DNA of 64,000 nt from a virus. Where the stretch lies: positions 1 to 64,000 of the IMG/VR virus record IMGVR_UViG_3300017917_002350; one strand, given 5' to 3'. Of the stretch, positions 1 through 64,000 are shown piece by piece; positions within the stretch are counted from its first letter, which is position 1; every line of letters begins with the position of its first letter. The notes below the pieces were generated by a model. The model was not told the origin of the DNA. It did not search any database and saw only the letters and a list, made by a program, of their open reading frames with translations. The translations under genes and the position numbers were made by a program.

Positions 1-2
1 AA

Positions 3-50
3 TTTTACTATCCACCTGGCCCTGTTGGTAAAAAAGCCGTCAAGAAATAA
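3..50 (+). CDS. 3' end of an upstream gene (partial)
   Basis: The window opens inside a plus-strand reading frame that ends with FYYPPGPVGKKAVKK and a TAA stop. The other two forward frames give less protein-like residues, and this frame stops one base before the convergent HNH gene. The proline/glycine-rich, lysine-ended tail does not identify a family. In T4 the small terminase precedes the large terminase, but nothing here proves that identity. Confidence 0.4.
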   Translation, partial: FYYPPGPVGKKAVKK

Positions 51-578
51 CTAAGCAGCATCTCTATCTCTACCCAAATACTGATTCCATTTGGGATCTC
101 GAACTCTAAACGGACTATTTTTCCACGCAGCAGCCAATGCCCAATAATCTGGACGATATGGTTTACGAACAGGTTGCATAAAACTTTTATCAGCTTTACG
201 CCAGTTACAAGCCTTGCAACTGGTTACACAGTTGGTCCATTCAGTCTTACCGCCATGACTGATTGGTCGCACATGATCGATAGTAAGATCTCCAAAATCA
301 AAAGTATCTTCACAATACTGACATTGATACAAGTCTCGTAGGTACATGTTATACCTTGTAAAGTTTACCTTACGTTTGAAATTAAAATATTCTTTTGTGA
401 TAGCCACACTGGGCACATTGATAGCCAATTTTTCGCTGTGAATAATCCAGTCTGGATAAGTTTCAATCACTTGAATTCTGCCCAAGTACATGAGTTTGAT
501 AGCATGTTGCCAGTGGATTACACTTAGCGGTAGTACGCTGATTGGTGTATAATCTTTGTTCAAAAGTAAAGTGTGGCT
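51..578 (-). CDS. HNH endonuclease
   Basis: A 175-residue HNH-family nuclease that would cut DNA through a metal-bound His-Asn-His finger. The C-terminal half shows the expected layout: a CQYC pair near residue 92, IDHVRPISHGG with the catalytic His, then TNCVTSCKACNWRK with the second zinc-binding Cys pair. The N-terminal part (LLLNKDYTPISVLP) matches the usual bacterial form of this family. Start chosen at the Met before SHTLLLNKDY, because the eight residues upstream are not conserved-looking and would run into the terminase start. The gene lies head-to-head with TerL (13 bp between starts) and its stop abuts the upstream gene. It may be a free-standing homing endonuclease next to a packaging gene, but a resident nuclease is also possible. 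Confidence 0.85.
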   Translation of the reverse strand, partial: SHTLLLNKDYTPISVLPLSVIHWQHAIKLMYLGRIQVIETYPDWIIHSEKLAINVPSVAITKEYFNFKRKVNFTRYNMYLRDLYQCQYCEDTFDFGDLTIDHVRPISHGGKTEWTNCVTSCKACNWRKADKSFMQPVRKPYRPDYWALAAAWKNSPFRVRDPKWNQYLGRDRDAA

Positions 579-591
579 CATAAGTATTAGT

Positions 592-2163
592 ATGAAAAAC
601 AATGATACAGCTAGTATTATAAAGACACCTTATCAAAAGGTCAATTTTTCTGAAGAGCAAATTGTAGAATTTATGCGGTGTGCGGATCCGGACACAGGAC
701 CGGAGTATTTCATGAGCAATTATTTCTACATTCAGCACCCAGTTCGGGGCAAAATGCTATATCAACCTTTTGAGTATCAACGGAAACTTATAGATACTTA
801 TCACAATAATAGATTCAGTATCAGCCTCATGCCCAGACAAACTGGTAAAACCACAAGTGCAGCCGGCTACTTGCTTTGGTTTGCCATGTTTCGCCCAGAC
901 TCAACCATTCTAATTGCGGCGCACAAATATACAGGTGCCCAAGAAATCATGCAGCGTGTTCGTTATGCATATGAATTATGCCCAGACTGGATCAGAGCTG
1001 GTGTTACTAGTTATAACAAAGGTTCAATTGATTTTGAAAATGGGTCAAGAATTGTAAGTCAAACAACTACGGAAACTACTGGTCGAGGTATGAGTATTAC
1101 GCTGTTGTACTGCGACGAGTTTGCGTTTGTTAGACCCACAATCGCCAAAGAATTTTGGACCAGTATTTCGCCAACACTGAGCACTGGTGGTAAAGCAATT
1201 ATTACAAGTACCCCAAACAGCGATGAAGATCAGTTTGCATTTATTTGGAAGCAGGCCAACAAGTGTTTTGATGAGTTTGGTAATCCAAGAACCGACGGAC
1301 TTGGATTAAATGGATTTCGAGCATATCAGGCCAGATGGGACGAACATCCGGATAGAGACGAAAAATGGAAGCAGGAAGAAATTGGACGTATTGGCGAAGA
1401 ACGTTTTAGACGCGAACACGGTTGTGAATTTTTGATTTATGACGAAACCCTAATAAATTCAATTACTTTGTCAGAACTGCAAGGCCGCGATCCGGTAGAA
1501 TTGCAGGGTCAAGTGCGCTGGTATCAAAAACCGCAACGCGATAAAACTTATGTGATTGGATTAGATCCCAGTTTAGGCACAGGCGGTGATCCTGCTGCTA
1601 TACAAGTGTTTGAATTGCCCACCATGATTCAAGTGGCCGAATGGCAACACAACAAAACTCCCATACAAAGACAAGTTACAATATTGAAAGAAATATGTGA
1701 GTATCTTTACGAAACAATTGGTACACAAAATGATATCTATTACAGTGTGGAAAATAACACCTTGGGCGAAGCAGCATTGATTGTTATATCAGAATTTGGC
1801 GAAGAAAACATAAAAGGCACATTTTTAAGCCAACCAGTCAAAACAGGACAAGCTAGAATTCATCGCAAAGGTTTCACTACTACAAACAAGACAAAATTAG
1901 CAGTGTGCGCAAAACTGAAAAATCTTGTTGAAAATCGAAAGATGATTATTTGCAGTAAAAACTTGATAAGCGAGTTGAAAACCTTTGTGGCCAGCGGAGC
2001 AGGATTTGCAGCCAAAACAGGAGAAACAGATGATCTAGTAACCAGCACCTTGCTGGTGCTTAGAATAATTCAGGCGTTACAAAGTTTTGATGCAGATTTG
2101 GATGAAAAATTACGTGATAAAAGTGATGATTATATTGCTCCAATGCCTTTTATAATGATTTAA
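592..2163 (+). CDS. 17: terminase large subunit (T4 gp17-like)
   Basis: The DNA-packaging motor: an N-terminal ATPase translocates DNA into the prohead and a C-terminal RNase H-fold nuclease cuts the concatemer. Walker A is LMPRQTGKTT near residues 79-88 and Walker B is LLYCDEFAFV near 171-180. The nuclease domain has GLDPSLGTGGDP near 322, SVENNTLGEA near 395 and the closing acidic motif TDDLVTS near 480. At 523 residues it is shorter than T4 gp17 (610), as in many aquatic T4-like phages. Start taken at ATG 592, because 12 residues upstream would overlap the divergent HNH gene without a ribosome-binding site. A late-promoter box follows directly after its stop. Confidence 0.95.
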   Translation: MKNNDTASIIKTPYQKVNFSEEQIVEFMRCADPDTGPEYFMSNYFYIQHPVRGKMLYQPFEYQRKLIDTYHNNRFSISLMPRQTGKTTSAAGYLLWFAMFRPDSTILIAAHKYTGAQEIMQRVRYAYELCPDWIRAGVTSYNKGSIDFENGSRIVSQTTTETTGRGMSITLLYCDEFAFVRPTIAKEFWTSISPTLSTGGKAIITSTPNSDEDQFAFIWKQANKCFDEFGNPRTDGLGLNGFRAYQARWDEHPDRDEKWKQEEIGRIGEERFRREHGCEFLIYDETLINSITLSELQGRDPVELQGQVRWYQKPQRDKTYVIGLDPSLGTGGDPAAIQVFELPTMIQVAEWQHNKTPIQRQVTILKEICEYLYETIGTQNDIYYSVENNTLGEAALIVISEFGEENIKGTFLSQPVKTGQARIHRKGFTTTNKTKLAVCAKLKNLVENRKMIICSKNLISELKTFVASGAGFAAKTGETDDLVTSTLLVLRIIQALQSFDADLDEKLRDKSDDYIAPMPFIMI

Positions 2164-2164
2164 C

Positions 2165-2172
2165 GATAAATA
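2165..2172 (+). promoter_or_regulatory. late promoter box GATAAATA
   Basis: GATAAATA differs from the T4 late consensus TATAAATA only in its first base. It lies between the terminase stop and the next ATG. Seven bases separate its end from ATG 2180 and there is no Shine-Dalgarno sequence, so a T4-like start site would give an almost leaderless mRNA. The same 7-nt spacing occurs at 12382 and 46164. Confidence 0.55.
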
Positions 2173-2179
2173 ACATATT

Positions 2180-3619
2180 ATGAGAGAATTAGATAAAATA
2201 TCGGCAGCTTTATTTGACAAAATACGCAGCAGATTTGATGCTGTAAATATTGGCAACGATAAAGCTCAAAACATCAACGATCCTGAGCAAGCAAGATTTT
2301 TTAACTTTGATTATATAAGTAGTGACGGCGAAAATTTTGGTAATGTCACCATAAGTTTAATTGATGAAAACAGTCTAAAAATTTATTACGGATCAAACGT
2401 GACAGATGGTCTAGATGAAAACCAACAACAAGAATGGTTTAGTTTTTTGCGAGATCTTAAAAATTTTGCAAGACGTAATATGTTGACTTTTGATACAAGA
2501 GATATCAATAGAAGTAATTTAGATTTAAAGGACATACAACAACAAGCCGGTGCAGACGCTACATTTCACAAAGATGAACTAGCCATAGCCGAAAGTCGTT
2601 TATACGGGTTAGGTAATAATAAACGAATAAGCTTTGGTGATGTTGGCGCACACAAAATTATTATCAAACATAACAATCAAATTGATCCGGACAAGCGCGG
2701 AGACCGTGCTCGAAAAATTGAATATATTTTTATTGAAACTCCAATTGGTGAACGGTTTTTATTAAATCATACCAATTTACATGGAGCAAGAGCTTTGGCC
2801 AAATATCTAGGCGCAGGAGGTAGCATCAACGACAGAGGAAGCGAACTGATTAACGAAATGGTCAAAGAAATGGCCAGCATGCGTCATTTTGTTCGTGCTA
2901 TGCGTAATAGAACATTTGAGGACGCAGAAACTACTCGTTATGTCGAAGCTGCTTGCAATAGATATAACGAAGTAAAAGATCACTTAAAACGATTCCAGGG
3001 ACGTAACGGACATGAATTATTGATTGACATGCTGAATCAAAATAACGAAATTGATGAACAAATTGACATTGAAGAAATGAAAGAAAGATTTGTCAAAAAA
3101 ATCTACGATGATCGTTTTAATGATGCATTGCCTTATGTTTTTAGAGCATATCATAACCGTAAAAAATCAAGTACAGCAGAAAGCAATGAATTTGAATCTT
3201 GGGCAACTGGTGTAACTGAAGCCACTTGGGATGCAGATAACGACGACGTAGATGAAAATAGTCTAATTAGATTGTTCCAGACACCTATAGCAACCGGCAT
3301 CGACGGTATGGATGCAATAGCCGCAATCGCCAATATTCAAAAACTTGATGCAGATGACCTAAAAGATTCAATCAAAAAATTAGCAAATGTGCAAGGGCCA
3401 GACGCTGATGTACGCAATACTATTATAGGTTGGTTGATGTCCAATGGTGAACGTGCATTAGCCCAAACTTTGTTTCAAAATTTGCAACAGCAAAATGCCA
3501 ATACACAACCGGCTCCTCAACAACCAGCACCACCACAACAACTAGTTGGTGCGTCAACAATGGATCAACCTGTGGTTTCAGAGGATTTGATCATAATGCG
3601 CAAATTAGCCGGACTTTAA
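2180..3619 (+). CDS. conserved phage protein, probably late/virion
   Basis: A 479-residue protein of unrecognised family. The N-terminus (MRELDKISAALFDKIRSRFD) is amphipathic and resembles the starts of other late proteins in this window, such as MRELINILTE at 12397. The middle is mixed alpha/beta and charged. A low-complexity Gln/Pro/Ala linker lies near residues 440-460, followed by the ending IIMRKLAGL. The late promoter box seven bases upstream and the position just after TerL suggest a virion or assembly role; this is inference. No catalytic motif was seen. Confidence 0.75.
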   Translation: MRELDKISAALFDKIRSRFDAVNIGNDKAQNINDPEQARFFNFDYISSDGENFGNVTISLIDENSLKIYYGSNVTDGLDENQQQEWFSFLRDLKNFARRNMLTFDTRDINRSNLDLKDIQQQAGADATFHKDELAIAESRLYGLGNNKRISFGDVGAHKIIIKHNNQIDPDKRGDRARKIEYIFIETPIGERFLLNHTNLHGARALAKYLGAGGSINDRGSELINEMVKEMASMRHFVRAMRNRTFEDAETTRYVEAACNRYNEVKDHLKRFQGRNGHELLIDMLNQNNEIDEQIDIEEMKERFVKKIYDDRFNDALPYVFRAYHNRKKSSTAESNEFESWATGVTEATWDADNDDVDENSLIRLFQTPIATGIDGMDAIAAIANIQKLDADDLKDSIKKLANVQGPDADVRNTIIGWLMSNGERALAQTLFQNLQQQNANTQPAPQQPAPPQQLVGASTMDQPVVSEDLIIMRKLAGL

Positions 3620-3622
3620 TAA

Positions 3623-4600
3623 ATGAATTGTAAAATAATTTATGGGGGATTCAATCCTAGGTGGCAGGCTGGCCGCCTGGAAAGAGAAATAGTTGATAAT
3701 CTTGTTATAGATTTAGAAAGATTGTATCCTAATTTAAAAAAGTTGCTGGTTGTAACTAGTTGGCATGATCCAAATAAATTGATTGAAGAAATCAAACTAA
3801 CCAATCCACAACTCACAGTTTTATGTAGTTTGACTGATCCTCTAGGACCAATTGAAAATTTACTAGAAAATATTCCAGGCAAAGTAATTTTGGTAGGTTA
3901 CGTAGACGGAAATTTTTATTTTGATTTTTGGGCAGTTGCATGTTTAAATTTTTTTAAAAAATATAATAATTTAGAATTAGAACCAACACATTTTAAATAT
4001 GTCTACCTTAATTATAATCGTAAGCCGCATAGACATAGAATCAACTTTATACAGTGCTTAGAAACATATAATCTAATAGATGCTGGTTGTGTAACCTTAG
4101 GCAAAAGCAAATATACTCTAAATGAGTACCCTGATGATTATAAACAATACGGAGCAGACGATGTAGTTGGAGATGTTGGTATACCAAACGACATTTACAG
4201 TTTAGGACAAATTGATGTTTGGAATAAGTCTTTCATAAATGTGGTCAGTGAAACCCAATTTGAATTTTCTAAAAATGTTTTTTTAAGTGAAAAAATCTTC
4301 AAACCAATATTAGGACTACGACCGTTTATAATAAATGGAAGTCCTGGAATATATGGAATATTAAAAAGAAGTGGGTTTGATTGTTTTGATGATCTTTTTC
4401 CGGTTACAAAATTACAAGAATCCCAGTTCGATCATTACAAGTTTGCAATTCATAGCACTATATGTGATTGTCTTGTTTATTATCGGCAGCAAGACTTGAT
4501 GACAATTTATAATCAAATAAAACCAAGGCTTTTATATAATCAAAATCTTTTTTATGAATACGCAAGAAATCAAAGAATTAATATCCAACTCAATTTTTGA
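3623..4600 (+). CDS. glycosyltransferase-like protein (GT10-like fold), paralog 1
   Basis: 325 residues. A central YLNYNRKPHRHR segment (near residues 132-143) resembles the N-R-K-P-x-x-H-R signature of phage and bacterial fucosyltransferase-like/exostosin-like proteins. It is followed by VSETQFEF and FLSEKIFKPI...RPFII (near 212-240), like the acceptor/donor region of GT10 enzymes. The late-gene box is not repeated here; it follows the 479-aa gene by 3 bp and probably shares its transcript. It has two paralogs, at 4554 and 30797, with the same SEK-x-F/L and final GF-x-x-F pattern. Substrate unknown. The family assignment rests on motif resemblance only. Confidence 0.65.
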   Translation: MNCKIIYGGFNPRWQAGRLEREIVDNLVIDLERLYPNLKKLLVVTSWHDPNKLIEEIKLTNPQLTVLCSLTDPLGPIENLLENIPGKVILVGYVDGNFYFDFWAVACLNFFKKYNNLELEPTHFKYVYLNYNRKPHRHRINFIQCLETYNLIDAGCVTLGKSKYTLNEYPDDYKQYGADDVVGDVGIPNDIYSLGQIDVWNKSFINVVSETQFEFSKNVFLSEKIFKPILGLRPFIINGSPGIYGILKRSGFDCFDDLFPVTKLQESQFDHYKFAIHSTICDCLVYYRQQDLMTIYNQIKPRLLYNQNLFYEYARNQRINIQLNF

Positions 4601-5546
4601 TCGTGCAATAGTAGTAAATGATCAATGTGTTTTAATTAATTTAGATTGGCTAACTGATCGGAATTATCAAAGCCAAGGAATCAATGAACTTATTTTTTTA
4701 GCAGGACAATACACCAATAATATTTTTGTTTTTTTAATCAGAGACGGAGTAAATTGTAAACTCACTGGGCTGGATTATGCTATTAGAAAAATAATTAACA
4801 ATTTGAATCTTACTGCACAAACCTGTTATATTTACGGGTATGACGATTTACAAATTGAAAATACAACCTTTATTCAGCTTGATACCACACAAATGTGGTG
4901 CAGTTTGGTTTACCATGAATTAAAAAATTATAAACCAAATTACAATTTTTTTACTAAAAAATTTGCAGCTTTATTTGGCCGGCATGATTTTTACAGACTC
5001 AAAATAATAAAGTATCTTCATGAAAATTACCGCAGCGATTGTCTACTGAGTTATAATTCAAAAATAGGAAAATGCAATCATAGATTTCAATCATGGTTTG
5101 ATGATGATCTGGCATGGTATAGTGATAATTGCCCAATATTATTAGATTTTGATGCAACTGAAGGTTGGGTACCATATCAAAAAAGTTTAGGAAAAATTAC
5201 CAAACACTGTGATTTGTATTTTTTAGAAATAGTTGCCGAAACTGATCCTTATTCCAATAAATTTTTCACTGAAAAAAGTCTTAAAAACTTTTATTTACAA
5301 AAACCTTTTCTTTTGATGTCTGAAAAGCATAGCCTCAAACAATTACAACAAAAAGGATTTAAAACTTTTACTCCATGGATCAACGAGTCCTACGATGAGA
5401 TAAGTTGCCCAAATAAAAGATTAAACGCAATTCTTAGAGAAATTGATCGTTTGAGTTCAATTTCTATTACGGATTTAAACAGCATGTATTTGGAAATGGC
5501 GCCCGTATTAGAGCATAATAGGCAAAATTTCTTGAAATTTATTTGA
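4554..5546 (+). CDS. glycosyltransferase-like protein (GT10-like fold), paralog 2
   Basis: A 330-residue paralog of the preceding gene, overlapping its 3' end by 47 bp. Matching landmarks are FGRHDFYRLKIIKYL (replacing the NRKPHRHR block), VAETDPYSNKFFTEKSLK, KPFLLM, the QKGFKTF segment and the closing SYDEI block. It is more diverged and has lost the basic NRKP motif, so activity is uncertain. The last codon (TGA) lies inside the -35 hexamer of the gp32 promoter, so transcription of gp32 starts as this gene ends. Function in glycan transfer is inferred from the family pattern. Confidence 0.65.
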   Translation: MNTQEIKELISNSIFDRAIVVNDQCVLINLDWLTDRNYQSQGINELIFLAGQYTNNIFVFLIRDGVNCKLTGLDYAIRKIINNLNLTAQTCYIYGYDDLQIENTTFIQLDTTQMWCSLVYHELKNYKPNYNFFTKKFAALFGRHDFYRLKIIKYLHENYRSDCLLSYNSKIGKCNHRFQSWFDDDLAWYSDNCPILLDFDATEGWVPYQKSLGKITKHCDLYFLEIVAETDPYSNKFFTEKSLKNFYLQKPFLLMSEKHSLKQLQQKGFKTFTPWINESYDEISCPNKRLNAILREIDRLSSISITDLNSMYLEMAPVLEHNRQNFLKFI

Positions 5547-5570
5547 CATGCTAAATACACATGTTATACA
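5543..5570 (+). promoter_or_regulatory. host-type promoter of gene 32
   Basis: TTGACA at 5543-5548, a 16-bp spacer, and TATACA at 5565-5570 with an upstream TG (extended -10). The stop codon of the preceding gene lies within the -35 box. The predicted start is near 5577, about 55 bases before the gp32 ATG. Confidence 0.75.
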
Positions 5571-5589
5571 ATTGCACGGTGCAGTTGTA
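5567..5589 (+). promoter_or_regulatory. inverted repeat at the gene 32 transcription start
   Basis: TACAATTGCAC and GTGCAGTTGTA flank a single G. The 11-base arms have one mismatch. The dyad overlaps the -10 box and the expected start, so it could be an operator or could fold at the very 5' end of the mRNA. Confidence 0.5.
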
Positions 5590-5632
5590 TATCTAGGCAC
5601 AAACATTATGGCATTTTATAAGGAGAAACATT

Positions 5633-6628
5633 ATGGCCACTTCATTAGCAGAAATCCGCGCAAAACTACAAGCGCAAGAAAACCGCAGCACGGGCGGTCA
5701 ATCACAAGGCGACAACGCCATCTATGCACACTGGAACATTCCTGAAGGCTCAAGTGCAAAAATTAGATTCCTACCAGACGCAAACGCAAAGAACGATTTC
5801 TTTTGGGTTGAGCGATTGATGATTCGTTTGCCATTTGCGGGAATAAAAGGACAAGCAGATAGCAAGCCTGTTGTTGTGCAAGTACCCTGTGTAGAAATGT
5901 ATGGCGACGCTTGCCCTATTCTAGCAGAAGTTCGTACTTGGTTCAAAGACCCAGGACTGGAAGAAATGGGTCGTAAGTATTGGAAAAAGAAATCATATTT
6001 GTTCCAAGGTTTTGTAAGAGAGAATCCGCTGGCGGACGACAAAACACCTGAGAATCCTATTCGTAGATTCGTTATTAGTCCCCAGATCTTTAATTTAATC
6101 AAGGCTGCACTAATGGACCCAGAACTAGAAAGCATGCCTACAGATTACACCGCTGGATTGGATTTTACTGTTACAAAAACTAGCAAAGGTGGTTATGCAG
6201 ATTACAGCACCAGTAAATGGAGTCGTAAAGAGACTGCACTAACGGCACAAGAACAAGGTGCAATTGATAGTTTTGGTCTTTACAACTTGGCAGATTTCTT
6301 GCCTAAACGTCCTGGCGAAGTAGAACTAAAAGTTCTCAAGGAAATGTTTGAAGCAAGCGTAGACGGTCAAGCATATGATCCAGATCGCTGGAGCCAATAC
6401 TACAAGCCTAGTGGCTTCCAAGGCAAAGGCGGTGATGATACTGAATCGGCCGCTGCTCCTGCTCCAAAAGCAGCCGCTGCTCCGGTTCAATCTTCGAGTC
6501 CATTTGTTGCTGACGACGATGAAGATGACACTCCTGTTGCTACAGCTCCTGTGCAAGCACCTGCAACAAAACCTTCAAGTCAACGTGCCGAGGATATCTT
6601 GGCTATGATTCGAAATCGAGCAAAATAA
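5633..6628 (+). CDS. 32: single-stranded DNA-binding protein (gp32-like)
   Basis: 331 residues (T4 gp32: 301). It coats ssDNA during replication, recombination and repair and contacts UvsX, UvsY and the replisome. The N-terminus (SLAEIRAKLQAQENR) parallels the T4 basic self-association region, and WNIPEGSSAKIRFLPD matches the OB-fold entry. The Cys pair in VPCVEMYGDACPI sits where T4 has its zinc ribbon, but the full Cys/His set is not evident, so zinc binding is doubtful. The tail has an Ala/Pro-rich linker, an acidic stretch DDDEDD and then an unusual helical end (AEDILAMIRNRAK). A strong AAGGAG lies 8 bases before ATG 5633. A terminator follows the gene. Confidence 0.9.
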   Translation: MATSLAEIRAKLQAQENRSTGGQSQGDNAIYAHWNIPEGSSAKIRFLPDANAKNDFFWVERLMIRLPFAGIKGQADSKPVVVQVPCVEMYGDACPILAEVRTWFKDPGLEEMGRKYWKKKSYLFQGFVRENPLADDKTPENPIRRFVISPQIFNLIKAALMDPELESMPTDYTAGLDFTVTKTSKGGYADYSTSKWSRKETALTAQEQGAIDSFGLYNLADFLPKRPGEVELKVLKEMFEASVDGQAYDPDRWSQYYKPSGFQGKGGDDTESAAAPAPKAAAAPVQSSSPFVADDDEDDTPVATAPVQAPATKPSSQRAEDILAMIRNRAK

Positions 6629-6630
6629 AA

Positions 6631-6654
6631 ACAAGGGGGAAACCCCTTGTTTCA
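6631..6654 (+). terminator. intrinsic terminator after gene 32
   Basis: An 8-bp stem ACAAGGGG/CCCCTTGT closed by a GAAA tetraloop and followed by a T-rich stretch. It lies directly after the gp32 stop. It probably limits read-through into uvsX or stabilises the gp32 mRNA end. Confidence 0.75.
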
Positions 6655-6686
6655 TCTTATAAAAACAATATTCAAGGAAACTAATT

Positions 6687-7754
6687 ATGGCAACTAAACC
6701 ATTCGACGTCTCAAAATTTCGCAAAAGTATTACAAAAAGTATTGACGGTATCAGTGTTGGATTTAACGATCCAACAGACTGGATCAGCACAAACAACTAC
6801 GCACTCAACTACCTTATTAGCGGCGACTTTAACAAAGGTATTCCGATGGGCAAAGTTACTGTATTTGCTGGGGAATCTGGTGCGGGTAAATCCTTTATCT
6901 GCTCGGGAAATCTCGTCAAGAATGCGCAAGAGCAAGGCATTTATGTTATCCTTATTGATACTGAGAACGCACTTGACGAAGCGTGGTTACACGCTCTTGG
7001 CGTCAACACAAGCGATGAGAAACTTCTCAAACTCAATATGGCCATGATCGACGATGTGGCCAAAATGATCACAGAGTTTGTTAAAGAGTATAAAACGTTG
7101 CCTGAAGATCAGAGACCCAAGGTTCTAATTGTGTTAGACAGTTTGGGTATGCTGCTTACTCCTACTGACGTCAATCAGTTTGAAGCTGGTGACTTAAAAG
7201 GTGACATGGGTCGTAAGCCCAAGGCACTTACGGCATTAGTACGTAACTGTGTGAACATGTTTGGCAGTTTGAATATTGGCCTAGTGGCTACCAATCATAC
7301 CTATGCCAGTCAAGACATGTTTGACCCAGATGACAAGATTTCAGGTGGACAGGGTTTTATCTATGCAAGCAGTATAGTTGTTGCTATGCGCAAACTCAAG
7401 CTTAAAGAAGATGAAGATGGCAACAAGATTAGTGAAGTAAAAGGTATTAGAGCAGCTTGCAAGATTATGAAAACACGTTACGCAAAACCGTTTGAAAGTG
7501 TGCAGGTCAAGATTCCTTATGAGTCTGGGATGAATCCATATAGCGGACTAGTAGACATGTTTGAAGGCAAAGGTTTATTGACCAAAGAAGGCAACAGTCT
7601 TAAATACACGCTAGCAGATGGTACAGTTATTAAACAGTTTCGTAAAGCATGGGAGCGCAATGAGGATAATAGTTTGGATCGAGTAATGGCAGATTTTACA
7701 GCTAATCCTCATAAAGATACCATTTCTATTCAACCGGAAGAGGAACCAGTATAA
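6687..7754 (+). CDS. uvsX: UvsX RecA-like recombinase
   Basis: 355 residues (T4 UvsX: 391). It forms filaments on ssDNA and catalyses strand exchange for recombination-dependent replication. Walker A GESGAGKS lies near residues 62-69 and Walker B VLIVLDSLGML near 145. The TNHTYAS and SGGQGFIYASS segments match the L1/L2 DNA-binding region of the UvsX family. The ribosome-binding site AAGGAAA is 8 bases before the ATG. It forms a set with gp32 upstream and UvsY downstream; the gene stop overlaps the next start by one base (TAATG). Confidence 0.95.
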   Translation: MATKPFDVSKFRKSITKSIDGISVGFNDPTDWISTNNYALNYLISGDFNKGIPMGKVTVFAGESGAGKSFICSGNLVKNAQEQGIYVILIDTENALDEAWLHALGVNTSDEKLLKLNMAMIDDVAKMITEFVKEYKTLPEDQRPKVLIVLDSLGMLLTPTDVNQFEAGDLKGDMGRKPKALTALVRNCVNMFGSLNIGLVATNHTYASQDMFDPDDKISGGQGFIYASSIVVAMRKLKLKEDEDGNKISEVKGIRAACKIMKTRYAKPFESVQVKIPYESGMNPYSGLVDMFEGKGLLTKEGNSLKYTLADGTVIKQFRKAWERNEDNSLDRVMADFTANPHKDTISIQPEEEPV

Positions 7755-7993
7755 TGAGTATTGATGTTGAAGTATTAATTGAATCATACACTATTTTAAA
7801 ACAATATATTCCTACCAAAGACCGTCAGGAGGCAGCAGATAATTTAATGAGTGTTATGGTGGATCTTTTAAGCGATGATCAACTTAAGGAATTAGGCACA
7901 GTTGATTTACCACTAAGCAGAGCATTAAAAGAATATACTTCAGATGACCAAGAAAATTCTGACGACGATGACTACAATTATGACGAACGATAG
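7754..7993 (+). CDS. small acidic protein downstream of UvsX
   Basis: 79 residues. A helical N-terminal half (VEVLIESYTILKQYI...ADNLMSVMVDLL) is followed by a strongly acidic tail with DDQENSDDDDYNYDE. Coupled to UvsX by a TAATG overlap and to the next gene by 14 bp. Family not recognised. The acidic tail recalls those of phage SSB and recombination accessory proteins, so a partner role in the UvsX/UvsY machinery is plausible but unproven. Confidence 0.7.
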   Translation: MSIDVEVLIESYTILKQYIPTKDRQEAADNLMSVMVDLLSDDQLKELGTVDLPLSRALKEYTSDDQENSDDDDYNYDER

Positions 7994-9161
7994 AGATTAC
8001 TATTGTTCAGTTAAATTCAAGTATCTTAAGGTTGATTTAGAATCAAAAATTTCTTACAATTGCCATGCTGCTGAGCCACATGCTATTGACTTTCAATGGC
8101 TACAAAAAAATAAAGGACAATTATTTAATAGTGTTATAAATGTGTTTGAGCGCAATGAAATGTTGCAAAACATTCGAAATAAAAGTTGTAATCAGAATTG
8201 TTGGAAAGCAGAAGATCTTGGGCAGCTAAGTCCTCGGCAGATTCAACAAGGACAAGAAAAAACTCATTATGACGTAATTACTAACCCAGAAATTATAGAT
8301 CTTACTATAGGCACTGATTGCAATTTGACATGTTCGTACTGTTCAAAAGAAAACAGTAGTGCTTGGCGAAATGATTTATCAAAAAATGGGTTCTATCATA
8401 TTAAAGAAGAAGAAAAAAGATATTCAAATAACAAGTTGGATTTAGTATTATCAAATATCTCTCAAGTGAATAGATATAATTCAAAACCTTCTTTAATGAT
8501 TAGGGATGAGATATCTGCACTCTCAAATAATTTGAAAGAATTAGTTATTACTGGCGGAGAACCTTTATTACACAAATTTTTAATTGAAATTATTGATAGC
8601 TATAAACATGTACCTAAAATTAAATTGTTTACTGGTTTAGGAATTAACTTTGACAAATTTTCCAAGCTGATGTCAAAAATAAAAGTATACGATAATTTGT
8701 ATATAGCAATAAGTGTGGAATCTACAAAAGAGAATTATGAATTTAATCGTTATGGTATGAGATGGAATGATTTGATTAAAAAAATAGATTTTTTAAAGGA
8801 AAATAATTTTAATATTGTTTTTCATTCTACCTTGTCAAATTTGACTTTACTTGATTTTGATAGTTTTTATAATTTGTTTTCTAAGAATCATCAAATTGAA
8901 TATGACTTAGTGTATAATCCGTATTTTATGGCACCAAACGTACTTGATGATAGTAGCAAACACGAAATTATAAGTAAATTAAAAAAAATATCATTGGATA
9001 ACAAAGATATGATAATATCTAGTATCGCACAAGAGTCAACAGACAATCAAAAAAATAATCTTAAATATTTTTTAGAAGAATTTGTCAAAAGACGTAATGA
9101 TTTGTCTTTATCAATTTTTCCTAAATCATTTTTACAATGGTTAAACATAAATGTGGTATAA
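7980..9161 (+). CDS. radical SAM protein (twitch-type), paralog 1
   Basis: 393 residues. The [4Fe-4S] motif CNLTCSYC gives C114, C118 and C121. GGEPLL near residue 192 is the SAM-binding GGE motif. An N-terminal Cys cluster (CHAAEP, later SCNQNCWKAED) precedes the barrel, as in the paralogs at 57142 and 58151. Start chosen at ATG 7980 inside the preceding gene; a longer form would begin in the acidic tail. No peptide or sugar substrate can be named. It splits the usual uvsX-uvsY neighbourhood and is markedly AT-rich, so it looks like an inserted moron gene. Confidence 0.85.
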   Translation: MTNDRDYYCSVKFKYLKVDLESKISYNCHAAEPHAIDFQWLQKNKGQLFNSVINVFERNEMLQNIRNKSCNQNCWKAEDLGQLSPRQIQQGQEKTHYDVITNPEIIDLTIGTDCNLTCSYCSKENSSAWRNDLSKNGFYHIKEEEKRYSNNKLDLVLSNISQVNRYNSKPSLMIRDEISALSNNLKELVITGGEPLLHKFLIEIIDSYKHVPKIKLFTGLGINFDKFSKLMSKIKVYDNLYIAISVESTKENYEFNRYGMRWNDLIKKIDFLKENNFNIVFHSTLSNLTLLDFDSFYNLFSKNHQIEYDLVYNPYFMAPNVLDDSSKHEIISKLKKISLDNKDMIISSIAQESTDNQKNNLKYFLEEFVKRRNDLSLSIFPKSFLQWLNINVV

Positions 9162-9603
9162 TAGAATTGTTGCGGATCTTGGAGAAATTCCTAACTTCAT
9201 TGATTATTACGAAGGTGAACTTGCACAGGCAAAAACAGAAACATTTATACGTGGTAATGTTGAAAAGTCCGCTGCGAATTTACCGGGTATTACAGAGCAC
9301 CGATTTAACCAGCTTCAGGAGATCGAGGCTGTACTTAACTATCTTAATATACAACTTCGCAAGATTAGACGAAAGCATTTTCAAAAATACTTGGAATCTT
9401 ATGCCCGAGCTCTTACAAGTCGCGACGCTGAGAAATACACAGATGGCGAGGATGAAGTCATTGACTTTGAAACTATCATTAATGAAGTTGCTCTTCTTAG
9501 AAACAAATGGCTTGGAGTTATGAAAGGTCTTGAAAGCAAAAACTTTATGCTAGGTCATGTTGTTCGACTGAGAACAGCAGGCATGGAAGATATTGTTGTC
9601 TAA
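9151..9603 (+). CDS. uvsY: UvsY-like recombination mediator
   Basis: 150 residues (T4 UvsY: 137). It loads UvsX onto gp32-coated ssDNA. The hallmark block is a helical stretch around LPGITEHRFNQLQEIEA, followed by IQLRKIRRKHFQKYLESYARALTSRDAEKY, as in aquatic T4-like UvsY proteins. It overlaps the radical SAM gene by 11 bp. An alternative overlapping forward frame from 9137 is low-complexity and was rejected. The position two genes after uvsX supports the call. Confidence 0.85.
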   Translation: MWYNRIVADLGEIPNFIDYYEGELAQAKTETFIRGNVEKSAANLPGITEHRFNQLQEIEAVLNYLNIQLRKIRRKHFQKYLESYARALTSRDAEKYTDGEDEVIDFETIINEVALLRNKWLGVMKGLESKNFMLGHVVRLRTAGMEDIVV

Positions 9604-9854
9604 TGGATTATCAAACCCACGCCAAAGAACTATTGCAAGAGTGGACATTGTGTTTGAATGCAAAACCCAAAAATGATGTTATTTCTATTCAAATTGAAAA
9701 AGATGTTTTAGGCATGTGGGCAGTAAATCTTATTCATATTCTGAATTGGGGATCAGATTCTGAACTAGCAGAGGCATGCCATCAATTTGAATCAAGACTA
9801 ACATCTTTAAAACGTAAAATAATAATGGAGGTATTACGTAATGGGTTTGTTTAG
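9603..9854 (+). CDS. small protein of unknown function
   Basis: 83 residues, starting one base inside the UvsY stop (TAATG) and ending 14 bp into the methyltransferase gene. It is mostly helical (HAKELLQEWTLCLNAKP, AEACHQFESRLTSLKRKIIMEVL) with no known motif. Coupling to both neighbours and lack of stop codons support a real gene. No function can be given. Confidence 0.6.
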   Translation: MDYQTHAKELLQEWTLCLNAKPKNDVISIQIEKDVLGMWAVNLIHILNWGSDSELAEACHQFESRLTSLKRKIIMEVLRNGFV

Positions 9855-10602
9855 AAACTCTCAAAGCAGTTACCAACACACACAATTTATTAGAGATCTA
9901 CTGTATCAATATGACAGTTTTTTAGATAGCCTAGAAGTTGTTGCTGATTTTGGTTGTGGCGAAGGATTAGATATAGAATGGTGGGCCACACTTGAAACTA
10001 GAGATGACCCACCTGAACCTAGAAACTATCTTTGCTACGCTGTAGATAAAAATGTCAAACAAATTAAATCAGAAGTTGAAAGTTTGTCAAATGTTCGAGT
10101 AATTCAAGCAGACCTAGAAGACCCAGACAGATTTATATCTCGCCAGATTGACCTAATCTGGTGTCATGATGTTTTTCAATATATGACCAATCCTGTTTAT
10201 ACATTACGTCAATGGAACGAAATGATGAGTGTGAATGGTATGTTGGTAATGAGCATTCCGCAAGCGGTGCATTATGAACACAATAGATTAAACACTCTAA
10301 GTCATAATGGATGGTTCTTCAATCACAATGTGGTAAACATGATGTATATGTTGGCTGTGAATGGATTCGATTGTCGCGATGCATATTTTTACAAAGATAT
10401 AAACGATATGTGGTTACATATTGCAGTTTACAAAAGTGAAATACAACCAATGGATCCCAAAACAACTACATGGCATGATCTAATAGATGTCAAGCTAGTA
10501 AACGAAAGTGTTAAAACCTGCATTGATCGTTATGGTTATGTACGTCAAGACGAATTACTTACAACCTGGCTGAATAAAGACTATTATAGAATCAAAGAAT
10601 GA
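9841..10602 (+). CDS. class I SAM-dependent methyltransferase
   Basis: 253 residues. Motif I is VVADFGCGEGLDIEWW near residues 36-51, followed by YAVDKNVKQI (acidic residue after beta-2), VRVIQADLED and LIWCHDVFQYM (motif IV region). This is the Methyltransf_11/23 fold, usually acting on small molecules or sugars. AGGAGG lies just before the ATG. The stop overlaps the start of the interrupted nucleotidyltransferase (ATGA), so the two genes were originally translationally coupled and may act on the same nucleotide-activated compound. Substrate unknown. Confidence 0.8.
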   Translation: MGLFRNSQSSYQHTQFIRDLLYQYDSFLDSLEVVADFGCGEGLDIEWWATLETRDDPPEPRNYLCYAVDKNVKQIKSEVESLSNVRVIQADLEDPDRFISRQIDLIWCHDVFQYMTNPVYTLRQWNEMMSVNGMLVMSIPQAVHYEHNRLNTLSHNGWFFNHNVVNMMYMLAVNGFDCRDAYFYKDINDMWLHIAVYKSEIQPMDPKTTTWHDLIDVKLVNESVKTCIDRYGYVRQDELLTTWLNKDYYRIKE

Positions 10603-10649
10603 AAATAGTTATTGTTACCGGCGGATTTGATCCAAGATTGGATAAATAA
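10599..10649 (+). pseudogene. 5' remnant of interrupted nucleotidyltransferase gene
   Basis: ATGA-coupled to the methyltransferase, this frame reads MKIVIVTGGFDP and then RLDK and a stop. The first 12 residues match the N-terminus of the nucleotidyltransferase re-encoded at 11323 (MNKIVLATGGFDPLHSGH after frame correction). The match ends at GGFDP, where the HNH element begins. It looks like the stranded original start of the gene. Confidence 0.7.
10641..10648 (+). promoter_or_regulatory. late promoter box GATAAATA
   Basis: GATAAATA lies 19 bases before the HNH ATG and spans the end of the gene remnant. Unlike the boxes at 2165, 12382 and 46164, it leaves room for a short leader with AAAGGAA before the ATG. 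Confidence 0.45.
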
Positions 10650-10667
10650 GCATATAAAGGAATTTAT

Positions 10668-11330
10668 ATGTTCGCTAATAACAAATATACTATTCTGTAT
10701 TATAAAATTATTAATAATAGAAAATCAAACCCGTTTAACGGATATGTGGAAAAACACCACATAATACCAAGAAGTCTAAACGGATCAAATAAAAAAGAAA
10801 ATCTAGTTGCACTTTCTGCTCGAGAACATTTTATATGTCATAGACTATTAGTTAAAATGACAACAGGACAAGATAAAGTTAAAATGTCTTATGCTATTAG
10901 AACGATGATGAATAGAGAAAATGAATACCAACAAAGATATAAAATAACTTCTAAGGTATATGAGTCTATAATAGCAAATACCAAATCTATTATTGGGACT
11001 GCTCTCACAGGCAAAAATAATCCGTATTACGGTAAAAATCACACAGAGAATACTAAAAATAAAATGAAGGCTAGTCGAAAATTACAGGCGCCGCCTATGC
11101 TAGGAAAAACTCACAGTATGTGTACTAGAAATAAACTAAGAGAAGCTAATAAACTACAATTTAGTGATCCAAAACAAATTGAAATGAGACGAACAGGTTG
11201 CAATAAAATTCAAGGTATGAAGATCTATCATAACTTAGATGGTAAAACAAAATACTTCGTTGAAGGAACACAACCCAGCGGGTGGGTAAAAGGCCGAGTA
11301 CTGAAATCAAAAGGAGGTAGTAGTGAATAA
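10668..11330 (+). CDS. HNH homing endonuclease with NUMOD3-type repeats
   Basis: 220 residues. The N-terminal HNH core contains VEKHHIIPRSLNGSN and LSAREHFICHRLL (residues about 24-66), as in free-standing phage homing nucleases. The middle has NUMOD3-like DNA-binding motifs: GKNNPYYGKNHTENTKNKM and again MLGKTHSMCTRNKLREA. The C-terminus (YFVEGTQPSGWVKGR) matches the family's end domain. Preceded by AAAGGAA and a late-type box. It lies inside a nucleotidyltransferase gene, with homologous 5' coding sequence on both sides, which is typical of a mobile endonuclease inserted at its own recognition region. Confidence 0.9.
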   Translation: MFANNKYTILYYKIINNRKSNPFNGYVEKHHIIPRSLNGSNKKENLVALSAREHFICHRLLVKMTTGQDKVKMSYAIRTMMNRENEYQQRYKITSKVYESIIANTKSIIGTALTGKNNPYYGKNHTENTKNKMKASRKLQAPPMLGKTHSMCTRNKLREANKLQFSDPKQIEMRRTGCNKIQGMKIYHNLDGKTKYFVEGTQPSGWVKGRVLKSKGGSSE

Positions 11331-12100
11331 AATTGTTTTAGCTACTGGCGGCTTTTGATCCCCTACATTCAGGACATATCTCTTATTTAAATCACGCCGA
11401 TCATTTAGGAGATTGGCTTATTGTTGGGCTTAATTCTGATGCATGGCTCTCACGTAAGAAAGGTAGACCATTTATGTCATGGCATGAGCGAATGACAGTG
11501 CTAGACAATCTGCACATGGTTGACCGTGTAATTGAATTTGATGATAGCAACGATACTGCCATTGACGCTATTAAAAAAGTTAAAGAATTATTTCCAGGAA
11601 ATCAAATTATTTTTGCCAATGGCGGAGATCGCACTGCACAAAACATACCCGAAATGATATTTGATGATGTGGAATTTGCGTTCGGAGTAGGCGGTGAGGA
11701 CAAAAAAAATAGTAGCAGCGATATTCTTAAGCGTTGGACATCAATTGAAGTTCAAAGATCGTGGGGATCATACACAGTGCTCAACGAAATACCTGGTGCA
11801 AAAGTAAAAACTCTAGTAGTACAACCGGGGCAAACTTTAAGCATGCAAAGACATCAACATAGAAGTGAATATTGGATGGTCACTGAAGGAACGTGTATGA
11901 TCAACATGGCACTGCCCGAAGACATGTCTAACCCACCAAAAATTTTAGGAAAATACGACGAATGGCGTGTGCCTCGAAACACATGGCATCAACTTACTAA
12001 TCCGTTTACAAAACCCTGTACCATAATAGAAATACAATACGGTGAAAAGTGCGAAGAAGAAGATATAGAGAGACTAGATTCCGCCAGTCAAGCAACGTAG
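11323..12100 (+). CDS. nucleotidyltransferase-cupin protein, frameshifted at 11353-11356
   Basis: A strong AAGGAGG precedes GTG 11323, inside the end of the HNH gene. The frame reads MNKIVLATGGF and then meets TGA at 11356. Skipping one T of TTTT restores DPLHSGHISYLNHADH..., with the HxGH nucleotidyl-transfer motif. The rest is open to 12100. From ATG 11474 alone only 208 residues remain and the catalytic motif is lost. The first domain resembles glycerol-3-phosphate cytidylyltransferase/HldE C-terminal enzymes. The second is a cupin (MQRHQHRSEYWMV, EWRVPRNTWHQLTNP), like the sugar-phosphate isomerase part of type II enzymes. It may be a +1 frameshift gene (UUU UGA, like prfB), a pseudogene or a sequence error. 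Confidence 0.75.
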
Positions 12101-12149
12101 ATACAAATCTGCTTGTCTTTGTCTGTATTCAATTATTGCCAGTATAATT

Positions 12150-12314
12150 TTACGCATTTGGTTTCCAGTTGCTTTGATTTTGATATGTATATTGTTGCAG
12201 CCAGTGTTCTACGTCAGCAGCATTTTTTGGATTTTTTGATTCGATGTATCGTTCAACATCGCTTTTATATGCAAAACAGTCTCGTAAACGTTTCGCTAGA
12301 CTTTGACAGCCCAT
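12150..12314 (-). CDS. small protein of unknown function
   Basis: 54 residues on the minus strand, starting MGCQSLAKRLRDCF. AAGGAGAAAAC directly precedes this ATG and decides the start; a 15-residue upstream extension has no such signal. The sequence is protein-like (SDVERYIESKNP, DVEHWLQQYTYQ), and the opposing plus-strand frame is low-quality hydrophobic. It sits between the cupin gene and the late gene at 12397, in opposite orientation to both. No family recognised. Confidence 0.65.
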   Translation of the reverse strand: MGCQSLAKRLRDCFAYKSDVERYIESKNPKNAADVEHWLQQYTYQNQSNWKPNA

Positions 12315-12381
12315 GTTTTCTCCTTGTGGGTTATATGGGTATTTATTGCGTTGCAACATCTATAAACAGAATAGTTAAAAC

Positions 12382-12389
12382 CATAAATA
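12382..12389 (+). promoter_or_regulatory. late promoter box CATAAATA
   Basis: CATAAATA ends seven bases before ATG 12397 and no ribosome-binding site intervenes. The spacing is identical to the boxes at 2165 and 46164, predicting an almost leaderless late mRNA. Confidence 0.55.
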
Positions 12390-12396
12390 GTTGATT

Positions 12397-13578
12397 ATGC
12401 GCGAACTTATCAACATTCTTACAGAAACAGCCACAAAACAAGATATACAAGATATACTTGCTCAGAACGGTTACACAGATCTAAAAATCTCCGGCAATAA
12501 GATTGCGGTGCTTGTACAAGTTCCTGATGGACAAATTAAAGATGCTTTTAGATTCAAAGTATTACAAGATTTAGAAGGCATAATGAATGCGGCCGATCCT
12601 GAACTCGATGCAAGATACAGTCCCTATCGAACCATCAGCAGCATCGGGCATATTGACTTTTGGGAAAGTCCGGTAAAATTGCTGGTCAAAGATAAGGGAG
12701 TGCAAGGTGATAAAAGTGCTGGTGTCGCAAACGAAATAGAACTTGCAGGTATTTTACAGAGCGTGATTGACAAATACGGATCAGCACACGTTACTTTTGT
12801 TGACCCTCGTGGTAAATCTCTTACAATAAACAATTGCACCAAAGTAGATATTTCAGGTAGAGATGCCAAGGGAAGAAAAAAAGCCGATGTTGTTTTAGTA
12901 AGTCCAGATAGAAATCTTCCAATATCCATTAAAAAACTAAATGCTGAAGCATGGGAAAGTGCAGATAATTTGTTTGGACAAAAGGCAAGAAATATAATTG
13001 ATAAATTAGTAGATGATAAAGTTGTCAAACTTGATAAATTAGAAACATCATCGGATGCTCAACCAATATTTTCTTTAAGTAAGGAAATAGTAGTTGAACC
13101 CACCGAACAAGAAGCCATGTCCGCAATTTTTGGAAGCGACCTGAATCCACAAGGCGGCATTATAATCCAAACATTCAAGCCAGAACATTTTGTACAAGAA
13201 GAAAACAAAGTTCGAGTTGAATGTCATGCTGTAATTACCAATAAAGAAGAAATTCCAGAAAGTCATTTAATGGTTTGGTTACTGCGTAACGACAGCAATA
13301 GAAACAGTAAAGCTCTTGGCATTCGGGGCATCAGGATTATGGCAGTAACATTGACTAGAGGTATTGGCCGAACAGGTAAAAAAGATGTAATACTGGTTGA
13401 TCAATATGGCAATGTGATTGAAAGAAACTTTGATCCAAGCGATGAACAAGACCAAGAAGTAACAACCAAGCAATTAAAACAGTTTGATCCAGAAAAAACT
13501 CGAGTCAAAATAAAGCCAAAAGGCAGACGTGCTGAACCTCGAGATAATGATTCTTCTCCAAGACAAAAAAGAGATTGA
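12397..13578 (+). CDS. late protein with possible nuclease-like domain
   Basis: 393 residues. The N-terminus MRELINILTE resembles the T4 capsid-targeting peptide and ends in L-x-E, the prohead-protease consensus. Around residues 110-180, a pattern of NEIELAG, then KKADVVLV, then LPISIKKLNAEAWESA could be a PD-(D/E)XK-type core (acidic residue, D, then I-x-K). This is tentative. The C-terminus is basic and charged (KIKPKGRRAEPRDNDSS). The start is ATG 12397 rather than the TTG six bases upstream, because of promoter spacing. The TGA stop lies inside the next -35 box. A late, possibly packaged DNA-acting protein is inferred. Confidence 0.7.
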   Translation: MRELINILTETATKQDIQDILAQNGYTDLKISGNKIAVLVQVPDGQIKDAFRFKVLQDLEGIMNAADPELDARYSPYRTISSIGHIDFWESPVKLLVKDKGVQGDKSAGVANEIELAGILQSVIDKYGSAHVTFVDPRGKSLTINNCTKVDISGRDAKGRKKADVVLVSPDRNLPISIKKLNAEAWESADNLFGQKARNIIDKLVDDKVVKLDKLETSSDAQPIFSLSKEIVVEPTEQEAMSAIFGSDLNPQGGIIIQTFKPEHFVQEENKVRVECHAVITNKEEIPESHLMVWLLRNDSNRNSKALGIRGIRIMAVTLTRGIGRTGKKDVILVDQYGNVIERNFDPSDEQDQEVTTKQLKQFDPEKTRVKIKPKGRRAEPRDNDSSPRQKRD

Positions 13579-13603
13579 TTTTCTAATTTGTATCACGTAT
13601 AAT
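13575..13603 (+). promoter_or_regulatory. host-type promoter of the MazG-like gene
   Basis: TTGATT at 13575-13580, a 17-bp spacer and a perfect TATAAT at 13598-13603. The preceding stop TGA is within the -35. ATG 13610 falls where transcription should begin, and there is no ribosome-binding site, so the transcript would be leaderless. Confidence 0.7.
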
Positions 13604-13609
13604 AAATCA

Positions 13610-13879
13610 ATGAACGATAAACAAAAAGAAATTCTTGTTATTACACAAGAAGAATGTGCTGAGGTTATCCAAGAAATTTCTAAAATTTTTAGATTTGGTA
13701 TAGATGAATTCCATAAAGATGGAATTAAACACCACGAGAAATTAGAAATAGAAATTGGAGATCTTTTGTGTATGATTGATCTTTTAATAGACAATGATGT
13801 TATTGTAAGAGATAATATTTCTACCCACATCAAAAACAAACAAGATAAACTTAAAAAATGGAGTAAAATTTATGACTGA
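13610..13879 (+). CDS. MazG-like NTP pyrophosphohydrolase
   Basis: 89 residues. An all-alpha NTP-PPase of the MazG-like/dUTPase-2 superfamily. It would hydrolyse nucleoside triphosphates to monophosphates. EECAEVIQEISKIFRFG carries the ExxE metal-binding helix and LEIEIGDLLCMIDLL the second ExxD helix. Phage homologs are often proposed to lower alarmone levels or clean up nucleotide pools. Start at ATG 13610; a longer frame upstream would be the promoter itself. It overlaps the membrane-protein gene by 8 bp. Confidence 0.8.
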   Translation: MNDKQKEILVITQEECAEVIQEISKIFRFGIDEFHKDGIKHHEKLEIEIGDLLCMIDLLIDNDVIVRDNISTHIKNKQDKLKKWSKIYD

Positions 13880-14231
13880 TTTGTATAGAGATTTGTTGTT
13901 TGTTTTGACTGATAAATTTAATAACTTAATTTTAACTCTTAGAGAACATATAAGACTGTCGAGTAAAAACACATCTCCTTTTTCCTATCAAGTTGATCTT
14001 GGTGTAAATGGGTTTTGGAATTTGCTTTTAGAAATAACCTTTACTGTTTTCAGTATTTTGTGTTTATTTTTTGGTGTAATTTTGACGTTGATTTTGGTTA
14101 TCACATCGTATCCTTTTGCAGGATTGTTTAATTACTTTAGATGGGTTTTGTGGCATATTTGGAATCCGGCAGATGACAACAAAAATAAAAATGAAATTAA
14201 AATTATTAAAAATTCTGAGAAACAAAATTAG
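13872..14231 (+). CDS. membrane protein of unknown function
   Basis: 119 residues with an N-terminal soluble helix and two strongly hydrophobic stretches near residues 50-90 (LLLEITFTVFSILCLFFGV and LTLILVITSYPFAGLF), followed by a lysine/asparagine-rich cytosolic-looking tail. It is translationally linked to the MazG-like gene and lies 5 bp before the desaturase gene. It could be a partner of the membrane-bound desaturase. No family recognised. Confidence 0.65.
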   Translation: MTDLYRDLLFVLTDKFNNLILTLREHIRLSSKNTSPFSYQVDLGVNGFWNLLLEITFTVFSILCLFFGVILTLILVITSYPFAGLFNYFRWVLWHIWNPADDNKNKNEIKIIKNSEKQN

Positions 14232-14236
14232 TTTAA

Positions 14237-15019
14237 ATGATTTTAGATTTACTTGATTGGCAGCTAATAGATAAAACATTCTGGCTACCACTTATGGCCT
14301 TATGGTACTATGTATCTAAATTTGGTTACACGTTTTACATACATCGATATGTGTGGCATAATCAATACGAAATACAACCTACTTTTTTAAAAGCAGTTAA
14401 AATTTGGATCTGGCTAAATTTTCCGCAAATTTGGATTAAAGATTACCATTACTTTACCAAGCTTTTACACGTCAAACATCATTTGACTGCAGACACAGAT
14501 GATGATCCGCAGACACCATTAAAATTTACACTAAAAGATTATATTTTTCAAACCAATAACATATACGCACTATCTCAAGAAGATTACATTAGATACGGAC
14601 TAAAATATAAAATAAAGCGTAGTAATACTGAACCAAGAGACAAGCTTAGTTTGTTTTTATTTAAATATAATAATCTTGGAGTGGCGATTACTACTTTGAT
14701 ATGGACTGTAATTACAGGTTGGCCTGGTATCTTGTTTGGAATTTTTTACAAGTTTATCAATCAACATTTTATAGCGGTAAGTATTGATATGTATGCGCAC
14801 AAAGGTATAGGATACAAACATCCTCATGATAAGTCATATGCAGTGCAAAGAAATCCGTGGCCTTTTACTGAAGGATTACACAGTAATCATCATGCCAATT
14901 TTAATAAAATAGACACGAGATATCGATGGTTTGAAATTGATTTTTATTATTTGCAGATAAAATTTTTAGCTTTACTAGGACTTGTAAAAATTAATGAAAA
15001 AGCAAAAACAGAAAACTAA
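14237..15019 (+). CDS. fatty acid desaturase, membrane di-iron type (1)
   Basis: 260 residues. All three histidine boxes of acyl-CoA/acyl-lipid desaturases are present: HRYVWH (36-41), HVKHH (78-82) and HSNHH (near 215-219). Hydrophobic segments lie between boxes 1 and 2 and near residues 150-180. The enzyme would insert a double bond into membrane acyl chains using O2 and a di-iron centre. It is diverged from the second desaturase at 53963 (box 1 HRSQAH there), so the two are not recent duplicates. It probably adjusts host membrane fluidity during infection, by inference. Confidence 0.85.
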   Translation: MILDLLDWQLIDKTFWLPLMALWYYVSKFGYTFYIHRYVWHNQYEIQPTFLKAVKIWIWLNFPQIWIKDYHYFTKLLHVKHHLTADTDDDPQTPLKFTLKDYIFQTNNIYALSQEDYIRYGLKYKIKRSNTEPRDKLSLFLFKYNNLGVAITTLIWTVITGWPGILFGIFYKFINQHFIAVSIDMYAHKGIGYKHPHDKSYAVQRNPWPFTEGLHSNHHANFNKIDTRYRWFEIDFYYLQIKFLALLGLVKINEKAKTEN

Positions 15020-15503
15020 TGTAGCAAAAGGCGCAAATAGTTATGATGCTAACTTTGATAATTCACTAGTTGCTTTTTTTAATAAAAATGTTACACCATA
15101 TGCTACAGAAGTGGGTGGCCCTGCCTTTGATTTAATTCCAATAGAAAAACAGAAAGACATAATGGTCAACGTTGCTCGTATGCATGCCGAGCAAGAATAC
15201 AATCGAATTATGGATTTGGTTCGAGTATTACAAAAACAAGCAAACGAAATAAAACGTAGATTATATATCACAGATGCAGTTCATGCAGCTGAATACCAAT
15301 TTCAAGTTTATCACGGACAAACTTACTGGCTCTGTTTTGATACTAAAATAAACCGTACTAGATTGTGCCATCAAGGACCAAATGATTGGAGCACTGGTGC
15401 CCCAGACAGTTACCAATATATTACACGAGTAAAATGGTTAGGTGATTATACTTGGCAGGAAGTTACCACACAAACGTCTGACGATAGTACTCAACAATTT
15501 TAG
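14994..15503 (+). CDS. DUF2452-type protein
   Basis: 169 residues. The conserved order is VTPYATEVGGPAFDLIPIEKQK, then a long helix (EYNRIMDLVRVLQKQANEI), then AEYQFQVYHGQTYWL and a C-terminal GPNDWSTGAPDSYQYITRVKWLGDYTW block, characteristic of the DUF2452 family. Function is not known. It overlaps the desaturase by 26 bp and its 3' end overlaps the convergent sugar operon by 41 bp. Confidence 0.75.
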   Translation: MKKQKQKTNVAKGANSYDANFDNSLVAFFNKNVTPYATEVGGPAFDLIPIEKQKDIMVNVARMHAEQEYNRIMDLVRVLQKQANEIKRRLYITDAVHAAEYQFQVYHGQTYWLCFDTKINRTRLCHQGPNDWSTGAPDSYQYITRVKWLGDYTWQEVTTQTSDDSTQQF

Positions 15504-16404
15504 TCAACTCTTGGTTGAAATTTGCTTGTGGTTGCCAACCTAATTTACGTAATTTTTCATCATTGATAGCATATCTTACATCTTGCCCGGGCCTGACTAG
15601 ATCTGTGACATGTTCTGTGTATTCAAATTTAATATCAAAATTATCAAATATTTTTGCGACTACGTTTAAATTAGAATCTTCGTAATTGCCAGAAATATTA
15701 AATATATCATTTTTGGCACCCGATTGAATTATTGTATGTATTGCTTCGGCGGTGTCGCTTACATGCAGCCAAGTTCTGCGTGGTTTACCTTGGTCGTGTA
15801 AATCAATCTTCCTACCTAATTGAAGATATTTGATTGTTTTTGGAATCAGTTTTTCTACGTATTGACCGATGCCATAATTATTGGTTGGTCTTACAATAAC
15901 ATATGGAATATTAAATGTTCTAGCCCATGCCTGTACCAGCATGTCTGCGGCAGCCTTGGTGGCACTATAGGGATTGCTTGGTTTAAGGAGATCCGTTTCT
16001 ACATGTGCGCCTGTGACAATATCTCCGTACACTTCATCAGTGCTAAAATGAATCAAGATAGGCATGTTGAATCTACTTTTTTGTTGAATTAGATTTAACA
16101 AATGATGTACACCATTCACATTGCTTTTTAAGAATACATCTGATCCAACAATACTGTTATCTACATGTGTTTCCGCTGCGGTATTTACTACATAGTCACA
16201 ATCAACAAGTCTTTCAAGGTCGTTTATATCAGATTTAATATACTTAAATTGTGAATTTCGTTGAAATTCGTTTAAAAAATGCATATTACTGGCATAAGTT
16301 TCTCTATCTATGCCTAGTACATAGTGCCCTTCATTTAAAAGCTTGCGGGTAACCGCAGCACCAATTAAACCCAAACAACCAGTTACATATACAATTTTGT
16401 TCAT
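15463..16404 (-). CDS. dTDP/NDP-glucose 4,6-dehydratase-like SDR
   Basis: 313 residues. An extended SDR of the RmlB type that would turn an NDP-hexose into its 4-keto-6-deoxy form. TGCLGLIGAAV is the NAD-binding glycine motif. HFSTDEVYG carries the catalytic Thr-Asp-Glu, and NPYSATKAA has the YxxxK pair. Substrate-region features include RPTNNYG and RRTWLHVSD. It is the last gene of the ten-gene minus-strand operon and overlaps its neighbour by 4 bp (ATGA). The sugar nucleotide used cannot be told from sequence alone. A second member is at 27507. Confidence 0.85.
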   Translation of the reverse strand: MNKIVYVTGCLGLIGAAVTRKLLNEGHYVLGIDRETYASNMHFLNEFQRNSQFKYIKSDINDLERLVDCDYVVNTAAETHVDNSIVGSDVFLKSNVNGVHHLLNLIQQKSRFNMPILIHFSTDEVYGDIVTGAHVETDLLKPSNPYSATKAAADMLVQAWARTFNIPYVIVRPTNNYGIGQYVEKLIPKTIKYLQLGRKIDLHDQGKPRRTWLHVSDTAEAIHTIIQSGAKNDIFNISGNYEDSNLNVVAKIFDNFDIKFEYTEHVTDLVRPGQDVRYAINDEKLRKLGWQPQANFNQELTKIVEYYRQTFVW

Positions 16405-17141
16405 ATTTTTCCTAAAACTGCTAAAATCTTTAAGTCGTAATCAATCGCGGTATCTATTATATTGACGTTGTGCTTATTTAATAGTGCATGAAGTGACCGT
16501 TCTCTAAAGAAATTGATATGTTCGCCTATTACCATGTTTTCTGCGGGAGGTTCGCGGTATGCAGGAACCTCTATATATAAGTATTTTTTGGTTTTTTCTT
16601 TCAGCGCAACCACTAATTTATTAATATCAGACACATGTTCTAATACTTGACAGTTCATAACTAAATCAAATCGCTCATTACAATCTAATGAGTATTTGAG
16701 CACTCCTGCCATAGGCTCTACACCACTAACATCATATACAAATTTAACTGGTACATCGGGAATATAGGCGCCATTGTCACCGCCATAATCCAACACTGAG
16801 TATAAATCAGAAATATGTTTGTATACCAATGAATCAATGAATTCTTTTCTGCGATTTATGTAATCCAGCGAATATAATTGCTCTTTGTAAGTGGGTTCAC
16901 ATTGTTGACGCATTTGATTATATGTTTTATTGCGATATCCTTGATATAAATTTTGCATTTCATTATCGTCAAACCGTTGCAACGAAAAATAAAAATCACA
17001 AAAATCACAGCGGCATAACGTAGAATCAATATTACTTCCAGGATTGCTACCAGTGACACGCCAAATTACAAATTGAGATAATTGTGCAGGAAGCTGAACT
17101 GGAATACAATTACAACATGGGCAGTTTACTTGGTGGTACAT
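16401..17141 (-). CDS. SAM-dependent methyltransferase with N-terminal Cys cluster
   Basis: 246 residues from ATG 17141, which overlaps the preceding stop (TAATG); a seven-residue longer form has no signal. The N-terminus has CPCCNC and CRCDFC pairs, likely zinc-binding. The Rossmann core has VLDYGGDNGAYIPD (motif I), VSGVEPM, LVMNCQVLEHVSDINKL and a final GEHINFF block typical of Methyltransf_23 sugar methylases. Probably methylates an NDP-sugar or glycan in this operon's pathway. Confidence 0.8.
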   Translation of the reverse strand: MYHQVNCPCCNCIPVQLPAQLSQFVIWRVTGSNPGSNIDSTLCRCDFCDFYFSLQRFDDNEMQNLYQGYRNKTYNQMRQQCEPTYKEQLYSLDYINRRKEFIDSLVYKHISDLYSVLDYGGDNGAYIPDVPVKFVYDVSGVEPMAGVLKYSLDCNERFDLVMNCQVLEHVSDINKLVVALKEKTKKYLYIEVPAYREPPAENMVIGEHINFFRERSLHALLNKHNVNIIDTAIDYDLKILAVLGKI

Positions 17142-17890
17142 TACTGGGGCAAGACTCCGCAATCAACATTAATATTTTGTCCTGTTATAGCACTGGCTGC
17201 ACTACTTGCCAAGTAAACACATAGGTCGGCTACTTCTTTACCTGTTGGCAATCTACCTAGTGCTGATTGAGTTTTGGCAAAATCCTGCATCCATGTTATT
17301 GCATTATCGCCGCCGGGGGCATATTCACTTTCCAATGCAGTCATCAATCCAGGGGTTGGAATCAGCACAGGACATATACCGTTGACTCTAATACCTTTTG
17401 TACCAAGTTCTTTAGCCAAGGCCTGAGTCATACCATTCATTCCAAATTTGGTAGCTACATAAGCAGAGTTATTAGCTGTACCTCGTTTACCTGCTAAACT
17501 AGAAATATTGATGATACTGCCACCGTGTTGTAAGGCTGTTGCAGCAGCCTTTGCGCCCCAAAAAGCACCTTTGAGATTAGTAGCCAAGATATCATCCAAG
17601 AAATCATCATCGATGGCGTCAATTGGGCGCCACTCGGAATATCCGGCATTGTTGATATACGCATCAAGTCGACCAGTTCTGAGTATGGCATGATTCACAA
17701 TCATTTGATGATCGGTGGCCCGACGCACATCCATTGGAACATGATATATGTTCAACATAGACATTTCCATGTCTGATCTAGATCCCACGAACACCGTGTA
17801 GTTTTCTTGAGCAAAACGTAATGCTATCTCAAACCCAATACCTCTATTGCCTCCGGTTACAATAACCGTTTTCTTTATATTGTTTGGCAT
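17141..17890 (-). CDS. short-chain dehydrogenase/reductase (classical SDR) 1
   Basis: 249 residues. It has the classical SDR layout: TGGNRGIG cofactor motif, NNAGYS, INISSLAGKRG with the catalytic Ser region, and YVATKFG (YxxxK). The C-terminal end (GQNINVDCG) resembles 3-oxoacyl-ACP reductase-type SDRs. It overlaps the next SDR gene upstream by 16 bp. In this operon it probably reduces or oxidises a keto-sugar intermediate, by inference. Confidence 0.85.
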   Translation of the reverse strand: MPNNIKKTVIVTGGNRGIGFEIALRFAQENYTVFVGSRSDMEMSMLNIYHVPMDVRRATDHQMIVNHAILRTGRLDAYINNAGYSEWRPIDAIDDDFLDDILATNLKGAFWGAKAAATALQHGGSIINISSLAGKRGTANNSAYVATKFGMNGMTQALAKELGTKGIRVNGICPVLIPTPGLMTALESEYAPGGDNAITWMQDFAKTQSALGRLPTGKEVADLCVYLASSAASAITGQNINVDCGVLPQ

Positions 17891-18645
17891 GCAAATCCTC
17901 CATCCACAGTCAGTTCAGTGCCAGTAACAAAACTACTGGCATCACTAGCAAGGTAAACAGCAGCACCAATTAGTTCTTGCGGGTCTCCATAACGACGCAT
18001 TGGTGTATGGCCAAGGATAGCAGCTTCTCGCTCGGCAGTTATAAAATTTTTACGATTCCATTCAGTTGGAAAAAAGCCCGGACGAATGGCATTTACCCTT
18101 ACTCCTTGTGTGCCCCATTCTCTAGCTAGATTTTGGGTCAAGTTTACAATGCCGGCTTTGGCTACACTGTATGTAAATGCCTTACTTAGCGGCGGACCTG
18201 CACTAGCTGAACTGATATTGATTATATTGCCAGACCCTTTGTTGATCATGTGCCGCCCAAATACTTGACAACCAAACATGGTTCCTTTGAGTTGGCTGTT
18301 CATAATGCTATCCCATTCATGTTCAGTAATATCAAAAAAAGGAGTAGGGCCATTAATTCCAGCACCGTTGATTAAAACATCTGCTGATCCAAACTTATCA
18401 ACAACTTGTGATAAAACAGATTCATGCGATGATTTAATTGCAACATCTATAGCTAAAGCGAGTGTGCAATGGTATCCTTGGTCATTTATAATTTTTTCTA
18501 TACTTTGCGCTTTATCTAATCTTAAATCACAAATGGTTACAGATTTTGCACCAGACTGGGCCAAGCCGATTGCCAGGGTACCGCACAAATAGCCACCGGC
18601 TCCGGTAATAACAATATTTTTATTGGATATATCAAATAGGTTCAT
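17875..18645 (-). CDS. short-chain dehydrogenase/reductase (classical SDR) 2
   Basis: 256 residues. TGAGGYLCG cofactor motif, an acidic ICDLRLDK stretch favouring NAD(H), NGAGING, NISSASAGPP and YSVAKAG (YxxxK), with the end GTELTVDGGF. Similar SDRs occur in sialic/legionaminic and other nonulosonate clusters, where they reduce keto-sugars. It overlaps both neighbours (16 and 14 bp), showing tight coupling. Exact substrate unknown. Confidence 0.85.
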   Translation of the reverse strand: MNLFDISNKNIVITGAGGYLCGTLAIGLAQSGAKSVTICDLRLDKAQSIEKIINDQGYHCTLALAIDVAIKSSHESVLSQVVDKFGSADVLINGAGINGPTPFFDITEHEWDSIMNSQLKGTMFGCQVFGRHMINKGSGNIINISSASAGPPLSKAFTYSVAKAGIVNLTQNLAREWGTQGVRVNAIRPGFFPTEWNRKNFITAEREAAILGHTPMRRYGDPQELIGAAVYLASDASSFVTGTELTVDGGFACQTI

Positions 18646-19438
18646 TATAAGTTTTTAAATTGTATTCTAGTCCTAGTAATTGTACAGGTAATTCGCTTAG
18701 TTTACGACCATTGCCAGTATAACGATTACCGCCTTCAGATTCAATTCTGTAATGTGGTTCCAAGTTATTAAGTTCTACAAATTGTTTAATTACCTGGCTA
18801 ATTTTGTATTTTTTCAAATATACTGCATTTATATCTTTTGTTGAAGTTGTGTTTTCTACAAAATAATGTACAGTGGAACACAAATCCTTGATACCAAAAT
18901 AATCAAATTCTCTATCGTTGATTATGACCAATGGATTTTTCTTGTTAGATAATAAAAATCTTGGGAAAATTCTTGTGGCTATTTCACCGGCACCAAAACA
19001 ATTAAAAATTCTAATGGTGTGAAAATTATCAGTATCCCACACAATTCTACTTTTCATATTTTGTCCGAATCCATAACTGTCAGCGGGTAATACATCAAAT
19101 ATCTGCTCTTCGCTAAACTGATTGATATCTTGAGTTCTATCAAACTCTGCACCAGAACTGAGATTAATAAACTTTTTAAACATGTGTCTATTATTGTAGA
19201 AATTCATAAACAATCCTAAATTGTTTCTGGTGTCATCTAATAGAACATCATTTTTCATTGTGGTTGCGGCGTTTATAACAACATCAAATTTGCAATGTTG
19301 TAACCATGCTTTAACTAAAACAGGATTCAACAAATCAATTTGTTGTCTGGTAATGCGATCTACTGTGTGTGTTTTTTGTAAATAGTTGGACAAACTAGAC
19401 CCAATAAAACCATTCGCACCAAGAACGGCAATTTTCAT
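18632..19438 (-). CDS. NAD-dependent epimerase/dehydratase family protein
   Basis: 268 residues. An extended SDR with GANGFIGSSL, VINAAT and INLSSGAEF. The usual YxxxK motif is altered: the region reads SYGFGQNMKS, with Lys seven residues after Tyr, so catalysis may differ or be lost. The substrate-binding part is IRIFNCFGAGE. It resembles RmlD/WbpV-like sugar-nucleotide reductases/epimerases. It is separated by 1 bp from the FkbM gene upstream and overlaps the SDR downstream by 14 bp. Confidence 0.75.
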   Translation of the reverse strand: MKIAVLGANGFIGSSLSNYLQKTHTVDRITRQQIDLLNPVLVKAWLQHCKFDVVINAATTMKNDVLLDDTRNNLGLFMNFYNNRHMFKKFINLSSGAEFDRTQDINQFSEEQIFDVLPADSYGFGQNMKSRIVWDTDNFHTIRIFNCFGAGEIATRIFPRFLLSNKKNPLVIINDREFDYFGIKDLCSTVHYFVENTTSTKDINAVYLKKYKISQVIKQFVELNNLEPHYRIESEGGNRYTGNGRKLSELPVQLLGLEYNLKTYNEPI

Positions 19439-19439
19439 A

Positions 19440-20522
19440 TCAGTTAGGAATAGCGTAGAATACAGCTTCGAAGCTGTTGTTGTCGTGTTGTCTTATGTAA
19501 AAACTGTAATCGTCGACCAATTGGTTGACCAACAATGGTAATTCCCACATGTCACCAGGTTTATGATACATGGCCATACTGATTACAGGTCGACAGCGTT
19601 TTAATAAATTGGCCGAACCACGTAATGCATCTGCTTCGCTGCCTTCTATGTCTAATTTAACAAAATCAATCTGTTGTTTAGGAAACAAAGAGTCCAAGGA
19701 TGATGCTTCTATTTTGATATCGCCGTGATCAGTAGCTGCACTGCTGGGTCCTACGCCGCTGGCAAATGTAATAGTTTTTGTTTGATCAGACAATGCTAAC
19801 GGATAGCAAATGGCATTGTCTCCTGCTGCCAGAGTCAATCTGCCAAAGTTTTTTGGATCAGGTTCAAACAAGTGAGCTGTATTAATTTTTACTGCCGCCA
19901 TAGCTTCTTGATAACTGTCACCTGTGTATGCACCGCCATCAACAATGTTGATTGCTCGTTTACCAAAAGATTTTAAACTCAGCTGGTTAAAGTAATGCTG
20001 GTCTTTACTACGGTAATCGGCATATTCAGGAAGATTGCCTGTACGAAACAACAACACATTGAGTAAACAATCAACGCTTTCTTGATCGGCTAGTATTTGA
20101 ACAGCTGACTGTATTTTACTCAAATTGTCGGTAATGTAATTTAATGGAGTGAGCCAGTACCGCCAGCCTAATTGTTTTTCAAATTGAGCATACAGTTCCC
20201 ATGGCATAAAGATTTTATCAAACCCAGCGTTGTGTGCCTCATTTATTATTTTTGTGTACGAAGTCATGTGACTGAACACACCCATCGCCAGCTGGGCATT
20301 TTCCCAAGTAACATCCTGCCAGCCCACTACAGGCAAATCCAGCAACGTGGTTCCTTTGGGATCGGACACAACAAAACCATAGATTTGAAAACCTTCATCG
20401 AGTAACACTTGTCCTAGCGCACGAGCAAATCCTCCTGCACCAAAAATCCAAACAGGCACACTTTGATCTAAATTGTCAAAGTGACCATACGAAACTGTTT
20501 TTGCAAAACTATCAAAATCCAT
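19440..20522 (-). CDS. FkbM-family methyltransferase with N-terminal Rossmann domain
   Basis: 360 residues in two parts. The N-terminal VWIFGAGGFARALGQVL...VVSDPKG is a PglD-like nucleotide-sugar-binding fold. The C-terminal half is an FkbM methyltransferase: NIVDGGAYTGDSYQEAM (motif I), LFEPDPKNFGRL and VKLDIEGSEADALRG. FkbM enzymes O-methylate sugars and other hydroxyls. Only one base separates its start from the stop of the ThDP gene. The fusion suggests recognition and methylation of a nucleotide-linked or glycan sugar. Confidence 0.85.
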   Translation of the reverse strand: MDFDSFAKTVSYGHFDNLDQSVPVWIFGAGGFARALGQVLLDEGFQIYGFVVSDPKGTTLLDLPVVGWQDVTWENAQLAMGVFSHMTSYTKIINEAHNAGFDKIFMPWELYAQFEKQLGWRYWLTPLNYITDNLSKIQSAVQILADQESVDCLLNVLLFRTGNLPEYADYRSKDQHYFNQLSLKSFGKRAINIVDGGAYTGDSYQEAMAAVKINTAHLFEPDPKNFGRLTLAAGDNAICYPLALSDQTKTITFASGVGPSSAATDHGDIKIEASSLDSLFPKQQIDFVKLDIEGSEADALRGSANLLKRCRPVISMAMYHKPGDMWELPLLVNQLVDDYSFYIRQHDNNSFEAVFYAIPN

Positions 20523-20523
20523 G

Positions 20524-22362
20524 TCAATCCTTTATAATGTTTTGTTCCATTTCTGCATCTGGTAAGAATGGACTCATGTATTCTAGACTAGGCGCCAACA
20601 AACTACCATCTTCTAACTTGCGAGCCGCAAGTTTTGGTGCAAACATTTGCTCAGGATCTACCATGACTTCGATTATAGCAGGTTCAAGATTGTTCAGCAA
20701 CATCTGCACCATGTCACTGTTCCATGCATCCATGGTAGAAACTCTACATGACATTATACCTAATGCGACTCCTAATGAAACAAAATTAGGTAAGGATACT
20801 CCGTCTTTAGGACTGGTACCAAACACATTGTCTGAGAAATATGCTCGCTGTGTTTGTTTGATTGAATGATATCCTTCGTTATTTACAATGATAATTTTCA
20901 CCGGCAAGTGATATCCCACAACAGTTTGCAATTCTTGCAAGTTCATCATGATGCTACCATCGCCGGCAATACAATAAACTGGTTTTCTGGCAGCAATACA
21001 GGCACCAATAGCAGCAGGCAAATCATAGCCCATGCTGGCATTGCCACTGTTGCTGTAGAATCTTTGTCCTGCTTTGAGTTTACCGGACTGACCACTAATA
21101 ACACTGGCACTGCCATTACCACACACAACAACAGCATCTGAATTCAATTTGTTAAAAAAATCTTCAAAGAACAAATAGGGATTGAGAGTATCTTGTTTGT
21201 GCTGGTATTCGGGCAACACAGGATCGTATTTGGCTACACGCTCTCTACACCAATGCAAATAATTCACATGCTCTGGGAGTATTTTCCAATGATCCAGTGA
21301 TAAAAGTAAAGCTGGAATAAAATCTTTGAGATCACAATAAACCTTGTAATCAATATTGAGAGTAGGTTTGTCAAGTTCAGCACGATCAATGTCAACCATG
21401 ACTTTGTATGCATTCCGCGCAAAGTTTTTGTAATTGTAACTGATCATTCTAATATTCAATCTACTGCCTAGCACCAACACAAAATCTGCATTCTGTACTG
21501 CAAAGTTTCCAGCGCGATCACCAACCATCCCGGGATGACCGGCATATAACGGATGGTCATTGGTCAAGGTGTCATAGGCATTAAAACTAGTAACCACCGG
21601 AATTTGCAGTTTTTCTACCAATGAAAGAAATTCTTTATGCATACCAGACAATCTAACTCCGGTTCCAGCGTATATTATAGGTCTTTTTGCTGTTGCTAGT
21701 TTGGCAAGAATTTTTCTAATATCGCCATGGAGGTTGTTTTTTGGTTCTAAAAGTTCTACTCTGGTATTGTCAGTGATACCAGGATCTTGACCTAACAAAC
21801 CAGTCGACCCATTCCATCCTTGAAGAAGCTTTGGATTTATATCTTTTGATTGAATGTCAATAGGAATATCAACCCATACCGGCCCCGGTCTTCCGTTGGT
21901 AGCTAAAAATATAGCTTTGTCCATTACCTCTTTAATAGAAAAAGGGTCAGTAACAGTTACCGCATATTTTACAATAGGTCTAGCCATACTCACAATATCA
22001 ACTTCTTGATCTCCAAGTTGTCGCATGGGTATGTTATAATTGCGCAAGTAAGTTTCATTTTTGACCTGTCCGCTAATTACCAACATACCACAACTGTCTA
22101 CATAGGCACCAAACACACCATTGAGTGCATTGATACCACCAGGACCTGTGGTAACATTAAGCACACATAATTGATTATTGATACGATAATAACTTTCGGC
22201 CGCAATAGCTGCTGCCTGTTCGTGATGGAAACACACAGGTGTCATATCAGGATGACGACCAAAAGCATCGTTTAAATGCATGGCACCTCCGCCGGTGACC
22301 AAAAAGGTATGGCGGGCGCCTGCATCCACGCATCTTTGCGCTACATAATCGGCTAATCTCAT
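20524..22362 (-). CDS. acetolactate-synthase-like ThDP-dependent enzyme
   Basis: 612 residues, full-length for the family. The N-terminal PYR domain has the catalytic Glu48 in FHHEQAAAIAAE. The middle is a Rossmann-like domain (PIIYAGTGVRLSG). The C-terminal PP domain has GDGSIMMNLQELQT followed by IIIVNN, the ThDP/Mg motif. True acetolactate synthase would sit with amino-acid genes. Here the neighbours make sugars, and the known parallel is YerE/AviB1, which transfer a two-carbon acetyl unit from pyruvate to a 4-keto sugar. This role is inference from context. It overlaps the NeuB-like gene by 4 bp. Confidence 0.85.
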   Translation of the reverse strand: MRLADYVAQRCVDAGARHTFLVTGGGAMHLNDAFGRHPDMTPVCFHHEQAAAIAAESYYRINNQLCVLNVTTGPGGINALNGVFGAYVDSCGMLVISGQVKNETYLRNYNIPMRQLGDQEVDIVSMARPIVKYAVTVTDPFSIKEVMDKAIFLATNGRPGPVWVDIPIDIQSKDINPKLLQGWNGSTGLLGQDPGITDNTRVELLEPKNNLHGDIRKILAKLATAKRPIIYAGTGVRLSGMHKEFLSLVEKLQIPVVTSFNAYDTLTNDHPLYAGHPGMVGDRAGNFAVQNADFVLVLGSRLNIRMISYNYKNFARNAYKVMVDIDRAELDKPTLNIDYKVYCDLKDFIPALLLSLDHWKILPEHVNYLHWCRERVAKYDPVLPEYQHKQDTLNPYLFFEDFFNKLNSDAVVVCGNGSASVISGQSGKLKAGQRFYSNSGNASMGYDLPAAIGACIAARKPVYCIAGDGSIMMNLQELQTVVGYHLPVKIIIVNNEGYHSIKQTQRAYFSDNVFGTSPKDGVSLPNFVSLGVALGIMSCRVSTMDAWNSDMVQMLLNNLEPAIIEVMVDPEQMFAPKLAARKLEDGSLLAPSLEYMSPFLPDAEMEQNIIKD

Positions 22363-23465
22363 AATCCTCGATTTTTTATTAAATTTTTTAGTGAAGCGTT
22401 GGTTGCATATGGACCATCAATATGATCAATAGTCAGTGGTTCATCAGCACGAATAGCCTGCGTAAGGGTTTCGCCGTTCATTATTTCTCTACAGCTGAGT
22501 TGTCCTTTACGCAAAGGAATAGCAAGATAAAAGTCCTTTTCAAAACTGTCTTTGTGGATACGGTATCCGGGTTCTAGGTCTCGTTTGGCATAAGCACCAC
22601 GCACCAATTGATCAAGATACTCTGTTTCTTTTTTACTAATAACGCGACGAGTGTTGCTACGACCGCCGCACATTTCAATGGCCTTATGATAGGCTTTGAA
22701 CCATGTATCACACTGTTCGGGCAACGAGCAATACGAACTGACCGGAACTCCATTGTAATCAATGTCGATGTGTCGTTCCCAAGTTCTGGCACCTTTGGCA
22801 TATGAAATCAACATACTGGAACTCCAATTGTGATATTCATGTGTGCTAAGGCCAATCACATTGTCGCGATAGCGATTGCGTAAGTAATCAATTTGGTCCA
22901 ATTCTAATTCATTATCCTCACTGGGATACAAACTCACACAATGATTGATAGCCAATGGAATATCTCTATTGGCAAAATAAGCCACAATGTCATCTAGGTC
23001 CTTTTCGCTGGCACCACCCGAACTGATAATAGTGGGGCGACGAGTACTGGCGATTTTGCTGATCAAAGGCCAATCGTTTACATCGCTACTGGCAATTTTG
23101 ATAATTGGCATGTCAAATTCAACGCATAGATCCACACTCTTTTCGTCAAATGGTGTACTCATAGGAATACAGCTCATGTCACGAATTTTGTTAACCATGA
23201 CAGCAAAGTCATCTCTGCTGAGTTTGGTCTGTTCGGTTTTCTTGATATATCTATTGTCTTGATCACCTTTAAACTCCGGATGAATAAACTCATCTACATC
23301 TCTAAACTGTAGTTTAATGGCAGCTTTTACATTGTTGATCCGTGCAACGCTACCATGTTCGTAGATGATTTTGAGACCGCGTTCCACGCTGCCCCAGTGA
23401 TTGTTTGCTAATTCTAACACAAAGAGATTTTCAAATATCTCGTTGCCTTTTTTACGATATGACAT
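22359..23465 (-). CDS. NeuB-like nonulosonate synthase
   Basis: 368 residues. The N-terminal TIM-barrel resembles N-acetylneuraminate/legionaminate synthases, which condense phosphoenolpyruvate with a hexose. LELANNHWG matches the EIGxNHxG start motif. STPFDEKSVD, IKIASSDVNDWPL and TIISSGGAS follow the family order, and GARTWERHIDID replaces the usual EKHFTLD. The C-terminal 60-80 residues form a SAF (antifreeze-like) domain (YRIHKDSFE...RKGQLSCREIM). The product is probably a nine-carbon or related keto acid; the variant motif leaves the sugar open. Confidence 0.85.
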   Translation of the reverse strand: MSYRKKGNEIFENLFVLELANNHWGSVERGLKIIYEHGSVARINNVKAAIKLQFRDVDEFIHPEFKGDQDNRYIKKTEQTKLSRDDFAVMVNKIRDMSCIPMSTPFDEKSVDLCVEFDMPIIKIASSDVNDWPLISKIASTRRPTIISSGGASEKDLDDIVAYFANRDIPLAINHCVSLYPSEDNELELDQIDYLRNRYRDNVIGLSTHEYHNWSSSMLISYAKGARTWERHIDIDYNGVPVSSYCSLPEQCDTWFKAYHKAIEMCGGRSNTRRVISKKETEYLDQLVRGAYAKRDLEPGYRIHKDSFEKDFYLAIPLRKGQLSCREIMNGETLTQAIRADEPLTIDHIDGPYATNASLKNLIKNRGL

Positions 23466-23474
23466 ACTGTTTCC

Positions 23475-24794
23475 TTAAATGAATAAACTCATAAAGCCAT
23501 CAACTCGTTCACCAATATAGGCGATTTGTTCTGGCGTAATAACTGGACTGGTGCCATGGAAGTAGGTGTGCGTCATGGCATGTGTTGCGTTAGGGAAATC
23601 GTCCCTGGCCTGTTTTGGATCCATTAAATGACTGTAGGCAGGTTGCAGCATGATGTTGCCTGCAAAGTACGGACGAGTCTGAATCAGATTTTCTTCCAGA
23701 TAATCCACAATGTCTGCGCGAGCAAACGGAGCATCTTGACGCACAGTCAACGGAAAAGCAAACCACGACGGATCCGATTTGTTTTGAGCTCGTGGCAAGT
23801 GAAAAAACTCTTCATACTTGGCATAGATGTCAAACAGCAATTGATAATTGCGTCTGCGCAAGGCATGAATCTCCGGCAGCTTCTGCAACTGCTGCATGCC
23901 CATAGCACATTGTAATTCAATTGGTTTTAGATTGTAGCCAATTTCGTCATACACATACTTGTGATCAAATATTTCGCCGGGTAATTCTGGAATCCATTCT
24001 TGAAATCTGGTACCGCATGTGCCACATTTTAACTTGTTTGCATCTGGACCCACACAGTAGCAACCTCTGCCCCATTCTCTGAAACTGCGAAGAATAATTT
24101 CTTGATTGCGATCATCAGTGGCCACAAAGCCACCTTCGCCCATGGTCATGTGATGTGCAGGATAAAAACTGCAACTGGCCATTAGACCAAATGATCCCAG
24201 AGGCCGATCGTTGTATGTGCTGCCAAGGGCATCACAGCAATCCTCTAACAAAATCAATTTGTATCGTTCAACCAAGGACATGACTTGATCCATGTTAGGA
24301 GGGTTGCCTAACACATGTGCAAATGTTATGACCTTGATATGAGGATCATTTTGCAATTTTTGTTCTGCTTGTTCCAAATTGATGTTCAGTGTATCTAATT
24401 CTATATCTACAAAAACCGGTTCAAATCCCACTTGCAATGTGGGATTGAGTGTAGTAGGGAATCCAGCAATGGGCATCAATACTTTTGTACCCTTGCTAAA
24501 ATTGTAGCCGCGTTTACTTGTTAAACTGGCCATCATCAACAAGTTACTGCTACTGCCTGAGTTGGTAACAATACCGCCCTTTTTACCAAACTGTTTTGGG
24601 AACTCGCGTTCAAATCTTAAACTTTCGTCGCCCATGGCCAGCCAGCCTTTAAGCAGGCTTTCTACTCCGGCTACATATTCGTCGGAATTATAATAGGCAC
24701 CGGCATAGTTTACAAAGTCTTTGCCCGCTGTCCATGTTTTATTTGCTTGTTTTTGTTCTACATATTGTCGAACTTGATCTAGTATTTCTTTCAT
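23475..24794 (-). CDS. rfbH: CDP-4-keto-6-deoxyglucose 3-dehydrase (E1, RfbH-like)
   Basis: 439 residues (RfbH about 437). This DegT/DnrJ-fold enzyme uses PMP and a [2Fe-2S] cluster to remove the C3 hydroxyl of CDP-4-keto-6-deoxyglucose. The usual PLP lysine is replaced by His in SFYPAHHMTMGEGG, exactly as in E1. Cysteines in EDCCDAL and GRGCYCVG show C-X57-C-X1-C, the published E1 cluster spacing, followed by KCGTCGTRF. The last Cys spacing is longer than in E1. It overlaps the gene upstream by 4 bp. It marks the operon as making a 3,6-dideoxy or derived branched sugar. No E3 reductase is seen here. Confidence 0.88.
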   Translation of the reverse strand: MKEILDQVRQYVEQKQANKTWTAGKDFVNYAGAYYNSDEYVAGVESLLKGWLAMGDESLRFEREFPKQFGKKGGIVTNSGSSSNLLMMASLTSKRGYNFSKGTKVLMPIAGFPTTLNPTLQVGFEPVFVDIELDTLNINLEQAEQKLQNDPHIKVITFAHVLGNPPNMDQVMSLVERYKLILLEDCCDALGSTYNDRPLGSFGLMASCSFYPAHHMTMGEGGFVATDDRNQEIILRSFREWGRGCYCVGPDANKLKCGTCGTRFQEWIPELPGEIFDHKYVYDEIGYNLKPIELQCAMGMQQLQKLPEIHALRRRNYQLLFDIYAKYEEFFHLPRAQNKSDPSWFAFPLTVRQDAPFARADIVDYLEENLIQTRPYFAGNIMLQPAYSHLMDPKQARDDFPNATHAMTHTYFHGTSPVITPEQIAYIGERVDGFMSLFI

Positions 24795-25447
24795 TGAATT
24801 ATTTGAGATAACATTTGTTGAGCTAAAGGAATTCTACGTTCATTTGGGATACCGGGCCACTGGATTAAAAAGTCTCCGGGTTGCCATTGTCCGTCATTAC
24901 CAAAAATATCCCGTTTATAAACATGAGGAACTGATCCTGGATATTGATCGTAATCGTATGAATTGATTAAACGTTGAGGGACTATTTTTAATCCCGACCC
25001 CAATCGTTCAATGTTGTCAATCATACACTGCTGATCATTCCAAGGATGTTTCATACAGTATTGATCTTGGAGCGTATCTAAATATTTTAACCAATCAATG
25101 CAATTTTTTGTATTGTGTGCTAGATAGCTGTCATTGTTGATATTGAAGCAATCGGTTGCAATTATAAAATCAGAATCGTTGTCAACAATGTCTTCCAATC
25201 TAATCGTAAAATTGGTAATCATGGTATCACAGCCAACTGCATGTACCCAATCGTACCCAGACTCCAATAATTCAACTACTTTTCTGGTTCTGGCCCAGGC
25301 TATATCACCTAGATTGACAAAGCCATCTGTAACTTCATAGGTATCATATCCCCATTTTTTAGCATACAATTTTTTGTTCCGTTCCCAAGTTAGATCGGCT
25401 AACGGTTGATATGCCTCGTTGTAGGCAGTTACAAGTGCAAATTTCAA
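24791..25447 (-). CDS. GT34-like glycosyltransferase
   Basis: 218 residues, starting at TTG 25447 with AAGGA upstream. The opening KFALVTAYNEAY and WERNKKLYAKKWGYD, followed by WVHAVGCDTMITN (DxD-like metal site), HPWNDQQCMIDN and the final DFLIQWPG block, match the galactosyltransferase GMA12/MNN10 (GT34) fold. It would transfer a sugar from a nucleotide donor. It is the first gene of the minus-strand operon, 24 bases after the -10 box of the promoter at 25472-25501. Confidence 0.8.
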   Translation of the reverse strand: MKFALVTAYNEAYQPLADLTWERNKKLYAKKWGYDTYEVTDGFVNLGDIAWARTRKVVELLESGYDWVHAVGCDTMITNFTIRLEDIVDNDSDFIIATDCFNINNDSYLAHNTKNCIDWLKYLDTLQDQYCMKHPWNDQQCMIDNIERLGSGLKIVPQRLINSYDYDQYPGSVPHVYKRDIFGNDGQWQPGDFLIQWPGIPNERRIPLAQQMLSQIIQ

Positions 25448-25471
25448 TTGAATTCCTTGATAGTTGATGTT

Positions 25472-25501
25472 AGTATACTATTTAAGAAATCTTAAAGTCA
25501 A
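25472..25501 (-). promoter_or_regulatory. host-type promoter of the minus-strand sugar operon
   Basis: Read on the minus strand: TTGACT (25501-25496), an 18-bp spacer and TATACT (25477-25472). It lies in the 77-bp gap between divergent glycosyltransferase genes and drives the operon toward 15463. Confidence 0.6.
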
Positions 25502-25524
25502 ACATTTTTAAAATAAGTATCAAT

Positions 25525-26382
25525 ATGATGAAAGTTTACGATTGTTTTCCATTTTACAATGAATTAGATTTATTAGAAGTACGACTTGAAGAACTTTATG
25601 ATCACGTGGATCATTTTGTCCTGGTAGAAGCATCAACCACATTTACAGACATTCCAAAACCATATTATTTTGAAGAAAATAAATCAAGATACTCTAAATG
25701 GCTAGATAAAATTATACATGTCAAAGTGGACGACATGCCACATAGCAGAGAAGCTTGGGACAATGATATTTGGCAAAGAAACAGTATCAATCGCGGCATT
25801 GTAGATGCCGATGACAACGATATAATTATCGTGTCGGATCTAGACGAAATACCTAGATCTGAGACAATTGATGCACTACGAGCAGACACTAATAATCAAA
25901 TATGGGGATTTAGAATGCCCTTATTTTATTTTAAATTTAATCACATGCTTACTACAACGGATAGTCGTTATATGATATGGGGAATGGCTTGTAGAAAAAA
26001 ATTGATGGTTCCTGCCGATGAGTTTAGATTTCAACGGTTTCAACTAGCTCATTTGCCATACGGGTTTAATCAAAATGGTTTACGGATTATGGAACATGCT
26101 GGTTGGCAATTCAGTTACCTTGGTGACACTGAATTTGCTCGAAATAAAATTCGGAGTTTTGCACATCAAGAAACAAACACACCAAAAACACTAGAAATGA
26201 TTGATGTAGAACAAAGTGTGATCAATGGTTACGGACTAGGACCTAATGCAGTTGAAAAATTTGTAAGTATTGCAGTAGATGAATACCTGCCAAAAACCGT
26301 AATAAACAACCTAAATAAATACTCAAAATATATAGCACCTAATGCAACACATAATGTAAGAGATTTACTTCCTTTTGGTTAA
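25525..26382 (+). CDS. GT17-family glycosyltransferase
   Basis: 285 residues. The opening MKVYDCFPFYNELDLLEVRLEEL, FVLVEASTTFT, the VSDLDEIPR metal-binding segment and FAHQE are the ordered hallmarks of GT17 (beta-1,4-mannosyl-glycoprotein GlcNAc-transferase-like) proteins common in bacterial surface-glycan loci. It starts the plus-strand glycan cluster and is divergent from the operon at 25447. ATG 25528 is an alternative start three bases on. Donor and acceptor unknown. Confidence 0.88.
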   Translation: MMKVYDCFPFYNELDLLEVRLEELYDHVDHFVLVEASTTFTDIPKPYYFEENKSRYSKWLDKIIHVKVDDMPHSREAWDNDIWQRNSINRGIVDADDNDIIIVSDLDEIPRSETIDALRADTNNQIWGFRMPLFYFKFNHMLTTTDSRYMIWGMACRKKLMVPADEFRFQRFQLAHLPYGFNQNGLRIMEHAGWQFSYLGDTEFARNKIRSFAHQETNTPKTLEMIDVEQSVINGYGLGPNAVEKFVSIAVDEYLPKTVINNLNKYSKYIAPNATHNVRDLLPFG

Positions 26383-26387
26383 TTTAT

Positions 26388-27269
26388 ATGAATTTTTATC
26401 AGTTAGAAATAACAACCATGATTGGTTGTCCTTTGATGTGTACGTATTGTCCACAAGACAATTTGAGAGACGCATACGGCGATGATTTAAAATACATGAG
26501 GTTAGAGGACTTCAAAATAATGATAGATAAAGTCCCTACTCATGTAAGAATTGATTTCAGCGGACAGGCAGAACCATGGGTCAATCCTGCATGCACAGAC
26601 ATGGTAGAGTATACTTTATCTAAAGGGCACAGAATAGCAATTTTTACCACTTTATATGATTGGGATGAAGAAACAGTTCATAGAATGGGACAACTTGTTC
26701 TCTCATATGCCAATCAAATTGACATTTTCAAAGTGCATTTTCCTGATGCTGCCGGTAATATGAAAGGTTGGAAACCTAGCAAAGAATGGGAATATGCATA
26801 TATTGGTATGAGAACAATTGTACAATCTGCAGGTGTTCATTATGAAGCAATGACCATGAGTGACGAAGGTATTCATCCTGCTGTCAGACACTTACCGGGA
26901 GCAGCACCTAGTCATCGATGGGACATTGCAGCACACGATCGTGCTGGCTTGTTAAAAAAAGAACAAATTCAAGGGCAGGTAATTAAATTAACTCCAAGAC
27001 ACGAAGGGCCGGTTGTTTGCGGTAAAACCACACTTTATAATCAAGGAGTCCTTTTACCAAATGGAGAAGTTTTGTTGTGTTGTATGGATTACGAGAAAAA
27101 ACATGTCATGGGCAATCTACTAACTGATTCTTACGACGATATCTTAAATGGCCCTGCAATGCAAAAACTGCTAGAATTAAATAGAATGCCACATTTTACT
27201 AATAAAACACTTTGTAAAAGTTGTGTTGATGCAATCCCAGATAAAAGGTATTTACAACAAGCTGCATGA
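26388..27269 (+). CDS. radical SAM/SPASM protein in glycan cluster
   Basis: 293 residues. The cluster motif CPLMCTYC gives C14, C18 and C21. The family's SAM-binding region appears as FSGQAEPW. C-terminal auxiliary cysteines lie in VVCGKTTLYNQG, LLCCMDYEKK and LCKSCVDA, a SPASM-type [4Fe-4S] site. It differs from the three twitch-type proteins at 7980, 57142 and 58151. Such enzymes in sugar clusters carry out radical dehydration or epimerisation; the role here is inferred. It follows the GT17 gene by 5 bp. Confidence 0.85.
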   Translation: MNFYQLEITTMIGCPLMCTYCPQDNLRDAYGDDLKYMRLEDFKIMIDKVPTHVRIDFSGQAEPWVNPACTDMVEYTLSKGHRIAIFTTLYDWDEETVHRMGQLVLSYANQIDIFKVHFPDAAGNMKGWKPSKEWEYAYIGMRTIVQSAGVHYEAMTMSDEGIHPAVRHLPGAAPSHRWDIAAHDRAGLLKKEQIQGQVIKLTPRHEGPVVCGKTTLYNQGVLLPNGEVLLCCMDYEKKHVMGNLLTDSYDDILNGPAMQKLLELNRMPHFTNKTLCKSCVDAIPDKRYLQQAA

Positions 27270-27270
27270 T

Positions 27271-27299
27271 TTGACTTCATGTAAAAAAATTAGTATAAT
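27271..27299 (+). promoter_or_regulatory. host-type promoter
   Basis: TTGACT (27271-27276), a 17-bp spacer and perfect TATAAT (27294-27299). It starts one base after the radical SAM stop and serves the 49-residue gene at 27327. Confidence 0.7.
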
Positions 27300-27326
27300 T
27301 ATGATTCAACTAATCTGGAGTTCAAT

Positions 27327-27476
27327 ATGTTTGAATCAATCGAAATTCGACGAGTAGCAAATGGTTTTGTAGTTACTGTTCATCTCGAAGATGAAACTGT
27401 GGAATATGTGTTTGACACTGCCCGTAAAGCCATGAGTCATATCAAACAATTCGTTGCTCCAAAAGCAGGCGAATAA
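27327..27476 (+). CDS. 49-residue protein of unknown function
   Basis: Translates as MFESIEIRRVANGFVVTV..., then EYVFDTARKAMSHIKQFV and AGE. Beta-hairpin then helix. It has its own promoter, a GGAG ribosome-binding site and a clean stop. The residue pattern is strongly protein-like. No family name can be given. The stop overlaps an AATAAATA box (27472-27479) that could serve the next gene. Confidence 0.75.
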   Translation: MFESIEIRRVANGFVVTVHLEDETVEYVFDTARKAMSHIKQFVAPKAGE

Positions 27477-27506
27477 ATACAAAAATTCAACAATTCATGA
27501 GGATAC

Positions 27507-28541
27507 ATGTCAAAAACAGTTCTAATTACCGGCGGTGCCGGATTCATTGCGCATCATGTTATAGATAAAATTTTACGCGACACCAGTTGGAAGATTGTGT
27601 GTTTGGATAGATTAGACATCTCCGGTAATCTTAATAGGCTGCACGATATGCTACAGGATCACGACCCAAAAATGGTTGCTGGTCGTCTGCGTATTGTGTT
27701 TCACGATCTTAAAGCAGAAATCAATAGCCAAATTGTTCACGATATTGGAAACATCGATATTGTGCTGCATCTTGCGGCCGGCAGTCATGTAGATCGCAGT
27801 ATTCAATACCCAATGGAGTTTGTGCAGGACAACGTAGTAGGTACAGTAAATTTATTAGACTATGCAAGGAAGAACTTACCTAATCTGGAAAAGTTTGTAT
27901 ACTTTTCCACCGACGAGATATTTGGGATTGCACCTGTTGGTGTATCATATAAGGAGTATGATAGATATAACAGCACAAATCCATACTCCGCGTCTAAGGC
28001 GGCTGCCGAAGAGTTTTGTGTGGCATATGAAAACACTTACAAGTTGCCTATTGTTGTTACGCACACTATGAATGTATTTGGTGAGCGGCAACATCCGGAG
28101 AAGTTTATTCCAGCAACTATTCAGAAAGTAAGAGATGGTGAAACGGTCATCATACACAGTGATCCGACGAGAACCGTGGCTGGTTCTCGAATGTACATCC
28201 ATGCCCGTGATGTTGCTGAGGGTCTTATGTTCATACTCGGCCTCAAGGATTATCGTCACACAGGAGACTATGGCCACGCCCACTGCCCGAAGTTTAATCT
28301 TGTTGGTACTGAAGAAATTGACAATCTTACCCTTGCACAGATGATCGCAACAGCAGTAGGTAAAGAATTAAAATACGAAATGACAGACTTTCATACCAGC
28401 CGTCCAGGGCACGACATGCGTTATGCACTAGATGGTGGATTACTAAAGAGCTTGGGTTGGGAGCCAAAAATTAAATTGAGTGAGCGTATCAACGAAATGG
28501 TACAATGGACACTAGCAAATGAAAGATGGTTGCGTAAATGA
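27507..28541 (+). CDS. NDP-glucose 4,6-dehydratase (RmlB-like)
   Basis: 344 residues, full-length. TGGAGFIAHHV (NAD motif), LHLAAGSHVDRSI, the YFSTDEIFG catalytic triad region, NPYSASKAAAE (YxxxK), NVFGERQHPEKFIP and the final SRPGHDMRYALD block are the RmlB landmarks. It would make an NDP-4-keto-6-deoxyhexose. GAGGA precedes the ATG. It has higher similarity to classical RmlB than the shorter paralog at 15463. Gene 28538 overlaps its stop by 4 bp. Confidence 0.9.
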   Translation: MSKTVLITGGAGFIAHHVIDKILRDTSWKIVCLDRLDISGNLNRLHDMLQDHDPKMVAGRLRIVFHDLKAEINSQIVHDIGNIDIVLHLAAGSHVDRSIQYPMEFVQDNVVGTVNLLDYARKNLPNLEKFVYFSTDEIFGIAPVGVSYKEYDRYNSTNPYSASKAAAEEFCVAYENTYKLPIVVTHTMNVFGERQHPEKFIPATIQKVRDGETVIIHSDPTRTVAGSRMYIHARDVAEGLMFILGLKDYRHTGDYGHAHCPKFNLVGTEEIDNLTLAQMIATAVGKELKYEMTDFHTSRPGHDMRYALDGGLLKSLGWEPKIKLSERINEMVQWTLANERWLRK

Positions 28542-29248
28542 TAAAACATTGTTTTATAGTAACATCGGCCGTAAATAGTAAATTTGGAATTTACTCTCCC
28601 GAAGAACGATTAGCACAAACAGTTATTACTTTACAGAATATTAGATTTCGAGTTCCTGGAGCAAAAATTATTGTGATGGAATGCGCCGGTACTGCATTGA
28701 ATCAAGTGCAAAGCGACACATTAGAGAACAATTGTGATCTGCTGCTAGATTTCAGCAAAGATCCAGATGTTTTGGCAATATATCAAAGTGATAACTGGGA
28801 TGTAGTCAAAAATTCAACTGAAATTATGTGTTTTGGTCGAGCTCTACGTATGTGTCAGGATGACGGCGATTTTGAGGGTGTTGATCGTATTCATAAGATG
28901 TCAGGACGTTATATTCTAAATGACGATTTTGATCTTGAAGTTTACGAGCAGTATACTGATAAAATTATCATTGGACCAAAACATCGTAGTCAATTTCCTT
29001 TTGAAGTAACAGGAATTGATTTACAGTACATGGCTCGACTTTGGTCATGGCCTAGCAATCAAACAGAACGAGTAGTTCAAGTATACCATGATAGTCTCAC
29101 ATATATTGGGCAAAGAGTCAGCCAAGGTGGGTATGCAGATATTGAACATGTATTATACAAATTTCTTCCACAACACCTAGTGCAAGAATTGCCAGTGCTG
29201 GGTGTAGAGGGATTTATTGCGCCCAATGGAGTGCCTATAAAAAACTAA
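28538..29248 (+). CDS. glycosyltransferase-like protein of unknown family
   Basis: 236 residues. Its order of CFIVTSAVN, a helix around EERLAQTVITLQNIR, then RIHKMSGRYILNDDFD resembles phage and marine bacterial proteins with a GT-A-like fold, where the K-x-SGRY motif is conserved. No DxD pair is certain, although NDDFD could fulfil it. It is ATGA-coupled to the dehydratase upstream and followed one base later by the methyltransferase, so it belongs to the glycan pathway. Confidence 0.6.
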   Translation: MIKHCFIVTSAVNSKFGIYSPEERLAQTVITLQNIRFRVPGAKIIVMECAGTALNQVQSDTLENNCDLLLDFSKDPDVLAIYQSDNWDVVKNSTEIMCFGRALRMCQDDGDFEGVDRIHKMSGRYILNDDFDLEVYEQYTDKIIIGPKHRSQFPFEVTGIDLQYMARLWSWPSNQTERVVQVYHDSLTYIGQRVSQGGYADIEHVLYKFLPQHLVQELPVLGVEGFIAPNGVPIKN

Positions 29249-29249
29249 T

Positions 29250-30461
29250 ATGAAAAACTGTACAGAATTAAAAGCATGTTTGGCTTGCGGCGGAACACAC
29301 TTGTTACCTGCAATTGATTTGGGCGATCAACCACTAGCTAACAATTTCTTAAAAGACACCAGCGAAAATCAAAGGTATCCACTGGCAGTAAATCAGTGTG
29401 CCAATTGTTTTCATTTGCAACTAACTCATGTGGTTGACCCAGCAGTGATTTATAGAGATTATGCATACGTTAGTGGAACCAGCCAGACCTATCTAGATTA
29501 CATGTTTTGGTTTGCTAAATGGGTAAGAGAGTATAGTAAAATACAGTTTGGAAGCATATTAGATATTGGGTGCAACGATGGAAGTCAATTGGATTATTTT
29601 GAAAAATTAGGATTTCTTACTTATGGAGTAGATCCAGCAGAAAACTTACATTCAATCAGCACTAATAAAGGTCACCGAGTAGTATGTGGATTTTGGGACG
29701 AACAATCTATAGGGAATCTGGACAACAGGCAATTTGATATAGTAGTGGCGCAAAATAGCTTTGCTCACAACCCAGATCCACATAAGTATCTTACATTATT
29801 AAAGCCTCTTATGAAGCCCAGTGGACTGTTTTTTGTTCAAACCAGCCAAGCAGACATGGTACGTAACGGCGAATTTGACACAATCTATCACGAACATGTG
29901 AATTTCTACAATATCAACTCCATGAACGAGTTGTGTCGGCGAGCTGGGTGGGAATTGATAGATGTAATTAAAACACCTATTCACGGAACTAGTTATGTGT
30001 TTGTGCTAACTCCTGGTCGTAGTCGTCGCGAACACATTGCAAATTTAATAAGCATGGAAGCAGACTTGTTGAACAACGACGTATATCGTGCGTGGGCTGC
30101 TCGAGCTAGAAAAATTTCTAGTGAATTTAGTTCTAGAATTACACTGTTTAAAGAACGCGGATATCATATTGTAGGCTATGGCGCGGCAGCCAAAGGAATG
30201 ACATTGTTGAATTTTGCTAATGTTCAACTGGATTACATTATCGACGACAATCCAATCAAACAAGGGACGTATAGTCCGGGACAAAATATTCCTGTTGTGT
30301 CTATTGCACAGTTATCAAATTATACCGTTGATGATAAAATTTTATTTGTCCCACTGGCATGGAATTTTTTTAAAGAAATAAAAAACAAAATATTAAATCA
30401 TAGAAACAATACCAATGATCGTTTTTTAAAATATTTTCCGGAGGTTGAAGTTGGAGTTTAA
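29250..30461 (+). CDS. sugar C-methyltransferase-like protein
   Basis: 403 residues in the three-part TylC3/NovU layout. An N-terminal zinc domain (CLACGG, IDLGDQPLANNF, NQCANC), a SAM-binding Rossmann core (ILDIGCNDGSQL, YGVDPAEN, VVAQNSFAHNPDP, YHEHVNFY) and a C-terminal domain with GYGAAAKGMTLLNF and IDDNPIKQG. These enzymes add a methyl to C3 or C5 of NDP-4-keto-6-deoxy sugars. That fits the dehydratase encoded just upstream. Confidence 0.88.
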   Translation: MKNCTELKACLACGGTHLLPAIDLGDQPLANNFLKDTSENQRYPLAVNQCANCFHLQLTHVVDPAVIYRDYAYVSGTSQTYLDYMFWFAKWVREYSKIQFGSILDIGCNDGSQLDYFEKLGFLTYGVDPAENLHSISTNKGHRVVCGFWDEQSIGNLDNRQFDIVVAQNSFAHNPDPHKYLTLLKPLMKPSGLFFVQTSQADMVRNGEFDTIYHEHVNFYNINSMNELCRRAGWELIDVIKTPIHGTSYVFVLTPGRSRREHIANLISMEADLLNNDVYRAWAARARKISSEFSSRITLFKERGYHIVGYGAAAKGMTLLNFANVQLDYIIDDNPIKQGTYSPGQNIPVVSIAQLSNYTVDDKILFVPLAWNFFKEIKNKILNHRNNTNDRFLKYFPEVEVGV

Positions 30462-30804
30462 GTTTCCTGTAATGGAATTAGTTGATAGGTACGCAATTGC
30501 ACAGGTAAAATATAACCGTACAGGCGGACAAAATCAGGCAGAACTAGATTTCTACGAACAACAAATGCAAGGTATAGATAAAAATATTATTTGGGAAGAA
30601 TTACAAGCGTTTAAAATTTTACATGATAAAATTTGGAGTCTAGAAGATGACTTTAAAAAATGTAGAATTGATGGTACAGACTTGGTAGAAGTAGGACGTA
30701 GAGCATTAGAAATCAGAGATTATAATAATTTCCGAGTACAGTTAAAAAATACTGTTGCCGAAAAATTAAATGATACTGTAAGAGAAATTAAAACAAATGT
30801 ATGA
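30451..30804 (+). CDS. DUF6165-like protein
   Basis: 117 residues from TTG 30451; GGAGG at 30440-30444 sits six bases before this TTG and decides the start over TTG 30445 and ATG 30472. Helical, with FPVMELVDRYAIAQVKYNRTG, IWEELQAFKILHDKIWSLEDDF and EVGRRALEIRDYNNFRVQLKN, the order seen in DUF6165 proteins found near LPS/heptose genes. Function unknown. It overlaps the methyltransferase end by 11 bp. Confidence 0.65.
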   Translation: MEFKFPVMELVDRYAIAQVKYNRTGGQNQAELDFYEQQMQGIDKNIIWEELQAFKILHDKIWSLEDDFKKCRIDGTDLVEVGRRALEIRDYNNFRVQLKNTVAEKLNDTVREIKTNV

Positions 30805-31843
30805 TGTTGGTGATTACGATGTTAAATTACAAATTCCTACTGATAACTACGTGGCTTATAGTCTGTATCCACATGATTTAGAACCTATTCAAAGTTTTCT
30901 CGAACAAATTAGTGTTGTCAACAAACAAACTTTAATAGTGCTTTTTGGTGGCTTTCAATGCCTGCAGGAAAGAGATTTCTGGATCCAGCCAATAAATGAA
31001 TTCGCTAAAAAAACTTCGAATCCTTTAGCTGTTTTTACAGGTAAACTAACCTCCGACAGTGATTATGATTTGCCTAAAATAAATTTTTTATATCATAGAA
31101 TCTCAATGTTTGATTTGGTAAGTAATTTTTATTGGAATCAAAGGCACGAAAATAAAAATAGAGATTGGACCAATGATTGTTACCGTTGTCGAAATACAAA
31201 ATTTTATTGGGCGAGCACCAAGGATTGGTATTCAAGAAGGTATATATTGGCAGGACTAATAAACAATAATTTATTGAACGACGGCTCAGTAAATTATAAA
31301 TGTTTATACACAGATATTCCGGGTCCATGGATACAGCATCGTATTGAGTCAATCTGGGCAGCGCATATAGATCAAGAATGTCATTCTATTTCTAATCAAA
31401 TTCCTTTACCTGCTCTTGATAACACTGTAGAATTTACGCAAACAAATGTAAATTTTTATCTTGATAGTTATGTTGGTATAATTACAGATACTTATTTTAA
31501 TACAGGGGTATTTTTTAGCGAAAAAGTGTTTAATGCAATGAATTATCAACAGTTATTTTTTTACATAGGGCATCAAGGAAGTTTAAAATATTTAAAGTCT
31601 CAAGGTTATGAAATTTTTGATAATGTCATTGACACAAGCTATGATGACATTCAAGAACCAGGCGCAAGACTAGTTGCGGCTAGGAAAAGCCTAATAAATT
31701 TTTTAACTCAGCCAATAGAAAAAATTAGAGATGCTTATAATAACAATATAGATGCTATTAAACACAACAAACAACTAGTACAAAAACAGAGACCTGATAT
31801 ACAATTGACAAATGTATTACAAAAATATTTAAATGAACATTGA
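30797..31843 (+). CDS. glycosyltransferase-like protein (GT10-like fold), paralog 3
   Basis: 348 residues. It shares with the proteins at 3623 and 4554 the middle basic block (FYWASTKDWYSRRYILA), the ITDTYFNTGVFFSEKVFNA segment, LKYLKSQGYEIFD and a final SYDDIQEPGARL. The N-terminal half (YNPHD-like part VAYSLYPHDLEP) is its own. It overlaps the DUF6165 gene by 8 bp. Location within the heptose/glycan cluster supports a role in glycan transfer for the whole paralog family. Confidence 0.65.
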   Translation: MYDVGDYDVKLQIPTDNYVAYSLYPHDLEPIQSFLEQISVVNKQTLIVLFGGFQCLQERDFWIQPINEFAKKTSNPLAVFTGKLTSDSDYDLPKINFLYHRISMFDLVSNFYWNQRHENKNRDWTNDCYRCRNTKFYWASTKDWYSRRYILAGLINNNLLNDGSVNYKCLYTDIPGPWIQHRIESIWAAHIDQECHSISNQIPLPALDNTVEFTQTNVNFYLDSYVGIITDTYFNTGVFFSEKVFNAMNYQQLFFYIGHQGSLKYLKSQGYEIFDNVIDTSYDDIQEPGARLVAARKSLINFLTQPIEKIRDAYNNNIDAIKHNKQLVQKQRPDIQLTNVLQKYLNEH

Positions 31844-32705
31844 ACATCCTATACAAATATTAGTGAGACGTCGTGCTGCCCTTGGCGATGTTATAATGAG
31901 CACCGGTGTAGTACGCGAACTTAAAAAGAAATACAATTGCATGATTGACATAGCAACAGAATTTCCTAACGTTTATGATAATAATCCGCATGTGAGATCA
32001 ATATGGCACACATCAACAATGCCTGATCCTTCAACTTATGATTTATACATAAATCTAGATGATGCCTATGAATCTAATCCGCTGAATCATTATCTAGATA
32101 GCTATTTTTATCGGGCATTTGGAACGGCAACTGTTGATAACAAAGAACCGGAACTGTTTACAAATAATGATGATACAGCTATTTTAAATCTATTTTTACA
32201 AGACAATAAAATAGACGATTATATTGTGGTGCATATTAGACAATGGCACTGGCCTTTAAAAAATATTAGTTGGAATACGTGGTATACAATATTTGAAAAA
32301 TTATTCACTGCTAGAACAGATTTCAAAATTGTGTGCGTGGGTACTGCACAAGATGGATTTGTAGAACATCCATTATTCGTTGATGCTAGGGATATCTTCA
32401 GTATACAACAACAAAAAATATTAATGGATCATGCCAAGTGTTTTGTTGGGATTGACTCAGGACCATATCATATTGCTTCGGTGAGTAAAACTCACATGAT
32501 AAGTTTGCACACTCATTTGCTTCCTGATCGTATTGCACCTAGAAACAAATTGGTTACAACTATATTGTCAAAGGTTGATTGCGTAGGATGCAACGACAAT
32601 CAACAGCGACCTGTTAGACAGGTCGTTTGTAAACATGGCGATTATCGCTGCAAAGACAGTTTTGATGCAGAACGCATTGCCAACAACATTTTAGAAATAC
32701 TATGA
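31833..32705 (+). CDS. GT9 (heptosyltransferase-like) glycosyltransferase
   Basis: 290 residues. A GT-B fold transferase of the ADP-heptose:LPS heptosyltransferase family. ILVRRRAALGDVIMSTGVVREL is the N-terminal acceptor-domain start, and CFVGIDSGPYHIAS the C-terminal nucleotide-sugar loop (D-x-GP-x-H). C-terminal cysteines in DCVGCNDN and KHGDYRCKD may bind metal. It sits upstream of genes for making ADP-heptose. The most likely action is transfer of heptose to a lipid- or protein-linked acceptor. Confidence 0.85.
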   Translation: MNIEHPIQILVRRRAALGDVIMSTGVVRELKKKYNCMIDIATEFPNVYDNNPHVRSIWHTSTMPDPSTYDLYINLDDAYESNPLNHYLDSYFYRAFGTATVDNKEPELFTNNDDTAILNLFLQDNKIDDYIVVHIRQWHWPLKNISWNTWYTIFEKLFTARTDFKIVCVGTAQDGFVEHPLFVDARDIFSIQQQKILMDHAKCFVGIDSGPYHIASVSKTHMISLHTHLLPDRIAPRNKLVTTILSKVDCVGCNDNQQRPVRQVVCKHGDYRCKDSFDAERIANNILEIL

Positions 32706-33451
32706 TATATAGACACTCAGGAACATTTGGCGATTTAATTTACAGCCTAAGTGTAGTTAAAAAAATGGGCGGCGGTACATTTGCTGTGCATCTTGAAAAT
32801 ATAGAAAAGTGCGTGGCTCAGTATGGATATAGACCCGATGAAGTAGATCCTGCACATAAGGGCAGATTAAAAATTAGAGATTTTGATTTGTTGAGACCTT
32901 TGTTAGCCAGACAAAGCTATATTGACCAAGTGACAGTTTGGTTGGGTGATCACGATGTGGATCTAGATCGATTCCGTGGTGTGTTGTTCAGAGGATTTGA
33001 AGGCAATTATGTAGAAGCATACTATCGAACATTTAATTTGCCATTTACTACAGATGTTTACAATGAAACTTGGTTGGAAGCAGATGCAAAACGAGTAGCA
33101 CCTGTTGTGATCAACAGAACATTTAGATACCGTTGCCCTGCAGGCACCGGCACATGGCAAAGTCTGCTAGAGCAGGCCAATATCACACAGAACGGTGTGT
33201 TTGTTGGTAATAAAGACGAGCACGAAGATTTTGAGAAAAGCACAGGATTCAGTGTACAATATTATGCTGTGCAAAACTTTAAAGAATTAGCTGATGTGAT
33301 TGCAGGTGCAGATTTGTTTATGGGCAATCAAAGTGCTGCATTTAGTATTGCAATGGGACTTGGTAAAAGTTCTGTACTAGAAACAATTAAAATTAAACCG
33401 TTAGCAAACAATGAGTGCTATTTCCCAAGACCCAACTGCCAATACTTCTAA
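32702..33451 (+). CDS. GT9-like glycosyltransferase-fold protein
   Basis: 249 residues, ATGA-coupled to the GT9 gene. The start HSGTFGDLIYSLSVVKKMGGG parallels the GT9 acceptor-domain glycine loop, and VIAGADLFMGNQSAAFSIAMGLG parallels the donor-site loop (G-N-Q-S in place of D-S-G-P). It may be a second transferase or a non-catalytic partner. The C-terminal 40 bp overlaps the kinase gene. Confidence 0.65.
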   Translation: MIYRHSGTFGDLIYSLSVVKKMGGGTFAVHLENIEKCVAQYGYRPDEVDPAHKGRLKIRDFDLLRPLLARQSYIDQVTVWLGDHDVDLDRFRGVLFRGFEGNYVEAYYRTFNLPFTTDVYNETWLEADAKRVAPVVINRTFRYRCPAGTGTWQSLLEQANITQNGVFVGNKDEHEDFEKSTGFSVQYYAVQNFKELADVIAGADLFMGNQSAAFSIAMGLGKSSVLETIKIKPLANNECYFPRPNCQYF

Positions 33452-34184
33452 AGTGCGAATACTTTTGATTGGCGATAATGGAGTTGATCAATATCAATAC
33501 GGCACTGTGACCAGAATCAGTCCCGAAGCGCCTGTGCCTGTGGTCAATTACACGCATACGATTGTTAAACCTGGAATGGCCGCAAATGTCAAAGACAATT
33601 TAGAAACACTAGGGTGCGAAGTTGAATTCGTACACGGGATCAAAACAAGTATCAAGACTAGAATAATAGATTCAAGAACCAAACAACATCTAGTAAGGAT
33701 AGATCAAGATGCACCTAGTCGTGCCGTAAAAATTGACTATAACAACATAGAGCAGTATAATTGTATTATTGTAAGTGACTACAACAAAGGATCAGTGGAG
33801 TATGAAACGATTGAAAATCTTCGCAAGAATTACTCGGGTCCAATATTTGTTGATACGAAGAAAAGCGACTTGGCCCGCTTCGAAGGCTGTTTCGTTAAAA
33901 TCAATCAGGTGGAATTTGAAGCGGCTAAAACATATCCTACTGATCTTATTGTTACCCTTGGGCGAGACGGTGTACGATATAAAGAACACAAGTTTTCTAC
34001 TCCACAAGTAGAGGCGTTTGATGTATGCGGGGCAGGTGATACTTTCTTGTCTGCTCTCGCATACAACTACGTTTTATCACAAGATATTACAACTGCGATT
34101 CAATTTGCAACTCGAGCAGCCAGTGTCACAGTACAACACATTGGTGTGTATAGCCCAACATTAGAAGAAATAGAACAGTCATGA
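33411..34184 (+). CDS. hldE: PfkB-family kinase, HldE/RfaE N-domain-like
   Basis: 257 residues. A ribokinase-fold sugar kinase resembling the heptose-7-phosphate kinase half of HldE. The family stretch GTVTRISPEAPVPVVNYT appears near residues 28-45, GMAANVKDNL follows, and GAGDTFLSALAY (207-218) holds the catalytic Asp. It is shorter than the E. coli domain (about 318). It would make heptose-1,7-bisphosphate. Start at ATG 33411 overlaps the previous gene by 41 bp; the first 14 residues are variable and an internal start is possible. Confidence 0.82.
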   Translation: MSAISQDPTANTSKVRILLIGDNGVDQYQYGTVTRISPEAPVPVVNYTHTIVKPGMAANVKDNLETLGCEVEFVHGIKTSIKTRIIDSRTKQHLVRIDQDAPSRAVKIDYNNIEQYNCIIVSDYNKGSVEYETIENLRKNYSGPIFVDTKKSDLARFEGCFVKINQVEFEAAKTYPTDLIVTLGRDGVRYKEHKFSTPQVEAFDVCGAGDTFLSALAYNYVLSQDITTAIQFATRAASVTVQHIGVYSPTLEEIEQS

Positions 34185-34549
34185 CTAGATTAACAGGACA
34201 AGTTGAAAAAGGGTGGGGATCAGAATTGATCTGGGCCACCAACGATCAATATTGTGGCAAGATGATGAATTTCAATCAAGGCGCACGATTTAGTATGCAT
34301 TTTCATCGCGAGAAAGATGAAACTTGGTATGTGCTTGGTGGCAAATTTATTGTTAAATGGATTGATACTAAAAGTGCAACACAGTACGAACAAGAATTAA
34401 AACAAGGGGATACTTGGCACAATCCACCTTGTATGCCGCATCAGCTAATTTGCATAGAACAAGGTACTGTAATAGAAGTTTCCACACCAGATTCAGTAGA
34501 GGACAATTATCGTGTACAGCCCGGGGATAGCCAGAAGAGTATTAGTTAA
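34181..34549 (+). CDS. cupin, sugar-phosphate isomerase-like
   Basis: 122 residues. A single small beta-barrel of the cupin family. FSMHFHREKDETWYVLGG holds the metal-binding histidines and Glu, and LKQGDTWHNPPCMPHQL the second motif. Cupins of this length next to HldE-like genes are annotated as phosphomannose isomerase-like or of unknown role. It is ATGA-coupled to the kinase and overlaps the nucleotidyltransferase by 38 bp, so it is probably part of heptose precursor processing. Confidence 0.75.
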   Translation: MTRLTGQVEKGWGSELIWATNDQYCGKMMNFNQGARFSMHFHREKDETWYVLGGKFIVKWIDTKSATQYEQELKQGDTWHNPPCMPHQLICIEQGTVIEVSTPDSVEDNYRVQPGDSQKSIS

Positions 34550-34931
34550 CGGTACTTTTGATATATTGCATCGTGGGCATATTGAGATGCTAAACTTTGC
34601 ACGAAGTCAAGGTACTTATTTGTTAGTGGCAATTGACAGTGATCGTCAAGTCAAGGAACTAAAAGGCCAATCAAGACCAATCAACAATCAAGAAGATCGT
34701 AAGTTTGCATTAGATAATTTACAAGCTGTTGATGCTGTTTGGATTTTTGACACACAAGCAGAATTAGAACACATTTGTAAAGTGTATCGACCAGATTTAA
34801 TGGTAAAAGGCAGTGATTATCTTGGTAAAAAAATTACCGGGTCGCAGTATTGTGGCAATATTAAATACTATCCGTTAGTACAAAACTATTCGACAAGTAA
34901 AATAATTGAAAATATTAATAACCGGAAGTAG
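34512..34931 (+). CDS. rfaE2: heptose-1-phosphate nucleotidyltransferase (HldE C-domain-like)
   Basis: 139 residues from GTG 34512 (no internal ATG upstream of the core). RRVLVNGTFDILHRGHIEML contains the HxGH motif at residues 20-23. DRQVKELKG and SRPINNQEDR follow as in RfaE2, and LMVKGSDY is also conserved. It would join heptose-1-phosphate to AMP. With the separate kinase upstream it reconstitutes split HldE. A second, interrupted protein of the same superfamily lies at 11323. Confidence 0.82.
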   Translation: MYSPGIARRVLVNGTFDILHRGHIEMLNFARSQGTYLLVAIDSDRQVKELKGQSRPINNQEDRKFALDNLQAVDAVWIFDTQAELEHICKVYRPDLMVKGSDYLGKKITGSQYCGNIKYYPLVQNYSTSKIIENINNRK

Positions 34932-35691
34932 AGGCTTTATTGGAAGCCATGCTGTAAGTTTTTGGCACAAGATTGGTGGCCATGAAATTTATACCTATGA
35001 GTGGGACGAGCGCACATTACCGCGCATCGACGGCCTAGATTGGGTGTTTCATTTTGGTGCCATTAGTAGTACTACAGAACGAGATGTTGCACGAGTAATA
35101 CGACAAAATTACGACTTTAGCATTTGGTTGTATGAGGAATGTAGAAAACATGATGTCAATCTTCAATGGTCGAGTTCTGCGAGCGTGTATGGCCTTGGTA
35201 GCGTTTTCACAGAGTCCGCCCCCGTGGATCCCAGGAGTCCCTATGCGTGGTCAAAATATCTATTCGAACATTACATTGACTGTAATCCGACGCATGTTCG
35301 GTGCCAGGGATTTAGGTACTTTAATGTCTATGGTGCAAACGAAATGCACAAAGGAAACCAAGCCAGCCCACACTATCAGTTTGCTGTTCAAGCTCAGTCC
35401 ACTGGTGTTATAAAAGTGTTTGAAGGCAGTGAGCATTTCCGTAGAGATTTTGTTCCTGTTGAACATGTTTTATCAGTGCAGCATCAATTCATCAAACAAG
35501 CGGTAGACAAAAATGGTATTTGGAATATAGGCACAGGCACCACTAGATCTTTTATGGATATCGCTAGAGAAAAAGCCAATCAATACGGTGCACTGATTGA
35601 ACAAATACCATTTCCAGAACATTTGAGTTACAGCTATCAACGCTACACTTGTGCAGACTTAACAAAATTGCAACAAACAATCCGTGTTTGA
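34906..35691 (+). CDS. hldD: ADP-glyceromanno-heptose 6-epimerase-like (HldD)
   Basis: 261 residues from TTG 34906. An extended SDR with ITGSRGFIGSHAV, HFGAISSTTERD, WSSSASVYG, SPYAWSKYLFE (YxxxK) and RYFNVYGANEMHKGNQAS, which is the characteristic HldD sequence order. It is shorter than E. coli HldD (310) and lacks part of the C-terminal region. It would epimerise ADP-D-glycero- to ADP-L-glycero-D-manno-heptose. The stop TGA lies within the next -35 box. It closes the heptose module. Confidence 0.85.
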   Translation: MKILITGSRGFIGSHAVSFWHKIGGHEIYTYEWDERTLPRIDGLDWVFHFGAISSTTERDVARVIRQNYDFSIWLYEECRKHDVNLQWSSSASVYGLGSVFTESAPVDPRSPYAWSKYLFEHYIDCNPTHVRCQGFRYFNVYGANEMHKGNQASPHYQFAVQAQSTGVIKVFEGSEHFRRDFVPVEHVLSVQHQFIKQAVDKNGIWNIGTGTTRSFMDIAREKANQYGALIEQIPFPEHLSYSYQRYTCADLTKLQQTIRV

Positions 35692-35716
35692 CAAAAAACA
35701 ACGGATCGTGTATAGT
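35688..35716 (+). promoter_or_regulatory. host-type promoter
   Basis: Perfect TTGACA (35688-35693), a 17-bp spacer and TATAGT (35711-35716). It overlaps the stop of hldD. ATG 35725 is at the expected start of transcription, with no ribosome-binding site in between. Confidence 0.75.
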
Positions 35717-35724
35717 AGTTGACT

Positions 35725-36201
35725 ATGAAATATTTTGCATACGGAATGAACACTAATTTAGCGGAAATGGCTCTCCGCTGTCCTACTGCTGTGAGTTTAG
35801 GTACTGCTTGGATTGATGATTACGAATTTGTGTTCCGTACTCACGCCGATATTCAAAAATCCCCAGGTAGCATTTGCTATGGAGTTCTATGGGATATTTC
35901 TAAACAAGATCTAAAGTCTTTAGATGCTCTAGAAGGCTATCCTTATTACTATACTAGATTTCGTGTGCGTGTAAACTTAGGCGATCATTTTGTGTATGCA
36001 CTCACATACCAAATGAACGATCAAACCTACATTCAGGAGCCCGGCAGCGGCTATTTAGAAATGGTGCGTACTGGGTACAAGCAAAACGGTGTACCTACTA
36101 ATCAAATTGACCATGCAATAAATATGGTATGCTCATCATTGATCGCGACGAATGCGGAGTCTCTGTTTACACAGTTACAAACGATCAAGGACTTTGTCTA
36201 A
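35725..36201 (+). CDS. gamma-glutamylcyclotransferase-like protein
   Basis: 158 residues from ATG 35725. MKYFAYGMNTN fits the family's YGxN nucleating motif, followed by ICYGVLWDIS, the LDALEGYPYYYTRF acid-containing segment (DxxEG) and YQMNDQTYI. This AIG2/GGCT fold releases 5-oxoproline from gamma-glutamyl compounds, or hydrolyses other small amides. The start is fixed by the motif; two residues upstream are promoter DNA. The phage role is unknown, possibly glutathione/nitrogen scavenging. Confidence 0.8.
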   Translation: MKYFAYGMNTNLAEMALRCPTAVSLGTAWIDDYEFVFRTHADIQKSPGSICYGVLWDISKQDLKSLDALEGYPYYYTRFRVRVNLGDHFVYALTYQMNDQTYIQEPGSGYLEMVRTGYKQNGVPTNQIDHAINMVCSSLIATNAESLFTQLQTIKDFV

Positions 36202-36350
36202 TAAGAACCACAGACGGAGCCATTGCTGACTTTGTTGATAAAAACAGTCCGGGCATTGATCCAAAATTGCGTTTGACTGTGGGCGGAGATCCTGGCACTA
36301 GAGTAAAGAACGCTCCAATCTGGGTGCATGTAAGAAGATTCTCTAAATAA
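36129..36350 (+). CDS. small protein overlapping the GGCT gene
   Basis: 73 residues, overlapping the GGCT gene 3' end by 73 bp in another frame. MLIIDRDECGVSVYTV, TDGAIADFVDKN and WVHVRRFSK look like a compact beta-rich protein. Twenty-five residues of overlap make the start uncertain, but the part outside the overlap is clean coding sequence. An AATAAATA string lies at 36117 but is coding for the other gene. No family known. Confidence 0.5.
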   Translation: MLIIDRDECGVSVYTVTNDQGLCLIRTTDGAIADFVDKNSPGIDPKLRLTVGGDPGTRVKNAPIWVHVRRFSK

Positions 36351-36367
36351 CCTAACTAATAAAAAGT

Positions 36368-36396
36368 TTGACATCCGCAGTTTTATAATATATATT
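36368..36396 (+). promoter_or_regulatory. host-type promoter of the aminotransferase gene
   Basis: TTGACA (36368-36373), a 17-bp spacer and TATATT (36391-36396). A TATAAT at 36384 also exists but its spacer is too short. A hairpin and a strong ribosome-binding site follow. Confidence 0.65.
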
Positions 36397-36404
36397 GACT
36401 AGAG

Positions 36405-36419
36405 CTGGACAGAGTCCAG
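36405..36419 (+). other. hairpin in the aminotransferase leader
   Basis: CTGGAC and GTCCAG pair across an AGA loop, starting at about the second or third base of the expected transcript. It may protect the 5' end and leaves AAGGAGG free before the ATG. No riboswitch fold is recognised. Confidence 0.5.
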
Positions 36420-36437
36420 TCCATTCAAGGAGGCAAT

Positions 36438-37613
36438 ATGGCTGGACGGAATTTTTTATTTGTGCCTGGACCCACTAATGTTCCAGATCGAGTTCAACGG
36501 GCTATGATTGTGTCAATGGAAGATCATAGAAGCCCTAACTTTCCAGAAATTACTACTCAAATAACTGCTGGACTAAAACGAGTATTCAAGACTGAATCAG
36601 GAACGCCTTTTGTGTTTCCCAGTTCAGGAACAGGCTGCTGGGAAGCAGCCGTTACTAACACACTGAGCCCAGGGGACCGAGTGCTGGCCGCACGATTTGG
36701 CCAGTTTAGTCACCTCTGGATTGAAATGTGTACTAAATTAGGCTTAGATGTTGAAGTTGTAGATTGTGAATGGGGCACTGGTGTTCCTATCAATAAATTT
36801 TTTGAAATACTTGATAACGATGTAGATCATAAAATCAAGGCGGTTCTAGCCTGTCACAATGAAACTGCCACAGGTGTAACATCCGATATCGCCGCACTAA
36901 GAAAGGCCATGGATGCTGCCGCTCACCCTGCGTTATTGTTTGTTGATTGTGTATCAAGTCTGGCGTCGATCGATCTAAGATTTGATGAATGGAAGATTGA
37001 CATGGCAGTGTCGGGATCACAAAAAGGTCTCATGTTGCCCGCTGGTTTGGGTATCTTGTGTGCCAGTCCTCGGGCATTGGAACTACGCCATGCTGCCCGA
37101 CTCAAACGAGCATATTTTGATTTAAACGACATGCTCAATAGTAATGCCACAGGATACTATCCTTATACCCCGGCACTCAGTTTATTATATGGCTTGATTG
37201 AATCACTCAAGATGATTGACGAAGAAGGCTTAGACAACATTATCCGTCGACATCATTATCTGGCCAGCGGTGTTAGAGCCGCGGTGCAACAGGGTTGGGG
37301 ACTAGAATTGTGCGCTCAAGATCCCAAATGGTATTCGAATACTGTAAGTGCTATCATGGTACCTGAAGGAGTGAATGGTGCAGATGTTATCCGCAGAGCA
37401 TACACTAGATATAATTTGTCGCTAGGTGCCGGACTATCAAAGGTTGCTGGTAAATTGTTCCGTATTGGTCATTTGGGTGACATGAACGAAGTACACCTAA
37501 TGGCGGCCATTGCCGGAGCCGAAATGGCCATGCTAGACTGCGGCATCAATGTCGAACCGGGAAGTGGTGTGGCAGCAGCCAGTGAATATTGGCGCAATGC
37601 CTCGTTGCTCTAA
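36438..37613 (+). CDS. sgaA: serine-glyoxylate aminotransferase (auxiliary metabolic gene)
   Basis: 391 residues, full-length. A PLP class V aminotransferase that converts serine and glyoxylate to hydroxypyruvate and glycine. FVPGPTNVPDRVQRAM, SMEDHRSPNFPEI, CHNETATGV, DCVSSLASID and the PLP lysine K196 in SGSQKGLMLP all follow the SgaA/alanine-glyoxylate family, with the SgaA-like NVPDRV and HRSPNFPE blocks. Such enzymes serve the serine cycle and glyoxylate metabolism in methylotrophs and SAR11-like bacteria. It has its own promoter, leader hairpin and AAGGAGG, suggesting strong early expression. Confidence 0.88.
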   Translation: MAGRNFLFVPGPTNVPDRVQRAMIVSMEDHRSPNFPEITTQITAGLKRVFKTESGTPFVFPSSGTGCWEAAVTNTLSPGDRVLAARFGQFSHLWIEMCTKLGLDVEVVDCEWGTGVPINKFFEILDNDVDHKIKAVLACHNETATGVTSDIAALRKAMDAAAHPALLFVDCVSSLASIDLRFDEWKIDMAVSGSQKGLMLPAGLGILCASPRALELRHAARLKRAYFDLNDMLNSNATGYYPYTPALSLLYGLIESLKMIDEEGLDNIIRRHHYLASGVRAAVQQGWGLELCAQDPKWYSNTVSAIMVPEGVNGADVIRRAYTRYNLSLGAGLSKVAGKLFRIGHLGDMNEVHLMAAIAGAEMAMLDCGINVEPGSGVAAASEYWRNASLL

Positions 37614-37633
37614 TCAACTGATCATTATATAAT
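37605..37633 (+). promoter_or_regulatory. host-type promoter, weak -35
   Basis: TTGCTC (37605-37610), a 17-bp spacer and TATAAT (37628-37633). The -10 ends five bases before ATG 37639, again predicting a leaderless message. Confidence 0.5.
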
Positions 37634-37638
37634 TAATC

Positions 37639-37902
37639 ATGAAAAAACAAACCGTAACTATGACTCCTGAAGGCGGCCGTTGGTGGCGTATGCGTATCAC
37701 CCATTGGACCGTGCTTGCTTTGTTGTTTCCACCTATTTTTATTATGCTCTGTATATTTTTACTAAATCCGCTTTGGTTTAGGGACGATTTGCTTATTTGG
37801 TTTGAAAACCGTATCAACACGTTTAGCGTATGGCGTAATAGATTGCTATACCGGATTTATTTAGGCGCAGATCCAGAAATTTGGCATGCGTTAAAAGATT
37901 AA
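37639..37902 (+). CDS. small membrane protein
   Basis: 87 residues. The basic N-terminus (MKKQTVTMTPEGGRWWRMR) precedes one membrane segment, VLALLFPPIFIMLCIFLLNP (residues about 26-45). A C-terminal half of about 40 residues with two Trp/Arg-rich helices follows. An inner-membrane protein with unknown role. It stands alone between two promoter regions, with repeat DNA after its stop. Confidence 0.65.
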   Translation: MKKQTVTMTPEGGRWWRMRITHWTVLALLFPPIFIMLCIFLLNPLWFRDDLLIWFENRINTFSVWRNRLLYRIYLGADPEIWHALKD

Positions 37903-37967
37903 CAACTGTTACAAAGATAACAACTGTTGCAAAAGTAACAACTTTTGTTGCAAAAAAGTAACAGTTG
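37901..37967 (+). repeat. direct repeats upstream of promoter (putative operators)
   Basis: Three tandem units share AACAACTGTTGCAAAAG: AACAACTGTTACAAAG (37901-37916), AACAACTGTTGCAAAAG (37919-37935) and AACAACTTTTGTTGCAAAAA (37937 onward, with a 4-base inner expansion). A partial AACAGTTG (37960-37967) runs into the -35 box. CAACTTTTGTTG is itself a palindrome. The placement just upstream of and touching the -35 suggests repressor or activator binding. Confidence 0.65.
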
Positions 37968-37993
37968 ACCCAAATGGCCCATTTTGCTATAAT
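37965..37993 (+). promoter_or_regulatory. extended -10 promoter
   Basis: TTGACC (37965-37970), a 17-bp spacer and TGCTATAAT (TATAAT 37988-37993). AAGGAG precedes ATG 38026. Nearly identical to the promoter at 38370 over the 30 bases from the spacer through TATAGTAA. Confidence 0.8.
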
Positions 37994-38025
37994 ATTGGTA
38001 TAGTAACTAATAAGGAGCGTACCAA

Positions 38026-38373
38026 ATGAAAGCACTAAAATTCTTTGATTTAGAAGAAGTGTGCCAAGAAGTTTCGGGCCCAGCAGTAAAAAAACTTAAC
38101 AAATCGTTAGTACTAGATGGCGCCTACGGTTGCCAGCATGCCATAGAAGGCATCCTAGAGAATGCCAAATTGGATAGCAATGACGAAGATTTGTGGCAGG
38201 CTTGTGAAGCGGGTATTGTTGCTACCTTACAATCCGTAAATGCTGTGATGAAGAATCTTGGCATTGACTTTGAGATTGTAGAAGTGGATCTTGTAGAGTA
38301 TACAGCCTGGATGATGGTTGTTAAAGGCCAAACACCTAAGTTGCTAATCAAACAACTGAAACAGGCCGCTTGA
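38026..38373 (+). CDS. small protein of unknown function
   Basis: 115 residues, acidic, mainly helical (FFDLEEVCQEV, AIEGILENAKLDSNDEDLW, QSVNAVMKNLGIDFEIV). Has four cysteines without a clear metal motif. It has a strong promoter and AAGGAG, so probably early and abundant. Its TGA stop is inside the -35 of the next promoter. No family known. Confidence 0.7.
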   Translation: MKALKFFDLEEVCQEVSGPAVKKLNKSLVLDGAYGCQHAIEGILENAKLDSNDEDLWQACEAGIVATLQSVNAVMKNLGIDFEIVEVDLVEYTAWMMVVKGQTPKLLIKQLKQAA

Positions 38374-38398
38374 CCAAAAAGACCCATTTTGCTATAAT
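38370..38398 (+). promoter_or_regulatory. extended -10 promoter (copy of 37965)
   Basis: TTGACC (38370-38375), a 17-bp spacer and TGCTATAAT (38393-38398). CCCATTTTGCTATAATATT is shared with one change with the promoter at 37965. AAAGGAG lies before ATG 38435. Confidence 0.8.
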
Positions 38399-38434
38399 AT
38401 TAGTATAGTAAACAAACAACCAAAGGAGCAACAA

Positions 38435-38704
38435 ATGGCAGCACACAAAGACATGCAGGGCCGGACACTACGGGTAGGCGATACCGTAGCCTATGTGAGT
38501 TATCACAATGGCAACAGCCTAGTGATAGGTCGGGTTCAGGATCTCAAAAAGGTCCGTGCTGAAGTAGTAACCCCGAGTAATGGGTGGCTAGGCGGCGATA
38601 CTGTAGAGACTATTCGCTCGGATCAGCTGATCAAGTTGGCCGCAGCAAAGGCACCAAAGCCCAAGAGTGCCAAAATCTTTGCCTTTCCTAAACATACTGC
38701 TTGA
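38435..38704 (+). CDS. small SH3/KOW-like protein
   Basis: 89 residues. The opening MQGRTLRVGDTVAYVSYHNGN, LVIGRVQDLKKVRAEVV and VETIRSDQLIKL form a small beta-barrel pattern like KOW/SH3 domains, with a basic Lys/Ala/Pro-rich C-terminal tail that could bind nucleic acid. Early promoter and strong ribosome-binding site. Its TGA stop lies inside the next promoter's -35. Fold call is tentative. Confidence 0.65.
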   Translation: MAAHKDMQGRTLRVGDTVAYVSYHNGNSLVIGRVQDLKKVRAEVVTPSNGWLGGDTVETIRSDQLIKLAAAKAPKPKSAKIFAFPKHTA

Positions 38705-38729
38705 CAGTAATACTTGAATTTGCTATAAT
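38701..38729 (+). promoter_or_regulatory. consensus promoter of the AAA+ ATPase gene
   Basis: Perfect TTGACA (38701-38706), 17-bp spacer, and TGCTATAAT with perfect TATAAT (38724-38729). AAAGGAGC precedes ATG 38774. The strongest consensus promoter in the window. Confidence 0.85.
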
Positions 38730-38773
38730 AAGTGAATAATAACAATACAACTTTAAACCGTAAAGGAGCTGTT

Positions 38774-39811
38774 ATGAGTTTCGTAAGAATCAAATCCGGT
38801 GCATATCGCACCACTGATGTATCCGGTCGTGTATTCCAACTTGTAGAACAGTACAAGGCCGGTGCCAAAGGCGGTTATGTAACAGTCAAGAACGGTGGCC
38901 AATTCCCTGGCTTCCCGGAAGACATCCGTGTCAAAGTCAATGCTATGAGTGATTACGAATTTGTAGGTGCCGACGAGTTTGATGGCCAGATGGTTGATAT
39001 GGATACCGATGTTGCGGCTGTAGTGAATGACAGCAAAACAGATGAAGAACGTATGGCTGAGATTGCTGAGCGTTTTGAGATCCTGCATGAAATGACCAAG
39101 GCTGCTACCAACGGTGACATCCGTGCCATGATTGTGTCGGGTCCTCCGGGTGTGGGCAAGAGCTTTGGTGTAGAACTTGAGATTGAAAAAGCTACTCTGT
39201 TGGACCAGATTGCAGGTCGTCGACTGCGAGCCGAAGTGGTTAAAGGTTCGGCTACTGCAATTGGCCTGTACCAGGCCTTGTACAAGTATTCGGATCCCAA
39301 CTGCGTAATTGTGTTTGATGACTGCGACAGTATCCTATTAGATGATGTGTGTCTAAACTTGCTCAAGGGTGCGCTGGACTCAGGCAAGAAGCGCAAGATT
39401 TCGTGGCTAAGTGACAGCCGTATCCTTCGCAGTGAAGGCATACCCGACAGCTTTGAGTTCAAAGGAAGTGTAATCTTTATTACTAACTTAAAGTTTGACA
39501 AGATGAAGAGCCAGAAATTGCGTGACCACTTGGATGCACTGCAATCACGCTGCCACTACTTGGACTTGACCCTGGATACCATGCGTGACAAAGTGCTGCG
39601 TATTAAACAGATTGCACGTAGCGGCGAACTGTTTGCGGACCTTGAGTTGAGCGAAGTGGCACAGGACGAGATTATCTCGTTTATGGATGAGAACAAGAAC
39701 CGACTGCGCGAGATGAGCTTGCGTATGGCAATCAAGATTGGACAGCTATACAAGAGCTTCCCTACCAAGTGGATAGCATTGGCTCAAAGCACTTGTATGA
39801 AAAGTGCATAA
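38774..39811 (+). CDS. AAA+ ATPase
   Basis: 345 residues from ATG 38774 (AAAGGAG before it; a longer frame back to 38732 begins in the promoter). Walker A GPPGVGKS near residues 122-129, Walker B VIVFDDCDS near 176-184 and sensor-1 VIFITN. The C-terminal helical part (MSLRMAIKIGQLYKSFP) resembles an AAA+ lid. It is not the sliding-clamp loader gp44, as it lacks the SRC motif. Similar stand-alone phage ATPases have no proven role. A strong terminator follows. Confidence 0.85.
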   Translation: MSFVRIKSGAYRTTDVSGRVFQLVEQYKAGAKGGYVTVKNGGQFPGFPEDIRVKVNAMSDYEFVGADEFDGQMVDMDTDVAAVVNDSKTDEERMAEIAERFEILHEMTKAATNGDIRAMIVSGPPGVGKSFGVELEIEKATLLDQIAGRRLRAEVVKGSATAIGLYQALYKYSDPNCVIVFDDCDSILLDDVCLNLLKGALDSGKKRKISWLSDSRILRSEGIPDSFEFKGSVIFITNLKFDKMKSQKLRDHLDALQSRCHYLDLTLDTMRDKVLRIKQIARSGELFADLELSEVAQDEIISFMDENKNRLREMSLRMAIKIGQLYKSFPTKWIALAQSTCMKSA

Positions 39812-39857
39812 GTTTTAGAACCATGCGTTTTTGTTAGCTCCTTTTACGTTTTGGTTC

Positions 39858-39884
39858 AAAGCCCACTTAGGTGGGCTTTTTTTT
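39858..39884 (+). terminator. intrinsic terminator
   Basis: AAAGCCCAC and GTGGGCTTT pair around TTAG, followed by eight Ts. It ends the early small-gene and ATPase transcripts just before the next promoter, whose -35 overlaps the T-tract. Confidence 0.85.
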
Positions 39885-39910
39885 GACTATTTTTTATTTT
39901 GTGCTACAAT
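39883..39910 (+). promoter_or_regulatory. extended -10 promoter of the UvsW operon
   Basis: TTGACT (39883-39888), a 16-bp spacer and TGCTACAAT (TACAAT 39905-39910). ATG 39917 is at the predicted start and has no ribosome-binding site, so the message is probably leaderless. Confidence 0.7.
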
Positions 39911-39916
39911 ACACGT

Positions 39917-41077
39917 ATGAAAAAATACACTTACGTCGAGGATTATTTAGAAGTTATAAACGGCGATCGTGATCCAATAACAGGGAGGATACACGGATTG
40001 TTTGATAGTACGCCGCCAATTATTAGCTTGGCACGATATGATGTTCAAGTGTTGGACAGTATGAGTGCTGCCACACAAAGCGGAAAAGCATTGACTGATA
40101 AACAAGCCGAATTAGCTGTAAAAATAATTTTAAAATATCGTAAGCAATTGGAGAAATTAGAAATTGATATTGGCCCAATTGATAGTCCTCAGTTTAGACT
40201 TGGCATAAGGCAAGTTGATCGCCGCAGGATGCTTTATATTGATAATGATAACATTGTTATAAAGTTTCCTTACGAAACAAAACTAATTGATGATTTAAGA
40301 GATCTATCTAAAATGAGTCAAGGCACTTGGAAGTTTGATTCTAAAGAAAAAGTATGGCGGTTGGGTTTGACAGAAACTAATGTTATAGCAGCCAACGGGT
40401 TTGCTAAAAATCATAACTTTGAAATACAAGATGAATTCAATGACCTTGTGCAGACTGTGATCCACTGCGAAAAAAATCCTTACGAAATCAAATTAATTAA
40501 AAACAATGACAAACTACAAATACAAAATGCTGCCAACAGTTTAGTTCAAGCAATTGAAAATCATTGCGGGTTTGATACTAGCAATATTGAATTGTTAGTT
40601 GATAATGCTCCAATCTATGGTTATTCCGTAGAAGACTCAATACTAGCACAGATTTTAACTGTTTACTCGCCAAGAATTTGCAATTTAATGACAGCGCAAG
40701 AGTCCAAATTTAAACCTGACAGCGACCAAACTGTTTATCAAGACCTTATACGCTATGCAAAAATCACTGGACGTTTTCCTATCTATGTATACGAGCCCGA
40801 CATGAGCGATCGTTTGTATAAAAATTTTGTAAGTAAATATTTTGATACTGCTGATGTGCACCGGGTGCAACAATTGAAAAAAGAACCTGTCACTGTTGAT
40901 AAAAAAGTCATTTACTTTAACAAGTATTCAGCACAATGGGATCAAGCAATACTGTTACTAATAAGTGGCCAAGGTATGATGCATGGAGGAGAAAAAAGTT
41001 TGATGTTACAACAAGCCGAAAAGATTGTATATTTTGCAACAGAAGTTTATAATAACAAAAACATTAGAAGAAACTGA
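39917..41077 (+). CDS. HARP-like protein upstream of UvsW
   Basis: 386 residues. Between about residues 110 and 160 the order VIKFPYETKLIDDLRDL...WKFDSKEKVWRLGLTE looks like a HARP/HepA-related domain, found in SNF2-type helicases (WxFDxxxKxW). No helicase motif follows, so it may be an accessory protein that works with UvsW, whose start it overlaps by one base (TGATG). ATG 39917 is chosen because residues before it are promoter sequence. The HARP call is by pattern only. Confidence 0.6.
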   Translation: MKKYTYVEDYLEVINGDRDPITGRIHGLFDSTPPIISLARYDVQVLDSMSAATQSGKALTDKQAELAVKIILKYRKQLEKLEIDIGPIDSPQFRLGIRQVDRRRMLYIDNDNIVIKFPYETKLIDDLRDLSKMSQGTWKFDSKEKVWRLGLTETNVIAANGFAKNHNFEIQDEFNDLVQTVIHCEKNPYEIKLIKNNDKLQIQNAANSLVQAIENHCGFDTSNIELLVDNAPIYGYSVEDSILAQILTVYSPRICNLMTAQESKFKPDSDQTVYQDLIRYAKITGRFPIYVYEPDMSDRLYKNFVSKYFDTADVHRVQQLKKEPVTVDKKVIYFNKYSAQWDQAILLLISGQGMMHGGEKSLMLQQAEKIVYFATEVYNNKNIRRN

Positions 41078-42531
41078 TGCAAGCCAAACTAATAATACGC
41101 GACGAAGTAAATGTAAAAATTGAAGGACTTGAACTTGGCACACGCACCGCCTTGGTCAAAAAGTACAAGTACGAAATACCTGGTGCCCGCTATCAGCCCA
41201 GTGTTCGACTTGGTCGGTGGGACGGAAAAGTGGCTTTTTTTAATCTTGGAGGCACAACTTATATCAACTTGCTACCTGAAATACTTCCGTATTTAGACGA
41301 GCAAGGGTACGACATTGAAATACAAGATACTAGAGAATATCGTACTACATTTGATTTTGCCCCAGTCGACGAAAACACCTATCAACACAAAACATGGCCT
41401 CGTGGTCATCCCAGGGCCGGCGAACCAATAGTACTTAGAGACTACCAACCAGAGATTATCAATAGATTTTTATCTAATCCACAATGTGTTCAAGAAGTAG
41501 CCACAGGTGCAGGTAAAACAATTATTACTGCTGCGCTAGCAGATGCGGTAAGCAAATACGGACGCACTATTGTAATTGTGCCTAACAAAAGTCTAGTTAC
41601 ACAAACAGAAGATGATTTTGTAAATTTAGAATTAGATACAGGTGTGTACTTTGGTGATCGTAAAGAATACAATCGTACACACACCATATGCACGTGGCAG
41701 AGCCTAAACAACTTGTTAAAGAACACCAAGAACGCCGAAGCCGAAATCACCATTGGTGAGTTCTTGGAAGGAGTTGTAGCTGTAATTGTTGATGAAACAC
41801 ATCAAGCCAAAGCAGATGCACTAAAAACTCTACTAAGCGGACCTTTTGCACAAGTGCCGATCCGCTGGGGACTAACTGGTACCATACCCAAGGAAGACTA
41901 CGCTAGACAAAGTATCAACTGTATGATTGGACCAGTTGTAGGTCAACTGAGCGCCAGTGAATTACAAGAAGCCGGGCACCTAGCACAGTGCCATGTGAAT
42001 GTGGTGCAGTTGGCTGACCATAAAGAATATACAAATTATCAAAGCGAATTAAAATATCTAATAGAAACAAGTGAAAGACTGGACTACATTGCTAGATTGA
42101 TAAGTACTATTGTTGATTCGGGCAATACACTTATACTGGTAGATAGAATTAGTGCAGGACGAGCATTAGCTGCACGATTACCAGGTAGCGTGTTTGTTTC
42201 CGGGGCAACCAAAGCCGGAGAACGTAAAGAGCACTATGACGAAGTGGCAGAAGCGTCAGACAAAATTATCATTGCTACTTACGGCGTGGCTGCTGTTGGC
42301 ATCAATATTCCCCGCATTTTTAATCTTGTTCTCCTTGAGCCTGGCAAATCTTTTGTACGTGTTATTCAAAGTATCGGGCGCGGCATTCGTCGTGCAGAAG
42401 ATAAAGACTTTGTACAAATCTGGGACATTACCAGCACCTGTAAGTTTGCAAAAAGACATCTAACAAAAAGAAAAGCTTTCTACAAAGAAGCCAATTATCC
42501 GTTTACGGTTGAAAAGGCCGAATGGCAATGA
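41077..42531 (+). CDS. uvsW: UvsW-like DNA/RNA helicase
   Basis: 484 residues (T4 UvsW about 500). A superfamily 2 helicase that unwinds branched DNA and R-loops and turns off origin replication late in infection. Walker A ATGAGKT near 143, motif II VDETHQ near 238, motif III LTGTIP, and the C-terminal helicase end IQSIGRGIRRAEDKDF. The N-terminal domain contains LGRWDGK, typical of this family. It is coupled to the HARP-like gene upstream. Downstream is a small gene in the place of T4 uvsW.1. Confidence 0.92.
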   Translation: MQAKLIIRDEVNVKIEGLELGTRTALVKKYKYEIPGARYQPSVRLGRWDGKVAFFNLGGTTYINLLPEILPYLDEQGYDIEIQDTREYRTTFDFAPVDENTYQHKTWPRGHPRAGEPIVLRDYQPEIINRFLSNPQCVQEVATGAGKTIITAALADAVSKYGRTIVIVPNKSLVTQTEDDFVNLELDTGVYFGDRKEYNRTHTICTWQSLNNLLKNTKNAEAEITIGEFLEGVVAVIVDETHQAKADALKTLLSGPFAQVPIRWGLTGTIPKEDYARQSINCMIGPVVGQLSASELQEAGHLAQCHVNVVQLADHKEYTNYQSELKYLIETSERLDYIARLISTIVDSGNTLILVDRISAGRALAARLPGSVFVSGATKAGERKEHYDEVAEASDKIIIATYGVAAVGINIPRIFNLVLLEPGKSFVRVIQSIGRGIRRAEDKDFVQIWDITSTCKFAKRHLTKRKAFYKEANYPFTVEKAEWQ

Positions 42532-42722
42532 GTTTCCAAATTGAAGATAGAGGTAATGGAGTTAAATGGGTACAAATTGATAGTCCTAGAATAAAAGACA
42601 TGGCCAAATGGTGTCGTGAAACCGGATGCGGTAAACAAGTAAACTTTAAACAAATTAGCTTTCGCTGCGAATCAGAACTAACAATGTTTTTAATAAAATG
42701 GCAGGCCAATAATGTCAAGTAA
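42522..42722 (+). CDS. small protein after UvsW
   Basis: 66 residues (ATG 42528 is an alternative start). MSFQIEDRGNGVKWVQIDSP and MAKWCRETGCGKQVNFKQIS form a small beta-alpha unit. Its position right after uvsW is the same as T4 uvsW.1, which has a similar size, but sequence homology cannot be judged here. Overlaps the helicase by 10 bp and the next gene by 11 bp. Confidence 0.65.
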   Translation: MAMSFQIEDRGNGVKWVQIDSPRIKDMAKWCRETGCGKQVNFKQISFRCESELTMFLIKWQANNVK

Positions 42723-43296
42723 AACATTTGTGTGTGGAGATAGTTTTATGTCTCCGGATCCTCGAGCACCAGGTCGCCATTTCAGTGAGATAATAGGAGC
42801 AACAAGTCTGGCAAAACCTGGTTGCAGTAATACAGATATATGTTTCCAAATTGAACGAGCAATTGCTCTTGAAGCAGATAGAGTAATAATTGCAACAACA
42901 GATTGTGCAAGGATAGAATTAAGACTAACAAGCACAAGTCTTGCGTCAATAGACCTAGATAGTTTTAGAAATGGACAGTATGCAAGTGACACTATACCCA
43001 CATTCATTGGCGAAGAGCCAGACTTAAAACACAAGTATTCTTTGTCAACAACTAGACGTCTAGCAGTTAAACAGTATTTTACAGAAATATTTGACCCTGC
43101 ATTGAAAAGTATTACAGATCGTTGGAACTTAGAATATTTTTTACTACAGTTAGAAAAAAAACAAATCAACTATACTGTACTAGACAGAAATTTTGTAATT
43201 TACAAATACGCAGAACAATATCCCAATGAACCATATGTGTTTCACACGGATTTTTTAACACAAGAACAAGCAGCAATTTTACTTTTACAACAATGA
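42712..43296 (+). CDS. SGNH-hydrolase-like protein
   Basis: 194 residues. FVCGDSFMSPDP near the N-terminus contains the GDS motif of SGNH/GDSL hydrolases, and SLAKPGCSNTDICFQIERAI gives the conserved G-x-N block. Typical SGNH enzymes deacetylate sugars or esters. The third DxxH-like site is not clear (the end contains VFHTDFLT). Phage homologs sometimes act on glycans. Overlaps neighbours by 4-11 bp. Confidence 0.7.
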   Translation: MSSKTFVCGDSFMSPDPRAPGRHFSEIIGATSLAKPGCSNTDICFQIERAIALEADRVIIATTDCARIELRLTSTSLASIDLDSFRNGQYASDTIPTFIGEEPDLKHKYSLSTTRRLAVKQYFTEIFDPALKSITDRWNLEYFLLQLEKKQINYTVLDRNFVIYKYAEQYPNEPYVFHTDFLTQEQAAILLLQQ

Positions 43297-43796
43297 GAAT
43301 ACTTACATTAGAAAACACAGCATATGAACTAAACGAAGTGCCTGACGAAATCGAGGATTTGAGATTCGCTGTATTAGATAATAGCGATCCTAGAACCCCT
43401 GATTATTTTTATATACCTCTCATATTTTTAGAAAGTTTTAATAGTCCTGCACTAGTATTAAAAATAGGAGACAACATAGTTAAAATGCCAGTAGATTGGC
43501 ATGTGCTCATTGGAGAACCAGATCTAGGCGACTTAGAGGTAGTGCCATTGACCAGTATCAACGATCGCGGATTTAGTGTATTTTGCTTTAATCCTGTAAG
43601 CAGCTTCAAACCAGAGTTTGCCAAAATTGAAATAGTTGATATCTATCAAGATGTAAAATGGTATTTCCCCAAACTCAAACCTGGACAATTGCTAGCAGTC
43701 CCGTTGGAGACTGGTGTTGAAAAACCCTTGTGTGCCTACTTTGTTAAAGACATTTCAAGACAAAGCGAGGTAGTTGACTATTCAAAATGTTGGTGA
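43293..43796 (+). CDS. conserved T4-like phage protein, unknown
   Basis: 167 residues, beta-rich. MRILTLENTAYELNEVPDEI, MPVDWHVLIGEPDLGDLEVVPLTSI and GFSVFCFNPVSSFKP look like a compact domain seen in several T4-like aquatic phages, but a family name is not recalled with confidence. Coupled to the SGNH gene by ATGA. Lies in the early replication-gene run, so it may be a replication/structural accessory; no evidence decides. Confidence 0.65.
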   Translation: MRILTLENTAYELNEVPDEIEDLRFAVLDNSDPRTPDYFYIPLIFLESFNSPALVLKIGDNIVKMPVDWHVLIGEPDLGDLEVVPLTSINDRGFSVFCFNPVSSFKPEFAKIEIVDIYQDVKWYFPKLKPGQLLAVPLETGVEKPLCAYFVKDISRQSEVVDYSKCW

Positions 43797-43800
43797 TGCA

Positions 43801-44091
43801 ATGAGTCAGCTTGAACCCGGTGCAAGTTACGTTTATGAACGAGTGGATGGTGTAACTTATGCTCGTAAGTTAGGAGATCCACCAGACAAAAGATTTGAGA
43901 TAGGCAGAGATTACGATCCTAGAACTAGTGACGGTAGACCGTTGCACGACCATTTAATGGATTCAAAACTTTGGGGAGAAATTCATCGTGCAGCTAAAAC
44001 AAATCCTGCTTTACAAGATGCACTAGATCGTGTTAAACTAATTCATGCACTAAGTAAACAAGATGACAACGTGCCACATCATCCAGTATGA
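43801..44091 (+). CDS. conserved phage protein, unknown
   Basis: 96 residues from ATG 43801, four bases after the previous stop. Residues include YERVDGVTYARKLGDPPDKRFEI and a helical acidic end. It resembles proteins that accompany T4-like replication genes, but no family is known. Ends with a 4-bp overlap on the next gene. Confidence 0.6.
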   Translation: MSQLEPGASYVYERVDGVTYARKLGDPPDKRFEIGRDYDPRTSDGRPLHDHLMDSKLWGEIHRAAKTNPALQDALDRVKLIHALSKQDDNVPHHPV

Positions 44092-44552
44092 CAGATAAAC
44101 TAAACATAACAAATGAAATGCGAGTGTTTGATTCAAAGGATCGAACGTTTTATCGTGAACTCACTGAAGAAGAACGCCGAAAGTTCAGCACGTTCCTAAT
44201 GATAAGATGGGGATCAAGTGTACAAGGCTCAACAGAACTACAACAGTACTATCTACTTGCTTGCAACGAAAATCTAAACAAACACTTTTTTGAACTGAGT
44301 CGACACCCTGAATTGCAGTGGTTGTTGGCTACCACAGTTAGTCCGGGCATGGGCACTTTTAGGCACAACTGGATAAAACAAAAAAAACGTGAAGGCAGTA
44401 ATAATAAAGCAGTAAAATTTTTAAGACAAATTTATCCAACACTTAGTGAAGACGAATTAGAATTATTGGCATCAATCAATGATACAGCAGATCTTAAACA
44501 GTTGGCAAGAGAACATGGTTGGGATGACAAGCGAATCAAGTCAGAACTATAA
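44088..44552 (+). CDS. possible clamp-loader small subunit (gp62-like)
   Basis: 154 residues. EERRKFSTFLMIRWGSS, QQYYLLACNENLNKHFFEL and HPELQWLLATTVSP...RHNWIKQKK follow the order of T4 gp62 (F-x-VENAL..., Y-x-MN, ...RYGKW). The match is by pattern rather than identity, and the protein is shorter than T4 gp62 (187). If true, it is the delta-like subunit of the gp44/62 clamp loader. gp44 itself is not in this window. Confidence 0.5.
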   Translation: MTDKLNITNEMRVFDSKDRTFYRELTEEERRKFSTFLMIRWGSSVQGSTELQQYYLLACNENLNKHFFELSRHPELQWLLATTVSPGMGTFRHNWIKQKKREGSNNKAVKFLRQIYPTLSEDELELLASINDTADLKQLAREHGWDDKRIKSEL

Positions 44553-45222
44553 ATGTAAATATTGTGAAAAACTGTTTCGCAAAGAATCAACTCTTGCAGC
44601 ACATCTGTGCGAGCAAAAGCGCAGATGGCAACAAGAAACTGAAACAGGAGTACAATTTGGACTTAGAGCATATCTACAATTTTATGAATCTACACAAGGT
44701 AGTGCTCAACTTAAAAGTTATGAAAATTTTGTAACCAGCCCGTATTACAACGCTTTTGTCAAGTTTGGTAGACACATGGTTGATATTCGCTGCATCAATA
44801 ACACCAGTTTTACTGCTTGGTTATTAAAAAACAATAAAAAACTAGATTATTGGTGTAAAGACAGTTTTTATGAGGAATGGTTGTATGAATATATTAAAAA
44901 GGAAGCAGTGCAAGACGCACTTGAACGAGCACTCAAGGAAATGGAGAAATACGCCGGGGGAGATAGTGGTCTTGCTAGCTTCAGCCATTATTTTAAGTAC
45001 GGCAATCGTAATAGGATTTGTCATCACATTACCAGTGGTCGTATTAGCCCTTGGGTTATCTATAATTGTGCTAGTGGCATTGAATTTCTTGAGTCTATTA
45101 CTGAAGAACATTTGGCCATTATTCTTCCTTGGATTGATCCTGATTATTGGAATCGTCGGTTTCGGGACTATGTAGCTGATGCAGAATGGTGCAAACTGGT
45201 GTTAAAGGAAGCAGGGCTTTGA
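44524..45222 (+). CDS. zinc-finger protein conserved in T4-like phages
   Basis: 232 residues from ATG 44524. The N-terminus has a C2H2-like finger, YKCKYCEKLFRKESTLAAHLCEQKRR. A long helical body (GLRAYLQFYES, FVTSPYYNAFVKFGRHMV) follows, and the C-terminal FKYGNRNRICHHITSGRISPWVIYN block is strongly patterned. Probably binds nucleic acid. Overlaps the gp62-like gene by 29 bp; the true start could be 44515. No function known. Confidence 0.75.
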   Translation: MTSESSQNYKCKYCEKLFRKESTLAAHLCEQKRRWQQETETGVQFGLRAYLQFYESTQGSAQLKSYENFVTSPYYNAFVKFGRHMVDIRCINNTSFTAWLLKNNKKLDYWCKDSFYEEWLYEYIKKEAVQDALERALKEMEKYAGGDSGLASFSHYFKYGNRNRICHHITSGRISPWVIYNCASGIEFLESITEEHLAIILPWIDPDYWNRRFRDYVADAEWCKLVLKEAGL

Positions 45223-45806
45223 AATTTAAATCAGACATTGACATTGACGTAGCTGATAGAGATCAGGCATTGGCCTGTGTAAAACACACAGCAGCATCTA
45301 TCATGCGTGATGGAAAAGTTACAAAACACAACACGGGTGTATATTTCACGTGTATCCCTGTAGACCCTGTTACAGGTCGTTCCAGTCTGAACTACGAAGA
45401 AGCTGAAGATCGTGGTTATATCAAAGTAGACGTTCTCAATGTGGGACTGTATCAACAGGTGCAAAGTGATCAACATCTGCAACAACTAATGGTGCAAGAA
45501 CCCGAGTGGGACAAATTATATGATCCAGAATTTTGTTCACAGTTGATACATATAGGCGCACATTATGATACACTTATTCGCATGCCCGAAGCAGTGAATA
45601 GTATACCAAGATTAGCAATGTTTTTGGCGGTTATCCGACCTGCCAAACGACACTTGATTGGTCAGACATGGCAAAAAGTAGCAGAGTCTGTTTGGCAAAA
45701 ACCAACAGATGATAGCTACTATTTTAAAAAAGCACATGCAGTGGGATACGCACATCTAGTAGCAGTAAACATGAATTTGCTTAGCCAAGCTTCCGAACAA
45801 GAGTAA
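45219..45806 (+). CDS. DnaE-fingers-like protein (cellular Pol III alpha fragment-like)
   Basis: 195 residues from TTG 45219, which overlaps the previous stop (TTGA) and follows AAGGAAG. YIKVDVLNVGLYQQV resembles DnaE KFDFLGLxTL. IPRLAMFLAVIRPAKRHLI resembles the alpha-subunit IALxRPGPL region. YYFKKAHAVGYAHLVAVNMNLL resembles FNKSHSxAYxLxSYQTAYLK of DnaE. The catalytic palm Asp residues are absent. It could be a recruitment or decoy protein for host replication, or a fold relic. Assignment is by recognised motif order and needs profile support. Confidence 0.6.
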   Translation: MKFKSDIDIDVADRDQALACVKHTAASIMRDGKVTKHNTGVYFTCIPVDPVTGRSSLNYEEAEDRGYIKVDVLNVGLYQQVQSDQHLQQLMVQEPEWDKLYDPEFCSQLIHIGAHYDTLIRMPEAVNSIPRLAMFLAVIRPAKRHLIGQTWQKVAESVWQKPTDDSYYFKKAHAVGYAHLVAVNMNLLSQASEQE

Positions 45807-46158
45807 TTGATCTTCTTTTGCTACGTTTTGCAGCAATTTCTTTCAAGCTCACCTGTGGTCCAAACTTGATTTCCACATCCTTGCTGTTCATTGTTTTAAC
45901 CACAGTCCTAAACGGTGTCCATTCTGACTTCAAGAACACATTGATAGGAATCAACCTATTACTTTCCCACCACCACGTCTCTGCCAGCTCCAAAAACTGT
46001 TGTTTTTGTTCCAGTGTACGTAAAGCACCGTAGTCGTAAATGGTTGTAATCACTTCATCTAGGTTTTGTATCACACCAATGTATTCGTTGCCGCCATATA
46101 CAAGGTAAGTTAGAAACGGGTATTTTTTAAGTAACTGCTGGTAATTGGGTTCATCCAT
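45781..46158 (-). CDS. conserved phage protein, unknown
   Basis: 125 residues on the minus strand, convergent with and overlapping the DnaE-like gene by 26 bp. YLVYGGNEYIGVIQNLDE, TIYDYGALRTLEQKQQFLELAETWWW and SNRLIPINVFL are the recognisable conserved runs. The C-terminus is basic (KEIAAKRSKRRSI). No family name is known. In the opposite orientation to the neighbouring blocks, it separates replication genes from the fibre operon. Confidence 0.7.
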   Translation of the reverse strand: MDEPNYQQLLKKYPFLTYLVYGGNEYIGVIQNLDEVITTIYDYGALRTLEQKQQFLELAETWWWESNRLIPINVFLKSEWTPFRTVVKTMNSKDVEIKFGPQVSLKEIAAKRSKRRSITLVRKLG

Positions 46159-46163
46159 TTTTA

Positions 46164-46171
46164 AATAAATA
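46164..46171 (+). promoter_or_regulatory. late promoter box AATAAATA of the fibre operon
   Basis: AATAAATA ends exactly seven bases before ATG 46179, without a ribosome-binding site. It marks the start of the late fibre genes. Confidence 0.6.
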
Positions 46172-46178
46172 CAAGATA

Positions 46179-46673
46179 ATGCAAATTCTAGCTTATTTAT
46201 ATCCGAATACAGTCACGGTCCAATTATGGGATCTCAGTATTTTCACACCAAGGAACAGAGTCGTGTACAGTCGCCCTATCAAAATTTACCAAGGTATTGA
46301 CAACACCCTACAAGTTGTCACATTAAACCAAGATCAAAAACCAATAGATCTAACTGGTTACAGTTTAGAAGCTGAAATTCAAGATCCATTAAATGAAATT
46401 ACAGCATACAGTTATGCAGTAACGTTCACAGATCAGGCCAAAGGACGCGGCACTTTTACTGTACAACAAGCAGATGTAAACAGTTTAGATCAAAGATTCT
46501 ACAAACTGACACTGAAAGCAGTGGAAACAGCTACAGGCAATGAGCGTGTGATTTATGTGGATGCCAACTGGACTGCACCATTGGATCTAGAAGTGTTACC
46601 GGCTTATTACGCCGACACCAGCCCGGCGCCTAACTTGAATGAGGTCGTTATCGACAGTGGACTATTACCATGA
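46179..46673 (+). CDS. baseplate/fibre-attachment protein (BppU-like N-domain)
   Basis: 164 residues. The order VQLWDLSIF, then TLQVVTLNQDQKPIDLTGYSLEAEI resembles the N-terminal beta-sandwich of BppU-like baseplate proteins and many phage fibre-associated proteins, where incoming data are limits such as 'DxxG'. TAPLDLEVLPAYYA ends the fold. ATGA-coupled to the giant fibre gene, so it probably joins the fibre to the baseplate. Assignment by pattern, moderate. Confidence 0.6.
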   Translation: MQILAYLYPNTVTVQLWDLSIFTPRNRVVYSRPIKIYQGIDNTLQVVTLNQDQKPIDLTGYSLEAEIQDPLNEITAYSYAVTFTDQAKGRGTFTVQQADVNSLDQRFYKLTLKAVETATGNERVIYVDANWTAPLDLEVLPAYYADTSPAPNLNEVVIDSGLLP

Positions 46674-49600
46674 CAGCAAATGTAAATGTAACAAAACTAT
46701 TATTCAAACGCGGTAACACTGTTCAAAATGCCAATTATACCGGTATCAATGGCGAAATCACTGTGGACACACAGGCCAAAACCTTACGCATACACGATGG
46801 TGTAACAGCAGGCGGTAATGTGATCACAGCCGGTGGCGTAGTAGGTTCTTATAGTAACACCAATGCAGCAGCATACATTCCCACAGATCCTACTATAACA
46901 AGTTTACAAAGTAATGCAGCAACACAAGCTGTGGCAATCAACACAGTGAATGCCAACATTGGGGCATTTCAAACCTACGCAAATATAACATTGAGTACAG
47001 TAGCAAATGCTGCTAGCCAAGAAACACAAATCAATCTTATAAATGCAAATGTTACGGCGGCCAATGCGATTATTAGCAATTTACAAAGCAATGCTGGTGC
47101 ACAGGCAACCAGCATAAATTCTATCAATGCCAATTTGGGATCATTCCAGACCTATGCCAACGCAACTTTTGGTACAAGCAATTATGGTAACACTAATGTA
47201 GCTGCCTACCTTGGAGCGTTTGATGGTAACATTTTACCTAGCGCCAATGTGACATACAGCCTAGGCAGTGAAACCAGACAGTGGAAAGACCTGTGGGTCA
47301 GCAATAACACTATTTACATTGGTAATACACCTATTAGAGTAGATGGTACCACGCTTTTAATAAACGGCGCTCCTGTGTCGGGTGGCACATACAGCAATAC
47401 CAATGTGGCAGCATATCTACTTGGTAATATAACTACAGGAAACATCAAGTCAGGAAATCTTGCTGCCACTGGTAACATTGTGACCAATGTTAGGCATTGG
47501 GATTCAGCTGGTGCTAATCTTTATGTATGGTTTAATGCCGCAAGCACTCCAGAATTGGTAACCCTGGGTAATTTTGGCAATATCGCAGGGTGGACTGTGA
47601 GTGTGAGTGACGGAAACAGCGCCACAGTAACAGCTACCAATCCTGCAGGATATTTCAGTATCAGTACCGATGTAGGACTAACAGGTTCTGGCAACTTGAC
47701 ATTTACCAGTCCTGGCTATCAAGGTGAAACACCTGCCCCGATGACCATAAGTTCCGGGTCGAACACCTGGACATTTGGCACAGATGGTAATCTAACATTA
47801 CCAGGCGGCGGCGCCATTGACGGCTCTGATTACGATGTTGATATCACGGCAGGCAACGATGGGGTCGGTACATTTGGTCATATCAGTTTCACAGCAAATG
47901 GTCCCAATGGACTCAATTCATTCACTTATAACTCTCTTGGAGAAATAACTGTTGTCACTGCGGGTGCCAACGATGGTCTCATCAAATGGGTAGGTAATTC
48001 GTCAGGAGATGGCAATGGTTATACAACCATGGTCATGGTACCTGACACCACAAGAGAAGGCACCGATCAGTATATTATTATTGACCCCACAGGTGGAGAG
48101 CCCGGACACATACATATCCGTGCTGGCGGCACACAGGATTCAAGTGCAGCCGACCTATATTTAGGTGGTGAATTGACCGCAGTGCGAGTCAGTGACACTT
48201 CGGGTATAGTAACTGTTAGGACAACCAACATAGGTGATCCCAACATAACCATGGACTGGGCGTTCCAACCAGACGGTAATTTATACTTTCCTGGAATAGG
48301 AAACAATAGAATAGGTGAAAGCGAACCCGGGTTAGTTGTAACCAGTGACAATTCTGTAGTTTTACAATCTAATAATGGTGGTGTAAGCAACGAATGGACA
48401 TTTGGCACTGATGGCAATCTCACTGTGCCAGGCAACATAAACTACGCCAATGGCGTTAGCATACTAAGTGGCATAGGTGGTGCAGTAAATGGTAACATTG
48501 TAGTGGGTGACAGTCAAATACAGTTTGTGGCCAACAGCTCAGGTGATGGCTACGGACTCAGCACAATCCGTTTGGTTCCTTATACCCCGGGTTATGACAG
48601 TGCAATTATTATCATTGATCCCACATATCCCAATCACATACACATGAGAGCCGGATTTGAACAGGACAATGCAGCGGCCAACTTGTTCCTGGGCGGCGAA
48701 GCCAGTCACTTCAATGTGGAAGAAGGTGCCAACCCAAATGTAAGTATAAGGTCCAACTACTACACATGGACATTTGCTACAGATGGTAACCTTACCATAC
48801 CGGGCAATATAATCACCACTGGAAATTCTACCACAATCGGTACGGCCAATGCCAGTGTTGTTCTAAACAACAATTTGCAATCAGCCAGTTTGACAGTGCA
48901 GAAACACTACCAAGAATTTTATTCAAACGGTGATTACAACACCAGCGGTGATGGGGCTGACATGTTCTTTGCTAATGTGGGCGGCCAAGGTCAGTTGAAC
49001 ATACAAATCATATCTAATCAAGGAGTTTACCTAAGAGGTCTTCTCAATAGAATCTATACAAGATTTACTGATGGTGATGCATCATTCTATTACAACTACA
49101 GCAATGTCCGCTTTGTCGTGAATCCCAGTGTAGAAGCCATACAAGGCAATCTAGTAAGCATCACCAGAGATGCTGTTGATCCAGAAGAGTTTACTATAAC
49201 ACTAGATCAGTTACCTGTGCCTGATCCATTTACTGTATCCAACATAGACATCATATATGATTTTGTAAACACCATTGGCATGGATGCTTATGAGAATGCC
49301 TGGGGCATAGGATTAGATGATCAGAATCTCGTTTTTAGAACCGGTAGAGATATAACCCTATCGGCCACCGACGACATAGAAATCACTAGTGGTAGTAGTT
49401 TGCAATTGCGTTTGCACAAACGCGACGATCAATCTCCGGATAGTGGTGTACAGATATTCACCGTTGATGAGGGTACTGAAAAACCTTGGACCTTTAGCTT
49501 TGGTGGCGATTTATTCTTTCCGTCGGCTGGGGCAGAATTCAAAATTGGTACTATTGACAACAACCTGAGAATCAATACAGAAACCAATCTAAGAATCTAC

Positions 49601-52216
49601 ACAGACAGCCTGGGCGTAGGCCACATGTTTGAGTTCCAAAATAACGGAAATCTAACCATACCGGGCAACATCAACTATGCCAATGGTGTTAGCATACTAA
49701 GCGGTTTGGGTGGTGGCGGTGTAACCAGCAACATCTTGGTAGACACCAGTGCCATACAGTTTGTGGCCAGCAGTTCAGGTGATGGCAATGGCTATTCTAC
49801 CATAAGAATAATTCCAGATACCAATCTAGAAGGTACGGATCAATATCTCATCATCGACCCTACAGTAATAAACCACATACACATCCGTGCTGGTGGCACA
49901 CAAGACAACAGCAGTGCCGACCTGTTCCTGGGCGGAGAGAATAGTCATGTTTTAATTACTGCAGGATCTAACCCGCCGGTGTATATCCGAGCCAACACAG
50001 CCAGCTGGATGTTTGGTGTAGACAGCAGTTTAAGCATGCCAACTGGTGGCAATCTGTATTTTGACTCCAGTGCTACCAGTGTGATTGATGGCATGACCAG
50101 TATTAGATTTGCTGACACAACAACTCAAACCACAGCATGGACTGGTACAGTAAATTTTGGTAATACCATTGCTATTGGTTACAACACCGGAACAGTTTCA
50201 CAAGGCGGCGGAGCTGTAGCTGTTGGATCTACCGCAGGTAATGTCAGCCAAGGAGTAGGAGCAGTTGCAGTGGGCGAAGCTGCAGGTACATCAAGTCAAG
50301 GCACAGAAGGCATTGCTATTGGTAAAACAGCTGGCGAACAAAGCCAAGGTGCTTATTCAATAGCCATTGGGTCGGCCGCCGCATACTATCAACAAAGAAC
50401 CGGTGCAATTGCAATTGGTACCAGTGCTGGCGCATTACAACAGGGCAATCATGCTATAGCAATTGGCACTGGTGCTGGCAGCGCCCTTCAAGGCAACAAC
50501 AGCATCATCCTGAACGCCACTGGTTCTGCACTTGAACAAACCACTGCTAACACATTCACAGTCAAACCCATACGTAATGCATCTGGTAGTAATGTTCTGT
50601 ATTATGACAGTACCACCGGCGAGATAACCTACGATACAGCAGGTGCTGGTAGCTATGGCAATACCGAAGTTGCGGCATACTTACCCACCTACACAGGCAA
50701 TGTTGGAGCCGCAAGAGTGCAAGTCACAAATGCAGTAGACTTTATGTATGGTGGCTTCCCTTACATGGGATGGCAGTTGTCTGGTAGCGACACTCTCAAA
50801 CTGCGTACCAACATTGCATCCGGTGACTATACCAATGATGCTGTTATAGTTGACAGACAGAGTCTTGCAGTCAACGTTGTTGCCACACTGTCGGCTGGTA
50901 ACATTATTACAACCAGCGGCGTATTCTGGTCAAACGGCACAGCTTACAGCACCGGCAGTGGCACATATGGTAATACGGAAGTGGCTGCCTACTTGCCAAC
51001 CTACACAGGTAATATTGGTGCCGGTAATGTAAATGTCGCTAGCACAGTTTATGCAGCCAACATTGTTACATCAGGTACCAGTGGTAACATCTCGGGCGTG
51101 AATGTAATCAGTGCCAACACTTTTGTATTTGCAGCCAATGGTGTGAACATTCTTTCCGCAGCGGGTGGTGGCACATACGGTAACACAGAAGTTGCTGCCT
51201 ACCTACTAACTTGGCCCAACATTGATTCGAACATACTAGACGCTACTTCGGCCAATATTACTACTCTAAGAGCAGCCAACTTTAACAGTGCCAATGCAGT
51301 TATCAGCGGCGGGTACATCAGTGCATTGACCAACGCCAGCATAACTACCGCTACTATAACAACATTAAACAGCACTGGCGGCAATGTCACAACATTACGA
51401 GTAAACAATTTTGGCACTGCCAACGCAGTAATTACTGGTGGATATATAAATTCACTGGCCAACTTGTCTGCTACTACTGCGGTGTTTACAAATTTTTCAA
51501 CCGGCAATGCAGTTATAAATGGCGGGTACATCAGTTCATTGACCAACGCAAGTATAACAACATCTGTGGTCACAAACTTCAGTACTGCTAATGCAGTTAT
51601 CACAGGAGGTTATGCATCAGGCTTAGCCAATGTAACAGCAACTGGCAATGTCACAGCCGGCAACTTGATTGGTTACGGTAGCAACACCAACATTGTTGCT
51701 GGTGCATACACAAGCACATTTGACAATGTGGGTAATGTGATATTGCCCAATGCCTATGTGTCAGGTAATACCACTGTGATGGGCATTGCGCCTGGCTATG
51801 CACCAAACAGACCTGCTTTCCGTGTTTACGGCAGCGGGGTCAATACCACACAAACAACAGGTAATGTAAACTTGAGAAACGAAGTATTGACAGTGGACTA
51901 CAATCAAGGGAATTATTATAATAATACTACCGGTGTATTTACAGCACCAGTGGCCGGGTTGTACAATACTACACTTGTAGCTCGCGTTGCCAATAACAAT
52001 GGTCTTAATCAAGTTGCCGTATTGAGAAACGGTAACAATATTGGGGCAAATGTGGTTTGCTTCTGGGAAACAGACACCAACGCAGGTGTAGCCACACACT
52101 TTGGAACCAGTGGCACCATACTATTAAATGCCGGAGAGTTCTTGAGTGCCAACATACTAGCAGGTAATATAAGTTTCGACGGTAACGATTCATGGACTGT
52201 GACATACCTAGGATAA
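46670..52216 (+). CDS. giant tail fibre protein, 1848 residues
   Basis: Mosaic fibre. Residues 1-45 (LLFKRGNTVQNANYTGING...TLRIHDG) match the Mtd-like attachment domain. About 70-170 is coiled-coil-like with TLQSNA/SINANLGSFQ repeats. A long beta-rich middle has WTFGTDGNLTLPG repeats and three copies of an SSGDGNGY...HIHIRAGGTQD module. Residues about 1163-1283 have seven AIG-x-x-A-G repeats like YadA-type adhesin heads. Three GNTEVAAYL repeats follow, then a Thr/Ala-rich stalk. The last 140 residues (VYGSGVNTTQ...FTAPVAGLYNTT) are a C1q-like beta-barrel tip. It probably forms a trimer that binds the host surface. Confidence 0.88.
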   Translation: MTANVNVTKLLFKRGNTVQNANYTGINGEITVDTQAKTLRIHDGVTAGGNVITAGGVVGSYSNTNAAAYIPTDPTITSLQSNAATQAVAINTVNANIGAFQTYANITLSTVANAASQETQINLINANVTAANAIISNLQSNAGAQATSINSINANLGSFQTYANATFGTSNYGNTNVAAYLGAFDGNILPSANVTYSLGSETRQWKDLWVSNNTIYIGNTPIRVDGTTLLINGAPVSGGTYSNTNVAAYLLGNITTGNIKSGNLAATGNIVTNVRHWDSAGANLYVWFNAASTPELVTLGNFGNIAGWTVSVSDGNSATVTATNPAGYFSISTDVGLTGSGNLTFTSPGYQGETPAPMTISSGSNTWTFGTDGNLTLPGGGAIDGSDYDVDITAGNDGVGTFGHISFTANGPNGLNSFTYNSLGEITVVTAGANDGLIKWVGNSSGDGNGYTTMVMVPDTTREGTDQYIIIDPTGGEPGHIHIRAGGTQDSSAADLYLGGELTAVRVSDTSGIVTVRTTNIGDPNITMDWAFQPDGNLYFPGIGNNRIGESEPGLVVTSDNSVVLQSNNGGVSNEWTFGTDGNLTVPGNINYANGVSILSGIGGAVNGNIVVGDSQIQFVANSSGDGYGLSTIRLVPYTPGYDSAIIIIDPTYPNHIHMRAGFEQDNAAANLFLGGEASHFNVEEGANPNVSIRSNYYTWTFATDGNLTIPGNIITTGNSTTIGTANASVVLNNNLQSASLTVQKHYQEFYSNGDYNTSGDGADMFFANVGGQGQLNIQIISNQGVYLRGLLNRIYTRFTDGDASFYYNYSNVRFVVNPSVEAIQGNLVSITRDAVDPEEFTITLDQLPVPDPFTVSNIDIIYDFVNTIGMDAYENAWGIGLDDQNLVFRTGRDITLSATDDIEITSGSSLQLRLHKRDDQSPDSGVQIFTVDEGTEKPWTFSFGGDLFFPSAGAEFKIGTIDNNLRINTETNLRIYTDSLGVGHMFEFQNNGNLTIPGNINYANGVSILSGLGGGGVTSNILVDTSAIQFVASSSGDGNGYSTIRIIPDTNLEGTDQYLIIDPTVINHIHIRAGGTQDNSSADLFLGGENSHVLITAGSNPPVYIRANTASWMFGVDSSLSMPTGGNLYFDSSATSVIDGMTSIRFADTTTQTTAWTGTVNFGNTIAIGYNTGTVSQGGGAVAVGSTAGNVSQGVGAVAVGEAAGTSSQGTEGIAIGKTAGEQSQGAYSIAIGSAAAYYQQRTGAIAIGTSAGALQQGNHAIAIGTGAGSALQGNNSIILNATGSALEQTTANTFTVKPIRNASGSNVLYYDSTTGEITYDTAGAGSYGNTEVAAYLPTYTGNVGAARVQVTNAVDFMYGGFPYMGWQLSGSDTLKLRTNIASGDYTNDAVIVDRQSLAVNVVATLSAGNIITTSGVFWSNGTAYSTGSGTYGNTEVAAYLPTYTGNIGAGNVNVASTVYAANIVTSGTSGNISGVNVISANTFVFAANGVNILSAAGGGTYGNTEVAAYLLTWPNIDSNILDATSANITTLRAANFNSANAVISGGYISALTNASITTATITTLNSTGGNVTTLRVNNFGTANAVITGGYINSLANLSATTAVFTNFSTGNAVINGGYISSLTNASITTSVVTNFSTANAVITGGYASGLANVTATGNVTAGNLIGYGSNTNIVAGAYTSTFDNVGNVILPNAYVSGNTTVMGIAPGYAPNRPAFRVYGSGVNTTQTTGNVNLRNEVLTVDYNQGNYYNNTTGVFTAPVAGLYNTTLVARVANNNGLNQVAVLRNGNNIGANVVCFWETDTNAGVATHFGTSGTILLNAGEFLSANILAGNISFDGNDSWTVTYLG
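47980..49950 (+). repeat. three diverged copies of a fibre module
   Basis: Module copies at about 47980-48177, 48518-48715 and 49754-49950 encode the same order: SSGDGNGY, then an IIDP segment, then HIHIRAGGTQD, then ADLFLGGE. The DNA has diverged more than the protein, so this is an older duplication within the fibre. Confidence 0.65.
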
Positions 52217-52220
52217 GCAA

Positions 52221-53210
52221 ATGATCATATCTGGTGCTACAATATCTGGTATAGACATCTACGATGAAAAGCCATTGTATGAATTTGTCACTTGGACATT
52301 TACCAATGGCAACAGCTTGGGTCGTACTGGTCCTACTGTTAGCAATTTAAGAATTCTGTACAACACAACAGGAAATACCTGGATCAATAACAATGACTAT
52401 TTCAATGCAGTAAATGGTGTACAATATTGGACCGTGCCTAGAACAGGAACATATACTATCACTGCTCGTGGTGCTCAAGGTGCACCTGCCACTGCCACTG
52501 GCGGTGGTCGCGGCGCAGTTATGCGAGGCGATTTTTCGCTAAGGCAAGGACAAAAATTACAAATACTTGTGGGACAAGAAGGTCGTCCGCCTACTACTGC
52601 GGCCAGTTATGGTAACTCCAGTGCAGGTGGTGGTGGCTCATTTGTGGTGTTAAACAGCGGTGCGGTCTCTACAGTGGCCAACGTTGATTTGTTGTTGGCA
52701 GCAGGTGGTGGCGGTGGTACTGGTAATGTAATGCTTTCTAACAGTTCAGCTAATGCCAGTATTGGTCTAACAGGTAGAGGGGCCTGGCTCAGTGTAGCAG
52801 GTGGCACAGTGGGCATGGGTGGATCGTCGGGTAGTTCCACTGACAGTGGTGCTGGAGCTGGCTTCTGGGGTAACGGCGCAGGATCTACTGCGGGCGGTAT
52901 AGCATACAGGTTTGGTGGTAATGGCGGTGTAGTCAATGCTAGTTATTCGCCCGTTGGTGGTGGCTTTGGCGGTGGCGGTAGTGTGAACCAAGGATTATAT
53001 GCTAGATACTCTGGTGGCGGCGGTTATTCCGGTGGCGCAGCTTCTAATAGCGTTTCTGGAATAGCACCAAATGCCCCGGCCAATAACTGGCCTTATTTCG
53101 GCGGCGGCGGCGGCAGTTACAATATCGGCTCCAATCAGGTCAACCTGGGCAATGCATCAGGTAACTTTGGTAATGGTTCAGTTACAATAACTTTTTTAAC
53201 GGCAGCATGA
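52221..53210 (+). CDS. glycine-rich fibre/adhesin protein
   Basis: 329 residues. The middle starts with WTVPRTGTYTITARGAQGAP and GRGAVMRGDFSLRQGQKLQILVGQEG, then runs of GGGGS/GGGFGGGGS and GGYSGGAASN to the end. This matches the glycine-rich (ALK/LTK-like) polyglycine-II domain used at the tips of T4-like fibre adhesins. Start 52221 is four bases after the previous stop. Late operon. Likely receptor-binding. Confidence 0.8.
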   Translation: MIISGATISGIDIYDEKPLYEFVTWTFTNGNSLGRTGPTVSNLRILYNTTGNTWINNNDYFNAVNGVQYWTVPRTGTYTITARGAQGAPATATGGGRGAVMRGDFSLRQGQKLQILVGQEGRPPTTAASYGNSSAGGGGSFVVLNSGAVSTVANVDLLLAAGGGGGTGNVMLSNSSANASIGLTGRGAWLSVAGGTVGMGGSSGSSTDSGAGAGFWGNGAGSTAGGIAYRFGGNGGVVNASYSPVGGGFGGGGSVNQGLYARYSGGGGYSGGAASNSVSGIAPNAPANNWPYFGGGGGSYNIGSNQVNLGNASGNFGNGSVTITFLTAA

Positions 53211-53211
53211 C

Positions 53212-53937
53212 ATGGCTATAACTATAGGCGGCGGGATACAAATTGGCGGCGGTATTGGTATAGATCTTACGCAGTCTATACCATTCGAAAATCCAACACA
53301 AAGCACAGGATCCGCAGTTTCTGTGGTAGCACAGAGTCCGTTTGCGGGCGGAGGCAACAGTTATCAATTCAGTAGTTCTACGAATAGTTGGATCAGCTTT
53401 CCTGCCAGCAATGACTGGGCAGTTGGCACAGGCGATTTTACTATAGAGTGGTTTGGTTATCAAACCAGTACCAGTCAATTCCAAAGAGTATTCAGTGTGG
53501 GTGATTTCCCCAATATTAAAATTGGAGTCAGTATAGAATCTTCGACATTCTACTATTGGGCAAACAACAGTTTCCGATATAGTTCTAGCAGTAGCACAGT
53601 GGTCAACACTTGGTACCATTGGGCAGTGGTTAGACAGGGTGGTACTACCTATGTTTATAGAGATGGCACATTACGTGGAAGCAGTTTTGCAGATACAAAT
53701 AACATAACAGAAAATGCAATTGATTTGTATATTGGTAATACAAATACTCCTGCTACCAATGCAGCCTGGGTAGGATATATTACCAATTTCCGTTGGGTAA
53801 AAGGATTGGCAGTGTACACAGGCAACTTTACCAAACCCACATCTGCTTTGACAGCGACCGCTGCTGCTAATCCATATGGTGGTTCGAATACTGCTGCAAT
53901 TGGATCGGGGTTTACAAAGTTATTGTTAGTGCCCTGA
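53212..53937 (+). CDS. LamG/concanavalin A-like fibre protein
   Basis: 241 residues. After a repeated IGGGIQIGGGIGID start, a jelly-roll domain with WAVGTGDFTIEWFGYQTS, TWYHWAVVRQGGTTYVYRDG and IDLYIGNTN...ITNFRWVKGLAVYTGNF is the Laminin-G-3 fold, widely used in phage fibres to bind glycans. One base separates it from the glycine-rich gene. It is the last fibre gene before the desaturase. Confidence 0.85.
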   Translation: MAITIGGGIQIGGGIGIDLTQSIPFENPTQSTGSAVSVVAQSPFAGGGNSYQFSSSTNSWISFPASNDWAVGTGDFTIEWFGYQTSTSQFQRVFSVGDFPNIKIGVSIESSTFYYWANNSFRYSSSSSTVVNTWYHWAVVRQGGTTYVYRDGTLRGSSFADTNNITENAIDLYIGNTNTPATNAAWVGYITNFRWVKGLAVYTGNFTKPTSALTATAAANPYGGSNTAAIGSGFTKLLLVP

Positions 53938-53962
53938 TAACTAATAATAACAAGGAAACATT

Positions 53963-54667
53963 TTGTTTTATATTATTGTCACTCTCGTACTTACACACAT
54001 TACTATTGCCTGTGTGACTCTTTATCTACATCGCAGTCAAGCTCATAGAGCAGTCAAGTTCCATCCTGTAATTGAACATTTTATGAGATTTTGGCTATGG
54101 TTCACTACAGGCATGGTTACTCGACAATGGGTAGCAGTGCATAGAAAACATCACAGATTTTGCGAAGAATCTGAGGATCCACACAGCCCGGTACATTATG
54201 GTATCGGTCGTGTGTTGTTTCGGGGAGCTTTGTTATATCATGCGGCAAGTAAAGATCAAGCGATGGTTGATACTTACGGCCGTGGTACTCCTGATGATTG
54301 GATTGAGCGCCATGTATACACGCCTCACAGTAGACTTGGCATTGGCCTTTGCCTTGTGCTCAATGTCATCGTCTTTGGCTGGGTGGGCGCCATAATATGG
54401 TTGGTGCAAATGCTGTGGATACCGTTCTGGGCAGCAGGAGTTATAAATGGCATAGGCCACTGGTGGGGCTACCGCAATGGTAGTACTCGAGATCAAAGCC
54501 GTAATATTGTGCCTTTTGGCATCATTATAGGCGGTGAAGAGTTACATAACAATCATCACTTAGATCCAGCTAGTCCTCGACTAAGTTCACGGTGGTGGGA
54601 ATTTGATATTGGTTGGTTTTATATTCGAGTATTACAATCATTAAAGTTGGCTAAACTCAAAGTTTAG
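53963..54667 (+). CDS. fatty acid desaturase, acyl-CoA Delta9 type (2)
   Basis: 234 residues from TTG 53963, with AAGGA 8 bases upstream. Box 1 HRSQAH (23-28), box 2 HRKHH (about 61-65) and box 3 HNNHH (about 195-199) are all present, with four or five membrane segments. It resembles stearoyl-CoA desaturases more closely than the first desaturase. It may make unsaturated chains during infection. It lies between the fibre genes and the primase operon, so it may be transcribed late from the fibre side. Confidence 0.88.
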   Translation: MFYIIVTLVLTHITIACVTLYLHRSQAHRAVKFHPVIEHFMRFWLWFTTGMVTRQWVAVHRKHHRFCEESEDPHSPVHYGIGRVLFRGALLYHAASKDQAMVDTYGRGTPDDWIERHVYTPHSRLGIGLCLVLNVIVFGWVGAIIWLVQMLWIPFWAAGVINGIGHWWGYRNGSTRDQSRNIVPFGIIIGGEELHNNHHLDPASPRLSSRWWEFDIGWFYIRVLQSLKLAKLKV

Positions 54668-54675
54668 TATATAAT
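54647..54675 (+). promoter_or_regulatory. host-type promoter of primase gene
   Basis: TTGGCT (54647-54652, 4/6), a 17-bp spacer and perfect TATAAT (54670-54675). It overlaps the desaturase end. ATG 54682 is six bases after the -10, again predicting a leaderless message. Confidence 0.5.
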
Positions 54676-54681
54676 AACAGG

Positions 54682-55713
54682 ATGTTAGATTCTATTCAGC
54701 AACAGGTTTTGCAACTACTGCCTGCCCGTCGTAAAACGGGGCAGAATGGCTGGACATCATTTAATGCTCCCTGTTGCGTTCATAACGGTGAGACCGCAGA
54801 TACTAGAGGCAGAGGTGGTGTAAAAACAAATGCAGGACAGATCTCGTTCCATTGCTTCAATTGTGGTTACAAAGCCAGCTTTATTCCTGGTAGACATCTA
54901 AGTTTTAAGTTTAGAAAACTGTTGGCATGGTTGGGTGCCGATGACTTAACTGTTCGTAGATTGGTAATTGACGCAGTTAGATTACGAGAATTGGTTGCAC
55001 CCGAGGAATTAGCAAAAGTACCCGAAGAAGAAATTCAGTACGAAGCGAGATCGTTGCCCGAAGGTGCGGTGAGTTTTGATGAGTGGACAACCTATCTGGC
55101 CATGCAAGGAGATGATTATGTAGTACCAGATCGTGTGACAAGAGGGGTACACTATGTTAATAATAGACAAATAGATATAAACAAATACAAGTTCTTTTTG
55201 ACAGACAATGAAGCATACAACTTACACCGAAGAATTATCGTACCATATTATTACAAAAATGAAATAGTAGGATACACAGCAAGAACATGGGAACCTGATG
55301 TCAAACCCAAGTATTGGTCAAGCCACCCAGCTGATTTTGTGTTCAATTTAGATAATCAAAAATCAGACAGTAAATTTGTCGTTGTATGTGAAGGACCATT
55401 TGATGCAATGAGCATTGATGGAGTTAGTGTCAGTGGTGCCGAAATATCAGATACTCAAGTAGATCAAATTGATAGATTACAACGAGAAGTTATCGTAGTT
55501 CCAGATACAGATCGTGCAGGCCGTAAATTAGTAGATCGTGCCATAGAAGCAGGTTGGACTGTAAGCTTTCCTGTATGGCAAGAGACTTGTAAAGACATCA
55601 ATGATGCTGTTGTGAAATACGGTAAATTGTTTGTGCTCAAAAGCATATTGGCAGCAAAAGAAACTACGAGATTAAAAATTGAATTAAAGAAGAAAAAACT
55701 ATATACAACATGA
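54682..55713 (+). CDS. 61: DNA primase (gp61-like)
   Basis: 343 residues (T4 gp61: 342). It makes RNA primers for the lagging strand. The N-terminal zinc domain has CCVHNG and CFNCG pairs near residues 30-62. The toprim core has VVCEGPFDAMS near 235 (catalytic Glu) and VVPDTDRAGRK near 272. Ends with a Lys-rich helix. It overlaps the helicase gene by 4 bp (ATGA), as expected for primosome partners. Confidence 0.9.
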   Translation: MLDSIQQQVLQLLPARRKTGQNGWTSFNAPCCVHNGETADTRGRGGVKTNAGQISFHCFNCGYKASFIPGRHLSFKFRKLLAWLGADDLTVRRLVIDAVRLRELVAPEELAKVPEEEIQYEARSLPEGAVSFDEWTTYLAMQGDDYVVPDRVTRGVHYVNNRQIDINKYKFFLTDNEAYNLHRRIIVPYYYKNEIVGYTARTWEPDVKPKYWSSHPADFVFNLDNQKSDSKFVVVCEGPFDAMSIDGVSVSGAEISDTQVDQIDRLQREVIVVPDTDRAGRKLVDRAIEAGWTVSFPVWQETCKDINDAVVKYGKLFVLKSILAAKETTRLKIELKKKKLYTT

Positions 55714-57137
55714 AAGATTATAATCTAGAAGTACAAAAATTGTTTTTAGAAATGATGTTGCAGGACGCAGAAACTTATGTGCGAGTGCAAAACATTTATA
55801 ATGCAGAAAACTTTGATCGCAGTTTGCGAGAAGCAGCCCGCTTTATTAAAAAACACAGCGACGATTACAAAACATTACCTACCAGAGAACAGATACACGC
55901 CGCCACTGGTATCGAGTTACGAGAAGTGCCTGAATTAAAAGAAGGACATTACGATTGGTTCTTGCAAGAGTTTGAAAGTTTTAGTCGCAAGCAAGAACTA
56001 GAGCGAGCAATTCTTAAAGCAGCTGACATGATCGAACAAGGTGATTTTGATCCTGTAGAAAAACTAATTAAAGATGCTGTACAAATTAGTCTCACTAAAG
56101 ACATGGGCACAGACTATTTTGCCGATCCGGCTGCTCGTATCAACAAGTACTTTAACAGTGGTGGGCAAGTAAGTACAGGCTGGCCCAGCCTTGACAAATT
56201 ATTGTATGGTGGATTCAGCCGAGGTGAACTAAACATCTTTGCAGGCGGATCAGGATCTGGTAAAAGTTTGGTCATGATGAATATTGCTCTAAACTGGCTA
56301 CAAACTGGATTGAACGGCGTTTACATCACATTAGAACTTAGTGAAGAATTGACCAGTTTACGTACTGATGCCATGTTGTCTAACATGAGTACAAAAGATA
56401 TTCGCAAAGACATTGATACAACCACACTCAAGGTAAAGATGGTAGGCAAGAAAGCCGGAACCTATCAAGTAAAAGGCTTGCCTGCACAAAGCAATATCAA
56501 TGACATACGTGCTTATCTTAAAGAATATCAAATACAAACTGGACGGCAAGTAGACTTTATCATGATTGATTACTTGGATCTATTGATGCCTGTTAGTGCC
56601 AAAGTTAGCCCCAATGACTTGTTTGTTAAAGACAAATACGTTAGCGAGGAACTGCGTAACCTGGCCAAGGAACTAGGGATGTTGATGGTAACAGCTTCGC
56701 AGTTGAATCGTAGTGCAGTAGAAGAAGTAGAATTTGACCACAGTCATATCAGTGGTGGTATTAGTAAGATTAATACAGCCGACAATGTGTTTGGTATTTT
56801 TACTTCCCGAGCCATGCGCGAGCGTGGACGCTATCAAATACAGTGTATGAAATCGCGTAGTAGTACAGGCGTAGGTATGAAAGTGGACCTAGAGTACAAT
56901 ATCGAAACCATGCGTATCACTGATCCAGGACCCGATGCACAAAGTGAAAATGGGGGAATGGGCTTTAAGACCAGCAGCCAGATCATGGATCAAATCAAGA
57001 CATCTGCTACAACTAGTTCGCCCATGATTGCTGCCAAACCTAAACCTGGATTTGATATAGAAAAATCTGTTCAAGCAAACGTAGACAGCACAAGGCTAAA
57101 GCAGATGCTTGCTAGTTTAAAAACCAAAACAGATTAG
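55710..57137 (+). CDS. 41: replicative DNA helicase (gp41-like)
   Basis: 475 residues, identical in length to T4 gp41. A hexameric DnaB-type helicase. The N-terminal helical domain (residues 1-140) contacts primase. The RecA-like core has Walker A GGSGSGKSLVM near 178, YITLELSEE (H1a Glu), MIDYLDLL (Walker B) and TASQLNR (H3). The tail is Ser/Thr/Lys-rich. It ends with a small gap before a radical SAM gene. Confidence 0.93.
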   Translation: MKDYNLEVQKLFLEMMLQDAETYVRVQNIYNAENFDRSLREAARFIKKHSDDYKTLPTREQIHAATGIELREVPELKEGHYDWFLQEFESFSRKQELERAILKAADMIEQGDFDPVEKLIKDAVQISLTKDMGTDYFADPAARINKYFNSGGQVSTGWPSLDKLLYGGFSRGELNIFAGGSGSGKSLVMMNIALNWLQTGLNGVYITLELSEELTSLRTDAMLSNMSTKDIRKDIDTTTLKVKMVGKKAGTYQVKGLPAQSNINDIRAYLKEYQIQTGRQVDFIMIDYLDLLMPVSAKVSPNDLFVKDKYVSEELRNLAKELGMLMVTASQLNRSAVEEVEFDHSHISGGISKINTADNVFGIFTSRAMRERGRYQIQCMKSRSSTGVGMKVDLEYNIETMRITDPGPDAQSENGGMGFKTSSQIMDQIKTSATTSSPMIAAKPKPGFDIEKSVQANVDSTRLKQMLASLKTKTD

Positions 57138-57141
57138 TTTC

Positions 57142-58206
57142 ATGTCTAATAATTTTTGTAGATTTTTATCAAATGGACGCTCTATTCAAATTGAGAATAA
57201 GGAATTAGTGGTCAAACCTTGTTGTTGGTATAAATCAACAGGAATAAAAATTGATGATAATTTTGGAAAAAATTTTTCAACTGTTTCATCAATTTTAACT
57301 TGGACCAATGGTTGCAAAGTTTGTTATGATCAAGAACAAATTGGTCAAAAAAGTTTTCGACAGTCAAGTTTTGATATTATTTCAGATGCCAATGATAATT
57401 CTGTCATAGCATTAGATATCAATATTGATAAAACTTGCAATGCAGCATGCGTCATGTGCGGACCAAATGAAAGCACTTATTGGTCAAAGCAGTTACTCAA
57501 ACACAAAAAAATCAAAACAGATCTAGGGGTAAATGTAAACAGTTATATCAGTTTCATTCTAAAGAATTTTGATTTATCAAACTTGCGTAGAATAAAGTTT
57601 TTTGGCGGAGAACCATTACTAACAGACACTCATGTTCAGTTTTTAAAAGCAATTCCTTATCCAAACAATGTTGATATATGGTATACTTCAAATGCAAGTG
57701 TCATGCCCAATAATGAGACACTTGATATATGGAGCAAATTCCATTTGGTTTATTTTGAGTCCAGTATTGATGGTATTGGTGCACAATTTGATTACATAAG
57801 ATGGCCATTAAAATGGAAAAAAGTAGAAACAAATTTATTACAATTAAAAGAAATATGTCCAGTAAATGTGTTATTTAGAATCAATCACACATTAAATCCA
57901 TTTAATATATTTTATTATGACAGGTTAGAAAATTGGATCACAAACAATTTAATTACCAATAGACTGGGGGATGAAACCGAAGTGAATGTTCATCCATGTT
58001 GGGGCGCATGGGGACTAGAAAAAACTCCTGTGACATTAAGAAATGAAATCAAGAAAAAATATAAAAAACATTTAATAATTGATATGATTTCTTCTTTACC
58101 AGAAGACAATAGCAATTCAATTTTAGACTTTGTAACTACTTGGGATCCAATTAGACAAACTGATTGGAAAGCAATATTTCCTGAGATTGTAGACCATTTT
58201 CGCTAA
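57142..58206 (+). CDS. radical SAM protein (twitch-type), paralog 2
   Basis: 354 residues. The cluster motif CNAACVMC gives C99, C103 and C106. GGEPLL near 155 is the SAM motif. N-terminal VKPCCWYKST and NGCKVCYDQEQIGQKSFRQ carry further cysteines for an auxiliary cluster. Its plan matches the protein at 7980 and the convergent one at 58151. It follows the helicase by 4 bp. Its last 56 bp overlap the convergent paralog on the other strand. Substrate unknown. Confidence 0.83.
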   Translation: MSNNFCRFLSNGRSIQIENKELVVKPCCWYKSTGIKIDDNFGKNFSTVSSILTWTNGCKVCYDQEQIGQKSFRQSSFDIISDANDNSVIALDINIDKTCNAACVMCGPNESTYWSKQLLKHKKIKTDLGVNVNSYISFILKNFDLSNLRRIKFFGGEPLLTDTHVQFLKAIPYPNNVDIWYTSNASVMPNNETLDIWSKFHLVYFESSIDGIGAQFDYIRWPLKWKKVETNLLQLKEICPVNVLFRINHTLNPFNIFYYDRLENWITNNLITNRLGDETEVNVHPCWGAWGLEKTPVTLRNEIKKKYKKHLIIDMISSLPEDNSNSILDFVTTWDPIRQTDWKAIFPEIVDHFR

Positions 58207-59227
58207 TAATTTTGTGCATATCGGGCATAAAATCCTTAATTGAAATTTTTTTAAGCTGGTCTTGGAACCTAATTTCTTGTGCAAATAACAGAAAATTTTT
58301 ATCATCAATTGATGAATGAGGCCGTAGTAATGATCTAGCTGCGCTAGAAAAATTGTCTTTCACATGGTTAGGTAAAGAATTTATATTAAAATATGAAGGA
58401 TAAGATACTAAGTTATGATTAAAGGAAAGGCCTTCTTTATTAAACCATTCAATTGTTTCCTCATAATATAGTAAGTTCAAATTACTTATGGTGTAGCTCA
58501 CACTTATGTCAATTCTGTTTTTCCTAAAAATATCAATATTTTTTAGTAAAGTTTCCCATTTTAGTGGAAATCTAATATATTCAAATTTTTCTTTGATTCC
58601 ATCTATACTAATACAAATGTTTAAATTTTTGAAACTTTTCAGTGTATCAATTTGATTATCAGTTAGATGCACAGATCCATTGGTATTCAAAGACACAAAG
58701 CAGTCTGAATTTCCTTTAGATAGCAAATTTTGTAAAATGCCAAAGTTTCTTTTTTCGTATAAAGGTTCTCCACCCACAAATGTCAACATTTTTATGTTGG
58801 AATAATCTAATCGGTCAAATGGTGTGTTGGTGATTTTTAATTTTTTATTTTGTGCATTTGTTAGCGATGCCCATGCTGAACTATGATTTGAGTTGCAGGT
58901 TGCACAAGTAGCGTTACATAAATTTGAAGTATATAATTTTACAATTTGCGTTGAATAATTACCTTTTTTGCAGTCTTGTTGAATTACTTTGATATCTTTA
59001 TTGGCGTAAAAATCAAAAGCTTCGTTTTTAAGTTGTCGATCACTTTTTTTACCTCGCTCTTCTATATTCCAACAAACACTACATTCAACAGGTCTAATCC
59101 CATTGAGCATTTGCTGTTTAATATTTTCAACATTAAAAGGGTTTTTTATCAAACAACAAGGGCTTGTTTTATTAGAATTTTGTGAAACTTCCAACCCATA
59201 AAAAGGTAATACGCAAAAACTGTCCAT
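58151..59227 (-). CDS. radical SAM protein (twitch-type), paralog 3
   Basis: 358 residues. The cluster motif CNATCATC gives C104, C108 and C111. The SAM motif GGEPLY and a conserved SIDGIKEKFEYIRFPLKWE block match paralog 2. N-terminal SPCCLIK and ECSVCWNIEERGKKSDRQ are again auxiliary-cluster cysteines. It is convergent with paralog 2, overlapping by 56 bp. No ribosome-binding site is evident before its start. Confidence 0.82.
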   Translation of the reverse strand: MDSFCVLPFYGLEVSQNSNKTSPCCLIKNPFNVENIKQQMLNGIRPVECSVCWNIEERGKKSDRQLKNEAFDFYANKDIKVIQQDCKKGNYSTQIVKLYTSNLCNATCATCNSNHSSAWASLTNAQNKKLKITNTPFDRLDYSNIKMLTFVGGEPLYEKRNFGILQNLLSKGNSDCFVSLNTNGSVHLTDNQIDTLKSFKNLNICISIDGIKEKFEYIRFPLKWETLLKNIDIFRKNRIDISVSYTISNLNLLYYEETIEWFNKEGLSFNHNLVSYPSYFNINSLPNHVKDNFSSAARSLLRPHSSIDDKNFLLFAQEIRFQDQLKKISIKDFMPDMHKIISENGLQSQEILLSNQFV

Positions 59228-59248
59228 ATTTTATTTAACTTGAATTTT

Positions 59249-59281
59249 TTGACATTTACATTTATAATATTGTAATAAATA
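59249..59281 (+). promoter_or_regulatory. promoter region: TTGACA plus late box AATAAATA
   Basis: AATAAATA (59274-59281) is followed by a leader with GGAG and TTG 59301, giving a late promoter. TTGACA (59249-59254) lies 16 bases before a poor TGTAAT, so a weak host-type promoter may overlap. It serves the operon 59301-61936. Confidence 0.5.
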
Positions 59282-59300
59282 TCTAATAATGGAGTAGATT

Positions 59301-59549
59301 TTGCAAAAACGTACTCGTAGTATTCTTGATGAACTAGCCCATATGCCTGTCAATAAAGACAGGGAAAATCTTGTTGAAAGCCGTGCTGGACATGTGATAC
59401 AAGGCGCCATCAATTTGATCAATTACATCAAAGAAAACTATGATACTGAGCAAGCAGCCGAATTGGAACGCAGATTGCTAAACAGCATACGGGCACAAGA
59501 TCCTGCTAAATTTGCTCGCGGAGTTAGGAGATTTAGGCGTGAAGATTAA
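59301..59549 (+). CDS. small conserved phage protein
   Basis: 82 residues from TTG 59301, with GGAG six bases upstream. All-helical and charged: RTRSILDELAHMPVNKDREN, RAGHVIQGAINLINYIKENY and AELERRLLNSIRAQDP. Resembles small proteins found in several aquatic T4-like phages. Function unknown. It overlaps the next gene by 11 bp. Confidence 0.7.
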   Translation: MQKRTRSILDELAHMPVNKDRENLVESRAGHVIQGAINLINYIKENYDTEQAAELERRLLNSIRAQDPAKFARGVRRFRRED

Positions 59550-60006
59550 AGATATTATCAATGAAGTAGGGTTTTGGTCTGGATTTAAACAGGGTATATT
59601 ACCTAGTACTATATCTAAAACCATGCAAACCTTGAGGCAAACAAAAAGACCTTTAAAAGCGAAAGAACGAACAGAATTAGAACCTGAATATCTTGAGCTT
59701 GCCAAGGCCGCTCATAAAACATACGGTGATAATCCACAAGAACCAGAGATACCAGGTCCTTTAGGTTGGCTTACTGATGAACAGCGAAAAGCAGCAGCAA
59801 AAAAATCATCACCAACACCTGCTCCCACTAGCCCACCAATTACACACCCTGATGTTAGCGTTACCAGTTCATATCCATTAAGATTACGATACAAAAGTGG
59901 GGATTATGTGCTGGACCCTACAACTAATCAATGGAGAACTGTTACAGGAAAACGAGTAGCACCAGAATTGGCGTCGTTCTTACAGTTTCAGGCCAATAAA
60001 CTATGA
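59539..60006 (+). CDS. late protein with CTS-like N-terminus
   Basis: 155 residues from GTG 59539 (AGGAG about 8 bases before; an upstream extension to 59512 lacks a site). MKIKDIINEVGF starts like a capsid-targeting peptide with I-x-E. The middle is Lys/Glu-rich, then a Pro/Thr/Ser linker (SSPTPAPTSPPITHPD) leads to a C-terminal beta domain with LRYKSGDYVLDPTTNQWRTV. Seems a small two-part protein. Function unknown. Coupled to genes on both sides. Confidence 0.65.
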   Translation: MKIKDIINEVGFWSGFKQGILPSTISKTMQTLRQTKRPLKAKERTELEPEYLELAKAAHKTYGDNPQEPEIPGPLGWLTDEQRKAAAKKSSPTPAPTSPPITHPDVSVTSSYPLRLRYKSGDYVLDPTTNQWRTVTGKRVAPELASFLQFQANKL

Positions 60007-60842
60007 TGCAATTAAATGAAGGTGGTAATGTTTTTAAGGCAGCCGATAAAACTCCACTAACACAACGCATACCAACTAATCAAATACCTGACACTGTGGC
60101 ATGGTTAGAACAAATTACTGCGTTGGATTTTACTCTAGACAAAGACGATGCTGGAGTACCTATAAAATGGTTGGGCACAACAGGACGTAAAAAAGGCACA
60201 GATTCTGAGCCTGGTTCTTCCGGCGATCTTGACTTGTCTGTAGAAGAAACTGTAGTAAGTAAAGACACACTAATTGCACGACTGGCGGCCTGGTGCAGAC
60301 AGCAAGGAATTCCTGATGAACAAATAATAAACACTGCCAAGGATAAAACTCGCTGGATAGAAAAAACTGGAGACAGTGTGCATTTTCGAACTCCTATAGC
60401 AGGTGACAGCAAAAATGGATTTGCACAAACAGACTTTATGTTTACCGCAGATCCAAAATTTCAACAATTTTCAATGCGCGGCGGTAGAGAAGGAAGTCCA
60501 TTGGTAGGAATGAGCCGACATGTTATATTGGCAAGTATTGTAAGTGCCTTAAATTCTAATTTAAAATGGAGTTACAAAAACGGTTTAGTTGATAGAATCA
60601 GCAATACCACAATTGAAAATGGTAAGAATCCTACAACCCTTAGTCAAGTAACTGGAATACCAGTTGCCAAATTAAATAACGCAGATGATATCATTGAGTT
60701 CATTAGTAAGCGGCCCGATTACAATCAAATAATAGCAGCCGCAAGAGAAACACTTGCTAAAAGCGATATACAATTACCTGAAGCAGCACCTACACCGGGA
60801 ACCGCGGCCTGGTTTAGAACATACACAGACAAGTTGGCCTAA
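60003..60842 (+). CDS. nucleotidyltransferase-fold protein
   Basis: 279 residues (ATG 60006 is an alternative). The N-terminus MMQLNEGGNVF contains L-N-E, a CTS-like site. A catalytic-looking GSSGDLDLSVEE near 71-82 with the upstream WLGTTGRKKG segment resembles the GS...DxD motif of nucleotidyltransferases, and an acidic residue in AQTDFMFTADP could complete the triad. The C-terminus is helical. Coupled to the KxDG-motif gene that follows. It may modify RNA, protein or nucleotides; unresolved. Confidence 0.7.
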   Translation: MMQLNEGGNVFKAADKTPLTQRIPTNQIPDTVAWLEQITALDFTLDKDDAGVPIKWLGTTGRKKGTDSEPGSSGDLDLSVEETVVSKDTLIARLAAWCRQQGIPDEQIINTAKDKTRWIEKTGDSVHFRTPIAGDSKNGFAQTDFMFTADPKFQQFSMRGGREGSPLVGMSRHVILASIVSALNSNLKWSYKNGLVDRISNTTIENGKNPTTLSQVTGIPVAKLNNADDIIEFISKRPDYNQIIAAARETLAKSDIQLPEAAPTPGTAAWFRTYTDKLA

Positions 60843-61936
60843 TGTTATTAGAATTTATTACCACTCTAACCGAAGGTATTCGCACTCCACATCCAGAGGA
60901 TTTTATTCTCAACGGTAGTCAGGCCGCCAATGATGCTATAGATGGTATGTTGTCTGCTATATCAAACCCTGCATTGGTCAGCATTAAATGGGACGGCAGT
61001 CCTGCTATTATTTTTGGCCGCAGACCTGCAGATGGTTTGTTTACCATGAACTACAAAGAATATATAGGAATGCCGGGCGGGCAGGTTACTAGTTCCCAAG
61101 ACCTGCTAAACTTTTTTGCACAAAATCAAAAAAACATGGATGTGGGTCAAAAACTTGCTGCTATGTTTGATAGTGTGGCATCAATAGTGCCTAGTGGCTT
61201 TAAAGGATTTGTGCAAGGTGATGTAATGTGGACTGCTCCTGTACCAGAAGAGCAGAGCTATTTTGTTTTTCAAGCCAATCCCTATGGAGTAACTTATCGT
61301 GTTCGAGCTAATAGTGCTGTTGGCAAAGAAATTAAAGGGAGACCATTTGGCCTGGCAGTGCATACATATGGAACTGACGTTGCTAAGACAACCAAAGGCA
61401 CTGAATTACAAGATAAAACATCATTGCAAGGTTTAGGTGGACTTGGTGGCACAAATCAAAACATTACAGTTTTCACAGGCGACATGGGAACTAAATTCCG
61501 ACTCAAAGAGCCAGTACAACAAACAAAAGCAGCTAGAGCTGCTGTGCAAAATTTTGCATCATTTAACGGTGATGCGTTCTTGGGTAGTCTTACACAGTCT
61601 ACAGTGTCTAAACTACAAACTTATTATAATAGGAAATACACGGGACAGGCAGTTGATGCTAATTGGTTACAAAATAATTTGACAGGGCCGCAATTTAAAT
61701 TGGTTGCGGCTGAGGAAAATAGACCAATTATGGAGGCTATGGACCGCGCATATGTTGCAATTTACAATCTAAAATTGGCTATTTTACAACAACTAGAACC
61801 CCAAGTTGGTGGAGTGGAGCAATATGTGGGAGATGTACCCAAAGGCGAAGGGTTTGTAATAAACACACCTAGTGGATTTATCAAATTGGTAAATCGTGGC
61901 GTATTTTCCACAGCTAATGTGCAAGGAAGACTGTAG
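60842..61936 (+). CDS. DUF6267-like, nucleic-acid-ligase-fold protein
   Basis: 364 residues. MLLEFITTLTEGIRTPHPED opens with a CTS-like L-T-E. VSIKWDGSPAIIFG near 47-60 contains the KxDG motif I lysine of ATP-dependent ligases/capping enzymes. GFKGFVQGDVMW resembles motif III/IIIa (F-x-G-E/D), and GRPFGLAVHTYG may be motif IV. Ending VINTPSGFIKLVNRG resembles the motif V region. The family DUF6267 occurs near the nucleotidyltransferase gene in similar phages. It overlaps gene 60003 by one base. Adenylylation activity is probable, ligation less sure. Confidence 0.75.
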   Translation: MLLEFITTLTEGIRTPHPEDFILNGSQAANDAIDGMLSAISNPALVSIKWDGSPAIIFGRRPADGLFTMNYKEYIGMPGGQVTSSQDLLNFFAQNQKNMDVGQKLAAMFDSVASIVPSGFKGFVQGDVMWTAPVPEEQSYFVFQANPYGVTYRVRANSAVGKEIKGRPFGLAVHTYGTDVAKTTKGTELQDKTSLQGLGGLGGTNQNITVFTGDMGTKFRLKEPVQQTKAARAAVQNFASFNGDAFLGSLTQSTVSKLQTYYNRKYTGQAVDANWLQNNLTGPQFKLVAAEENRPIMEAMDRAYVAIYNLKLAILQQLEPQVGGVEQYVGDVPKGEGFVINTPSGFIKLVNRGVFSTANVQGRL

Positions 61937-61951
61937 TTTTTAGTAATTTGG

Positions 61952-61959
61952 TATAAATA
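61952..61959 (+). promoter_or_regulatory. perfect late promoter TATAAATA
   Basis: Exact match to the T4 late consensus. It leads a 35-40-base leader with a hairpin and AAGGAG before the ATG 61999. It implies a strongly expressed structural gene. Confidence 0.75.
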
Positions 61960-61970
61960 TGTTTATGCGG

Positions 61971-61986
61971 TAAACGCAAACGTTTA
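61971..61986 (+). other. leader hairpin before ribosome-binding site
   Basis: TAAACG and CGTTTA pair around CAAA. AGGAG follows immediately after the stem. Such a hairpin could protect the 5' end or present the ribosome-binding site, as seen in abundant capsid genes. Confidence 0.45.
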
Positions 61987-61998
61987 AGGAGAAATAAA

Positions 61999-62448
61999 AT
62001 GGCAATCGGAGTTACAAGAGTAAGCGGCGATACACAAGTCGTAAACAACGTTGGTGATAGCTACACCAAAAATGCAAATGCACAAATTATCAACACTGGT
62101 ATCAACAGTCCAATCCAGGCCTACAAAATCACCACACTAGGTGCTACAGCTAATCTAGCAAATGAATTAAAAGGCCCAAGTGGTGCTGGTCTTGATCCAG
62201 CAGTTACAACATTGTTAAAAACAATCAGTGCAAATGCTACAATTTTAGCATATCAAGTTGATGCACAAGGTTCAACAGCTCAATTGAGCGTTATTACTGA
62301 GCGTAGCGGTTGGACAGCGGCTGATATGCAAACTGTTATTCGTACATTGAGCCACGACGGCACTCCAGGTGCAAACATTGGCGCATATGGTAACGTATTC
62401 CCTGCACTAGCAGCAGTTACAACTACAAGCGGCATCAAAATCGCCTAA
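61999..62448 (+). CDS. probable abundant virion protein (MAIG family 1)
   Basis: 149 residues, Ala/Thr/Gly-rich, low in Cys/Lys. MAIGVTRVSGDTQVVNNVGD, KITTLGATANLANELKG and LKTISANATILAYQVDA make a likely beta/alpha structural fold. It has an exact late promoter, leader hairpin, strong AAGGAG and a strong terminator, all signs of high expression. The neighbour at 62541 shares the MAIG start and similar size. Possibly a capsid decoration or tail protein; no homolog recognised. Confidence 0.75.
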   Translation: MAIGVTRVSGDTQVVNNVGDSYTKNANAQIINTGINSPIQAYKITTLGATANLANELKGPSGAGLDPAVTTLLKTISANATILAYQVDAQGSTAQLSVITERSGWTAADMQTVIRTLSHDGTPGANIGAYGNVFPALAAVTTTSGIKIA

Positions 62449-62462
62449 TAGGTTTGGTAACA

Positions 62463-62490
62463 AAAAAAAGCAGCTTCGGCTGCTTTTTTT
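62463..62490 (+). terminator. UUCG-loop terminator
   Basis: AAAAAAGCAGC and GCTGCTTTTTT pair around TTCG, with a T-tract at the 3' side. A classic strong intrinsic terminator between two late genes. Confidence 0.9.
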
Positions 62491-62498
62491 ACGACCGC

Positions 62499-62506
62499 CA
62501 TAAATA
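62499..62506 (+). promoter_or_regulatory. late promoter box CATAAATA
   Basis: CATAAATA lies right after the terminator and 34 bases before ATG 62541, whose ribosome-binding site is AGGAG. So each of these two genes has its own late unit. Confidence 0.65.
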
Positions 62507-62540
62507 TTATTAGCGAAAGCAAAATTTTAGGAGAAACAAA

Positions 62541-62906
62541 ATGGCAATAGGAATTGATCGTAGCGCAGGCTACAACTATGCAGGTTTAACTGGCGTGCTA
62601 AACGGTATCCAATATACCGAAGTAGGTCAAAGTGTAGTATTTTATATCGTTGCAGCTGGTGTAAATCTTTCAGCCGAAGATGACGCAGCCAACGAAGCAT
62701 TTGAAGCAATTATTCAAGTATTCCCACCAGTACTGGCATACTATGCACATCCAACATCAGGTGCTATCAGTCTATGTTGCGATGGGGTGAATGCTCCAGA
62801 TGCAAGTGTTTTACAAACAGCTATTCAGGCTATTGGAACTCGTAAAGGTTCGGTGAACTTAGGAAGTGCAACTGTTACCAATGGTACTAGTTTTGTAGTA
62901 GCTTAA
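62541..62906 (+). CDS. probable abundant virion protein (MAIG family 2)
   Basis: 121 residues. MAIGIDRSAGYNYAGLTGV, VGQSVVFYIVAAGVNL and VFPPVLAYYAHPTSG indicate a small beta-rich domain with hydrophobic strands, ending SATVTNGTSFVVA. Flanked by its own late promoter and terminator, so probably abundant. It resembles the 61999 protein in start, size and genetic layout rather than clear sequence. No family known. Confidence 0.72.
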   Translation: MAIGIDRSAGYNYAGLTGVLNGIQYTEVGQSVVFYIVAAGVNLSAEDDAANEAFEAIIQVFPPVLAYYAHPTSGAISLCCDGVNAPDASVLQTAIQAIGTRKGSVNLGSATVTNGTSFVVA

Positions 62907-62927
62907 ATTTAGTAAAATACAAACATG

Positions 62928-62954
62928 AAGGCAGAACCAAGTTCTGCCTTTTTT
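62928..62954 (+). terminator. intrinsic terminator
   Basis: AAGGCAGAAC and GTTCTGCCTT pair around CAA, followed by Ts. It lies just before a late box; the open frame that extends upstream from 62973 to 62925 is this terminator and not coding. Confidence 0.85.
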
Positions 62955-62959
62955 ATGGT

Positions 62960-62967
62960 TATAAATA
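62960..62967 (+). promoter_or_regulatory. perfect late promoter TATAAATA
   Basis: An exact late consensus placed five bases before ATG 62973, without any ribosome-binding site. Again a start site overlapping the initiation codon is predicted. Confidence 0.7.
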
Positions 62968-62972
62968 CCTAT

Positions 62973-63407
62973 ATGTACTTTTATACCGGTGTCACTCTAG
63001 TTGATATTACAGCCACAGGAATTATTAGGCATACTGCTGCTGACGAAATACAAAGAAATCAACAGCGCAATTGGGAAACAGTTCTGCAATGTATCGGAAT
63101 AAAGGCACAACCACAACTGATAGAAGGACCATACTGCAAAACTGTGATGATAGACGAAACAACTATTTTTCCTGAAATTTATCATGGCGAACAACGATGT
63201 TGGATTTTTAGTTTTGGAGTCGAATATGAGGATGTTTTCCTAGTAGGTGATGATCATGTTGCAGGCCTAGATGAAGCATTTGCCAAAGTTCCTATCATAT
63301 GTGGTTTAGAAGAAACTGCTAGATTTATGTTACCAATTTTTTATCCTTTTGGAGCAATAAAAAATATATGCTTTATGAAAGGTCGAATCAACTTAAATAC
63401 TGTCTAA
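62973..63407 (+). CDS. conserved late T4-like protein, unknown
   Basis: 144 residues. MYFYTGVTLVDITATGIIRH and NQQRNWETVLQCIGIKAQP are recognisable conserved runs in aquatic T4-like phages. The rest is mixed, with a DVFLVGDDHVAGLDEAF stretch and hydrophobic strands. It is a late gene from its promoter. Start fixed by terminator and promoter upstream. Role unknown; perhaps structural or assembly. Confidence 0.75.
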   Translation: MYFYTGVTLVDITATGIIRHTAADEIQRNQQRNWETVLQCIGIKAQPQLIEGPYCKTVMIDETTIFPEIYHGEQRCWIFSFGVEYEDVFLVGDDHVAGLDEAFAKVPIICGLEETARFMLPIFYPFGAIKNICFMKGRINLNTV

Positions 63408-63434
63408 ACACAGGCATATCCAAGGCAATTTATT

Positions 63435-63572
63435 ATGGCTCACAATCTAGGCAACATCACAGAACCCTCTATTTTTTATGAAAGAACGATATGGCAGCAA
63501 GCGAAAGAGCCAGCCTTGAAGCGCACGTGGATTTATGCGCCGAAAGATACAAGGCATTGGAAGACAAATTAG
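63435..63572 (+). CDS. possible 45-residue gene
   Basis: Reads MAHNLGNITEPSIFYERT... to TAG in a frame that overlaps the start of the next gene by 82 bp. AAGG lies about 10 bases upstream. The residue pattern is plausible but short and Trp/Lys-rich, so coding status is uncertain. Confidence 0.3.
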   Translation: MAHNLGNITEPSIFYERTIWQQAKEPALKRTWIYAPKDTRHWKTN

Positions 63573-63757
63573 ATAAATTAGAACAGCGTATGACCAATAT
63601 GGAAGAACATATTATAATCATTCGCACGAAACTATCGGAATCAGCTGCTGAAGCTACTCAAAAAAGTAGCGGGCAATTGATTACCATTGGCACTGCATTT
63701 GGCGTAGCAATGTTAACAGGTTTAATAATGGTTCTTGTGCAACTCATTCTAAAATAA
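63491..63757 (+). CDS. coiled-coil membrane-anchored protein
   Basis: 88 residues. A long coiled-coil (SLEAHVDLCAERYKALEDKL, MTNMEEHIIIIRTKL) precedes a single C-terminal membrane segment (FGVAMLTGLIMVLVQLIL). This plan resembles DUF7201/phage Rz- or holin-like tail-anchored proteins. A lysis or membrane-anchoring role is possible but not shown. No clear ribosome-binding site except AAGAAC. Confidence 0.65.
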   Translation: MAASERASLEAHVDLCAERYKALEDKLDKLEQRMTNMEEHIIIIRTKLSESAAEATQKSSGQLITIGTAFGVAMLTGLIMVLVQLILK

Positions 63758-63759
63758 AA

Positions 63760-63966
63760 ATGAAAATAGTAGAACTTGTAAATAAAATAAGAATACCAAT
63801 TACTAACGAAGAAGCCGATATACTTGGTCGTTTTGATAATAATCAAAAAATCTTTAAAGAAAATTTGTCTCCAAGACAAATAGTTGTAGCAAATCATTTA
63901 GTAAATAAAGATGTATTATTTAGAAAAAACGAAGATGGCAAAATCTATTACAAACAAAAAAAATGA
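63760..63966 (+). CDS. small conserved phage protein
   Basis: 68 residues. MKIVELVNKIRIPITNEEADIL and LSPRQIVVANHLVNKDVLFRKN give a winged-helix-like helix-turn pattern. The start MKIVELVNKI resembles the N-termini of other late proteins here but lacks the L/I-x-E site at the same spot. It overlaps the following gene. Function unknown. Confidence 0.6.
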   Translation: MKIVELVNKIRIPITNEEADILGRFDNNQKIFKENLSPRQIVVANHLVNKDVLFRKNEDGKIYYKQKK

Positions 63967-64000
63967 ACTTTTTAAGGCACAACAAATATTTGCTAATATA
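63935..64000 (+). CDS. 5' end of a gene running off the window
   Basis: ATG 63935 gives MAKSITNKKNELFKAQQIFA... with no stop to the end. It overlaps the preceding gene by 32 bp. The alternative ATG 63963 frame overlaps less but reads less naturally. Only about 22 residues visible, so no family. Confidence 0.45.
   Translation, partial: MAKSITNKKNELFKAQQIFANI

Follow-up and report, generated by a model that had tools for sequence, protein, structure and literature searches.

A T4-like phage carries a ten-gene operon that, in our reading, is likely to make an activated C4-branched 3,6-dideoxyhexose and attach it to a glycan by way of an RmlB-type dehydratase, an E1 dehydrase, a donor made by a NeuB-like enzyme, a ThDP-dependent enzyme and, finally, tailoring enzymes and a glycosyltransferase, although no assay or product data support this sequence of steps. 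Branched 3,6-dideoxy sugars are rare components of bacterial surface glycans. Comparison with related loci further raises the prospect, for which we judge the case evenly balanced, of a modular, dTDP-sugar–based phage branching system, in which a fixed core (RmlB-type, E1, and YerE-like ThDP enzymes) is combined with one swappable donor enzyme that sets the side chain.

A minus-strand sugar operon in a T4-like phage

The window, that is, the whole stretch of DNA analyzed, comprises bases 1 to 64,000 of a 70,722-base IMG/VR virus record, which is itself a fragment. We assigned the record to a T4-like phage because it encodes a large terminase, UvsX, an ssDNA-binding protein, and UvsW-like and DnaB-like helicases. 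Nearly all genes lie on the plus strand, the exception being a minus-strand block (15463–25447) with negative GC skew, which forms a densely packed ten-gene sugar operon in which many genes overlap by a few bases. The T4-type late promoter core ATAAATA was not found at the operon start (25448–25524 searched), and the frequency of this motif in the window was not above chance expectation. The three genes singled out in an earlier note (E1, NeuB-like, and ThDP) were recovered at their positions on the minus strand, as were the SDRs and methyltransferases that the note had placed in the same operon; an RmlB-like 4,6-dehydratase also belongs to it and extends it to 15463. From the operon's first gene onward, the genes are as follows:

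24791–25447, minus strand: GT34-like glycosyltransferase (Pfam), first gene of the operon; predicted sugar transfer
23475–24794, minus strand: E1/RfbH-type nucleotide-4-keto-6-deoxyhexose 3-dehydrase, PMP and [2Fe–2S]; H214, C187/C245/C247/C260
22359–23465, minus strand: NeuB-like PEP-dependent synthase of the 3g8r subfamily; predicted maker of a 4-hydroxy-2-oxo acid donor
20524–22362, minus strand: YerE-like ThDP (probably also FAD) ketone-branching carboligase; HHEQ, GDG...NN, NNxGY, T504
19440–20522, minus strand: FkbM-family methyltransferase with an N-terminal NeuD-like Rossmann segment; tailoring
18632–19438, minus strand: RmlD/epimerase-type extended SDR; tailoring or reduction
17875–18645, minus strand: classical SDR oxidoreductase; possibly a branch-ketone reductase (inferred)
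17141–17890, minus strand: classical SDR oxidoreductase; possibly a branch-ketone reductase (inferred)
16401–17162, minus strand: SAM methyltransferase (PF13489; Pfam)
15463–16404, minus strand: RmlB-like NDP-glucose 4,6-dehydratase with Asp–Glu couple and YxxxK (dTDP-glucose type); predicted maker of the E1 substrate

The identities of the E1 and of the operon, and the class of the ThDP enzyme, are established at the level of sequence.

The DegT-like protein is an E1/RfbH-type dehydrase

All sequence tests identify the DegT-like protein as an E1/RfbH dehydrase and not an aminotransferase, in agreement with the earlier note; its 3-deoxygenation activity is inferred. The protein scored 445 bits against the NCBIfam RfbH equivalog model, passing the cut-off of 423, and aligned over its full length with Yersinia E1 (PDB 3bcx). 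In this alignment, His-214 occupies the position of the PLP lysine, opposite His-220 of 3bcx, and Cys-187, Cys-245, Cys-247, and Cys-260 align with Cys-193, Cys-251, Cys-253, and Cys-261, so that the residues match the solved cofactor site. The Cys187-X57-Cys245-X1-Cys247 spacing on which the note had relied is present, with Cys-260 as the fourth cluster ligand; the spacing to this ligand is X12 in the phage protein and X7 in Yersinia E1. The histidine was kept in all 189 relatives (150 viral, 39 bacterial). The set of four cluster cysteines was complete in 139/139 Fe–S type viral and 39/39 bacterial relatives; 11 further viral relatives, which are ColD-like, kept the histidine and lacked the cluster cysteines. 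Because the equivalog cut-off was passed and the four cysteines are invariant among the relatives, the residue pattern is not due to chance. An AlphaFold model built from viral and bacterial relatives (pLDDT 92) had 3bcx as its best structural match (TM 0.88/0.92), before ColD and aminotransferases.

The best 80 viral E1 copies were 77–90% identical, and an E1 was present in 37 of the 398 sampled Pseudomonadota genomes, where the nearest was only 43–44% identical to the phage protein. To judge from these identities, the viral E1s look like a lineage maintained among viruses.

The ThDP enzyme belongs to the YerE-like class

The identity of the ThDP gene was confirmed by Pfam. A PDB search with its product placed JanthE from Janthinobacterium (8rph; 384 bits), the closest solved enzyme, above 5ahk, which we take to be PpYerE (233 bits), and Escherichia coli IlvB, acetolactate synthase isozyme 1 (6lpi; 207 bits). 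In a tree of 77 proteins, with long branches and without Yersinia YerE itself, the window protein, most viral and bacterial relatives, and JanthE formed one clade (SH-aLRT 100). The 5ahk protein and two long-branched viral rows attached next as its sister (support 99), and IlvB, IlvG, IlvI, and the catabolic synthases fell outside (split support 99). Bacterial ThDP genes from rfbF–rfbG–rfbH clusters also grouped with the window enzyme. The phylogenetic comparison proposed in the earlier note thus came out on the side of YerE-like enzymes; with the E1 residues matching the solved cofactor site, neither of the outcomes that the note had named as refuting it was observed.

The active-site motifs agree with this placement. 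The window protein has the ThDP motif GDG...NN, a catalytic-Glu motif that reads HHEQ (E48) and not RHEQ, NNxGY in place of NNxxL, and Thr-504 where acetolactate synthases have Trp or Gln. The CDG motif of JanthE recurs in 21 of 82 viral ThDP proteins, whereas the window protein has the canonical GDG and lies in a different subgroup of the tree. On phylogeny and motifs, the phage "acetolactate synthase" belongs to the YerE-like ketone-branching class, its addition to ketones being inferred. According to a review, no decarboxylase-family subclass other than the YerE-like enzymes is known to act on isolated ketones (PMC12247030). Among 50,697 phage isolate records, no YerE-like ThDP enzyme stood out: the best matches had about 30% identity, those with annotations were acetolactate synthases, and several were bacterial contigs.

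The NeuB-like gene is coupled to the ThDP gene

The NeuB-like gene, whose identity was likewise confirmed by Pfam, shares a 4-nt overlap with the ThDP gene. Its product was nearest in fold and sequence to 3g8r from Chromobacterium violaceum (TM 0.84/0.92; 34% identity in the structural match). The PEP/Mn site of NeuB is kept (E18, T104, F106, K123, S126, Y180, S207, H209, E230, and H232), and K51 and Q53 are invariant, with an acceptor pocket that is altered (N74D, E134D, N184S, and D247S); we presume E134, D247, and H236 to be active-site positions of NeuB. The other active-site residues used for this comparison were taken from PMC6795526. The protein missed the cut-offs of curated nonulosonate synthase models (114 vs 340 and 104 vs 400 bits), and the CMP-transferase NeuA (PF02348) was absent from 21/21 viral records, all of them fragments. 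A nonulosonic acid pathway was rejected on these three grounds.

Every viral NeuB–ThDP pair overlapped or was in near contact, in two gene orders. Bacterial pairs lay on the same strand, from overlapping to <3 kb apart, and some had no E1 within reach, so other acceptors are possible. Twenty NeuB-anchored bacterial loci had an adjoining ThDP gene in 15 cases, E1 in 11, and both RfbF and RfbG in 9, with acetolactate synthase in none of the 20. The overlap with the ThDP gene, together with the failure to find a CMP-transferase, makes it improbable that the NeuB-like enzyme is a mere bystander; it probably makes a longer 2-oxo-acid donor, an activity that is inferred. The acetyl branch envisaged in the earlier note is accordingly unlikely. 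In 8 Chromobacterium genomes, relatives of 3g8r sit in operons with the order rfbF–rfbG–rfbH–neuB–ThDP, which points to a role for 3g8r, a protein of unassigned function, as well.

Predicted donor-making enzymes replace one another beside the ThDP gene

The NeuB–ThDP linkage leads to the expectation that ThDP loci without NeuB carry another maker of 2-oxo acids. Where NeuB was missing, the donor makers beside the ThDP gene were PanB (ketopantoate hydroxymethyltransferase), acetaldehyde dehydrogenase with 4-hydroxy-2-oxovalerate aldolase, or an HpcH/HpaI aldolase. The 82 viral ThDP loci comprised 19 with NeuB, 17 with PanB, 10 with a DmpG-type aldolase and acetaldehyde dehydrogenase, and 7 with HpcH/HpaI; exactly one of the four families was present in 53/82, two kinds in 0/82, and none in 29/82. 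Among 80 bacterial ThDP loci, HMGL-type enzymes were found in 17, NeuB in 14, and HpcH/HpaI in 11, with two kinds in 1 and none in 37. E1 loci had a donor family in 10/47 cases with a ThDP gene versus 0/33 without one, and donor type changed at least ten times on the ThDP tree (95 labeled rows). As the four families were named after inspection of the neighbors and related phages are not independent, we treat these counts as a descriptive pattern and attach no test statistic.

The NeuB, PanB, 4-hydroxy-2-oxovalerate aldolase, and HpcH/HpaI families all yield 4-hydroxy-2-oxo acids. ErwE prefers donors of this class (PMC12247030), and JanthE accepts one, as well as pyruvate (PMC12188165). Because the four families make the donor class accepted by these enzymes, a branch of more than acetyl length, determined by the exchangeable donor-making gene, is probable, with the chemistry inferred. 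Loci with no donor family nearby (29/82 viral and 37/80 bacterial) may use pyruvate.

Sugar nucleotide and electron supply

The earlier note had assumed a CDP sugar and recommended a search for rfbF, rfbG, and E3 in the rest of the phage. None of the three was found in the 70.7-kb record or in related viruses, and the record also lacked a sugar nucleotidyltransferase (PF00483), PF00111, PF00175, a ferredoxin-like domain, a ferredoxin reductase, and a flavodoxin; because it is only a fragment, such genes may be located outside it. In 80 viral ThDP loci, E1 or a ColD-like relative occurred in 64, RmlB-like genes in 42, and RfbF or RfbG in none, and 80 E1-anchored viral loci had RmlB in 70 and the ThDP gene in 47. 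The 80 bacterial loci with the closest ThDP relatives had E1 in 42, RfbF in 36, and RfbG in 36. The CDP sugar is thus unsupported, and, on the evidence of this fragment and these loci, both CDP-glucose supply inside the virus and a phage-own E3, ferredoxin, or flavodoxin were rejected.

The window RmlB-like protein has the motifs STDEVYG, containing an Asp–Glu couple, and YSATK (YxxxK). This couple was present in 109/111 viral RmlB-like copies versus Asp–Lys in 36/36 bacterial RfbG proteins. Asp–Lys marks CDP-glucose dehydratases, and Asp–Glu marks dTDP-glucose or UDP-GlcNAc dehydratases (PMC8987622). All ten best PDB matches were named dTDP-glucose dehydratases; the score against the curated dTDP-glucose dehydratase model was nevertheless below the cut-off (302 vs 365 bits). 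Given this score and the occurrence of Asp–Glu in UDP-GlcNAc dehydratases, the nucleotide remains unproven. There is a precedent in SpnQ of spinosyn forosamine biosynthesis, a [2Fe–2S] PMP 3-dehydrase that acts on a dTDP sugar and in which general ferredoxin/flavodoxin reductases replace E3 (PMC8987622); the SpnQ substrate is a 2,6-dideoxy sugar, whereas the phage protein fits the RfbH/E1 model. From the Asp–Glu RmlB, the failure to find RfbF, RfbG, a nucleotidyltransferase, or E3, and this precedent, we infer by analogy, without proof, a dTDP-sugar route with dTDP-glucose and electrons supplied by the host.

Comparison with known pathways and alternative explanations

The parallel with yersiniose synthesis drawn in the earlier note is supported, apart from two details. 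As in Yersinia pseudotuberculosis (E1/E3 and YerE), an E1 3-dehydrase is paired with a YerE-class ThDP enzyme that would branch the C4 ketone; the CDP sugar is not supported, and the acetyl branch is unlikely. The phage operon differs in that rfbF, rfbG, and E3 were not found, the dehydratase is of the dTDP-glucose type, the module includes a NeuB-like gene, and the whole is virus-borne. ErwE (erwiniose) and MMAR_2332 (caryophyllose) are of the same YerE-like class and use 4-hydroxy-2-oxo acids longer than pyruvate (PMC12247030), whereas for the phage we predict a donor made by a NeuB-type PEP synthase. The isolated cyanophage S-H68 (MK016663) also has a dTDP-glucose 4,6-dehydratase and an annotated E1, but this E1 is just 40% identical, and no ThDP or NeuB gene is annotated in S-H68.

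The cluster could instead encode a plain yersiniose-type pathway, with pyruvate as the source of an acetyl group that the ThDP enzyme attaches to the E1 product, and with a NeuB-like enzyme that supplies the same glycan with a separate, unrelated sugar acid. Pyruvate is the donor of YpYerE (PMC12247030) and is accepted by JanthE (PMC12188165), and a donor maker was not found in 29/82 viral ThDP loci; we nonetheless consider this reading unlikely, given that all viral NeuB–ThDP pairs touch or nearly touch in either order, that a CMP-transferase appears in 0/21 viral records, and that PanB, DmpG, or HpcH/HpaI replaces NeuB at the same place, never together. A Yersinia-like CDP route, with rfbF, rfbG, and E3 provided by a host that makes 3,6-dideoxyhexoses and the RmlB-like gene serving another sugar, would be in keeping with the CDP sugar used by the structurally known E1 and with the rfbF–rfbG–rfbH clusters around bacterial ThDP relatives. 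It seems distinctly improbable, however, because 70/80 viral E1 loci contain an RmlB-like gene, RfbG was never found, and a phage could seldom rely on a host E1 that only 37/398 sampled Pseudomonadota genomes have. That the ThDP protein is a viral acetolactate synthase feeding host valine/isoleucine synthesis, with coincidental neighbors, is scarcely credible: acetolactate synthases are its nearest NCBIfam models, yet it falls far under their cut-off (325 vs 538 bits), both phylogeny and site pattern place it outside the AHAS group, KARI was not found in the record, and the ThDP homolog adjoins E1 in 64/80 viral loci. We therefore rejected an amino acid role and retain the branching pathway with a NeuB-made donor.

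Proposed pathway

In the pathway that we propose, the RmlB-like enzyme would convert a host NDP-glucose, most likely dTDP-glucose, to a 4-keto-6-deoxy sugar, as inferred from its family and catalytic residues. E1 would then remove the C3 hydroxyl using PMP and a [2Fe–2S] cluster, for which the cofactor site is evident in the sequence, presumably with electrons from host ferredoxin/flavodoxin reductases and no dedicated E3. The NeuB-like enzyme is inferred to condense PEP and an unidentified aldehyde into a 4-hydroxy-2-oxo acid, which the ThDP enzyme, placed in its class by phylogeny, may decarboxylate, passing the acyl unit to the C4 ketone. If these substrates are correct, the product would be a tertiary alcohol bearing a 3-hydroxyacyl branch. 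Finally, the SDRs would reduce, the methyltransferases methylate, and the glycosyltransferase transfer the product. We rely on inference for the nucleotide, the electron source, and the NeuB aldehyde, and equally for the length of the branch, the sequence of the tailoring steps, and the site where the product ends up, be it the host surface, the virion, or elsewhere.

Implications

A 2025 review counted viruses among the unexplored places for YerE-like enzymes (PMC12247030). Earlier lists of viral auxiliary genes include rfbH (PMC11295528 and PMC10653327), and viral ilvB has been recorded as an amino acid gene (PMC8226683). In the literature searched, which left out most subscription papers, we found no description of a viral YerE-like pathway, of the donor-swap pattern, or of a donor-synthase role for NeuB relatives.

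If our interpretation is right, viral "acetolactate synthase" and "sialic acid synthase" genes are misannotated parts of a glycan-diversifying cassette that occurs in >100 viral contigs. Its enzymes, naturally split YerE-like ones among them, are also candidates for the biocatalytic synthesis of tertiary alcohols. The donor-swap pattern provides a direct, testable rule for predicting branch structure and suggests a use for the NeuB-like structure 3g8r, released in 2009 without an assigned function. Should the modular reading hold, the NeuB-like family would act as donor synthases for sugar branching, and a one-gene swap would alter a surface or virion glycan.

Variation in the ThDP enzyme and its neighbors

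The YerE-like ThDP enzyme is naturally split in several phages, with the N and M domains encoded by one gene and the C domain by another; the two genes overlap or adjoin. Split enzymes were found in the following viral loci.

L170:12480-14227, split YerE-like ThDP enzyme
L182:12483-14236, split YerE-like ThDP enzyme
L193:12004-13757, split YerE-like ThDP enzyme
L196:11325-13075, split YerE-like ThDP enzyme
L223:4593-6364, split YerE-like ThDP enzyme

The ThDP motif was CDG, as in JanthE, rather than GDG in 21 of the 82 viral ThDP proteins, including those of L045 and L054, both of which fell within the JanthE subgroup of the ThDP tree.

In L033, L059, L175, L229, and L019, the ThDP gene adjoins genes for a DJ-1/PfpI protein and/or a cupin (mannose-6-phosphate isomerase–like), which possibly constitute an additional donor-making module. 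L170 carries a gene that could provide a 2-oxo acid.

L170:11317-12483, class I/II aminotransferase, flanked by the E1 gene on one side and the split ThDP gene on the other

Further sugar and metabolic genes in the window

Additional genes were detected in the window.

27507-28541, plus strand, second NDP-hexose 4,6-dehydratase (Asp-Glu)
29250-30461, plus strand, sugar C-methyltransferase
33411-34184, HldE kinase (split HldE)
34512-34931, HldE nucleotidyltransferase (split HldE)
34906-35691, HldD-like epimerase
36438-37613, BhcA-like aspartate–glyoxylate aminotransferase (600 bits, below the cut-off of 650)

The first two perhaps represent another unusual sugar route, and the three Hld genes form a heptose module of the phage. 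The BhcA-like enzyme is an uncommon metabolic gene for a phage.

E1, Fe-S assembly genes, and ColD-like 3-dehydrases

The window E1 has two additional cysteines, C208 and C257, that are frequent among viral E1 proteins (139/150 and 119/150, respectively) and missing from the bacterial copies compared. Fe-S assembly genes were found elsewhere in the 70,722-base record.

65582-65968 (L002:2582-2968 in a second numbering), IscU (215.6 bits, exceeding the cut-off of 192.4)
65952-66278 (L002:2952-3278), IscA/A-type carrier

The phage that carries these assembly genes also encodes the Fe-S enzyme E1 and several radical SAM proteins.

In L061, L063, L064, L067, L068, L070, L071, L075, and L076 (and L072), the YerE-like ThDP gene adjoins a ColD-like 3-dehydrase, in which the His is present and the Fe-S cysteines are missing. 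This pairing possibly represents a GDP-sugar variant of the pathway.
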